The notes beneath the pieces were generated by a model. The model was not told where the DNA came from and did no database searches. It saw only the letters and a program-made list of their open reading frames with translations. 35,119 nt of DNA from a virus. Shown here one piece after another: positions 1 to 35,119 of the stretch. Position 1 is the first letter of the stretch, and every line of letters starts with the position of its first letter. Location: positions 1-35,119 of the IMG/VR virus record IMGVR_UViG_3300044613_001625; one strand, 5' to 3'. The position numbers and the translations under genes are program-made.

Positions 1-127
1 ATAGCACGAACAATAGGCCTGTGCTAGTGACCGCCACGGCATCGCCAGGGACTAATGTGCATATCGTGACGACTAACGCATCGCGATATGACGAGGTATG
101 GTTATATGCGCATAATACCAATGCGAC
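1..127. repeat. Terminal direct repeat, left copy (contig overlap)
   Basis: Bases 1-127 are identical to 34993-35119. A perfect repeat of exactly 127 bases, a common maximum k-mer size in de Bruijn assemblers, that falls inside a coding sequence is best explained as the overlap of a circular assembly graph. The unique molecule is then 34,992 bp. The packaged phage genome may be circularly permuted or have other physical ends. Nothing here marks a real cos or terminal repeat. Confidence 0.95.
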
Positions 128-332
128 AACAAACGCGTCATTAACGGTGGAATTTGGTAGCAATGCATCGGATGATCTAATTTATGCAGCCATACCTGCA
201 CGTACAGGATTATATCTTATCGTTCCAGGCATCCCATTACAAGGCAATAGCACGCCTCCAATGGTGCGAGCAACGTCTAACATTGCCAATTCGGTTACAC
301 TATCTGGATGGGTCAATAGGATTATACCATGA
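1..332 (+). CDS. Small tail-region protein, 3' part of a gene cut by the contig ends
   Basis: This is the C-terminal 110 codons of a gene whose start (ATG at 34962) lies at the other end of the window. Joining 34962-34992 to 1-332 gives an uninterrupted 120-residue protein beginning MATIEKVHFTNST. A GTG at 21 is in frame but is not the likely start. The protein is rich in Asn, Thr and Ser, has alternating hydrophobic strands (VWLYAH, LTVEFGS, GLYLIVPGIPL) and no cysteine, so it looks like a compact beta protein. It sits between the long repetitive fibre and the Kelch-like fibre, and its stop overlaps the next start (ATGA). A virion or tail-tip role is inferred from position only; I do not recognise the family. 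Confidence 0.8.
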   Translation, partial: STNNRPVLVTATASPGTNVHIVTTNASRYDEVWLYAHNTNATTNASLTVEFGSNASDDLIYAAIPARTGLYLIVPGIPLQGNSTPPMVRATSNIANSVTLSGWVNRIIP

Positions 333-1321
333 GCAGATTAGGCCAAGCTTTAAGGGATCGTACACGCTCATCTATTGGGCAAGTAGATGATGTGTTATTA
401 TTTAAAAAATATGCAGAATATGGCTACTTTGCAGGTGGATTTACAACTGGATCAGTAATTGTAGCTACAGCAGATCGAATAACATTTAGTACATCTACTA
501 CGGCAGCTCAAACCAGCGCAAATTTATCTCAAGCCAGATGGGGAGTAGGAACAGTATCAGATAAGACAACATACGGTTATTTTGCTGGCGGTACTACCAG
601 TGCTGGTGTGGCTACAGCAGATCGTTTAACGTTTAGCACATCAACGACGGCAGCCCAGACTAGTGCTAATTTATCTCAAGCTAGATGGGGAGTAGCAGGA
701 TTATCAGATGGCACTACATATGGTTATTTTGCTGGTGGATTTACAGGCGCATCAGTAACTGTAGCTACTGGAGATCGTATAACATTTAGTACAAGTACGA
801 CGGCAGCACAAACAAGCGCTAATTTATCTCAAGCTAGATATTATTTATCAGGATTATCAGATGGCACTACATACGGTTATTTTGCTGGTGGATTGACAGG
901 CGCATCAGTAACTGTAGCTACTGGAGATCGTATAACATTTAGTACAAGTACGACGGCAGCTCAAACCAGTGCTAATTTATCTCAAGCTAGATATGTGTTA
1001 TCATCTGTATCAGATAATATTACATATGGCTACTTTGCAGGTGGATTTACAGGCGCATCAGTAGCTACAGCAGATCGTATAACCTTCAGTACATCAACTA
1101 CGGCAGCACAAACAAGTGCAAATTTGTCTACTGTTAGATATGGTATGGGAGGTTCTTCAGATGGCCAAACTTATGGGTATTTTGCAGGTGGTGATTCAGG
1201 CACTACTGTAGCTACAGCTGATCGTATAACGTTTAGCACAAGTACAACCGCAGCCCAAACAAGTGCTAATTTATCTCAAGCTAGAAATGGTGTAATGGGG
1301 CTTTCTGACTATGCAGTTTAA
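329..1321 (+). CDS. Tail fibre/adhesin with six Kelch-like repeats
   Basis: A 330-residue protein. After about 30 N-terminal residues come six repeats of 49-51 residues beginning at residues 31, 82, 131, 182, 233 and 282. Each has the pattern YGYFAGG, then ATxDRITFSTSTTAAQTSANLS, then R, then a short divergent segment and SD. The GG doublet after aromatic residues and the spaced Arg are typical of Kelch repeats, so a six-bladed beta-propeller is likely, with the N- and C-terminal strands closing the ring. Its place among the last tail genes suggests a distal fibre that binds a host surface glycan or protein. Start ATG overlaps the upstream stop. Variation is concentrated in the loops after FAGG and after the Arg. 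Arginine codons are largely AGA or CGT, unlike the CGN-rich head genes. The propeller is family knowledge plus inference; receptor binding is inferred. Confidence 0.8.
   Translation: MSRLGQALRDRTRSSIGQVDDVLLFKKYAEYGYFAGGFTTGSVIVATADRITFSTSTTAAQTSANLSQARWGVGTVSDKTTYGYFAGGTTSAGVATADRLTFSTSTTAAQTSANLSQARWGVAGLSDGTTYGYFAGGFTGASVTVATGDRITFSTSTTAAQTSANLSQARYYLSGLSDGTTYGYFAGGLTGASVTVATGDRITFSTSTTAAQTSANLSQARYVLSSVSDNITYGYFAGGFTGASVATADRITFSTSTTAAQTSANLSTVRYGMGGSSDGQTYGYFAGGDSGTTVATADRITFSTSTTAAQTSANLSQARNGVMGLSDYAV
719..1024 (+). repeat. Near-identical DNA units inside the Kelch-like gene
   Basis: The third (from 719) and fourth (from 872) coding repeats, each 153 bp, differ at only a handful of positions over their first ~120 bases, including synonymous sites, then diverge in the loop segment. 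This indicates recent duplication or gene conversion within the gene. Confidence 0.75.
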
Positions 1322-2435
1322 AGCAGATATACAATTGCTAAATGCTTTTAATGAAATTCAGCAGCCACGCTCTGAATTTGAGATGCGCCATTTTGTAATT
1401 AATAATCATGATACACCAATTCGCCAATATGCACAATGCGTGCTAGAACTATCGATACAATATGATAATCTTCGTTTAGCTGTTATAAATGCCGACATAA
1501 AAAAAGTTGAAATAGAAGAGCTTACTGAAAAAGGCGATCGTATTAGCAAATTTGAAGCGCATAAAAAACAGATAGAACTTGAACAGTTAGATCGCGCTAG
1601 GCTTGGTGCGCTCCGCGAATTTGAAACGCTTTATCGTATATGGCAAGAGTTCCCAGTCAAATATACACGCGCTGAAATTGATGCCGATCAAGCGACATAT
1701 TGGGATAAACGTTTGACGCGACAGGCAAACAACGACATTATAAGTAGTGGTCGTATAAGCGCTTCCAATTTAGATGCTCTTAGGATGATAGGTAAAAGTG
1801 CTGTACCTCAATTAGATATAGTGCGCGATGTAGAGCGTCGATATTTAAAAGAAGGCAACATACGATTACTTATCATTGTAGCTACTCAGGAAAAAGCAAT
1901 CGATGGATTGCCGTGCCTAGAAGATCTTACGATGCCTACTAATGCGCAGTACAAGATTTTAAACGTACATGGTCGCACTATTGACGATGCTTACGATTAT
2001 GCCGTGCAACAAGCGATGGAAGACAATGCCGATTTTTTAATAACGATTGAAGACGATACGTTTCCGCAGCAAGATGCCATCATTCGTTTACTTGACTACG
2101 CTCTTAACAATGAAAAAACGGTATTTGGTGGATGGTACCCGAAGCGCTCACATCCACGACAAGGCACAGCCATTGTGCAAAAAAAAGGCAAGCGTCAATT
2201 TTTAGATGATAGCATACCAGGGCTACACGATGTATATACTATTCCGATGGGATGTACGATCTATCCTATGGAATTATTTTACAAGATACCACGACCATGG
2301 TTTGTGACTACTAATGTAATGACGCAGGATAGCTTCTTTAGTCAGCTTGCCCGTGAGGCTGGTTATAAATTAGTCGTTGACACCGAAATTAAATGCAAAC
2401 ATATCGATCGAAAAACAAAGGAGATATTTGAATGA
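1311..2435 (+). CDS. Helical phage domain fused to a GT-A-type glycosyltransferase
   Basis: 374 residues in two parts. Residues 1 to ~185 are charged and helical (many Glu/Lys/Arg, a coiled-coil-like stretch around 60-115) and resemble a stand-alone protein I recall from Bacteroidota phages, function unknown. Residues ~187-374 look like a GT-A glycosyltransferase: a first strand LLIIVATQ, then a helix, FLITIEDDTFP with the EDD metal-binding motif, a segment FGGWYPKR, and MGCTIYP near the acceptor site, ending with QDSFFSQLAREAGY. The closest relative in this window is the gene at 30406, which has the same order (FIDSDI, GGIYLKK, GTGFMMI, EDYYFCQLAAELGY). It overlaps the Kelch-like gene by 11 bp, which suggests co-expression with the fibre. 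Transfer to a virion protein is a hypothesis; the fusion could tether the enzyme to the assembling tail. Confidence 0.75.
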   Translation: MQFKADIQLLNAFNEIQQPRSEFEMRHFVINNHDTPIRQYAQCVLELSIQYDNLRLAVINADIKKVEIEELTEKGDRISKFEAHKKQIELEQLDRARLGALREFETLYRIWQEFPVKYTRAEIDADQATYWDKRLTRQANNDIISSGRISASNLDALRMIGKSAVPQLDIVRDVERRYLKEGNIRLLIIVATQEKAIDGLPCLEDLTMPTNAQYKILNVHGRTIDDAYDYAVQQAMEDNADFLITIEDDTFPQQDAIIRLLDYALNNEKTVFGGWYPKRSHPRQGTAIVQKKGKRQFLDDSIPGLHDVYTIPMGCTIYPMELFYKIPRPWFVTTNVMTQDSFFSQLAREAGYKLVVDTEIKCKHIDRKTKEIFE

Positions 2436-2773
2436 TAGACGAGCCAGTAGTTTATGTCAATGAGCCAGGTCAAAAAGTACTTTATAGCCTACAATGGATT
2501 AACGGCGTAGGGTATCAACCTTATGATCAATTATCTGTTTTAAATGTGACTTTCACGGGTGGTATCGCTATGCATAATTATAGATATCTTGGCAGGATAG
2601 AAGGTACAGAAACTGAAATTGAATCAGCTATAAACGCATGCGGTGGTTTTTCAATGATGCCTATATCCGATCAAGATGCTGAAACATTTTTTTACAATGG
2701 TATCGAACCAGCATCAGTATTTGAGCGAATAACCGCATCTGAACTATTAATTGATATATTAGGAGATCCATAA
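2432..2773 (+). CDS. Unknown 113-residue protein in the tail-lysis interval
   Basis: 113 residues, no recognised domain, no signal peptide or membrane segment. It contains beta-like stretches (KVLYSLQWINGVGY, LNVTFTGGIAM) and an acidic C-terminus. An AAAGGAG Shine-Dalgarno-like sequence lies about 8 bases before the ATG, which overlaps the upstream stop (ATGA). It sits between the glycosyltransferase fusion and an XkdX-like peptide, where other phages place small distal-tail or fibre-associated proteins. The function is not assigned. Confidence 0.7.
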   Translation: MIDEPVVYVNEPGQKVLYSLQWINGVGYQPYDQLSVLNVTFTGGIAMHNYRYLGRIEGTETEIESAINACGGFSMMPISDQDAETFFYNGIEPASVFERITASELLIDILGDP

Positions 2774-2907
2774 TGTATAATAGAGTGTTATTACGATGGA
2801 TTGAAAAGCGTATAACAGTTGATCAAATACATCTACTTGTTCGCACTAATTGGTTGACACAAGAGCAAGCCGATGAGATAATAGCTACTCCGCAAAATGA
2901 CATATAG
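2773..2907 (+). CDS. XkdX-like small protein
   Basis: 44 residues (MYNRVLLRWIEKR...). The pattern of a helix with aromatic and basic residues, then an ITVDQIHLLVRTNWLTQEQADEI segment, matches the XkdX family of ~45-residue proteins that many tailed phages encode just upstream of holin and lysin genes. Family members usually read as KxxYxxGxYTxEDVxxFVxxGxITxEEYxxI. The start overlaps the previous stop as TAATG, after a GGAG sequence, and its end overlaps the lysin start by 11 bp. The biochemical role of the family is unknown. Confidence 0.65.
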   Translation: MYNRVLLRWIEKRITVDQIHLLVRTNWLTQEQADEIIATPQNDI

Positions 2908-3484
2908 CCCTGATCAAATAGAGCGCGCTGTCAAAGCCAAAGGCTACGCATGGTTTACGGGTGGCAATTATAATTTAAACATTGTAGGCATCCGTAACGC
3001 CTTCACGGGCGATGTAGTGACCAACTGGTTCGACGATCATATCACGCTTACCTACAGCGTAGACGGATCACAGCGCTTCCATATTTGGCCTATAACGACA
3101 GATCCGGGTATCAAGGGCGTGATAGCATTCCAAGCTAAGAATGGCGTGGCTAGGATTAAAGCAGGCCAGTACCGTGGCGCGTATCAGATCGGTCTGCACC
3201 GTGGAAGATACAAGGCGTTAGTACAACGTAAGCCCGTCACCGTATGGCGTGACGCTAACAAGGACACTAAGTTTGACGAAGTGGCAACACAAACGGGTAT
3301 GTTTGGCATCAATATTCACAAGGCAGGACGTAATAGCGTAGCCGTTGACGACTGGTCGCATGGCTGCCAGGTTTTTAAGCGTTGGACGGACTATAATCAA
3401 TTTATTGCGCTCTGTGAAATGGCGCGATCTATATACGGAAACTCTTTCACCTATACATTACTTGAAAGCGATGACATCAAATAA
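2897..3484 (+). CDS. Putative endolysin with YkuD-type (L,D-transpeptidase-like) active site
   Basis: 195 residues with no signal peptide. The motif GINIHKAG (His141) followed 13 residues later by SHGC (154-157) reproduces the His...Ser-His-Gly-Cys signature of YkuD/L,D-transpeptidase-like enzymes, with Cys157 as the expected nucleophile. The N-terminal ~130 residues are rich in Trp, Tyr and Gly beta-strands. In a phage and next to a coiled-coil membrane protein, peptidoglycan cleavage or cross-link editing at lysis is the likely role. Some phage lysins with this motif are annotated only as hypothetical, so the exact bond attacked is not known. It overlaps the next gene's start by 14 bp. Confidence 0.6.
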   Translation: MTYSPDQIERAVKAKGYAWFTGGNYNLNIVGIRNAFTGDVVTNWFDDHITLTYSVDGSQRFHIWPITTDPGIKGVIAFQAKNGVARIKAGQYRGAYQIGLHRGRYKALVQRKPVTVWRDANKDTKFDEVATQTGMFGINIHKAGRNSVAVDDWSHGCQVFKRWTDYNQFIALCEMARSIYGNSFTYTLLESDDIK

Positions 3485-3776
3485 GCCAACATCATCAACT
3501 ATTAAACGAATGGATGCGATTGATAAGCGTATGGATAACATTGAAACGCGTCTGGATAACATTGAAAGCAAGATTAATTTGATCTATACCGTCATTGTTG
3601 GCAATGAGTTGGACAAAAAGACTGGATTAATGTATCGCCTTCAACAAATCGAACGTGAACTTGATCAGGTGACAGAGCAGAACAATAGATTCAAATGGAT
3701 CAGCATCGGCATTGCCGTTGGATCTGGCGCCCTTGGTGGCGGGATTATGAATACGATCATATCACGACTCCTGTAA
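3471..3776 (+). CDS. XhlA-like coiled-coil membrane protein (lysis accessory/holin candidate)
   Basis: 101 residues starting at MTSNKPTSST. A longer in-frame extension back to 3345 would overlap most of the lysin 3' end and is rejected. Residues ~12-45 form heptads (KRMDAIDKRMDNIETRLDNI), a second helix follows (YRLQQIERELDQVTEQ), and residues ~77-97 make one glycine-rich transmembrane helix with a short basic tail (SRLL). This N-cytoplasmic coiled coil plus C-terminal membrane helix is the layout of XhlA/haemolysin-type holin partners. It is the last gene before the terminator cluster. A spanin-like or tail role is less likely. Confidence 0.65.
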   Translation: MTSNKPTSSTIKRMDAIDKRMDNIETRLDNIESKINLIYTVIVGNELDKKTGLMYRLQQIERELDQVTEQNNRFKWISIGIAVGSGALGGGIMNTIISRLL

Positions 3777-3791
3777 GAGTTAGGGAACAAG

Positions 3792-3820
3792 ATGCCGGAT
3801 TTGATCATTCGGCATTTTCT
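3792..3820 (+). terminator. Hairpin with T-rich tail after the lysis genes
   Basis: ATGCCG (3792-3797) pairs with CGGCAT (3810-3815) around a 12-base loop, followed by TTTCT. It lies 15 bases after the last late-gene stop. A weak to moderate intrinsic terminator. Confidence 0.55.
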
Positions 3821-3880
3821 TATATCTTGAGTCGTTAGAAGAAAATGGGACATGCATAATTCAAATCACTAGAGTTAGCT

Positions 3881-3905
3881 TGCCTAGCGTTTGATAGCCT
3901 AGGCA
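3881..3905. other. Inverted repeat in the late/early intergenic region
   Basis: TGCCTAG (3881-3887) and CTAGGCA (3899-3905) form a perfect 7-bp stem with an 11-base loop and no T-tract. It may be an operator or an RNA hairpin. The 288-base gap 3777-4064 otherwise holds two terminators and the early promoter. Confidence 0.35.
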
Positions 3906-3941
3906 TCATCGCAAGTTAGTTAGTTTGACAGTAACCTCAGA

Positions 3942-3976
3942 AAGCCTTTGCTTTGACCAGCAAGGGCTTTTTTTTT
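3942..3976 (+). terminator. Strong intrinsic terminator closing the late operon
   Basis: AAGCCTTTGCT (3942-3952) pairs with AGCAAGGGCTT (3959-3969), 11 bp with one G-U, loop of 6, and the T-run extends through 3976. It ends late transcription about 28 bases before the early promoter -33 element. Confidence 0.85.
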
Positions 3977-4003
3977 GTTAGAATATTAAAACACTTGTTG
4001 TTT

Positions 4004-4039
4004 TTTGTAACTTTATTGTACAAAATTGTATTATATTTG
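4004..4039 (+). promoter_or_regulatory. Early promoter of Bacteroidota type
   Basis: TATATTTG at 4032-4039 is an exact match to the TAnnTTTG -7 element, with TTTG at 4004-4007 as the -33 element (24-base gap, slightly long). The surrounding ~60 bases are very AT-rich. Transcription should start near 4046, about 19 bases before the ATG at 4065. Confidence 0.6.
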
Positions 4040-4040
4040 T

Positions 4041-4064
4041 ACATACACGTTAACACATACACGT
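4041..4064. promoter_or_regulatory. Tandem direct repeat, putative operator
   Basis: ACATACACGT occurs at 4041-4050 and again at 4055-4064, separated by TAAC (14-bp period). The pair covers the predicted transcription start and ends at the start codon of a ribbon-helix-helix-like gene. RHH repressors bind such direct repeats as adjacent dimers, so autoregulation is plausible. Confidence 0.5.
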
Positions 4065-4205
4065 ATGGAAACAACACAAAAACGCAATATTCATATTCAG
4101 TTACCAATTACCTGGTGCAAATGGCTGATCAGCAAGTACGGATCAGTTGGACTTGGCATCAAGGCGATCATAGCTGAGGCATACCACAAGGACAACAATG
4201 GATAA
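4065..4205 (+). CDS. Small ribbon-helix-helix-like protein, probable early regulator
   Basis: 46 residues starting METTQKRNIHIQLP. A basic N-terminus leads into a short beta strand (NIHIQLP), then helix A (TWCKWLISKYG), a turn and helix B (GLGIKAIIAEAYHK), the order and size of CopG/Arc/MetJ-type DNA-binding proteins. It is the first gene after the early promoter and its start abuts the ACATACACGT repeats, which fits autoregulation. Its stop overlaps the next gene start by 8 bp. The fold is inferred from pattern only; the Trp-rich helix A is unusual. Confidence 0.6.
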   Translation: METTQKRNIHIQLPITWCKWLISKYGSVGLGIKAIIAEAYHKDNNG

Positions 4206-4395
4206 CAACGAATATTTAGACGCAATCTTTCACATGAAGGACTTGCAATTTATGCACGGCGAAGCGCAGTTTATGGCACTGATGGCACTATACGCCAGCG
4301 ATGATAGCGCATGGCTGCGCTGGAATATTGAACTACGTAAGCTATCGGTAGCGATTCATCACCGAACCTATTACAAGGACAAAACCAATGATTGA
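4198..4395 (+). CDS. Unknown 65-residue early protein
   Basis: 65 residues, mostly helical, Met- and Ala-rich (IFHMKDLQFMHGEAQFMALMAL), with a hydrophilic C-terminus. No recognised domain. It is translationally coupled to the preceding RHH-like gene (8-bp overlap) and to the following membrane peptide (8-bp overlap). First-expressed small phage proteins of this kind often target host functions, but nothing in the sequence shows this. Confidence 0.65.
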   Translation: MDNNEYLDAIFHMKDLQFMHGEAQFMALMALYASDDSAWLRWNIELRKLSVAIHHRTYYKDKTND

Positions 4396-4453
4396 AGTTT
4401 TATTTTTCGCCTTTGTTGTAGGTGTATTAATTTACAACGGCGAGTTCGAATAA
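4388..4453 (+). CDS. 21-residue single-span membrane peptide
   Basis: MIEVLFFAFVVGVLIYNGEFE: one hydrophobic helix of ~15 residues flanked by acidic residues. Its ATG overlaps the previous stop by 8 bp and it ends directly at a 9-bp hairpin. Very short, so coding is supported only by the overlap pattern and the clean hydrophobic composition. Confidence 0.45.
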   Translation: MIEVLFFAFVVGVLIYNGEFE

Positions 4454-4483
4454 AAGTGCCATACGGTTCAGAGCATGGCACTT
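4454..4483 (+). other. 9-bp stem-loop immediately after a stop codon
   Basis: AAGTGCCAT (4454-4462) pairs perfectly with ATGGCACTT (4475-4483), loop 12. No T-tract follows, so it is more likely an attenuator, processing or RNA-stability element than a terminator. Confidence 0.55.
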
Positions 4484-4496
4484 ACCTTAATGCAAT

Positions 4497-4507
4497 CACA
4501 TAACTAA
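4497..4507 (+). promoter_or_regulatory. CACATAACTAA leader element, copy 1
   Basis: This 11-mer lies exactly 13 bases before the ATG at 4521. An identical copy lies exactly 13 bases before the ATG at 6560. Both follow a perfect stem-loop. Possibly a translation or transcription start element. Confidence 0.3.
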
Positions 4508-4520
4508 TCGACGCAAAGAT

Positions 4521-4967
4521 ATGATACTAAGTGACGTTTACCAAATCATAAGCAACCTTGACTACGAAATTGAGCAAGGTCACCTTAACCCGCTCAAAGG
4601 CTACGCTGAGTGTAAGCTATTAGCCGACCTATGTGCATCCATTATGGATAAGCACAAAGCCAGCGCGATCGCTGAGCGCATGAAGTACGGAAAGGAAGAA
4701 GTACTAATTAATGACTATGTCATTGATCACGTTCCGGGTCGTAAGATGCTAAGTTACAAGCACAACGAGACATGGCAAGAGCTTAACCGCAGGCTTAAAG
4801 AACATGAACAGCTAATGGCTATGGCTGCTAGTAATGTACCCGTTGCCAACACTGAAACGGGTGAAATGATTGAACCAGCGCAAGTTAGCTACAGCGCTGA
4901 ATCACTAAGATTTACTTATAAAAGACCCGAAACCCTTAACTATCGACGACCTGAGGAGATCAAATGA
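4521..4967 (+). CDS. Unknown early protein upstream of the ERF gene
   Basis: 148 residues. The N-terminal half is helical with a conserved-looking core (LDYEIEQGHLNPLKGYAECKL, LADLCASIMDKHKASAI) and resembles proteins that commonly precede recombination genes in Bacteroidota phages; I know no function. The C-terminal half is polar (RRLKEHEQLM... KRPETLNYRRPEEIK). It overlaps the next gene by ATGA and precedes two small helical genes and the ERF gene. A role with the annealing protein is suggested by context only. Confidence 0.75.
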   Translation: MILSDVYQIISNLDYEIEQGHLNPLKGYAECKLLADLCASIMDKHKASAIAERMKYGKEEVLINDYVIDHVPGRKMLSYKHNETWQELNRRLKEHEQLMAMAASNVPVANTETGEMIEPAQVSYSAESLRFTYKRPETLNYRRPEEIK

Positions 4968-5164
4968 ATAAGCAACTAACCGCTGCCGACTACCTACGCA
5001 TTCGCCAATACATAATTCAAGCAATCTGCGCGCTACCTTTTGAAGAGCGTGAGACTGGCTATCAAACGTTAGACATTCTACTTCAACTTTTAAGTGACGA
5101 AGACTTAAAAAAAATCGTAGAAAATACATATAACGAGTATATAAATCCATCCGTGGAGGCGTAA
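4964..5164 (+). CDS. Small helical protein, paralogue A of a tandem pair
   Basis: 66 residues. The core ADYLRIRQYIIQAICALPFEE ... TLDILLQLLSDEDLKKIVE aligns with the next gene (DYIELRAFIDRAFSELS ... LCELLLDQLNERDQNRLMEL), so the two look like a diverged tandem duplication. GAGGAG lies before the ATG. No known domain; probably a three-helix protein. It is followed by its paralogue after 2 bases. Confidence 0.65.
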   Translation: MNKQLTAADYLRIRQYIIQAICALPFEERETGYQTLDILLQLLSDEDLKKIVENTYNEYINPSVEA

Positions 5165-5166
5165 CT

Positions 5167-5343
5167 ATGGACAAGTTAAACCTAGATGATTACATTGAAT
5201 TGCGTGCATTTATCGACCGCGCCTTTAGTGAACTGTCAGCGCCTAACGCCTATAAACATTGGTCATACCTTTGTGAGTTACTACTGGATCAGCTAAATGA
5301 GCGCGACCAAAATAGACTTATGGAACTTATCAAACGTGATTAA
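5167..5343 (+). CDS. Small helical protein, paralogue B of a tandem pair
   Basis: 58 residues (MDKLNLDDYIELRAFIDRAF...). Strong GGAGG sequence about 8 bases before the ATG. Same length class, predicted helices and DY-x-x-x-R start pattern as the preceding gene. Its stop directly abuts the ATG of the ERF gene (TAAATG), so it is almost certainly translated with it. Function unknown. Confidence 0.7.
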   Translation: MDKLNLDDYIELRAFIDRAFSELSAPNAYKHWSYLCELLLDQLNERDQNRLMELIKRD

Positions 5344-5979
5344 ATGAATACTTCAACTAACATAACTAAATTGAGCATCGCCCTTGTGAAAGCACAGGGC
5401 GAGCTCAACGCCGTCAGCAAAGACGGCAAAAACCCACACTTTAAAAGCACCTACGCGACGCTTCAAAATATCGTTGAGTCAACACGTGATGTCTTGCACC
5501 GCCATGGCCTAGCCGTTGTGCAAACATTCAGTCAGACCGATGGAACGTACATTGACCTTACGACGACACTTGTGCATGAGTCTGGCGAATGGATCAGCGG
5601 AACGATTACGGTGCGACCAACGAAGCCTGACCCTCAGGGGCTTGGATCGGCTGCAACCTACGCCCGCCGATACGCTTACGCTGCAATACTTGGCATAGTG
5701 GCCGATGACGACGACGACGGCAATGCAGCAAGCGCACCGAATAACGATCGCGCGCCACAGGGTAAATATGAAAGTGACACACGCGAATGGCTCAACATAT
5801 TGGATCGCGATGGCAATCTGACCGATAAAGGTACTAAAATTGCTATGCGTTTAGCCGAAGATGGCGAGGCATGGATGGCGCTCGAAGCCAAGTATCGAAT
5901 GAGCAGCGCTACGCGCAACGCGCTTAAAGAAGTGGTAGACAAATTACGAACCAATCAACAATTTGAGCTAACACCATGA
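5344..5979 (+). CDS. erf: ERF-family single-strand annealing protein
   Basis: 211 residues. The first ~130 match the ERF superfamily: a start with ALVKAQGEL, NPHFKSTYATLQNI, VLHRHGLAVVQ, TTLVHESGEW and the signature PQGLGSAATYARRYAYAAILGI followed by the acidic run ADDDDDG. ERF proteins anneal complementary single strands in phage recombination and genome circularisation. The C-terminal ~80 residues are helical and variable, as in other members, and may recruit a single-strand-binding protein. It begins directly at the previous stop and overlaps the next gene by 4 bp. No exonuclease partner is obvious; the VRR-NUC protein downstream is a candidate nuclease. Confidence 0.9.
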   Translation: MNTSTNITKLSIALVKAQGELNAVSKDGKNPHFKSTYATLQNIVESTRDVLHRHGLAVVQTFSQTDGTYIDLTTTLVHESGEWISGTITVRPTKPDPQGLGSAATYARRYAYAAILGIVADDDDDGNAASAPNNDRAPQGKYESDTREWLNILDRDGNLTDKGTKIAMRLAEDGEAWMALEAKYRMSSATRNALKEVVDKLRTNQQFELTP

Positions 5980-6350
5980 AAAAGGGCAACGTTAACATTT
6001 ACGATTTGTTACAAGTCGAAACATCTTTAAGGTATTATTTGCGTCGAATTAATTACAAAGTTCAACCTAATGATTACGTTAACTGTTTTTACATACCATC
6101 CACAATGAAAAATATAGCAGCCTTTAAACAACGTGATGTACAAATGTATTACAAGGGTAAATTGATGGAGCCTAGAATGAGTGTTTGCCTAGTTAAGGAA
6201 ATTGACGTAGATTTAACGGGTTTATATATCAAACAGCAAGCCGAATACAATAGCGTACATCATCCAATGTCAATCACAACTTATGCCAGTCACATCAAGG
6301 AGAATGAAAAGGTATGCAAGCAAATAAAAATAGGAAATTACACCACTTAG
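5976..6350 (+). CDS. Unknown 124-residue protein after ERF
   Basis: 124 residues, basic, with many Tyr and Lys and no recognised motif. The start overlaps the ERF stop (ATGA). It is AT-rich relative to ERF. A role in recombination or replication is inferred from position only. Confidence 0.65.
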   Translation: MKKGNVNIYDLLQVETSLRYYLRRINYKVQPNDYVNCFYIPSTMKNIAAFKQRDVQMYYKGKLMEPRMSVCLVKEIDVDLTGLYIKQQAEYNSVHHPMSITTYASHIKENEKVCKQIKIGNYTT

Positions 6351-6475
6351 ATATACGCGATGTTCGGATGTCTAACGGGCGGATTGTTAGGATACGAGAG
6401 AGACGCAGCTTTGACGAGCGTTATTATCCGAAGCTGTACACATACGAAGATGTACCGATCAGAAAAAGCAAATAG
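6314..6475 (+). CDS. Small very basic protein (53 residues)
   Basis: MQANKNRKLHHLDIR... 53 residues, about a third Arg or Lys, overlapping the previous gene by 37 bp in another frame. AAAAGG lies before the ATG. The composition suggests nucleic-acid binding, but no fold is recognised. It is the last gene before a stem-loop and the lysin leader. Confidence 0.5.
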   Translation: MQANKNRKLHHLDIRDVRMSNGRIVRIRERRSFDERYYPKLYTYEDVPIRKSK

Positions 6476-6489
6476 GTTGAATCATGATT

Positions 6490-6515
6490 GATGCTAGGTG
6501 TGAAAGTCTAGCATC
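6490..6515 (+). other. 8-bp stem-loop before the glucosaminidase gene
   Basis: GATGCTAG (6490-6497) pairs perfectly with CTAGCATC (6508-6515), loop 10, no T-run. It parallels the stem-loop at 4454-4483: both are followed by CACATAACTAA and a start codon. Confidence 0.5.
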
Positions 6516-6535
6516 TATTCGCCCTTTATAAACAA

Positions 6536-6546
6536 CACATAACTAA
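6536..6546 (+). promoter_or_regulatory. CACATAACTAA leader element, copy 2
   Basis: Identical 11-mer to 4497-4507 and again exactly 13 bases before an ATG (6560). Confidence 0.3.
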
Positions 6547-6559
6547 ACATATATGCATC

Positions 6560-7264
6560 ATGCGATACATTATCATACTTTTACTCACCGCTTCAAGTGC
6601 TATCGGAGCACCTGCTGACAAGAAAGCATTCAGCAAGCAATATGCTTTCTTTGAACGCTACGCCGATGACATCATTCAGGCAAGCAAAGACACGCCCGGA
6701 CTACTTCCAAGCGTGGCATTAGCACAGGCAGCACTAGAGACCGGCTACGGTACGTCTTACCTATACAAGCAAGGACGCAATCTATACGGCATCAAGTACA
6801 CACGCGACCACAAAGGCGGCAGCATCTGGAGCAGCAAGGAAGGAGCGTTCCGTAAGTACAAGTCTGGCGGCGAATCTATCCGCGACCGTTTCCGACTGCT
6901 GAGTAAGGTCAAGCGATACAAGAAGGTGACCGAAACGATGAATCCTTACGAACAAGTAGACGCTATTGCTGCTGCTGGCTACGCTGAGGCGCGCAACTAT
7001 GCGCAAGTGATTAAGGGTATTATTGATGCATACGACCTGACCAAGTACGATGATATGCTTATGGAACAGATACGCATGGAGCAGTACACCGACCTGCAAC
7101 AATCCTTAATACGATATATAACACTTCAACATCAACCCATAAGACACGATTATGCTATTAGATCCTTTAATACAAATGATAGTGATTATAGGCTTGTTCC
7201 TATTCCTGCCGATACTGGCCTTGCTATACGCGTATCACGAGCGAAAAAGCAACGGTCAATTTAA
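6560..7264 (+). CDS. Secreted glucosaminidase-family endolysin
   Basis: 234 residues. Residues 1-17 are a Sec signal peptide (MRYIIILLLTASSAIGA, cleavage after AIGA likely). Residues ~28-165 match the glucosaminidase family (FlgJ/LytG type): PSVALAQAALETGYGTS with catalytic Glu60, GRNLYGIKY, GAFRKYKSGGESIRDRF, and NYAQVIKGIIDAYDL. Such enzymes cut the glycan backbone of peptidoglycan. The signal peptide means export may not need a holin, or the segment may act as a signal-arrest-release anchor. The C-terminal ~65 residues are not part of the domain and overlap the holin candidate by 113 bp. It lies in the early region, away from the other lysin at 2897. Confidence 0.88.
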   Translation: MRYIIILLLTASSAIGAPADKKAFSKQYAFFERYADDIIQASKDTPGLLPSVALAQAALETGYGTSYLYKQGRNLYGIKYTRDHKGGSIWSSKEGAFRKYKSGGESIRDRFRLLSKVKRYKKVTETMNPYEQVDAIAAAGYAEARNYAQVIKGIIDAYDLTKYDDMLMEQIRMEQYTDLQQSLIRYITLQHQPIRHDYAIRSFNTNDSDYRLVPIPADTGLAIRVSRAKKQRSI

Positions 7265-7361
7265 CGAAGGCATATTTACATTGGTATTGATACTTGGCTT
7301 TGTTAGTCTATTCCTTGCCATAACGCTTTTCATTAACTTGGTCTTTTGGACTAACACGTAA
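7152..7361 (+). CDS. Two-helix membrane protein, holin candidate
   Basis: 69 residues with two hydrophobic helices: residues ~7-26 (IQMIVIIGLFLFLPILALLYAY) and ~41-65 (IFTLVLILGFVSLFLAITLFINLVFW), separated by a charged loop (HERKSNGQFNE). Size, topology and its position overlapping the glucosaminidase 3' end are typical of class II holins. A second in-frame ATG at 7176 (Met9) gives a possible dual start as in the lambda S gene, but that is speculative. Confidence 0.65.
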   Translation: MLLDPLIQMIVIIGLFLFLPILALLYAYHERKSNGQFNEGIFTLVLILGFVSLFLAITLFINLVFWTNT

Positions 7362-7362
7362 C

Positions 7363-7409
7363 ACTATGAAAATATTGAGCACTATGAAAATATTGAGCAC
7401 TATGAAAAT
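7363..7409 (+). repeat. 18-bp tandem repeat carrying the start codon
   Basis: ACTATGAAAATATTGAGC occurs at 7363-7380 and 7381-7398, with a third partial copy from 7399. Each copy contains an in-frame ATG (7366, 7384, 7402), so the repeat multiplies the translation start and adds MKILST to the protein per unit. Confidence 0.9.
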
Positions 7410-7827
7410 AAAACCCGTTGATTACTTGTATGAACAACTAAAGTTGATAGATGAGAAAGCGCATGATAAATTATTTCAGGCCTACATGAAAGCAAGTAAG
7501 ATGGAGACGGATGAAATAATGAATGCGTTTTATCAAGGATGCTATAATTCTGAAGATTATACATATCCGGAAAAGGATATGGAATCAAATTATTATATAA
7601 AGTGGCACCTAGGGAAAACTGATATTGATAAGAACATAGTAAAAAACAAGAAAAAAAATAGCCTATATAATCGAGAAATGATTGCAGCCATGGCCATGCA
7701 GGGATATCTAGCTAACCCAACCTTCTTTATTAATGGCGTTCATAACAAAATTAATTCTGATAGTTGTATTAATATGGCCGTGAAATGGGCAGATGATTTA
7801 ATCAAGAAGTTAGATGAAACATCATGA
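7366..7827 (+). CDS. Unknown 153-residue protein with a repeated start
   Basis: 153 residues from the first ATG, 141 from the third (7402), which gives MKIKPVDYLYEQLK and may be the ancestral start. Helical, Lys- and Met-rich, no recognised domain. Markedly AT-rich with AGA/CGA arginine codons and so unlike the replication genes around it, a sign of separate acquisition. It overlaps the VRR-NUC gene by 14 bp and follows the holin candidate by 4 bases. Confidence 0.65.
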   Translation: MKILSTMKILSTMKIKPVDYLYEQLKLIDEKAHDKLFQAYMKASKMETDEIMNAFYQGCYNSEDYTYPEKDMESNYYIKWHLGKTDIDKNIVKNKKKNSLYNREMIAAMAMQGYLANPTFFINGVHNKINSDSCINMAVKWADDLIKKLDETS

Positions 7828-8161
7828 GTCGCAGCTTCAAACGGCGTGCATGAATTACTTCCGATTGCGCTATCCGAATGAGGTGATCTTTGCCATCCCT
7901 AACGGTGGCAATAGGTCGGCCGTTACAGGGGCAATGCTAAAGCGTGAGGGCGTTATGGCAGGCGTAGCTGATCTGTTTATCATGGCAGCACGTGCGGAGT
8001 ACCACGGCCTATTTGTCGAGATCAAGTTACCCAAAGGTCGCGTGCAGGAATCGCAGCAGCACTTTGAGAACTTGTGCATACTACACGGCTACGGGTACCG
8101 CATCGCCCGCAGCATCGATGAATTTATGGGATGCGTTGATAGTTATATGATCTTACAATAA
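7814..8161 (+). CDS. VRR-NUC domain nuclease
   Basis: 115 residues, a single VRR-NUC domain of the PD-(D/E)XK superfamily: Glu5 and Gln7 in the first helix, PNEVIFAIPNGGNR, AMLKREGVMAGVADLFI with the catalytic Asp, and GLFVEIKLPKGR with the ExK pair, then QQHFENLCILHGYGYRIA. These stand-alone phage enzymes act on branched or flapped DNA. Lying between the ERF block and the replication protein, it may resolve recombination intermediates or supply ends to ERF. The length is normal for the stand-alone type. Confidence 0.9.
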   Translation: MKHHESQLQTACMNYFRLRYPNEVIFAIPNGGNRSAVTGAMLKREGVMAGVADLFIMAARAEYHGLFVEIKLPKGRVQESQQHFENLCILHGYGYRIARSIDEFMGCVDSYMILQ

Positions 8162-8253
8162 TAGTTTAAACTGTCCGTTATTATCCGTATATTGAACAAA
8201 ATCGTTTAAGATCTGCGAGACTTAACCGATTGCTCGATAAAAGCACCCCTCCG

Positions 8254-8306
8254 CCCTTGCTATGGATCAGCGACTCGCAGCGCCCCATAGCAGGGGTTTT
8301 TTATTT
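8254..8306 (+). terminator. Intrinsic terminator upstream of the replication gene
   Basis: TGCTATGG (8258-8265) pairs with CCATAGCA (8285-8292), extended past a bulge by CCC/GGG, then a run of six T from 8297 and ATTTT. It separates the upstream early genes from the replication gene, whose ATG at 8314 follows closely. The 152 bases 8162-8313 hold no other feature I can support. Confidence 0.75.
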
Positions 8307-8313
8307 TAAACAA

Positions 8314-9051
8314 ATGAATTGGTTCAAACATGACTATACAGCATCAGAAGATGACAAGATACTAGAGCTAAGATCTAAGTATGGATGGGAAGGATATGGC
8401 CTATTCTATGCGATACTTGAGTACATGTGCAAGACAGAGAAAGGCATAGATCGTAAAAGGATAGGTGCATTGCGTATGATGCTAGGTACAGATCAAGGGT
8501 ACCTTGAAGGGTACCTTGAATATACCTTGAAGGTAGGTTTATTTTACCTTGAAGGTGATATCATTTATAACCAACGTATACGCCAACATATTGACCTAAT
8601 CAATCAAAGGCGACAAGAGGGATCGATTGCTGGCAAAAAGAGTGCTGAAATTAGAAGACAAAAAACGGCGAATCCAAGCGATATGAAGGTTACCTTGGAC
8701 GTACCTTTAGGGGTACCTGCAACAGATAAGATAAGAGAAGATAAGATTAGATTAGATAATATGAGAGTAGATAATACATTAACGCACGCGCACGATTATT
8801 TGGCTTTGCCTAAAGCTGATAATGATCCGGAACTGATTCAATTCTTTACCGATGCTGGAGGCAACGCACAACAAGCATCTATGTTTTTCAATCATTATCA
8901 TAGCCAGAATTGGGTTAAGAGCAACGGCATGGCCGTCACTAATTGGAAGGCTATGGCACGTAAGTGGATCGACCGCGACAACTTCGGCGGATCGCCATAC
9001 AAGACAAAGCCTAAGTCTATCGGTGAAATAATGTCAGGGTACAACTTATGA
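8314..9051 (+). CDS. Replication initiator/organiser with Lin1244/DUF4373-type N-terminus
   Basis: 245 residues from MNWFKHDYTASEDDKILEL. An upstream in-frame extension to 8230 would translate the terminator and is rejected. Residues 1-~95 match the Lin1244/Lin1753 (DUF4373) N-terminal domain of phage replication proteins (FKHDYTA, KYGWEGYGLFYAILEYM, IGALRMMLG). A linker (residues ~125-160) carries the DKIREDKIRLDN signature, and the C-terminal part (SMFFNHYHSQNW, WKAMARKWID) resembles the DnaD-like tail of replisome organisers. Such proteins bind the origin and recruit the helicase. The coding sequence itself contains phased iterons and a C-free AT-rich tract, so the origin probably lies inside the gene. 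It overlaps the next gene by ATGA. Confidence 0.8.
   Translation: MNWFKHDYTASEDDKILELRSKYGWEGYGLFYAILEYMCKTEKGIDRKRIGALRMMLGTDQGYLEGYLEYTLKVGLFYLEGDIIYNQRIRQHIDLINQRRQEGSIAGKKSAEIRRQKTANPSDMKVTLDVPLGVPATDKIREDKIRLDNMRVDNTLTHAHDYLALPKADNDPELIQFFTDAGGNAQQASMFFNHYHSQNWVKSNGMAVTNWKAMARKWIDRDNFGGSPYKTKPKSIGEIMSGYNL
8500..8553. repeat. Iteron cluster 1 (TACCTTGAA x4)
   Basis: TACCTTGAA starts at 8500, 8512, 8523 and 8545, spaced 12, 11 and 22 bp, i.e. on one helical face. The third copy is in a different codon phase from the others, so conservation is at DNA level, not protein level. Confidence 0.85.
8691..8722. repeat. Iteron cluster 2 (degenerate TACCTT copies)
   Basis: TACCTTGGA (8691), TACCTTTAG (8702) and TACCTGCAA (8714) continue the cluster-1 motif with 11- and 12-bp spacing. 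They lie directly before the AT-rich tract. Confidence 0.65.
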
Positions 9052-9539
9052 AACGCATCCACCTACAAGCCATATATCCCGACAAGGCTATCGAAAGCAT
9101 CAAGTGGCATCTATCCATGATAGGCAAGCCAGCCGACACAACGACCATTTATCACATCTTAGATCAGCTTGTCCGCAACAATCCAAACTTCCACAATGAC
9201 TACGAGATCGAAGACACGTTAGATGCATTTTTTAAGGCTATTCACTACGGCAGCCTTGAACTACGCAACTTTACCATCAGCGCGCATACACGTCTACTAA
9301 ACATCTACCTAAACGATCGATATAAGAACAAAGGATTTAGCGACGAGGTACGCAGCGAAAAACCTGATACATGGGTATACGATCCTGATGAGCCACTGCC
9401 CGCATCCATTACACGCGATAAGGCAAAGGAACTTTTAAATCTTATCGCTAAATTGTATCATAACGATATGCAACGCGTCACTGATAGCAATAACTTCATG
9501 CATTACATAAACAAATTAAAGGTTAGGTATTACGAATGA
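9048..9539 (+). CDS. Unknown replication-region protein
   Basis: 163 residues, helical, hydrophilic. Segments such as TTIYHILDQLVRNNP, FFKAIHYGSLELRNFTIS and LLNIYLNDRYKNKG suggest a helical domain like those linked to DnaB-loader or replisome-organiser partners, but I cannot assign a family. It overlaps the initiator gene and the methyltransferase gene by ATGA on both sides, so the three are translated together. Confidence 0.7.
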   Translation: MKRIHLQAIYPDKAIESIKWHLSMIGKPADTTTIYHILDQLVRNNPNFHNDYEIEDTLDAFFKAIHYGSLELRNFTISAHTRLLNIYLNDRYKNKGFSDEVRSEKPDTWVYDPDEPLPASITRDKAKELLNLIAKLYHNDMQRVTDSNNFMHYINKLKVRYYE

Positions 9540-10672
9540 TACATTTTAGTTTGTTTAGTGGTATAGGTGGTTTTGATTTAGCTTCAGAATGGATAGGTTG
9601 GCGTAATATGTTATCGTGTGAGATTAATAGCTTTTGCAACAAAATACTTAAGTATTACTGGCCTAATGCATACCATCACGAAGATATACATACATTAAGT
9701 TATGAGGTTATAAATGAGAACCTTTCAACACGATACGGAAATAATTGGCGATCAGATGACGTTATTCTTACAGGAGGATTCCCTTGCCAGCCATACAGCG
9801 CAGCAGGTAAGAGACTTGGCAAGGAAGATGACCGTCACCTCTGGCCTCAAATGCTTAGAATCATACGAGAGGTTCAACCGACATGGGTTGTGGGCGAAAA
9901 TGTTTTCGGGCTTATTAATTGGAATGAAGGGTTGGTCTTCGATGAGGTGCAGTCTGATTTGGAAGCTGAAGGGTACGAAGTCCAACCGTATGTACTTCCA
10001 GCTGTGGCCGTCAACGCCCCGCACCGTAGAGACAGGGTTTGGTTTGTTGCCCACTCCAAGAGCAATGGAAGTCATAGAACATCCAATGAAGCAAGCGGAA
10101 AGATTGGGCGACAGGACAGGGATGAAGTTGAACAACCTACAATCTGCGGCGAGATTTGGGATGCTACCAACTCCGACAAGTGTTCAAAGAGAATATCCAG
10201 AAAGAGTAGCAGCTTTAAAAAAGACAAAAGCAAAGACGATGATGAGCAGAGCAAATGGAGAGAACAGGCCAAACAGTATAATGGATGCAGTAGTATTTTA
10301 CAATATGCTTCCGACACCAAGAGTAAAAGGTCACGGCAATTCGCATCAGAGAATCAAGGATGGCAAGATAGACGATTTGACAACTATGGCACGATTCAAT
10401 ATGCTTCCGACACCAGATTGTTCAGACCGGCGGAGCAAAAACAGCAAACAGAAAGGACTTTCAAATATGGTAAGTGGGACAGCTTCCCAACTCAATCCCC
10501 GATTTGTAGCGGAGATGATGGGCTTCCCACCGAATTGGACGGAATTACCTTTTCTAAATGGAGAAACGAAAGTATAAAAGGTTATGGGAACGCAATAGTA
10601 CCACAAGTTGCATTGCAAATATTTAAAGCTATAAAATTATGGGAAGACCAAGCAAATACAACAACGAAGTAG
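9536..10672 (+). CDS. C5 cytosine DNA methyltransferase
   Basis: 378 residues with the ordered C5-methyltransferase motifs: I FSGIGGFDLA (7-16, SAM binding), IV TGGFPCQPYS (79-88, nucleophile Cys84), VI GENV (120-123), VIII HRRDRVWF (163-170), and IX/X at the C-terminus with GYGNAIVPQVALQIFKAI. It transfers a methyl group to C5 of cytosine, presumably to protect phage DNA from host restriction; no cognate endonuclease is seen. The variable region 175-340 is polar and low in complexity, with HSKSNGS, NSDKCS and two YASDT copies. That region and much of the catalytic core overlap a 287-codon open frame (9714-10577). It overlaps the upstream gene by 4 bp and TerS by 34 bp. The target sequence cannot be predicted. 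Confidence 0.93.
   Translation: MIHFSLFSGIGGFDLASEWIGWRNMLSCEINSFCNKILKYYWPNAYHHEDIHTLSYEVINENLSTRYGNNWRSDDVILTGGFPCQPYSAAGKRLGKEDDRHLWPQMLRIIREVQPTWVVGENVFGLINWNEGLVFDEVQSDLEAEGYEVQPYVLPAVAVNAPHRRDRVWFVAHSKSNGSHRTSNEASGKIGRQDRDEVEQPTICGEIWDATNSDKCSKRISRKSSSFKKDKSKDDDEQSKWREQAKQYNGCSSILQYASDTKSKRSRQFASENQGWQDRRFDNYGTIQYASDTRLFRPAEQKQQTERTFKYGKWDSFPTQSPICSGDDGLPTELDGITFSKWRNESIKGYGNAIVPQVALQIFKAIKLWEDQANTTTK
9714..10577 (+). CDS. Overlapping +1-frame gene with LPTP repeats, dual-coded with the methyltransferase
   Basis: 287 residues entirely inside the methyltransferase gene, frame +1 relative to it. It is not a random open frame: four LPTP motifs recur at 10044, 10161, 10305 and 10401 (LLPTPRAME, MLPTPTS, MLPTPRVK, MLPTPDCS), an N-terminal block reads LFLQEDSLASH, RKMTVTSGLKCLE, WKLKGT and LWPSTP, and the C-terminus is LNPRFVAEMMGFPPNWTELPF. 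I recall this architecture in stand-alone phage proteins that accompany C5 methyltransferases, but cannot check it here. GAGG precedes the ATG. Function unknown; a methylation partner or specificity factor is possible. The repeated HS/NS/YASDT motifs of the methyltransferase are the same DNA read in the other frame. Confidence 0.6.
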   Translation: MRTFQHDTEIIGDQMTLFLQEDSLASHTAQQVRDLARKMTVTSGLKCLESYERFNRHGLWAKMFSGLLIGMKGWSSMRCSLIWKLKGTKSNRMYFQLWPSTPRTVETGFGLLPTPRAMEVIEHPMKQAERLGDRTGMKLNNLQSAARFGMLPTPTSVQREYPERVAALKKTKAKTMMSRANGENRPNSIMDAVVFYNMLPTPRVKGHGNSHQRIKDGKIDDLTTMARFNMLPTPDCSDRRSKNSKQKGLSNMVSGTASQLNPRFVAEMMGFPPNWTELPFLNGETKV

Positions 10673-11043
10673 CCGACAGGATCTGTAACTGGATTAGTGA
10701 AGGCAAGTCATTACGCTCATTTTGTCGGGATGAAAACAATCCTGGCTTGCGTACCGTACTCGACTGGCTTAATGACGATGAGAAACAAAGTTTTCGCGTC
10801 AAGTACGCGCGCGCGCGGGAGATACAAGCGGAAGTAATGGCCGACGAATTGCTTGAAATTGCCGACGATACTAAGCCCGATCAGCTTAAACTAGCGCACG
10901 ATAAAATGAAGATCGAAACGCGTCAATGGATAGCGGCCAAACTATTGCCCAAAAAGTACGGCAACATCCAACACATTGAAGACATTACCCAAACGCCTAA
11001 ACAATTAGTTATTGTGACAACAGACAAGGACATAAACACTTGA
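10639..11043 (+). CDS. terS: Terminase small subunit
   Basis: 134 residues. GRPSKYNNEVADRICNWISEGKSLRSFCRDE begins an HTH-type domain typical of small terminases that start with GRP-x-K/T-Y, continuing TVLDWL, the helix YARAREIQAEVMADELLEIADD, and KIETRQWIAAKLLPKKYG. TerS recognises the phage DNA and hands it to TerL. The gene overlaps the methyltransferase end by 34 bp and ends at a TTGA overlap with a glycosyltransferase gene, about 2.9 kb from TerL. Confidence 0.85.
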   Translation: MGRPSKYNNEVADRICNWISEGKSLRSFCRDENNPGLRTVLDWLNDDEKQSFRVKYARAREIQAEVMADELLEIADDTKPDQLKLAHDKMKIETRQWIAAKLLPKKYGNIQHIEDITQTPKQLVIVTTDKDINT

Positions 11044-11702
11044 ACATTACCGTACTCACACCATCGATCGGCACGCCTCAGTTAGCCGAAGCCGTATACA
11101 GCGTATCAATGCAGACTCATCCAGTTCGTCACATCGTCGTTGCTGACGGTCGCAAGTACTTAGCCGAAGTTACTAAGCAAGCTATGCGCGGATGGAAGGG
11201 CGAGCAACAAACGCCTAAGATCTACGCGCTACCCGATAACACGGGACGCAATGGGTACAACGGTCACAAGGTGTACGCCTATTTCGCTCAGCTACTTGAC
11301 ACCGACTATCTTTGTTTACTAGACGAAGACAATACCTTTGACCCTGATCACGTCGCATCACTTTACGACGTGGCTAGTAAGCTAGGCTATGCGTTTAGCT
11401 TGCGTAAGGTGTACGACAAGCAAGGGCAGTTCATCTGTTACGACACGTTTGAAAGCAATGGCAAGTACAACAGTGACGGATATATCCTTGTTGACACTTC
11501 ATCATGGATGTTATCGCGTGATTATATCAAGTACCTAGCACACTTTGATGTGCCACTTATTGGCGACCGACCGTTTACCGAAGTCATGTATAAGATTACC
11601 GCAGGCATGAATCGCAAGCTTACCGATGCATGCACGGGACTTTACACTTGCAATTACTTCGCAGACAAACATACCCTTCAATTTTTTAAAGATAGATCAT
11701 GA
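11040..11702 (+). CDS. GT2-family glycosyltransferase
   Basis: 220 residues starting at TTG (11040), which overlaps the TerS stop as TTGA. The N-terminal [24 protein letters not shown] is the first strand and helix of a GT-A/GT2 fold, IVVADG follows, and [17 protein letters not shown] (about residues 95-111) carries the DED metal-binding motif. GT2 enzymes transfer a sugar from a nucleotide-sugar donor. The rest ([13 protein letters not shown]) is compatible with an acceptor region. It heads a three-gene glycan cassette with an epimerase and a second GT-like gene, all coupled by 4-bp overlaps. The acceptor is unknown. Confidence 0.85.
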
Positions 11703-12553
11703 AGATTCTCGTAACTGGTGGCGCTGGATTCATTGGCACTAATCTAATTAAACGCCTTGTAGCTGAAGGGCACGACGTTATATCGTACGACAACTATAGC
11801 ACGGGCAGCCTAGACAATCATCAGCCAGGGGCTAGATATCAAGGAGGCATTCTTGATAATTCGCTTCCTATTTTAGTTGCTGAGCAGGAGTTCGACTTGT
11901 GCTATCACTTGGCAGCTCTTGCACGTATACAGCCGTCTTTTGTGTATACGACCGCGTACTTTAATAGCAACGTTGTGTTCACGCAGGAAATATTACAATT
12001 AAGTGTAGAACATGATTTTAAAGTGATATACGCTGGATCATCATCCAAGTACGGGGGCGTTCACAGTTCACCATACGCAAACTTTAAATGGCTGGGTGAG
12101 CAGCTATGTGAGATGTATCATAACATGCTTGGCGTTGACGTTCTTATTGCTCGATTTTATAATGTGTACGGACCTTATGAAATAATGAAGGGATCACAGG
12201 CTGCGCTTATTGGCAAGTGGAGGCATTTAGTTGAGACCAACGAAATGATCCCGATCGTAGGCGATGGCCGACAGTCACGCGACTTCACGCACGTAGATGA
12301 TATCGTTGATGCGCTTGTACGCATGGCTGACTACGATGGAGACTGCATGGACTTCGATCTTGGCCGTGGCCAGTCGTATATGATCAACGAAGTCTTTGAT
12401 ATGTTTCAACAGCGTTATGATCACCTTATAAGTTACTACATTGACGATCAGCCAGGTAATTACAGCTTCTGCAAAGCCGACTATCAAAAGGCGCAGTATG
12501 AACTAAAATGGACACCGACCCGCAATCTTCCCGACTATATCGCCAGCTTATGA
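11699..12553 (+). CDS. NAD-dependent nucleotide-sugar epimerase/dehydratase (extended SDR)
   Basis: 284 residues. The Rossmann motif [10 protein letters not shown] (6-15) is followed by SYDNYSTG, the active-site region AGSSSKYG (112-119) and the YxxxK pair Tyr126-Lys130 in [10 protein letters not shown], then RFYNVYGP and [15 protein letters not shown]. This is the extended SDR family of GalE-type 4-epimerases and 4,6-dehydratases; I cannot choose between them. It acts on a UDP- or dTDP-sugar in the cytoplasm and probably supplies the donor for the flanking glycosyltransferases. At 284 residues it is somewhat shorter than GalE (~335). Coupled on both sides by ATGA overlaps. Confidence 0.88.
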
Positions 12554-13230
12554 AGCCTATCATACTATCGCCTTACATGGCAAATATCGATCAACGTGTA
12601 GTCAAAGCTCAAGCCGACACGCTCGCAGCGATAGCGCCTAACATGCCCATCTTACAGGTACGCACGGATAGCAGTCACGGTGACACGGTGGATTACATGC
12701 TGCGTAAGTGCATTCAGTCCGGCTACGATACCGCGCTACTGCTCGACATTGACGCTGTGCCGTACGATCTGCACGCGATTGAGTACACACTAAGACAAGC
12801 GCATAAGGGAATTTTAATCGGCAACGTGCAACGATCTAATCACATTGACAATGATCAGCATCTATTTGTAGCCCCATCATTTATGGGCATAAGCCTGTAT
12901 CACTACGGTCTTGTTGATATGCCCAGCTTTGTAGAGACCAAACGCGGAGACGTAGCCGAAGAAGTGACCTACGCATGGGAGCAAAACAATTTGCTCACTG
13001 AGTTCTATATGCCATTGCAATACGAGAATCCACCTGCTGAATGCCCATTTTGGAAGCTTCGTGATGATATGCCGGTGTATGGATGTGGAACAACGTTTGG
13101 CACGTATACGAACATAGGCACGCGTTCGATGTCGTATCATGCCTTCCAGATACGGATGGGGCGTAACGTGGAGAACTTTTTGGCTAAGTGTGCGTCAATT
13201 ATCAAGGCACATAAAAAAGGTGTAAAGTAG
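12550..13230 (+). CDS. GT-A-like glycosyltransferase, last gene of the first cassette
   Basis: 226 residues from [13 protein letters not shown]. An extension to 12508 would overlap the epimerase and is unlikely because ATGA coupling is the rule here. TALLLDIDAVPYDLHAI supplies a DID motif in the usual GT-A position, followed by KGILIGNVQRSNH and, late, YGCGTTFGTY. The family is not one I can name; sugar transfer is inferred from the motif and from its neighbours. Two minus-strand terminators overlap its 3' end, showing convergent transcription with the tRNA-like unit. Confidence 0.65.
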   Translation: MKPIILSPYMANIDQRVVKAQADTLAAIAPNMPILQVRTDSSHGDTVDYMLRKCIQSGYDTALLLDIDAVPYDLHAIEYTLRQAHKGILIGNVQRSNHIDNDQHLFVAPSFMGISLYHYGLVDMPSFVETKRGDVAEEVTYAWEQNNLLTEFYMPLQYENPPAECPFWKLRDDMPVYGCGTTFGTYTNIGTRSMSYHAFQIRMGRNVENFLAKCASIIKAHKKGVK

Positions 13231-13245
13231 ATCATACCTTACACC
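13213..13245 (-). terminator. Minus-strand terminator, distal copy
   Basis: On the minus strand GGTGTAA (13245-13239) pairs with TTACACC (13225-13219), followed by six T (13218-13213). It overlaps the last codons of the GT-like gene. Confidence 0.7.
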
Positions 13246-13255
13246 TAGTAATTAG

Positions 13256-13277
13256 AAAAATCCTCGTCTTTCCGAGG
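13256..13277 (-). terminator. Minus-strand terminator, proximal copy
   Basis: On the minus strand CCTCG pairs with CGAGG around a 6-base loop (13277-13262), followed by A and five T (13260-13256). It lies 34 bases after the end of the first tRNA-like gene. Confidence 0.7.
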
Positions 13278-13310
13278 TGTCATCACTTTAGAAGGTGTGA
13301 GAACCCTAGT

Positions 13311-13385
13311 AGTCAGGGCAGGATTCGAACCTGCAATCGGTGGATACATTTGCAACCGTCCTCCCGATGCCAACTTTTCCTGACT
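13311..13385 (-). tRNA. tRNA-like gene 1 (possibly Cys-GCA, irregular middle)
   Basis: Read on the minus strand: a 7-bp acceptor AGTCAGG/CCTGACT, and a perfect T-arm GCAGG-TTCGAAT-CCTGC in the right place, 75 bases in all. The middle is irregular. The D-arm is weak, and TTGCAAA would be a Cys (GCA) anticodon loop, but its flanks do not form a 5-bp stem; CGGT/ACCG or ATCGG/CCGAT pair around larger loops instead. It may be a degenerate tRNA or a tRNA mimic. Same acceptor stem as tRNA-like 2. No CCA is encoded. Confidence 0.6.
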
Positions 13386-13466
13386 CCGATGTCTTTCCAT
13401 CAGTATAGATTTAGTATTGACTTGCCCGCAACGTGTACGAGCGCTTGCCCCAAATCAAGGCTAGGT

Positions 13467-13565
13467 AGTCAGGGCGGGACTCGAACCCGCATGCCTTTGT
13501 GGTTTATCCGACCCTTCCGGCTACTCTTGGGATAAGATAGCGCCTACCAATTCCGCCACCTGACT
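13467..13565 (-). tRNA. tRNA-like gene 2 (class II, anticodon uncertain)
   Basis: Minus strand, 99 bases. Acceptor AGTCAGG/CCTGACT, canonical TG at 8-9, a Leu-like D-arm GCG-GAATTGGTAGG-CGC, and a T-arm GCGGG-TTCGAGT-CCCGC. The length and D-arm indicate a long-variable-arm (Leu/Ser) tRNA. The anticodon arm forms only with a bulged T and then displays CCC, which does not fit Leu or Ser. TTATCC and GGATAA further along could pair to make an enlarged arm instead. Identity left open. Confidence 0.65.
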
Positions 13566-13567
13566 AT

Positions 13568-13642
13568 GTACGGGCTTTTTGTCAATCTCTCTTAGGCTAC
13601 CCCGTATCCCTAAGTTCATCCGGTAGCGAACCGGCTTTCGGT
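13568..13642 (-). other. Structured leader of the minus-strand tRNA-like unit
   Basis: Several competing hairpins: TACGGG/CCCGTA (13569-13574 with 13601-13606), CTTAGG/CCTAAG (13591-13596 with 13609-13614) and CCGGT/ACCGG (13620-13624 with 13630-13634). The last, read on the minus strand, is CCGG-TTCGCTA-CCGG and looks like a T-arm, but no acceptor stem matches. The intergenic region 13231-13746 (516 bases) thus holds two minus terminators, two tRNA-like genes, this structure and a plus-strand promoter candidate. 13386-13466 shows nothing else I can support. Confidence 0.35.
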
Positions 13643-13690
13643 GTACACTTAATATAACACACGCTTACAAAATATATTTTAAAAAAACGA

Positions 13691-13698
13691 TATTTTTG
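13691..13698 (+). promoter_or_regulatory. Late promoter -7 element candidate
   Basis: TATTTTTG matches TAnnTTTG exactly in a very AT-rich stretch 49 bases before the first late gene. A second near match, TATCTTTA, lies at 13714-13721. No good -33 TTTG is seen, so a phage-encoded activator may be needed. It should drive TerL and the head genes. Confidence 0.4.
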
Positions 13699-13720
13699 TT
13701 TTAAATTTTCGCATATCTTT

Positions 13721-13738
13721 ATTAAGAACATTCTTAAT
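13721..13738. promoter_or_regulatory. 18-bp palindrome, operator candidate
   Basis: ATTAAGAA and TTCTTAAT are perfect inverted repeats separated by CA, just downstream of the late promoter candidate and 8 bases before the first late ATG. Typical of a dimeric regulator site; the cognate protein is unknown. Confidence 0.5.
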
Positions 13739-13746
13739 TCATCTAT

Positions 13747-13989
13747 ATGCAAAGAGCGGAGCGCGGTTCATCGACCTATTTCCAAGCCGTCACACCTTCC
13801 GACACCGACAACGTTAGCATTTCAGTTCGTTATTTATACGTAGGCACCACGGGTAATCTTAACGTTGTACCTTATGATGGCACGTCAAGCGTTATCATTA
13901 AGAACGTGCCAGTCGGGTATCACGATTTTAGCGTGCGTAAGGTAAGCAATACCGACACGACGGCTAGTAACATTATCGCGTTTACTTGA
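13747..13989 (+). CDS. Small beta-structured virion-type protein
   Basis: 80 residues. The pattern AVTPSDTDN, RYLYVGTTGNLNVVP, VIIKNVPVGYHDFSVRKV and TTASNIIAF resembles a widespread small phage protein with a VTPSDT start, LYVG-x-x-G centre and TTA near the end; some members are annotated as spike-base or hypothetical virion proteins. It is the first late gene and its stop overlaps the TTG start of TerL. A structural role is inferred from family resemblance. No Shine-Dalgarno sequence is evident. Confidence 0.65.
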   Translation: MQRAERGSSTYFQAVTPSDTDNVSISVRYLYVGTTGNLNVVPYDGTSSVIIKNVPVGYHDFSVRKVSNTDTTASNIIAFT

Positions 13990-15281
13990 GCGCACTTGCG
14001 GTACATATAACGAATGAGCAAATCATCCAGCCAATGCGGCCATACCAGTCCGACTTCGTGGCTGGTGATAGCCGTATATGTTCGATCGTAGGCGCTAAGG
14101 GCAGTTCCAAGACGTGGTGTGGTGCGCGCTTCGTCATATCCGAGATGCAACGGCAGCCGGGCAGCCAAGGCCTGCTCATGTGGAATACGCTGCAACAAGC
14201 CCGCGATATTTACTATCAAGACATTGAGCCACTTCTTAAATCGCTACAGATCCCACACCGCTTCAATCAGCAGACGCTTACACTGCAGGCCATGGGATCT
14301 ATCGTACACTTACGATCAGCCGAGGCCGACGTTATACGACGCATCGAATCGGTGGCCTACCATTGGGGATGGGCGGATGAGGCTAGCTATTACACGCCAG
14401 AAGCGCTGCGTACGTTTGCATCACGTATACGTAAAGGTGAAGCCCGTATACGTGTGACGTCAATGCCTGACGAGCCTGATGCGTTTATCTACAAGTTTAT
14501 CGAAGACCAGCAAGGCACGCTATACGAGATAGGCTTACGCGACAATCCAGACAAGAATTTCAGGGAGCGATATGAAGCGATACTACGAAGCACGTACAGC
14601 GGTAGCGCGTTGGATAGGTTTCTTTATGGCAAGCGTGTATCGCTCACTGGCGTGGGGCTTTTTAGTATCACTCCTGATCATTGCGACAGCTTACGTTACG
14701 ATGAAGGTAGTGATCTCTACCTGTCTTGGGATTTCAACGTCGAGTACAGAGCCGTAAGCGCGTGGCAGATCATAAGCCGTGACGACAAGGCGCGCCCTAT
14801 CTTTGGATGCGTGGCAAGCTATCAGATGAAGCAGGCTACCGTGTATGAAGATGCCGTATGGTTATGCGACAAATACAAAGACCATAAAGGCAGTGTTATC
14901 CTAGTCGGTGACGCATCAGGCGCCAATCGTACGGCACTAACGACCGATAGCATGTGGTCTGCTGTTCGTGAAGTGTTTTATAAGCAGTTTGGTGGGCAGC
15001 TGCGTAACAAAGTGCCGCTGTCAAATCCGAGCGTTAAGGATACGATTCAGTGCGTTAACTGGGCATTGCGTGAACACCTGATCCGATTTGACAAGGCTGA
15101 GCGCAACGTTTACTTATCGCTTCAGGCAGCCAAGGCCGACAAGTACGGCGACCTTGACAAGTCATCAGATTATAAAGAAGCGGGCATACGTACGCACGAC
15201 GCCGATACAGCGCGATACGCAATATGGGAAATTTATTCAAAACTATATCCAGGAAACCGGAATAGGTATTACATAGCATGA
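13986..15281 (+). CDS. terL: Terminase large subunit
   Basis: 431 residues, TTG start overlapping the previous stop (TTGA). ATPase domain: Walker A GAKGSSKT (36-43) and Walker B HWGWADEAS with Asp131-Glu132, then VTSMP as the coupling motif. RNase H-like nuclease: Asp249 in LSWDFN, Asp309 in VGDASG, and Asp405/Asp407 in THDADTARYAIWE. It pumps DNA into the prohead and cuts it. Length is normal. It is followed by the portal with a 4-bp overlap, and its small subunit is encoded about 2.9 kb upstream, separated by sugar genes and tRNA-like genes. Confidence 0.95.
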   Translation: MSALAVHITNEQIIQPMRPYQSDFVAGDSRICSIVGAKGSSKTWCGARFVISEMQRQPGSQGLLMWNTLQQARDIYYQDIEPLLKSLQIPHRFNQQTLTLQAMGSIVHLRSAEADVIRRIESVAYHWGWADEASYYTPEALRTFASRIRKGEARIRVTSMPDEPDAFIYKFIEDQQGTLYEIGLRDNPDKNFRERYEAILRSTYSGSALDRFLYGKRVSLTGVGLFSITPDHCDSLRYDEGSDLYLSWDFNVEYRAVSAWQIISRDDKARPIFGCVASYQMKQATVYEDAVWLCDKYKDHKGSVILVGDASGANRTALTTDSMWSAVREVFYKQFGGQLRNKVPLSNPSVKDTIQCVNWALREHLIRFDKAERNVYLSLQAAKADKYGDLDKSSDYKEAGIRTHDADTARYAIWEIYSKLYPGNRNRYYIA

Positions 15282-16429
15282 GTTTTATACAAAATATAGC
15301 CCGTAAATTTTTACCTTCACGTGCCTTCGAGGCTATGCTATGGGGTCGCCGTTGGGAGGACTATTCGAGATGGGATAAGGCCAAGCTTATCGAGCAAGGC
15401 TTTGAGCGTAACGCCGTGTTCTATTCCGCTGCAATGCTACTATCCCGAACCGTGGCAGCTATGCCGATCTATGTTGAAACAAACAAACGCAATCGAAGCA
15501 CGACAACGGAGCAACATCCAATACTATCGATGCTTAATCGTAGTTCTACACGCGAGGAATTGATACAACTATTGTGCCTTTACATTATCAGCACAGGTGA
15601 AGGCTATCTAAACATTATTAAAAGCGACCACGACAAACGCCCGCTTGGTCTTGTCGTGTTGCCATCTCAGCATACTAATCCGATACAAGGGAACTACTTA
15701 AAGCCAATCACGGGATACGTGTATCGCGAAAATCGTGATATAACGTTTACCGAAGAAGAGATAATTTATATCAAGACGCCGAACTTACGTGAGTACTTTC
15801 ACGGCATGTCGCCGGGTGTACCGTTAGGTGAGATACTAGACTTACAAAATGCAGCCATAACGTGGAATAAAAACGTGGCGTTAGCCGGTGGCCTTCCACC
15901 TGTTGTGGCTATTGCCCCGGGCGCAACGGTCGAAGAGCAAAACATGCTAAAAGATCAATGGCAGGCGCAGAGCGGAGCAGCCAATTCGCATCGTCTCAAA
16001 GTCGTTAGCGAGAACTTAAAGCTAGAACGATTCAATGATAAGCCTCAAGAGGCTGAGTGGAGTCAGGCTATACAACTAACGATGCGCATGATCGTTATGG
16101 CTATGGGCTTATCCAGCGAATTGCTCAACGACGCAGCAAATAAGACCTACAGCAATTTTCAGGAAGCACGCAAAGCCTTATATCAGGAAGCTGCCATACC
16201 TATGGCCACGCTTGTCTATAACGCGCTAACTCGTGCCTTACAAGTGTATTATGAAGATAATCCTAAAATCTGCATTGACTACGATAACATCGAAGCCTTG
16301 CAGGAAGACCGCGCAACAAAGATAGACCGACTAACAAAAGCCGTACAATCTGGTATTATTGATGTCAACGAAGCGCGTGAGGAGTTAGGACTTGCACCAA
16401 AACAAACCGAAACAAACGTAACCGCATAA
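15278..16429 (+). CDS. Portal protein, HK97 family
   Basis: 383 residues. NAVFYSAAMLLSRTVAAMPIYV, HPILSMLNRSSTREELIQLL, GEGYLNIIK, ITFTEEEIIYIKTPN with YFHGMSPGVPLGEIL, VAIAPGATVEEQ and a C-terminal SGIIDVNEAREELGL are classic HK97-type portal segments. Twelve copies form the DNA channel at one capsid vertex and contact TerL. It is followed 3 bases later by the protease gene. Confidence 0.92.
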   Translation: MSFIQNIARKFLPSRAFEAMLWGRRWEDYSRWDKAKLIEQGFERNAVFYSAAMLLSRTVAAMPIYVETNKRNRSTTTEQHPILSMLNRSSTREELIQLLCLYIISTGEGYLNIIKSDHDKRPLGLVVLPSQHTNPIQGNYLKPITGYVYRENRDITFTEEEIIYIKTPNLREYFHGMSPGVPLGEILDLQNAAITWNKNVALAGGLPPVVAIAPGATVEEQNMLKDQWQAQSGAANSHRLKVVSENLKLERFNDKPQEAEWSQAIQLTMRMIVMAMGLSSELLNDAANKTYSNFQEARKALYQEAAIPMATLVYNALTRALQVYYEDNPKICIDYDNIEALQEDRATKIDRLTKAVQSGIIDVNEAREELGLAPKQTETNVTA

Positions 16430-16432
16430 GTC

Positions 16433-17848
16433 ATGCCTTTTGAAGTAATTAAAGAGCAATGTAACATGGAATCTGGCGAATCAGGCCAAGCCATGATATA
16501 CAAGATTGAAGGCGATCAGCGCACACCGTTCGCATGCCATGCCGACGAGGCGTCAGCTTATGCGGCCGTTGCTGCCATTGAAGCCGCTGATGAAGCCAAA
16601 GAATTAGATCAGATCCTCGATCAAATGTCGAACCTATTTGACGGCAATGAGGAAACAATGCAGATAGATGAGCCAATAGTTGAAGAGATAAAGCAGTTCG
16701 ACATTGGCGATATGGTTAGCTACATGACCGAGACCGAACAAGGCGTAGGCGTTGTCGAGAACTTCGACGAAGAAGCAAACGTGTACACCGTTCGCGTCTA
16801 TGCCGTTGCTGGAGATCAATTTGAGCCTACCGATGTACTTTTAAATCTACCACTTGAAGCGCTATCCGAAACCGAAGACGACAGCGAACAAGGTACAGAG
16901 GTAGAGATTGAACTAAATGCCGACGTGCTACCCGAAGACGAAATGAAAGTTGCACCAGGCGAGCTTACCGATGGCGACTTTGTCAAGTGGGAATCGGCAG
17001 GCGGTGAAGCGCAGGGCAAAGTAATTCAGATCGCAACCGAAGGATCATTAAACGTACCCGATAGTGAGTTCACGGTTGAAGCTACTGCAGAAGATCCGGC
17101 CGCACTTATTGAAGTGTATGAGCGCGTTGAAGGTGGATGGCGTTCAAGTGGCGTTGTCGTTGGTCATCGCTTTAGCACGCTAAGCAAGATCGACCCATTA
17201 GAAGAAGCAGAGCTGCCTAAGTCGCGCATCGTTGCCAAAATGAAATCCGTCAAGATGGATATGGAAGTCAGCGATGACGGCAAGGTAGGTATCATCGAAG
17301 GCTTCGCATCCACATACGGCAATACCGATTTAGGGGGTGACATAGTTGAGAAGGGTGCATTCAAACAAACGCTGCTGCACAAGCAAGGTATTGTGCCTTT
17401 GCTTCTAGACCATGGCTACAATACCCGCGACGTTGCCGGTGTGGCCATGCTGGAGGATCAGGATAAAGGCCTGTACATGAAGGCCGAGATGCCGCTTGAA
17501 GATCCTGAGGTCAACGCAGCGTACAAAAAAATCAAATTTATGTTAGATCGTGGCGCGAAGATGGGCTTATCCATTGGCTACGATACAATTAAGAGCATGC
17601 CTGGAGAGGACGGTACACGCTTATTAAAGGAAGTCGCGCTCCACGAAGTAAGCATTACACCGTTTCCAATGAACACAGAGGCGCAAATCATGGCTGCTAA
17701 GTCGCGTAAAAGCAAGTCCAAGATAAAACAAGCGCTATGGCAGAAGACAATAACGCGGCCAGTTAGGCCAGTTAAGCGCACAGTAGACGACTATACGTCA
17801 CTGCTTGGCGATATAAAGAACCTAATCAATGAATTTAAAAACTTATAA
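16433..17848 (+). CDS. HK97-type prohead protease with a ~270-residue N-terminal extension
   Basis: 471 residues. The C-terminal half (~275-420) is the U35/HK97 prohead protease: IIEGFASTYGNTDLGGDIVEKGAF, VPLLLDHG with the catalytic His, KGLYMKAEM, DRGAKMGLSIGY with the Ser, and EVALHEVSITPFPMN. The N-terminal part is strongly acidic and contains a short domain with CHADEASAYAAVAAI, then two small beta modules that start with GDMVSYM and GDFVKWESAGGEAQGKV; the second resembles the DUF2945 (Hva1/TUDOR) family. No separate scaffold gene is present, so the acidic extension could act as an internal scaffold. The last ~50 residues are basic. It precedes the capsid gene by 2 bases. Confidence 0.88.
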   Translation: MPFEVIKEQCNMESGESGQAMIYKIEGDQRTPFACHADEASAYAAVAAIEAADEAKELDQILDQMSNLFDGNEETMQIDEPIVEEIKQFDIGDMVSYMTETEQGVGVVENFDEEANVYTVRVYAVAGDQFEPTDVLLNLPLEALSETEDDSEQGTEVEIELNADVLPEDEMKVAPGELTDGDFVKWESAGGEAQGKVIQIATEGSLNVPDSEFTVEATAEDPAALIEVYERVEGGWRSSGVVVGHRFSTLSKIDPLEEAELPKSRIVAKMKSVKMDMEVSDDGKVGIIEGFASTYGNTDLGGDIVEKGAFKQTLLHKQGIVPLLLDHGYNTRDVAGVAMLEDQDKGLYMKAEMPLEDPEVNAAYKKIKFMLDRGAKMGLSIGYDTIKSMPGEDGTRLLKEVALHEVSITPFPMNTEAQIMAAKSRKSKSKIKQALWQKTITRPVRPVKRTVDDYTSLLGDIKNLINEFKNL

Positions 17849-17850
17849 TT

Positions 17851-19008
17851 ATGAAACTAGACCCAAAAAGCGAGTTTCGTAATCTTGCAGCCGAGCTTAA
17901 AGATGCTGTTATTAACAAGAATCAAGAGCAAAGCCGTAAGATTAACGAGCGTTTAGACGCTATCGAGCTAGGTCTTAAGAGCGTGAAGACGCCAGAGACC
18001 AAAACAAATAGCGAAGACCGCGCCAACTTTAAGAAGGCCTTTGGCTTATTTGCCAAAGGTGGACTTGGTAGCTTAGAGTCAATGCGTGATGTCAAGGTAG
18101 GCCGACGCGTATCCGGTGAAATCAAAAGCGATAACTTAGTTCGCTTCGACTTAGCTGCTGCCGGTGCATTGCTGTTACCTGCCGAGATGTCGACTGACAT
18201 CAACAAGCAGATCGTGGAGTTCTCTCCTGTGCTTCAGGTAGCCAAAGTTGTTGAGACTTCCGCCCCTAGCTACAAGCAAGCACAGCGTAACGATTCTTTA
18301 ACTGCTACCTGGTTAGATGAAGATACAGCATCTAACAAAGTAAAAGACACTTTTGGATACGTGGACATTCCTGTTCACAAGATTGCTGCACGTGTAGCGT
18401 GGACGATCGAGCAAGAGCAAGACGCTGCTTATGACTTAGAAGCTGAAATCAACTCTAGCATTCGTGAGCAATTCGAGAAGTCACTTGGTACTGCATTCAT
18501 CAGCGGTAACGGTGTTAAGAAGCCTACCGGCCTTGTTGGCAACGTGACCAATTTTAATAGCACAGCGTTAACGCTTACCAGCGATATGCTGATCCGTCTG
18601 CAGGCTCAGCTTAAAGACTACTACCAAGCCAATAGCGCATGGATGGCTAACCGCTTGACCCTTGCTGCTATCCGTCAGTTAGTGCTTTCCAGCACCAACG
18701 GACTTGCCTACTTATGGGAGCCATCATTCCAAGCTGGATACCCAAGCCGTCTGTTAGGCGCTGCGGTCTACGAAGCTCCAGACCTTGCCGGTAGCGTGAC
18801 CGGAACCTTCACGGCTGGCCAAGTGCCAATCCTTTACGGTGACTTTGCCTACGGCTACACCGTCGCACGTCATACTGACTTCTACGTAATCCGTGATCAG
18901 TTCAGCGAAGCATCTAGCTTCGTAACTAATTTGTACGTCATGTCCCGCTTTGGCGGCGCCGTCGTACGTGATGAGGCCATTGCACAATTAACAATCACTG
19001 CATCTTAA
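17851..19008 (+). CDS. Major capsid protein, HK97 fold
   Basis: 385 residues. The first ~100 are a helical, charged delta-domain (FRNLAAELKDAVINKNQEQSRKI...), expected to be removed by the protease. The rest fits HK97 capsids: LLLPAEMSTDINKQIVEFSPVLQVAKVVETS, an E-loop region, AARVAWTIEQEQDAAYDLEAEI, GNGVKKPTGLV, AWMANRLTLAAIRQL, PSRLLGAAVYEAPDLA and ILYGDFAYGYTVARHTDFYVIRD. No clear Shine-Dalgarno sequence precedes the ATG although it should be the most translated gene. Confidence 0.93.
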   Translation: MKLDPKSEFRNLAAELKDAVINKNQEQSRKINERLDAIELGLKSVKTPETKTNSEDRANFKKAFGLFAKGGLGSLESMRDVKVGRRVSGEIKSDNLVRFDLAAAGALLLPAEMSTDINKQIVEFSPVLQVAKVVETSAPSYKQAQRNDSLTATWLDEDTASNKVKDTFGYVDIPVHKIAARVAWTIEQEQDAAYDLEAEINSSIREQFEKSLGTAFISGNGVKKPTGLVGNVTNFNSTALTLTSDMLIRLQAQLKDYYQANSAWMANRLTLAAIRQLVLSSTNGLAYLWEPSFQAGYPSRLLGAAVYEAPDLAGSVTGTFTAGQVPILYGDFAYGYTVARHTDFYVIRDQFSEASSFVTNLYVMSRFGGAVVRDEAIAQLTITAS

Positions 19009-19018
19009 GGAGCTAACT

Positions 19019-19444
19019 ATGTTATTTGATTTTGGCCAACAATCGAACGTGTCCTTCAGCCTATTCGGCACAGGTGGCACAACGAACGCAAACGCTAACG
19101 GCGTAGCTATTGATACCAAAGGTTATAGTGGCATCGGTGTTGCTTTAATTGGTGGACTCAAAGGCGACGCTACCGGAGCTATCAACGTAGGCAATGCGCT
19201 CACGCTTGCTTTCCGCGAAGGCGACGATACCAACGTTCAGAACGCTACGCGTCTCAGCGCAGCTAATTTAATTAAGAGCGAGAACCTAACGGATACCAAT
19301 AGCGTGGCTTATTTCAGTATTCGTCCGACGAAGCGCTATGTATTCCCAGAGGTGTACAAGACAAATGCGACATCGATCACATCGAATGTCAATGTAAGTG
19401 TGGTAGGTGTATTGGGCTTTCCGAACGAAGCTCCAACGACCTAA
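19019..19444 (+). CDS. Accessory head protein (decoration-like)
   Basis: 141 residues, beta-rich, Gly/Ala/Asn/Thr-rich (GTGGTTNANANGVAIDTKGYSGIGVALIGGL; RPTKRYVFPEVYKT). A good AAGGAG site precedes the ATG by 7 bases. It follows the capsid gene and ends in a strong terminator, so it is produced with the capsid protein. Such position and composition suit a decoration or cement protein, but no family is recognised. Confidence 0.7.
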   Translation: MLFDFGQQSNVSFSLFGTGGTTNANANGVAIDTKGYSGIGVALIGGLKGDATGAINVGNALTLAFREGDDTNVQNATRLSAANLIKSENLTDTNSVAYFSIRPTKRYVFPEVYKTNATSITSNVNVSVVGVLGFPNEAPTT

Positions 19445-19450
19445 ATAATT

Positions 19451-19484
19451 AAGGGGATAGGTTTCGGCCTATCCCTTTATTTAA
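19451..19484 (+). terminator. Intrinsic terminator after the head genes
   Basis: GGGATAGG (19454-19461) pairs with CCTATCCC (19468-19475), loop TTTCGG, flanked by AA/TT, then TTTATTTA. It probably attenuates readthrough so that head genes are made in excess of tail genes. Confidence 0.85.
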
Positions 19485-19491
19485 ACTTTCG

Positions 19492-19499
19492 TATCTTGG
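19492..19499 (+). promoter_or_regulatory. Possible internal promoter before the connector genes
   Basis: TATCTTGG differs from TAnnTTTG at one base and sits in TTCGTATCTTGGC, 4 bases before the ATG at 19504. If used, the transcript would be nearly leaderless. Weak evidence. Confidence 0.25.
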
Positions 19500-19503
19500 C
19501 TAC

Positions 19504-19725
19504 ATGAATAAAGTCATATTTTATCAGATCACTAAAGCCAGTTACGACGGCAAGAATGTCCGCGTTTACCTTCCTAACATCGTGTACGAAGCAACGCATG
19601 CTCAGGAGCGACTAGCGTTCCGAAACTTTGTCAATGAAGGATCAGCCGTCTTTACAAACAAGCCGGCAACGATACCTGACAAGATGAAAGTCAACACGCC
19701 TAAGGAAAAGAAAGTACGTCAATGA
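19504..19725 (+). CDS. Unknown 73-residue protein at the head-tail boundary
   Basis: 73 residues, basic at the C-terminus (KVNTPKEKKVRQ), with an N-terminal VIFYQITKASYDGKNVRVYLP that looks like a small beta domain. First gene after the terminator; overlaps the next gene by 4 bp. Possibly part of the connector; not recognised. Confidence 0.65.
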   Translation: MNKVIFYQITKASYDGKNVRVYLPNIVYEATHAQERLAFRNFVNEGSAVFTNKPATIPDKMKVNTPKEKKVRQ

Positions 19726-20354
19726 ATTATCCGTATGGCCGACAAGGATTTATAAGCCGAGGTCTTACAAGTATAACGGGATCGTATACACTTAATACGA
19801 CACCGATGGAGACCACGATAACGGATGATCCACGCGAGTACGCCGTGACCGTTCAACAGGCTAAGGAGATTTTGCCTGTAAATACGAGCGCACACGATGC
19901 GTACATTCAGATGCTACTTGAGGCAACGACCGAACAAGTAGAACGATATATCGGTAGGGACACTTACCGACGTACACGGCGCTCTATCTACGCACGACCA
20001 GCCCCAATGGTGTATATACCTTACGGCATTCACGGAGCTGTGACAAGCGTAGTATCGCAAACGGTCGATAAAGAAAGCACGACGCTCGTAGCCAATAGCG
20101 ACTACTACGTTCACGGCACTGAGCTAAAGTGGCTAGAGATTGTATCTGGATTAGATGCGTATCTAATCGTAACATACGAGAGCGGATACACGGTAGGCAA
20201 CTGCCCGGCATCGATACGTATGGGCATCATTCAAGAGTTGATGTTGCAGTATAAGAATCGTCAAGATCCGAACGCACCGGGACGCGTTATCATTAACGGC
20301 CTAAGCGTTGAGGCGCGTAACCTATTAACGCCATTTATACGCTACGCGATATGA
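19722..20354 (+). CDS. Head-tail adaptor (gp6/connector type)
   Basis: 210 residues. The core from ~40 matches the phage_connect_1/gp6-like fold: VTVQQAKEILPVNTSAHDAYIQMLLEATTEQVERYIGRD, then TRRSIYARP, and the late helix IRMGIIQELMLQYKNRQDP ending GLSVEARNLLTPF. Twelve copies would sit under the portal. The first 35 residues are a Gly/Thr-rich extension. Coupled to its neighbours by ATGA overlaps. Confidence 0.8.
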   Translation: MNYPYGRQGFISRGLTSITGSYTLNTTPMETTITDDPREYAVTVQQAKEILPVNTSAHDAYIQMLLEATTEQVERYIGRDTYRRTRRSIYARPAPMVYIPYGIHGAVTSVVSQTVDKESTTLVANSDYYVHGTELKWLEIVSGLDAYLIVTYESGYTVGNCPASIRMGIIQELMLQYKNRQDPNAPGRVIINGLSVEARNLLTPFIRYAI

Positions 20355-20833
20355 AAGTGATTACCGAACCGGATCAGCTACGTATCTATGTCGCTGAAAA
20401 ATTGCAAGCTAGATTAGACAAACTTAATACCGTAGTAGCACCGAGAGTGGCTGAGGCTATTGACGCAGCAATGAAAGAGAACACGCTAAGTGGAAGAGGC
20501 TTTGGTAACGATCGCTACGACGATACGTACGTAGATAGCTATAAAAAGGTGCGACGCCGCGCAGGACTTAATGAATCGCCCGTGACGTTGCGATATAAGA
20601 CCAAAAGCATCGAGAATACGCGTATCGAAACAACGGCACAGCAAGGTTCAACGATACGCTTCCAAGATGGTAACAAAGGCAAGATCTTTAAGTACCACCA
20701 CGATGGCATTCAATACCGCAAGGCTGGCCTACGTATGCGTTCCATATTTCCGAAAACGGATGAAAGCATACCTGCTGAGATACGACAGATGACCGAACAA
20801 CTAGTAGGCGAGGTACTGCGTGGCAATCTCTAG
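20351..20833 (+). CDS. Head closure / gp10-like neck protein
   Basis: 160 residues. YVDSYKKVRRRAG, VTLRYKTKSIENTRIE, and FKYHHDGIQYRKAGLRMRSIFP follow the layout of HK97-gp10-like and Mu gpG-like tail-completion proteins (K-x-R near the middle, H-x-x-G, R-x-x-F at the end). It would join head and tail. Its end overlaps the next gene by 14 bp. Confidence 0.6.
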   Translation: MKVITEPDQLRIYVAEKLQARLDKLNTVVAPRVAEAIDAAMKENTLSGRGFGNDRYDDTYVDSYKKVRRRAGLNESPVTLRYKTKSIENTRIETTAQQGSTIRFQDGNKGKIFKYHHDGIQYRKAGLRMRSIFPKTDESIPAEIRQMTEQLVGEVLRGNL

Positions 20834-21299
20834 AGATATTCTCAATAAAATTGCCGATAACATCGAGGTATACTTGAACCAGCCTTACGTTGTTTATGAG
20901 CGCTACCGGCAAAATTTGCAGGACGTAGAACAGCGTAATGACATTAGAGATGCGCGCGTTGCGATATACGAAGTTACAGAACAGCCACTTACACGCGTTG
21001 ATGTATGGCGTAACGATCTTATGCAGACGACTTACGGGATAGATATATCCGTTGTCAAGGCTTATATGAACGATAACGCGCAAGATGCTGAGCTTCGTTT
21101 GCTAGACTTAAAAGATATGATCATTGACTGGGTCAATCAGGTGAACATTGCCAACTTGACCAACAGTTACCTATACTACTTTGCGTACAACACGCAGAAC
21201 GGGATCACACGAAACACGAAATATGTCACATGCACTCTTAGCTTTTTGGCGCAACGTGACTACAGTAAAAAGCAAAACACAAACCTTCCTAGAAAATAG
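20820..21299 (+). CDS. Tail-completion/terminator-like protein
   Basis: 159 residues from a GTG at 20820 inside the previous gene. An N-terminal helix (ISRDILNKIADNIEVYLNQ), a mixed core and the strand TKYVTCTLSFLAQ resemble tail-terminator (gpU-like) proteins by size and position just before the tail-tube candidate. No diagnostic motif. It is followed by 4 bases and the next ATG. Confidence 0.55.
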   Translation: MAISRDILNKIADNIEVYLNQPYVVYERYRQNLQDVEQRNDIRDARVAIYEVTEQPLTRVDVWRNDLMQTTYGIDISVVKAYMNDNAQDAELRLLDLKDMIIDWVNQVNIANLTNSYLYYFAYNTQNGITRNTKYVTCTLSFLAQRDYSKKQNTNLPRK

Positions 21300-21303
21300 A
21301 TAA

Positions 21304-21711
21304 ATGTCGATAACGAAACCTCTTGTTTTTACGGCCGTTGGTGTTGGTGGTGGTAGTGGTACGGGCGTCGTGCAGTATCCATTGATGGTGACTGACAGCG
21401 CATCGATTGCAATCACTCCAGTTATGGATACACTAGACAACAATCAGCAACTTCCGAGCGCATTCGACGTTACCGCCGAAGTTATCAGCTTCAACAGCAC
21501 GCTATTGAATGATACCAATGTGTACAGCAATACAGCAGCTACGCCGGTACTTGCTTCGCTGTGCTTTATTGGTGCTACAGGTAGCCAAACAATCAACGTG
21601 TTAAATGTCTACGTAACGGCACACCGTGTATTTGACGGCAACCGTACTGGAATTAAGTTGACTGCACAGAAGCGCGCAACTAACGCCGACCTAATCACGA
21701 CAACCACCTAA
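21304..21711 (+). CDS. Candidate major tail (tube) protein
   Basis: 135 residues, beta-rich, Thr/Ser/Asn-rich and poor in charge (TAVGVGGGSGTGVV; QTINVLNVYVTAHRVFDG). It lies directly before the tail-assembly chaperone with its frameshift, the usual place of the tube protein. A tube role is inferred from gene order; at 135 residues it is near the low end of tube-protein sizes. Confidence 0.6.
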   Translation: MSITKPLVFTAVGVGGGSGTGVVQYPLMVTDSASIAITPVMDTLDNNQQLPSAFDVTAEVISFNSTLLNDTNVYSNTAATPVLASLCFIGATGSQTINVLNVYVTAHRVFDGNRTGIKLTAQKRATNADLITTTT

Positions 21712-21714
21712 AAT

Positions 21715-22020
21715 ATGATGTTTGAAAAGAAGACCAAAGTGAATGGCGTCATTGTACGCCTCCTCCCGTACACTGAGAAACGCCGTTCACTTTTGGATCA
21801 GGTCAACACCGATATCAACGCTTATGTGACTGAGCATAACAATCTAACTTGGGAGCAGATGCCACGTAAGAAAAAGGCCGAGTTTTGGAAGGCCAAAGCG
21901 GAGATATTATGGGAGCCTGAGCGTCCATTAGGTCTTGACTTTTTTGAGGCGGATGACTTTGAATACCCTATTTTAAAGGACACCGAGGATTTTTTTTTAA
22001 TGACGCGGCTCTATCTTTAA
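21715..22020 (+). CDS. Tail assembly chaperone, short (G-like) product
   Basis: 101 residues, charged and helical (KKTKVNGVIVRLLPYTEKRRSLLDQV; WEQMPRKKKAEFWKAKAEILW), ending in an acidic DDFEYPILKDTEDFF segment. The stop at 22018 lies shortly after a T-run slippery site. Size, composition, position between tube and tape measure, and the open -1 frame identify it as the G part of a G/G-T chaperone pair that loads tail-tube subunits onto the tape measure. Confidence 0.85.
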   Translation: MMFEKKTKVNGVIVRLLPYTEKRRSLLDQVNTDINAYVTEHNNLTWEQMPRKKKAEFWKAKAEILWEPERPLGLDFFEADDFEYPILKDTEDFFLMTRLYL

Positions 22021-22029
22021 ATAAAGCCG
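21993..22029 (+). promoter_or_regulatory. Programmed -1 frameshift signal
   Basis: T-TTT-TTA at 21993-21999 (within nine T) is a canonical heptamer in the zero frame. After a 6-base spacer, CGGCT (22006-22010) pairs with AGCCG (22025-22029) to give a downstream hairpin. The -1 frame is open from here to 22256. Confidence 0.85.
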
Positions 22030-22256
22030 AGGAGTATATGGGCTTTGCTCAGAACTTCAGTAGTCAACAAGCCGGTGTGCAGAATGGATTCAAAATTATC
22101 TGGTCTAACAAGGTCGGCAGCTTCAAATATTTCAGCTATATCCTAGCAGGCTTTGATCCGATCAAGGCCGAGCAGATATGGGACACAAGAGCCGACCAGA
22201 TAGCGCAGGCGTATGTATCTAAAGTGTGTTATGAATTTGTGGATGTGAAAAAATGA
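21999..22256 (+). CDS. Tail assembly chaperone, -1 frame (T-like) extension
   Basis: 85 residues read after the -1 shift, beginning NDAALSLNKAEEYMGFAQNF and ending CYEFVDVKK. Fused to the first 95 residues of the short product it gives a 180-residue G-T protein. An internal ATG (22038) could give a 72-residue product, but no Shine-Dalgarno sequence supports it. The T part binds the tube protein in other phages. Its end overlaps the tape-measure start by 4 bp. Confidence 0.85.
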   Translation, partial: NDAALSLNKAEEYMGFAQNFSSQQAGVQNGFKIIWSNKVGSFKYFSYILAGFDPIKAEQIWDTRADQIAQAYVSKVCYEFVDVKK

Positions 22257-24229
22257 ATGAAGACGAATTAATATATCGCATACGCTTTGAGGGGGACACA
22301 ACTGATATAGGTAGCCTAATAGACCCTAACGCATTACAGGGTCTTGTCGATTTAGGCAAAGAGATTGAAGCCACAAAAGATCAGCTAGATAGCTACCAAA
22401 AACAGGTAAAGCTAGGATTCCCACTGTCGGAGGAGGATCGCAAAAACGTAGAGCAGCTAAAACTAAAGCTGAACGATCTACGTAAGGAATATCAAGAGAA
22501 TCAAAAGGCTATCGCTAACAACGATAAGGCGCTTAAGGCTAATGCAAATACGTATAATGGCCTTGTAGAACGCAATAAGGCGCTGTCACAGGCCATGCGC
22601 GAGCTGCCACTTAATGACACAACGGGCGCACTGCAGCGCATGCAGGCGGAATACAACGCTAATAACGATGCTTTAAAGCAGTTCGATGCGTCCATGGGCA
22701 ATCATCAGCGCAACGTTGGTAACTACAAAGACGCTTTTGAAGGCTTATCAGGTGTATTTGGGCTACTTCCATCAAGCATGCAAGGCTTATCCGTTGCCTT
22801 TGCTGGCGTTGGTCAAGCGTTAGACTTTGCCGAAAAAACGACTAAAGAAGCGGATGGTGGATTTAAGGCGTTTTTTAAAACGCTTATGGCCAATCCGATA
22901 GGTTTAATTATTATAGGCGTTACGGCATTAATTGGGATATTATCCAAACTTAAGCCCGTAACGGAAGCATTAGAGAAAGTATTTGCGGTATTAGGGGCAA
23001 CGCTGGACACAGCCGTTCAATACATTGAAGCGTTAATTAGCGGTACTGATCGAAGTACGATATCGCTAAAGAATAATACAATAGCAGCGCTTAATAATCT
23101 ACAAGCGCAAAAAAATCTAGCTACAGCGCAGAAAACACGTAGCCTAGATGCTGCCAAGTTATATGCTCAAGAAAAAAAGCAATTACAAATATCTCAGGAT
23201 ATCAATAAGTCACAAGCTGAGCGAATTGCTGCATTCAAATTAGCTCAAGACATACGTGAAGAGGCATTAATAGCGGAAATAACTTATGCTGAAACACAAG
23301 TATTTGCACTAGCAAATCTTAAAGACAAAGAACAGGAATATAATGAAGCTTTAGCTGAACAAACTAGGTTAAATGCTGATCTAGTATACCTTCAACAAAC
23401 TAAAACGCAAGAATTAGCAGATTTTGAAGCCCAATTTATAAAGACTAACAATGTTGTTGTTAACGGGTTAAAGGAAGAAAAGGATCTATACGCAGAAATA
23501 AGAAAAGCGCAACAAGATGCTGCTTTTGAATTTATGTTTGTAAATGCTACGTTGCTGGAGTCAACAGAGGCAAATTTTGCAAGATATAAAGAGTTAGAAC
23601 TAGAACGCACTAGAGATAGTATTAAATCAGCTAAAGATATACGTGATGCGCGTTTAAAGGCTGAAGATGAAATAATAAATAGACAAATAGCTGATGCGCA
23701 AAGACAACTAGATCTAGATGCGCAGTTAAAAGACGAGCGCATTGGCAATATGCTTAAAATTGCTCAAGCTAGTACATCAATAGCCAACAGCTTATTTCAA
23801 GAGAATAAAAAGATAGCCGTATCAACGGCCATTATAGACACGCTCGCAGCAGCCGTTAATGTAATGCGATCACCAGGAAACCTATTTGTAAAGCTTGCCC
23901 AATCAGCTGCCATCCTTGCAGCCGGCTACGCTAACGTACGAAAGATCATAGCAACGCAGCCTGGATCAACATCGAGCGGATCATCTGTACCGACAGCCAA
24001 CATGGGGCCAGCTATGCCAATGGGTATGATCGGAAGCGCGTTTAATCCGTCAGGTGGCATGCGCTTCGGGCCACTTACTACAGGCGCAGCAGGTAGCGCA
24101 GCACCATTCAACGCACGCGAAACACAAGGTATCACGGTGTATGCTAACGTTGACCGCAAGGGCTTAGCAATTGCCGTACGTGAAGGTGAGCGCCAGATTA
24201 AGACACAACAATTTACATTCGCACAATGA
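22253..24229 (+). CDS. Tape measure protein
   Basis: 658 residues. Residues ~30-150 are coiled coil (LGKEIEATKDQLDSYQKQV; NVEQLKLKLNDLRKEYQENQK), ~205-235 hydrophobic (NPIGLIIIGVTALIGIL), then a long helical segment to ~520 and a Gly/Pro/Met-rich tail region. This matches tape measures, which set tail length; by the usual ~0.15 nm per residue the tail would be about 100 nm, so a siphovirus tail. Bases ~23090-23760 change codon use to AGA and GCT-rich forms relative to both flanks, suggesting a recombined middle. Coupled to both neighbours by ATGA overlaps. Confidence 0.88.
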   Translation: MNEDELIYRIRFEGDTTDIGSLIDPNALQGLVDLGKEIEATKDQLDSYQKQVKLGFPLSEEDRKNVEQLKLKLNDLRKEYQENQKAIANNDKALKANANTYNGLVERNKALSQAMRELPLNDTTGALQRMQAEYNANNDALKQFDASMGNHQRNVGNYKDAFEGLSGVFGLLPSSMQGLSVAFAGVGQALDFAEKTTKEADGGFKAFFKTLMANPIGLIIIGVTALIGILSKLKPVTEALEKVFAVLGATLDTAVQYIEALISGTDRSTISLKNNTIAALNNLQAQKNLATAQKTRSLDAAKLYAQEKKQLQISQDINKSQAERIAAFKLAQDIREEALIAEITYAETQVFALANLKDKEQEYNEALAEQTRLNADLVYLQQTKTQELADFEAQFIKTNNVVVNGLKEEKDLYAEIRKAQQDAAFEFMFVNATLLESTEANFARYKELELERTRDSIKSAKDIRDARLKAEDEIINRQIADAQRQLDLDAQLKDERIGNMLKIAQASTSIANSLFQENKKIAVSTAIIDTLAAAVNVMRSPGNLFVKLAQSAAILAAGYANVRKIIATQPGSTSSGSSVPTANMGPAMPMGMIGSAFNPSGGMRFGPLTTGAAGSAAPFNARETQGITVYANVDRKGLAIAVREGERQIKTQQFTFAQ

Positions 24230-24690
24230 ACCGCCAGATTACGCAATGCAAGATTGATGTACTATCAGATAACGGGTCAACCGTTACAAGCCTATCAGGC
24301 TTCCCCGTTGTCGTCAATTTGTCTAGTGGTGTGTGTGCATGGACGCCATACTTTTACACTGGGCAAGCATACGATCAGGCACTTAGTGGCCGTCTGCATT
24401 CGCAGCTTGGCGGCTATCGCTTTCAAGCGTCGCTTCAATGGGATCGCATGTTATCAGCGTCTAACAACAATATTTTCAATGTTATCAATAAGGCATTCTT
24501 GACGAACAGCAGCACGGTAGTGATACGCTTCTACCCTGACCAAGGTAATGCCGAATATCAGGAAGTGTTACTTGAATCCAGCACGTGGGATGCACGCATT
24601 GATTCAACGATCGTAAATAATCCCGTGAGTGTGAGCTTTGTCGGTCGTGACGTTAAGACATCTATCCCCGATTACTATAAGACCCCGTGA
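24226..24690 (+). CDS. Distal tail-like protein
   Basis: 154 residues, beta-rich (ITQCKIDVLSDNGS; FPVVVNLSSGV; YRFQASLQWDRML; VSVSFVGRDV). First gene after the tape measure, where distal tail (Dit) or tape-measure-chaperone proteins are encoded. No diagnostic motif. Its stop overlaps the GTG start of the next gene. Confidence 0.6.
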   Translation: MNRQITQCKIDVLSDNGSTVTSLSGFPVVVNLSSGVCAWTPYFYTGQAYDQALSGRLHSQLGGYRFQASLQWDRMLSASNNNIFNVINKAFLTNSSTVVIRFYPDQGNAEYQEVLLESSTWDARIDSTIVNNPVSVSFVGRDVKTSIPDYYKTP

Positions 24691-26870
24691 GTTTAATAGC
24701 CCGTAACATAGCGAGCCGTGCAGGCAACATAAGCTTTGAAATCGACGCAGCCGGCACGAATGCCACGTTCGATGTTATCAGCATGTCGACACTTGATTAT
24801 GATTTCGATCTAGTCACTAGCGAGGATCAGCTTACCTACTTAGCTGCTATACCAGGAGCGATGACGATCACAGCTGTAGACAAGCTATCTAATATGGGTA
24901 GCATGTTCACTGTGATTGAAACAGGTATAGGAGACTATCAAAATAAAGAATGGTATACTGTACTTACGTCTAACGTGAATATGGTACTATATTCGCGTAC
25001 AAATTCGCTTAACACGTATCGTTTCCCGTTTACTATTAGATATCAAGACGTTCGTTTGGACGAGCGAAGCGGTCATATATCGCTACAGATGAGCCCGCGA
25101 TATACAAATTACACAATGTTTAAATGGGGTCAAGAGCGATCATCCATATATGCAGCGACCAACATACCTATTTTTGACAAGACGGCGAATCGTATCTATG
25201 GTGATGGATCGAATACCGTATTAGCTGGTGACTTTATATATGATGTTGTTTCTCAATACTATACAGGTCCAAGCAATAGTAACATCTATAATAGTGCAAG
25301 CAACATAGGAAATTCAGGGCCACTCGAGTTGATGGGTGGCAATGAGCAAATACAGACATTTAACGGTGTAGCCTATGGAATGTTTCCTAGGCTTGCTGAA
25401 ATTAAAGCCTATGACTACGGTACGATAGTACCTAATTTGCAATTTGACCCGGCAAAGACTAGCGATTACGATGGCGTAACAACGTTTGAACTAGTGCGTC
25501 GTTTGGCGGCTATGGAAGGTGCAATATTTGGATCAGCATTTAGCGTTAACTTTTATATCAATAGAACATCTAACGCTAATAACGTAACGATATCTAATAA
25601 CGATATCATAGATCTATCGTTTGAGCCTGTTCCAAGATCAATAAGTAGCGTTGATATCAAGTATGGCGTAGGTGGCACATCGCAGACTGTTAACGCCGCG
25701 CTTAATCCGATATCAATGCGCAATGCTACCTATATAGCTTGGCAAGATGCGCCTCAAAAACTAACGTTAAATCATATTAATCTCACGCCATTTCTTACCT
25801 ATGGTCATCTTGAAACAAATATAACATACGCTAATGGACGTTCTAATAGCGCTATATTTCGTCCAGGATTGACGTTTAGTGAAGAGTTTGATGCGTATGT
25901 AACTAATATAAATAAAGTAGCTTTAAGCGCTTATGGCCCAGCATTAGGCCTAACACAAAGCGAAGCAGCCGTATACACGATTGAGCTGAGCCTTATTGGT
26001 GCGGAAAAAATACGGCCATACCATGCGTTTCAATTTGATACGAGCGTGCCGACGCGCTATCAAAATAAGATGTATCGTCCGTCGTCTATTAGCTATGACT
26101 TCATGCGTGATACGGTCAGCCTACGCGCGTATGAGATTGGAGTAGGTACATCGCCCGAGCCAGTGACAACTACAAGTACATCAACATCCACGACAACCAC
26201 AACAAGCACAACATCAACTACTACACTACTATATTACTTATACGCTGACCTTGGATCAGGACTTGGTAGTAACGGAGCGTGTAGCACATATCCAAATCCA
26301 ACGGCAGATGACATCTATGGCAATCAGCCGACTTTTGCTGGTAGTACGATGTTTTATGAACTAACGGGTGGGAATATATACACACCATATAATGGTGGCC
26401 AAGGATATTTCAGCGATGGCGTAAACTGGAAGCAAATTAATACAGATGGAAGTGTAATGTCATCAGGTACATGTCCAGCAACTACGACAACTACAAGCAC
26501 ATCAACGACAACAAGTACAACAACAACAAGTACAAGTACAACTACCACAACAAGCACGACAACAACAACTACAGCAGCGCCAACATGTAACATTCCAACA
26601 TTTATTTCATTAACTCATATTAGCGGTACAACATTTGAGTTATCCTATAACGCAAATACGACTTCAGAAACATGTGATTATATCTTAGCAATTGGTTCCA
26701 ATAGTCCAGATTTTACAGGAGCAGTACAATCACAGCAATTAACATGTTCATCTCCTGATGAGGCTAATTTTGATTCACTTCTACAAACAACTATATATGT
26801 TAAAATGTATAAAGTTTGTACAGGATTAGCAAGTTCAGAATATTCAAACACATTATCCTACACATATTAA
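24687..26870 (+). CDS. Tail-tip protein with two mucin-like Thr/Ser linkers
   Basis: 727 residues, GTG start overlapping the previous stop. Residues 1-~490 are beta-rich, with SFEIDAAGTNATFDVISM, FRPGLTFSEEFDAYV and YDFMRDTVSLRAYEIG, and may be a baseplate-hub or Tal-like body. Two linkers made almost only of Thr and Ser follow: residues ~493-513 and ~597-630. Between them is a ~85-residue domain (CSTYPNPTADDIYG, SDGVNWKQINTDG). The last ~95 residues look like a fibronectin-III-like domain (PTFISLTHISGTTFELSYN...). Extended Thr/Ser tracts are typical O-glycosylation sites, and the next genes are glycosyltransferases. Glycosylation is inferred. Confidence 0.75.
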   Translation: MSLIARNIASRAGNISFEIDAAGTNATFDVISMSTLDYDFDLVTSEDQLTYLAAIPGAMTITAVDKLSNMGSMFTVIETGIGDYQNKEWYTVLTSNVNMVLYSRTNSLNTYRFPFTIRYQDVRLDERSGHISLQMSPRYTNYTMFKWGQERSSIYAATNIPIFDKTANRIYGDGSNTVLAGDFIYDVVSQYYTGPSNSNIYNSASNIGNSGPLELMGGNEQIQTFNGVAYGMFPRLAEIKAYDYGTIVPNLQFDPAKTSDYDGVTTFELVRRLAAMEGAIFGSAFSVNFYINRTSNANNVTISNNDIIDLSFEPVPRSISSVDIKYGVGGTSQTVNAALNPISMRNATYIAWQDAPQKLTLNHINLTPFLTYGHLETNITYANGRSNSAIFRPGLTFSEEFDAYVTNINKVALSAYGPALGLTQSEAAVYTIELSLIGAEKIRPYHAFQFDTSVPTRYQNKMYRPSSISYDFMRDTVSLRAYEIGVGTSPEPVTTTSTSTSTTTTTSTTSTTTLLYYLYADLGSGLGSNGACSTYPNPTADDIYGNQPTFAGSTMFYELTGGNIYTPYNGGQGYFSDGVNWKQINTDGSVMSSGTCPATTTTTSTSTTTSTTTTSTSTTTTTSTTTTTTAAPTCNIPTFISLTHISGTTFELSYNANTTSETCDYILAIGSNSPDFTGAVQSQQLTCSSPDEANFDSLLQTTIYVKMYKVCTGLASSEYSNTLSYTY
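26165..26228 (+). repeat. Thr/Ser codon tract 1
   Basis: A microsatellite-like ACA/ACT/AGT/TCA/ACG run encodes TTTSTSTSTTTTTSTTSTTT. Slippage here could change linker length in threes of bases. Confidence 0.85.
26476..26577 (+). repeat. Thr/Ser codon tract 2
   Basis: Longer tract of ACA/ACG/AGT/AGC/TCA codons encoding about 32 consecutive Thr or Ser residues, ending in AAP. Same character as tract 1; the flanking DNA to 26870 is notably AT-rich. Confidence 0.85.
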
Positions 26871-26872
26871 AT

Positions 26873-27820
26873 ATGCAGCAGCTTAGATACATGTGTTCGC
26901 AGCCGGCTACCGATTACTACGCGTGGCAAATCGAAACGATGCTCACTAACTTCTACGCGATGGGCATCAATCCCAATCACATTGACATTGTATGTCACAA
27001 GCAAGGGTGCGTTGTGCCACCTATCTGGGAGCGTATGGCGGAGGCGTACCCATCACGTTTCTTTTTCTACTGCGATACACGTAAGAATCGCAATTACATT
27101 AGCAGTATACGGCCTAATATTTTAAGGCAACACTGGGAAGCGCATCCGTACCTACAAGATGACATCATCTTTTACCACGACTGCGATATGCTTTTTACCA
27201 AGCCACCGCATGACTGGCTAACAGATAACCTACTAGACGGTGATGAATGGTACGGATCGGACGTACGCTGGTATATCGGGCATGATTACATACTGAGCAA
27301 AGGCCAAGACGTCCTTGATGCCATGATGGATATTATGGGAATCAGCCAAGACCTGATCAAAGCCAAGAGCGAAGACAAGCAAGATATTGGCGCTCAGTAC
27401 CTTATGAAAAACGTGGACGCACCATTCTGGTATAGCGTCGAATACTTTAGCGAGCGCTTATTCAAGGACATCAATGAGCTATCCAATAAGAAGAAGCAAG
27501 AGATCGAGAAGTACCACGAGCTGCAAATCTGGTGCGCCGATATGTGGGCGCTGCTATGGTCAGCGTGGAAGCGTGGCATAACAACGAAAATTGATACAGC
27601 GTTCAATTTCGCATGGGGTACGTCGGCCTATCATGAGTTAGATAACTTTAATATCTACCATAATGCGGGCATAACAACCAACGCTAACGGTCTATTCCAC
27701 AAGGCGCAGTACATTAACACCCCACCTTACAAGCTAGATTTACAAGTGCCAGCATCATCGGCAACAGCCTATTATTATGAGTGGGTTAAGCGAACGGAAA
27801 CGAACACTATCTTAATATGA
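26873..27820 (+). CDS. GT-A-like glycosyltransferase directly after the mucin-like tail gene
   Basis: 315 residues from MQQLRYMCSQP (an extension back to 26816 would overlap the tail gene). FFFYCDTRKNRNYISSIRPNIL, then IIFYHDCDMLFTKPP with a DCD metal motif, then GDEWYGSDVRWYIGHDYI. The pattern recalls eukaryotic hydroxyproline/serine-directed arabinosyl- and galactosyltransferases (HPAT/SERGT type), but I cannot verify the relationship. The C-terminal part contains WALLWSAWKRG and FAWGTSAYHEL. It begins 3 bases after the stop of the Thr/Ser-rich tail gene, so that protein is the obvious candidate substrate. Substrate is inference. Confidence 0.65.
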   Translation: MQQLRYMCSQPATDYYAWQIETMLTNFYAMGINPNHIDIVCHKQGCVVPPIWERMAEAYPSRFFFYCDTRKNRNYISSIRPNILRQHWEAHPYLQDDIIFYHDCDMLFTKPPHDWLTDNLLDGDEWYGSDVRWYIGHDYILSKGQDVLDAMMDIMGISQDLIKAKSEDKQDIGAQYLMKNVDAPFWYSVEYFSERLFKDINELSNKKKQEIEKYHELQIWCADMWALLWSAWKRGITTKIDTAFNFAWGTSAYHELDNFNIYHNAGITTNANGLFHKAQYINTPPYKLDLQVPASSATAYYYEWVKRTETNTILI

Positions 27821-28392
27821 TCATCGAATTTGTCATTGCAACATACATAAATACCGAAGCCCTAATATTAATGTTGCAGTGCCTTCGTGTGCAAACATCA
27901 AAAGATTGGAAAGCACACGTTGTAATTGATGGTCATAATGACGCATACCAGCGTATCAAAGATATGTACGCTAGTGATGATCGCATACGATTTACTTATA
28001 TAGATGGGCCAAATAACGACTATGGCCACACGCCTCGCAACTATGGACTTGAGCAAGCAACGGGCGACTTTGTCATTTTAACGAGCGATGACAATTATTA
28101 TGTGCCTACCTTTGTTGAAGTGTTTACCAAGGCAGCACGCGATGATACGCGATTTATGTACTGCAATATGATACACAACTATAGCGCGTATAAGCCTCAG
28201 GAATGCCATCCAAAATTCCAGCACATAGATATAGGTAACATGGTGATGCGTACCGAATTTGCTAAACAACTTCGACTAGACGTGAAGGCACACATGGCCG
28301 ATGGGTGGATGTGCGAGGAATTTATCAGTAAGTTTTGCCAAGACCCAAGCACTGTATTAAAAATTAACAACACACTTTACGTACACAACTAA
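27817..28392 (+). CDS. GT2-family glycosyltransferase
   Basis: 191 residues. IIEFVIATYINTEALILMLQCLRVQT is a GT2 start, followed by HVVIDG, FTYIDGPNNDYGHTPRNYGLEQATGDFVILTSDDNYYVP with the SDD metal motif in the standard place, and NMVMRTEF. Short but complete for a single-domain GT2. Coupled by ATGA to the upstream gene and by TAATG to the methyltransferase gene. Confidence 0.85.
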   Translation: MIIEFVIATYINTEALILMLQCLRVQTSKDWKAHVVIDGHNDAYQRIKDMYASDDRIRFTYIDGPNNDYGHTPRNYGLEQATGDFVILTSDDNYYVPTFVEVFTKAARDDTRFMYCNMIHNYSAYKPQECHPKFQHIDIGNMVMRTEFAKQLRLDVKAHMADGWMCEEFISKFCQDPSTVLKINNTLYVHN

Positions 28393-28934
28393 TGGATACA
28401 TTACAAAGCATTTACGATGCGCACAAACGCGCGCCTAACTATGGCGATAAGGGTACGGTGCATACCTATATTCAGGAATATGAGCTATTATTTAAGCCGT
28501 TTCGCAATGGATGTACGATACTTGAAATAGGTGTATATCAAGGCGGATCTATTTTGATGTGGGATGACTACTTTACTGACTCACATATAATCGGCGTAGA
28601 CATTAATGATCCAGAATTTGAGATTGCTGATTGCAAAAACAAAGTTACTTTAATAAAGGCCAATGCAACTCATCCAGTATTACTAGATCATTTAGGTGAT
28701 GTCAAATTAGACATTGTTATCGATGATGGTAGTCATAACATATTTGATATGGTTGCATCCTTTGAGTTGATAAAAGATCGCATGAACAAGGGTGGTATCT
28801 ATATCATCGAAGACGTGCAGCAATTCGACGTTCAGGGTTATGTATTATCTGCACTCCATCCATCATTCCGGTTCATTGACAATCGTTCGTTACAGGGCAG
28901 GTATGACGATGTACTAGTTATATATACGTTCTAG
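28392..28934 (+). CDS. Class I SAM-dependent methyltransferase (Methyltransf_24-like)
   Basis: 180 residues. ILEIGVYQGGSILMWDDYF is the SAM-binding glycine-rich loop, IIGVDIND the acidic second strand, and DIVIDDGSHNIFDMVASFELI followed by GGIYIIEDV the catalytic half. This set (E-G-x-x-x-G-S, DDGSH, EDV) is typical of Methyltransf_24/cephalosporin-hydroxylase-like enzymes that methylate sugars. In this cassette it probably O-methylates a transferred glycan. It is followed 2 bases later by a second methyltransferase. Confidence 0.82.
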   Translation: MDTLQSIYDAHKRAPNYGDKGTVHTYIQEYELLFKPFRNGCTILEIGVYQGGSILMWDDYFTDSHIIGVDINDPEFEIADCKNKVTLIKANATHPVLLDHLGDVKLDIVIDDGSHNIFDMVASFELIKDRMNKGGIYIIEDVQQFDVQGYVLSALHPSFRFIDNRSLQGRYDDVLVIYTF

Positions 28935-28936
28935 TT

Positions 28937-29455
28937 ATGAAGACAAAAGTAGTTAATAGCGAAGATCCTAAAGAGCATTGGAATGACATAACAAATATTG
29001 AAAATGCTACAATATTAGACTTAGGATGTGGATGGTTATTTCAGCCGTTTGAATCAACACCTGAATTTTTTATTAATAACAAAGCATCTAAAGTAATTGG
29101 CGTTGATTGCGCGGGTGGCGAAATTGCTAAGTTAAATGAAACTTATCCTGATCATGTTTTTATTTGCAAAGAAATAAATGAAGCAAATGATGTAATTGAT
29201 CTCATTAATATGTATCAGCCTGATATAATTAAAATGGATATTGAAGGTTATGAAATACTGCTCAAAGATATCACTCAAGATCAATTTAAGTCGGTGAAGC
29301 AAGTAGCTATTGAGTATCATAATAATGAGTGTAAACAGGTATTATGCAGTAAGCTTCCAGAATTAGGATTTTTGATAACAAATATTAATCAATTTGGATG
29401 GTATGTAACTGATATAGAGCAAATGGGTATCATTCACGCGAGGCGACATGATTAA
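28937..29455 (+). CDS. FkbM-family methyltransferase
   Basis: 172 residues. NATILDLGCGW is motif I, VIGVDCAGGEI motif II, and IIKMDIEGYEILLKDI is the FkbM hallmark, followed by VAIEYHNN. FkbM enzymes O-methylate sugars and natural products. AT-rich relative to the head genes. With the preceding gene it gives the cassette two different methylation activities, which suggests capping of a glycan chain. Overlaps the next gene by 8 bp. Confidence 0.85.
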   Translation: MKTKVVNSEDPKEHWNDITNIENATILDLGCGWLFQPFESTPEFFINNKASKVIGVDCAGGEIAKLNETYPDHVFICKEINEANDVIDLINMYQPDIIKMDIEGYEILLKDITQDQFKSVKQVAIEYHNNECKQVLCSKLPELGFLITNINQFGWYVTDIEQMGIIHARRHD

Positions 29456-30326
29456 AATACTTAATGCGACCTATGGTGATGTCGATTGTAAAGATATACT
29501 AATATCAAAAATAATAAACAATAAGCTAATCATAAGAGCTAATAATGATATTTGCGGTGACACAAAGCCAGGGCATGTAAAAAACCTTATAATTGATGCC
29601 ATAATTGAAGGCATACAAGTCAATAGCATAACTAAAGAAGGCGATTTACTTGTAATGCCAGCATCAACAAATAATAGACTTGGCATATTTTACAGCAATA
29701 ATACCAACAGTAAACTAGTTCCATCAGTAACAGCAAGCCTTAATTCAATTAAGGTAGCTAGTCAATCTATCGCTGATATATATACATGCGTGTGGGATAG
29801 CGTGCCTAATAATCCCTTTTATCAATGCAATGCATGGACGCGAACAAGCTCGCACCTCAATCAGCTCTTGCAAATAATGCAGCTACTTTATCTAGCTAAG
29901 TCGGCAGGTAAATATAAGTATGTATCTTTTTTAGAACACGATGTATTATACCCAGAGGGATATTTTAGATACCCTGATTTTAATCAAGGATCGATACTTA
30001 CAAATATGAACTATGGCGGCATAAATAGAAATGGTTGGCAAAGACGATCACAAGATGACGAACCATTTCATCAAATGACCATGCATTTTGAGGATGCGTT
30101 AGAACATTGTAATACGATACTTGAAAACGCTTTGCTTACTAATAGCGGACTTATTGAGCCTCAAAATCTTAAGCGAGAACAATGGCAGTGCGAAAATGAG
30201 GCTATACACATCAATCATGGCCATCATTTTACAAGTCATTACAACGTTTATAGTAAAGAAAATACATACCTAGATCATCCATATTGGGGTGATCACAGCA
30301 AGTATGCACATTTATTAGATGTATAG
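29448..30326 (+). CDS. Possible glycosyltransferase with an N-terminal DUF3395-like domain
   Basis: 292 residues. Residues 1-~75 (ILNATYGDVDCKDI, LIIRANNDICGD, GHVKNLIIDAI, EGDLLVMPAS) resemble the DUF3395 domain of DnaJ-C11-like proteins, a small beta module. From ~100 the chain has SIADIYTCVWDSVPNNPFYQC, YVSFLEHDVLYPEG with an EHD motif where GT-A enzymes carry DxD, and many His (INHGHHFTSHYN). A GT-like role is inferred from the EHD-strand and the neighbourhood. AT-rich with AGA codons. Ends 79 bases before the next gene; that gap is AT-rich with no exact promoter match. Confidence 0.5.
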   Translation: MIKILNATYGDVDCKDILISKIINNKLIIRANNDICGDTKPGHVKNLIIDAIIEGIQVNSITKEGDLLVMPASTNNRLGIFYSNNTNSKLVPSVTASLNSIKVASQSIADIYTCVWDSVPNNPFYQCNAWTRTSSHLNQLLQIMQLLYLAKSAGKYKYVSFLEHDVLYPEGYFRYPDFNQGSILTNMNYGGINRNGWQRRSQDDEPFHQMTMHFEDALEHCNTILENALLTNSGLIEPQNLKREQWQCENEAIHINHGHHFTSHYNVYSKENTYLDHPYWGDHSKYAHLLDV

Positions 30327-30405
30327 TTGTCGCCTAACAAATAAAGTTGCAAAAATCAACAAAAAATTTGTTTAATTTATACTAAACTTTAACCTACCTA
30401 ATCTT

Positions 30406-31245
30406 ATGCCAGTCAAAAAGGATGTCATTATAGGGTTCCCGTGCTACGACAACAGGTCGTATGTCGACATTTTACAGGAGTGTTTAGCTGCCGTGAACGA
30501 TCCAGAGTGTGTCGTTGCCGGTATTCAATATTATAACGGAGACAGTCTAATCCCACGCGGTCGAAATAAGATCGTTAAAATGTTTTTAGAGTCGGACTCT
30601 GAGTATTTGATGTTTATCGATAGCGATATCAAATTTGATCGCTACATGTTGAACAAGTTACGCAGTTATAATAAAGGTATTATCGGCGGTATCTACCTTA
30701 AAAAGACGATACCATATACGCCCGTCATGAATCACGCGATTGAACGCGAGGATAATTTGGTCATTATGCGCGAGATTGGTACGGGCTTTATGATGATTCG
30801 TCGTGACGTGTTCGGTGCAATGAAGACCATGTGGCCTGAGCATAACTACAAGCCGGATGATGATGAGGCAGGTGGCGACTATCATGACTGGTTTAGAATT
30901 GGCGTACGTAACGGGCGATACCTAAGCGAGGACTATTACTTCTGCCAGCTTGCAGCCGAGCTTGGTTACAAGACCTATTTAGACCCAGAGATCTTGGTAA
31001 TGCATTACGGCAGCATCAGCTTTCCGATGAACGATAAAACCTTTATTGAAGGCGCAACGCTACTTATGGAACGATTACGCACTGATGCCGAGATGGATCT
31101 AGAGCTATTTAACAAGCTCAAGGATGGCGTACAAAAACAGATCGACGCGCGTAGCAATGGACAGTTAAAAGTAGTACCAACGGATAGCACCGACTGGACG
31201 TTACCCGAGCCAGTTAATTATGAATTTAAAACGGTAGCGCCATGA
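30406..31245 (+). CDS. GT-A-type glycosyltransferase, last gene of the second cassette
   Basis: 279 residues. VIIGFPCYDNRSYVDILQECLAA, GDSLIPRGRNKIVKMFLESDSEYLMFIDSDIKFD with the DSD motif, then GGIYLKKTIPYTP, GTGFMMIRRDVF and EDYYFCQLAAELGYKTYLDPEI, a layout I associate with phage-type glycosyltransferases. Its catalytic layout is the same as in the C-terminal half of the 1311-2435 product, so the two are likely paralogues. The last ~45 residues are a polar tail. It overlaps the following membrane-protein gene by ATGA and leads into the fibre genes. Confidence 0.8.
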   Translation: MPVKKDVIIGFPCYDNRSYVDILQECLAAVNDPECVVAGIQYYNGDSLIPRGRNKIVKMFLESDSEYLMFIDSDIKFDRYMLNKLRSYNKGIIGGIYLKKTIPYTPVMNHAIEREDNLVIMREIGTGFMMIRRDVFGAMKTMWPEHNYKPDDDEAGGDYHDWFRIGVRNGRYLSEDYYFCQLAAELGYKTYLDPEILVMHYGSISFPMNDKTFIEGATLLMERLRTDAEMDLELFNKLKDGVQKQIDARSNGQLKVVPTDSTDWTLPEPVNYEFKTVAP

Positions 31246-31670
31246 GTGAAAAAAACTATATAGAGCCTGTTAAGGTAGAGATGCCGAAAAGGATCGGCAA
31301 AAAGCCAACGCCTAAAGTTGATACGGCAATGCCGGCAGCACCAACAACAATGCCACCGGAACTATATCAACAGCGTGAGCAGGAAAGTAAACCAGTCAAA
31401 ATTAAATCGACTATGTTTGAAAAACTATTGAAGTCATTAGCTGGCAAGATATTGCCAATGCTATTACAATGGGTTTTTCCGTATCCCGTATACAAGCGTG
31501 AAGATGGAAACATTGTAAAGGATAGAAAAGGTAAGCCGGTAACAGATTGGCCTATGACCGTATTGGCTAGAGTGTTATCTTTAATCACAGTGCTATACGG
31601 CACAGTAGAAATACTTGGCCTTCCCCTATCGGAGTGGATTGCCAGAGTAAGCGGAGCGTTAGGGTTGTGA
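31242..31670 (+). CDS. Unknown membrane protein before the fibre genes
   Basis: 142 residues. The N-terminal ~60 are Pro/Lys-rich and disordered. Amphipathic/hydrophobic segments follow (FEKLLKSLAGKILPMLLQWVFPYPVY) and one clear membrane helix (MTVLARVLSLITVLYGTVEILGL) near the C-terminus. It could be a holin-like or anchor protein for glycosyl transfer at the membrane; nothing decides this. ATGA overlap upstream, GTGA overlap downstream. Confidence 0.65.
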   Translation: MSEKNYIEPVKVEMPKRIGKKPTPKVDTAMPAAPTTMPPELYQQREQESKPVKIKSTMFEKLLKSLAGKILPMLLQWVFPYPVYKREDGNIVKDRKGKPVTDWPMTVLARVLSLITVLYGTVEILGLPLSEWIARVSGALGL

Positions 31671-31765
31671 GTTATCCGATAGATGCCGATCCACGGTTCG
31701 ATCCTAACCCGAGAGAACCGTGGGTTTTTAAAGTGTTAAAGCGAATCTTCTTAATCTTTCGATAA
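31667..31765 (+). CDS. Possible 32-residue peptide
   Basis: GTG start overlapping the previous stop (GTGA), stop abutting the next ATG (TAAATG). Reads MSYPIDADPRFDPNPREPW and a basic hydrophobic end (VFKVLKRIFLIFR). The tight spacing supports translation, but an intrinsic terminator lies inside it, so coding is uncertain. Confidence 0.4.
   Translation: MSYPIDADPRFDPNPREPWVFKVLKRIFLIFR
31691..31729 (+). terminator. Terminator/attenuator before the fibre genes
   Basis: CCACGGTTC (31691-31699) pairs perfectly with GAACCGTGG (31715-31723), followed by G and five T. Probably lowers expression of the distal fibre genes; a ribosome translating the small peptide would disrupt it. Confidence 0.7.
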
Positions 31766-32146
31766 ATGGCCTTACGACTGGTCAATTATCCAGGCCTCCA
31801 AAACTTAAATGTATATCAAGGCGACACATTCCAACGGCAATGGAAGTTCCAGACGAATGTCAATGGCAACGTTGCGCCCCTTGATCTATCTGGCTTAGAG
31901 CTAAAGGCGCAAATTAAGCGCCTACGCGGTCAGAATGTGACCGTCATTTACACTAGCAGCACGAATAACGGGGATATCGTTGTCAGTAATACTAATAGCG
32001 ATTACGTGACATGGACGATTAATAGCACAAATACGGCTTCATTTCCCGTGGCTAGCCTTGTATACGATTTCCGCGTGAGCAACGGCACATCCGAAGCGCG
32101 CTATATGACAGGTCAATTCACCGTAACTGCGGAGGTCACAACATGA
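31766..32146 (+). CDS. BppU-like baseplate/tail protein
   Basis: 126 residues. NVYQGDTFQRQWKFQT, PLDLSGLELKAQIKRLRG, GDIVVSNTNSDYVTWTI, and SLVYDFRVSNGTSEARYMTGQFTV follow the layout of the N-terminal domain of phage baseplate upper proteins (BppU/DUF2479): a G-D-T-F start, a D-L-S-G-x-x-x-x-A-Q-I-R middle and a final Y-D-x-x-V ... G-x-x-T-V. It would attach the following fibre to the tail tip. ATGA overlap with the fibre gene. Confidence 0.7.
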   Translation: MALRLVNYPGLQNLNVYQGDTFQRQWKFQTNVNGNVAPLDLSGLELKAQIKRLRGQNVTVIYTSSTNNGDIVVSNTNSDYVTWTINSTNTASFPVASLVYDFRVSNGTSEARYMTGQFTVTAEVTT

Positions 32147-34959
32147 GTACCATAAATGTCGTCAATTACATTGTTGAAATTGTACCTGTAGGCGAGCAAG
32201 GGCAAGCAGGTCAAGGCGTACCTGCGGGCGGAACAGCTGAACAGGTACTTAAGAAGAACAGTAATGCAAGTTACGATACGTATTGGAGTAACGGTGCAGG
32301 CGCTGTTGATAGCGTTAATGGAAAAGTAGGCATTATAGTTTTAGATGCTGACGACGTTGGGGCGTATAGCAATACAAACCCCAAGGGATACACTAACATA
32401 AGCCAGGTGCAAGCTGTGGCTAATGTTGTATCTGTTAATGGGCAGACTGGTGTTGTGGTACTTGACGCTGATGACATTGGCGCTTACGCTAATACAAATC
32501 CGAATGGATACCAAAACGTATCACAAGTTGTATCGTACGCCAACGTAATAAGCGTCAATGGATATAGTGGCGTAGTTGTACTAGATGCGGACGATGTCGG
32601 CGCTTATTCAAATACAAATCCGAATGGATATATAAATATAAGTCAAGTTAGTACCGTTGGTAACGTGGTATCAGTAAACGGTCAATCTGGTATCGTTGTT
32701 CTGGATGCTGACGACGTGGGTGCGTACTCGAACACAAATCCAAGTAATTTTGTGAATGCATCTGGTGCAGCATTAGCAGCACCCGTGCAAAGCGTCACGG
32801 GTACGTTGGTATCAGGCACAAGCGCCGATCCTGTTATTAACATCCCAACACTAGAACAAGTTGGGGCATATAGTAACACGAACCCCGCAGGGTATCAAAA
32901 TGTTAGTCAAGTTGTAAGCTATGCCAATGTTGTATCTGTCAATGGTCAATCTGGTATTGTTGTTTTGGATGCGGATGATATCGGCGCTTATGCAAACACT
33001 AACCCAGCAGGCTATCAAAACATAAGCCAAGTACAAGCCTATGCTAATGTTATCAGTGTCAATGGCCAGAGCGGTGTAGCCGTATTAGGATTAGACGATC
33101 TAAGCAATGTCAATGTAAGTGTTGCCAATACAGGAGACGTGCTTAAATACAATGCAACAACTAACACATGGAGCGCAGGCGTAGGCGGTGGCGCCGTCGA
33201 TAGCGTCAACGGACAGACTGGCGTTGTCATCTTGAATATGGATGACATAAACGATGTACAAGCCACGAACGCTACCGAGGGGCAGTACCTAATCTACAAC
33301 GCAACGGCAAGCGCATGGCAGGCCAAAAGCGTAAGCGCTGGAGGCGTACAGAGCGTAAGTGGTGACGGGGTAGATAACACCGACCCGCAAAATCCTGTCA
33401 TTAGCTTCCCGACGCTTGACGAAATTGGGGCATACTCGAACACGAATCCGAATGGTTATCAGAACGTATCACAGGTTGTAGCCTATGCCAACGTAGTGAG
33501 CGTCAATGGTCAAAGTGGTATAGTTGTTTTAGATGCAGACGATGTAGGTGCTTACAGCAACACAAACCCGGCAGGCTATCAAAACGTAAGTCAAGTTGTA
33601 GCATACGCTAACGTAGTGAGCGTAAATGGATATAGTGGCGTAGTAGTATTAGATGCAGATGACGTCGGTGCTTACTTGAACACGAATCCGAATGGGTATC
33701 AGAATGTTACTCAGGTCGTAAGCTATGCTAACGTTATCAATGTCAATGGTCAATCAGGTGTTGTTAACGTATACCCAGGTGGTACGACTAATCAAATCCT
33801 TGCCAAGAGTAGCAGTACCAACGGAGATGCAAGCTGGACCTCAAATATTAATATTGATACGGCAACGTTTAGTACGACCGTAAATGCAACGCCTGGAATT
33901 GCTAAGCTATCATGGAACTTTGAAGAGAAAACTCTAGAGTTTGGCAAGACAGCAGATACAGTATTACAAATAGGTCAGGAGACATTATATCCGCTAGTTT
34001 ATAATGCTGATAGTATTACGCTTACGCGTGGTACGGTAGTGATGGTTGACCCATCGCAGCCAGCGCAAGGTAACAAGCTGCGTATAAAGCGTATGGTAGC
34101 AGATGGAACATTGCCAGCTAAATTAATTGTAGGATTAGTTACCGAAAGCATAGCAGCTGGTGCAGATGGATTTGTAACGTGGTTCGGATTACTTCGTAAT
34201 ATAAGTCTAAGTGCAAAGCAGCCTGGTGGTGAAACCTGGGCAGAGGGTGATATACTATACTGTGATCCGTCCGTTGCGGGTGGATTAACAAAGGTTGAGC
34301 CTATAGCGCCTAATTTAAAGCTATCAACGTGTGCAATCGTTAGCATAGATGGCAACAATGTCAACGTACATGTTCGGCCTTGGTTAAGTGATGATCTAAA
34401 AGATCTGCATGATGTCAACGTACTAAGTGTAACGAATGGTCAAAGCATTGTATGGAATAGCACATCCAACGTATGGAATGCGCGTAACGTAGTGCTAGGG
34501 CTATCGGGTGACGGTGTTAATAATACAGATCCACGTTTCCCGTCGCTTACGTTCCCAACAGTTGATCAGATAGGAGCCTACGCTAACACTAACCCAGCAG
34601 GGTATCAGAACGTAACGCAAGTAGTAGCTTATGCCAACGTAGTGAGCGTTAACGGTAAGTCAGGCATTGTGGTGCTAGATGTCAACGACATCGGCGCATA
34701 CGCCAACACTAATCCGAGCGGATACCAAAACGTAAGTCAAGTCGTTAGCTATGCCAACGTTATATCTGTAAACGGACAAAGCGGTATCGTATCGCTTGCC
34801 TTGGATAACTTAACGGACGTGGATGCGCCAACGCCTACGAGTGGTTACGTTCTAACGTATAACGGCACGGCTACGGCGTGGAAAGCGGAAGCGGCACAGG
34901 GCGGAACGGCCACGGTTGATATGGGACAAGTCATTTTAAACAGTCAAGTATTTAGCTAA
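32143..34959 (+). CDS. Long repetitive tail fibre
   Basis: 938 residues, dominated by about twelve copies of a ~40-residue unit with SVNGQSGIVVLDADDVGAYS, then NTNPxGYQNVSQVVxYANVV. The SVNGxxGxVVL-x-xDDVGA core is a known phage fibre repeat that forms trimeric shafts. Variant units insert GTxxQVLxKxS...W elements, for example near residues ~28-50 and ~550-570. A non-repetitive globular region of about 200 residues (~575-770, with TPGIAKLSWNFEEKTLEFG and GDILYCDPSVAGGL) interrupts the repeats. The units repeat at protein level but use different synonymous codons. It probably carries host recognition with the Kelch-like protein. Confidence 0.88.
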   Translation: MSTINVVNYIVEIVPVGEQGQAGQGVPAGGTAEQVLKKNSNASYDTYWSNGAGAVDSVNGKVGIIVLDADDVGAYSNTNPKGYTNISQVQAVANVVSVNGQTGVVVLDADDIGAYANTNPNGYQNVSQVVSYANVISVNGYSGVVVLDADDVGAYSNTNPNGYINISQVSTVGNVVSVNGQSGIVVLDADDVGAYSNTNPSNFVNASGAALAAPVQSVTGTLVSGTSADPVINIPTLEQVGAYSNTNPAGYQNVSQVVSYANVVSVNGQSGIVVLDADDIGAYANTNPAGYQNISQVQAYANVISVNGQSGVAVLGLDDLSNVNVSVANTGDVLKYNATTNTWSAGVGGGAVDSVNGQTGVVILNMDDINDVQATNATEGQYLIYNATASAWQAKSVSAGGVQSVSGDGVDNTDPQNPVISFPTLDEIGAYSNTNPNGYQNVSQVVAYANVVSVNGQSGIVVLDADDVGAYSNTNPAGYQNVSQVVAYANVVSVNGYSGVVVLDADDVGAYLNTNPNGYQNVTQVVSYANVINVNGQSGVVNVYPGGTTNQILAKSSSTNGDASWTSNINIDTATFSTTVNATPGIAKLSWNFEEKTLEFGKTADTVLQIGQETLYPLVYNADSITLTRGTVVMVDPSQPAQGNKLRIKRMVADGTLPAKLIVGLVTESIAAGADGFVTWFGLLRNISLSAKQPGGETWAEGDILYCDPSVAGGLTKVEPIAPNLKLSTCAIVSIDGNNVNVHVRPWLSDDLKDLHDVNVLSVTNGQSIVWNSTSNVWNARNVVLGLSGDGVNNTDPRFPSLTFPTVDQIGAYANTNPAGYQNVTQVVAYANVVSVNGKSGIVVLDVNDIGAYANTNPSGYQNVSQVVSYANVISVNGQSGIVSLALDNLTDVDAPTPTSGYVLTYNGTATAWKAEAAQGGTATVDMGQVILNSQVFS

Positions 34960-34961
34960 AT

Positions 34962-35119
34962 ATGGCAACAATAGAAAAAGTACACTTTACCAATAGCACG
35001 AACAATAGGCCTGTGCTAGTGACCGCCACGGCATCGCCAGGGACTAATGTGCATATCGTGACGACTAACGCATCGCGATATGACGAGGTATGGTTATATG
35101 CGCATAATACCAATGCGAC
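34962..35119 (+). CDS. Small tail-region protein, 5' part of the gene cut by the contig ends
   Basis: The ATG at 34962 lies 2 bases after the fibre stop. The frame continues open to the window end and, through the 127-bp overlap, into 1-332, giving 120 residues in all. See the 3' part for the protein description. Confidence 0.85.
   Translation, partial: MATIEKVHFTNSTNNRPVLVTATASPGTNVHIVTTNASRYDEVWLYAHNTNA
34993..35119. repeat. Terminal direct repeat, right copy (contig overlap)
   Basis: Exact copy of 1-127; the duplicated end of a circular assembly. Confidence 0.95.

Follow-up and report, generated by a model that had tools for sequence, protein, structure and literature searches.

In this study, we report a viral locus in which a C5 DNA methyltransferase gene and a second open reading frame (ORF) nested inside it probably encode, from two reading frames, the two polypeptides of one enzyme with a build like that of M.EcoHK31I. 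The stretch of DNA that was analysed, hereafter the window, is a 35-kb viral contig (35,119 nucleotides). A preliminary description of it had proposed that a 287-codon gene is dual-coded within the methyltransferase gene; both plus-strand ORFs were confirmed, the second one being in the +1 frame (Table 1), and, on the sequence comparisons given below, this second frame is a real, conserved protein-coding gene. The same description had supposed a partner able to modulate or redirect methylation. A role in directing methylation is likely, but the +1 product looks like a missing part of the enzyme more than like an accessory, because it has motif IX, which is absent from the methyltransferase frame.

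In profile searches, the frame-0 ORF matched PF00145 (E=5e-41) and TIGR00675 (E=8e-39, above the cut-off), and its PF00145 match, catalytic PCQ and motif X place it among the C5 cytosine DNA methyltransferases. The +1 product matched the PHROG 1008 'DNA methyltransferase' profile (E=2.2e-26); no model of Pfam or NCBIfam matched it, and nothing was found in the PDB with the LPTP profile. The four LPTP motifs first described are present in the +1 product. Their positions had been given as those of the residue preceding each motif, and the true starts lie 3 bases later (Table 1). The motifs YASDT and LPTP are indeed one DNA read in two frames.

Regarding the surroundings of the pair, its flanking genes in the window resemble those that flank the same pair in Bacteroides phages. 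Because of these neighbours, and because the relatives found in genomes are mostly from Bacteroidota, a Bacteroidota host is likely for the window phage. Elsewhere in the window, long tandem repeats were observed within ORFs at positions 418-1294 (units of about 147/300 bp) and 33433-33734 (units of about 120 bp). Additionally, regions 11040-13230 and 26816-31245 contain genes resembling, as judged by sequence only, glycosyltransferases, a nucleotide-sugar epimerase and small-molecule methyltransferases, in a number that is unusual for a 35-kb phage contig.

Table 1. Position of the two nested ORFs of the window and of their sequence elements.
Feature	Position	Strand	Source
Frame 0: C5 DNA methyltransferase (alpha), 378 aa; motifs I-VIII and X, motif IX unrecognisable	9536..10672	+	
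Frame +1: LPTP protein, proposed beta subunit, 287 aa	9714..10577	+	PHROG 1008
GAGG, putative Shine-Dalgarno-like sequence, 6 nt upstream of ATG 9714	9704..9707	+	Sequence
Second in-frame ATG of the +1 ORF (Met15), candidate alternative start	9756..9758	+	
Frame-0 motif IV Pro-Cys-Gln, catalytic Cys84	9782..9790	+	
Frame-0 motif VIII PHRRDR	10019..10036	+	
LPTP motif 1, frame +1	10047..10058	+	
LPTP motif 2, frame +1	10164..10175	+	
LPTP motif 3, frame +1 (YASDT in frame 0)	10308..10319	+	
LPTP motif 4, frame +1 (YASDT in frame 0)	10404..10415	+	
Frame-0 residues 182-313, position of the target-recognition domain; predicted disordered, pLDDT < 50	10079..10474	+	AlphaFold
Frame +1 LNPRFVAEMMGFP, matching C5 motif IX (M.HhaI LHPRECARVMGYP)	10491..10529	+	
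Frame-0 motif X Gly-Asn (GNAIVPQV), 32 codons past the start of motif IX	10586..10591	+	

Conservation of the +1 product is highest at its C-terminus, LNPRFVAEMMGFPPNWT. This segment matched motif IX of M.HhaI (KLHPRECARVMGYPDSY as aligned) with a score of 40 vs. a shuffled mean of 8.9 (p=1e-4), and the best match to this motif lay in the last 40 residues of the +1 product in 69 of 70 loci. No such match to the M.HhaI motif IX was obtained with frame 0 (p=0.15), and when motif IX was taken from another canonical enzyme, that of IPP55, the +1 product matched it only weakly (p=0.09). Motif IX was located solely in the +1 frame and motif X in frame 0 in 140 of the 148 distinct loci, with a distance of 32 codons between both motifs in 136 of those 140, while canonical phage enzymes have the two in frame 0 and 33-34 codons apart. 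Therefore, at the DNA level the motifs follow one another as in a normal C5 methyltransferase and at its spacing, with the reading frame switching between motifs VIII and IX and returning before motif X. Single-chain C5 enzymes, unlike the split ones, combine a canonical motif IX with an ordered recognition domain in one polypeptide; frame 0 has no recognisable motif IX and no predicted ordered recognition domain.

The AlphaFold model of the frame-0 protein was mostly confident for residues 1-180 and of high confidence for the motif X helix, with residues 182-313 having a pLDDT <50. Foldseek matches of this protein to M.HhaI and M.HaeIII spanned about 180 residues, corresponding to the large (catalytic) domain only. 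The +1 product was modelled with a mean pLDDT of 58, a low confidence that does not suffice for a fold search. Its model shows helices at the N-terminus, a hairpin and, from one LPTP motif to the next, short helices, with no recognisable recognition domain at that confidence; this protein may need its partner to fold.

To evaluate the openness of the +1 frame, the synonymous codons of the methyltransferase were permuted within the gene, preserving the protein and its codon usage. In the overlap of the window, a mean of 6.7 stops per shuffle appeared in the +1 frame and none of the 200 shuffles was without a stop. Over the +1 overlap of 70 loci, a set chosen via the small (+1) protein, 0 stops were observed vs. 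430 expected under the same permutation; the shuffle of one of these loci (L005) was uninformative (expected 0), the effect being only a lower expected total. These values bear out the earlier assertion that chance would not leave such a frame open, and the stop codons looked for in the second frame of relatives were not encountered. As clear negative controls (n=2), we took the canonical C5 methyltransferases of Streptococcus phage IPP55 and Staphylococcus phage IME-SA4, which have their motif IX in frame 0; the +1 frames of these genes were interrupted by stops after 118 and 91 codons. Therefore, being a C5 methyltransferase does not itself force an open +1 frame.

In 95 pairs of related genes, the third-position differences per codon of the methyltransferase were 0.36 and 0.41 in the two ends outside the overlap, 0.22 where the overlap is conserved and 0.27 where it is variable. 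Within the variable overlap, methyltransferase codon positions 1, 2 and 3 had values of 0.35, 0.22 and 0.27, respectively, the fastest one, position 1, being the third position of the LPTP frame. Amino-acid identity in the variable region was 0.56 for the LPTP frame vs. 0.47 for frame 0, with the former higher in 86% of 1190 pairs, although the loci are related and these pair counts are not independent. Given that the expected identities assume saturation of synonymous sites, only the comparison between the two frames was used. On these rates, the substitution pattern is explained by neither frame alone, and the changes were not confined to those that are synonymous in the methyltransferase frame. 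Stop depletion, codon-position rates and amino-acid identities support selection on both products. Additionally, of 188 distinct loci, 183 have at least one ATG for the +1 frame ahead of motif IV.

In some relatives the two parts are joined in other ways. In mycobacteriophage Xena and its relatives, frame 0 ends right after motif VIII and the next gene, in the +1 frame, consists of the LPTP modules, motif IX and motif X; both adjacent genes of Xena are annotated as 'DNA methylase'. In Gordonia phage MelBins, frame 0 runs on from motifs I-VIII into the LPTP modules and motif IX, and motif X follows. The same arrangement, with a recognisable remnant of motif X, was found in contig L211, whose close relative L210 has the LPTP modules and motif IX in the +1 frame. 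Therefore, the arrangements of Xena, MelBins and L211 locate the LPTP array in the place of the target-recognition domain, between motifs VIII and IX. The earlier suggestion that LPTP-rich proteins also occur as separate phage genes was not supported: the LPTP region of every relative found overlaps, abuts or is fused with a C5 methyltransferase. Free-standing LPTP genes were sought in phages, viral contigs, plasmids and genomes, and every match examined had a C5 methyltransferase alongside. The only homologues found outside the overlap were the adjacent or in-frame-fused parts of the same enzyme in Xena, MelBins, L210 and L211.

With respect to distribution, a search with the +1 protein gave 80 viral loci, all of which have both frames, always in the same +1 relation. 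As a guard against the selection bias of this search, the methyltransferase alone was also used, and all 80 loci recovered carry an open LPTP-like +1 frame. The pair was found in named phages of Bacteroides, Porphyromonas, Paenibacillus, Lactobacillus, Synechococcus (cyanobacteria), Salmonella and Escherichia. An open +1 frame of partial extent was found in phages of Mycobacterium, Gordonia, Klebsiella, E. coli and Microcystis, those of Mycobacterium, Klebsiella and Microcystis being more distant. The pair was also present at 18 loci of bacterial genomes, mostly of Bacteroidota, which are probably prophages. When an E. coli phage was used as query, the +1 protein was detected in 202 phage records, phage epsilon15 among them, and in 16 plasmids; DNA similar to the locus of that phage was present in 66 of 5426 E. 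coli genomes, a count at the level of DNA similarity only. Contig L046/L048 contains, at positions 3703-6629, two consecutive copies of the whole two-frame locus with differing LPTP arrays. In L109 (KT997847, positions 1773-2716), the methyltransferase N-terminus (motifs I-II) is out of frame with the remainder and the gene is annotated as two, reflecting either a natural split or a sequencing error.

It must be noted that, in several relatives, a stop-containing insertion separates GGFP from CQP and thus immediately precedes the catalytic cysteine (L229-L275, L281-L283 and L285, and also L019, L021, L043, L060, L114, L117 and L122). In the 51 viral genes with a motif IV insertion found by a pattern scan, the 6-nt insertion was in every case a stop codon plus one codon, the stop being TAA in 36, TGA in 11 and TAG in 4. 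The codon after the stop was YYN in the 6-nt insertions, while that of L117 measures 9 nt. Frame 0 was conserved past the insertion, through motif X in 41 of the 51 genes, and the +1 frame was open in these loci, with a match to the LPTP profile in 46 of 47 tested. Because frame 0 stays conserved past the inserted stop, reinitiation, bypass or some other recoding seems to be needed there; an Rfam search at the insertion found nothing. Just 5' of it, an HNH-endonuclease-like segment lies in frame within the methyltransferase in L233, L239, L251 and L256 (also in L252, L263 and L270), and in another frame in L247. The HNH-like segment together with the insertion suggests a homing element and the immunity of its site. 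L004 (MT835926) has, at about 1500-2470, an intein-like insertion exactly at the motif IV catalytic cysteine (FPC...VVHN-CQP) with in-frame stops inside.

In the explanation that we consider probable from sequence and prediction, the alpha chain (frame 0) would provide the catalytic domain of motifs I-VIII, with AdoMet binding and the catalytic cysteine, followed by a flexible linker in the place expected for the target-recognition domain, and by motif X. The beta chain (+1 frame) would be initiated separately inside the alpha gene. Its N-terminal domain would overprint motifs IV-VIII and be followed by LPTP modules, in a variable array that acts in recognition, and then by motif IX. Both chains would form one enzyme, a heterodimer in which beta provides the small, DNA-reading domain, and this enzyme would methylate the phage genome, probably against host restriction. 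Nevertheless, because motif X stays in alpha, this chain might be active by itself, the recognition region then being of an unusual kind. As for its origin, the middle of an ancestral gene could have been displaced in frame, with later overprinting on both sides, giving the N-terminus of beta over motifs IV-VIII and the linker of alpha over the recognition domain and motif IX. We propose only tentatively that a single ancient frameshift-based rearrangement led to this reciprocal overprinting, that it has been kept in phages infecting most of the major bacterial phyla, and that the LPTP modules are specificity units that can be exchanged; if true, few dual-coding pairs of phages would be larger or more widely conserved.

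Other explanations have to be weighed against a two-polypeptide enzyme. The +1 product could be a separate regulator or inhibitor, either of the methyltransferase or of host defence, with alpha being complete by itself. In this regard, frame 0 is unbroken up to and including motif X, selection acts on it in the overlap too, and accessory roles are frequent among overprinted phage genes. However, a regulator leaves unaccounted for the presence of motif IX in the +1 product at canonical spacing, the fusion or adjacency of LPTP-IX-X to motifs I-VIII in actinophages and an alpha chain without a predicted ordered recognition domain, and we regard it as unlikely. It is quite unlikely, too, that a single-chain enzyme arises by ribosomal frameshifting, with ribosomes leaving frame 0 for +1 ahead of the LPTP region and, in the window type, returning ahead of motif X. 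One +1 shift would certainly connect motifs I-VIII with LPTP-IX-X in Xena-type phages, and in-frame fusions occur naturally, but two shifts are required in the window type, the +1 frame is already open and constrained over motifs IV-VIII (0.22 vs. 0.36-0.41), far upstream of any shift point, and the upstream ATG of nearly all loci is consistent with separate initiation.

Finally, the +1 frame could be open merely as a consequence of methyltransferase conservation, codon bias or repeats and yield no protein. Repeats do yield YASDT and LPTP from one DNA, and conservation of one frame supports the other. Against this stand the total lack of the 430 expected stops, the better conservation of the LPTP frame in the variable region and the stops that canonical C5 methyltransferases do have in that frame, so that we judge this explanation highly improbable.

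The two-polypeptide principle and a few annotations of the nested ORF are already known. This ORF is annotated in phages Shelly ('g55 internal gene'), Lily ('g62 internal gene'), K1G ('Mte8-like protein') and PhiXhv-18, and the PHROG 1008, 'internal gene' and 'Mte8-like' annotations of Paenibacillus larvae and K1G-type phages correspond to the same +1 nested ORF, given without explanation. No paper describing the overlap was found in our literature search. Within the literature and collections searched, the explanation by motif displacement, the likely recognition role of the LPTP modules, and a conservation of such breadth and depth appear to be new. To our knowledge, long and deeply conserved same-direction overlaps are rare in prokaryotes. 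The overlap is common in phages, where it is usually annotated as a single gene, and many enzymes would have a hidden second subunit; cloning of a single ORF of such methyltransferases would be expected to yield inactive or misassigned enzymes. Additionally, hundreds of natural pairs are offered for the study of dual coding and of modular DNA recognition.

With respect to known systems, the beta gene of M.EcoHK31I is likewise nested in an alternate frame of its alpha gene. M.EcoHK31I (YGGCCR) is a two-polypeptide enzyme whose large chain has motifs I-VIII and X, with only motif IX on the smaller chain (PMC3404938). At the level of motif layout in the sequence, the window is alike, with I-VIII and X on the large chain and IX on the second one. 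Unlike M.EcoHK31I, the second chain of the window has an array of LPTP modules and its family is spread over phages of many phyla; moreover, the alpha chain of M.EcoHK31I was reported with a predicted recognition domain, whereas that region of the window alpha is predicted to be disordered and the LPTP modules are there in the +1 frame. M.AquI is naturally split into alpha and beta, the smaller chain having the distal variable region with motifs IX and X, and the ability of such halves to assemble is known from single-chain C5 enzymes, by complementation of their fragments (PMC3404938). The window shares with M.AquI the natural split and a second chain with motif IX and part of the variable region, but it has motif X on alpha instead of beta, so that the Xena-type actinophages fit M.AquI better. 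A phage methylase gene with an inserted homing endonuclease also has overlapping frames, whereas the +1 ORF of the window would be part of the enzyme and is kept in nearly all relatives. In multispecific enzymes of the SPR/phi3T type, tandem modules lie between motifs VIII and IX of one chain, while those of the window are in the +1 frame; modules in one chain, as in that type, were found only in MelBins and L211.
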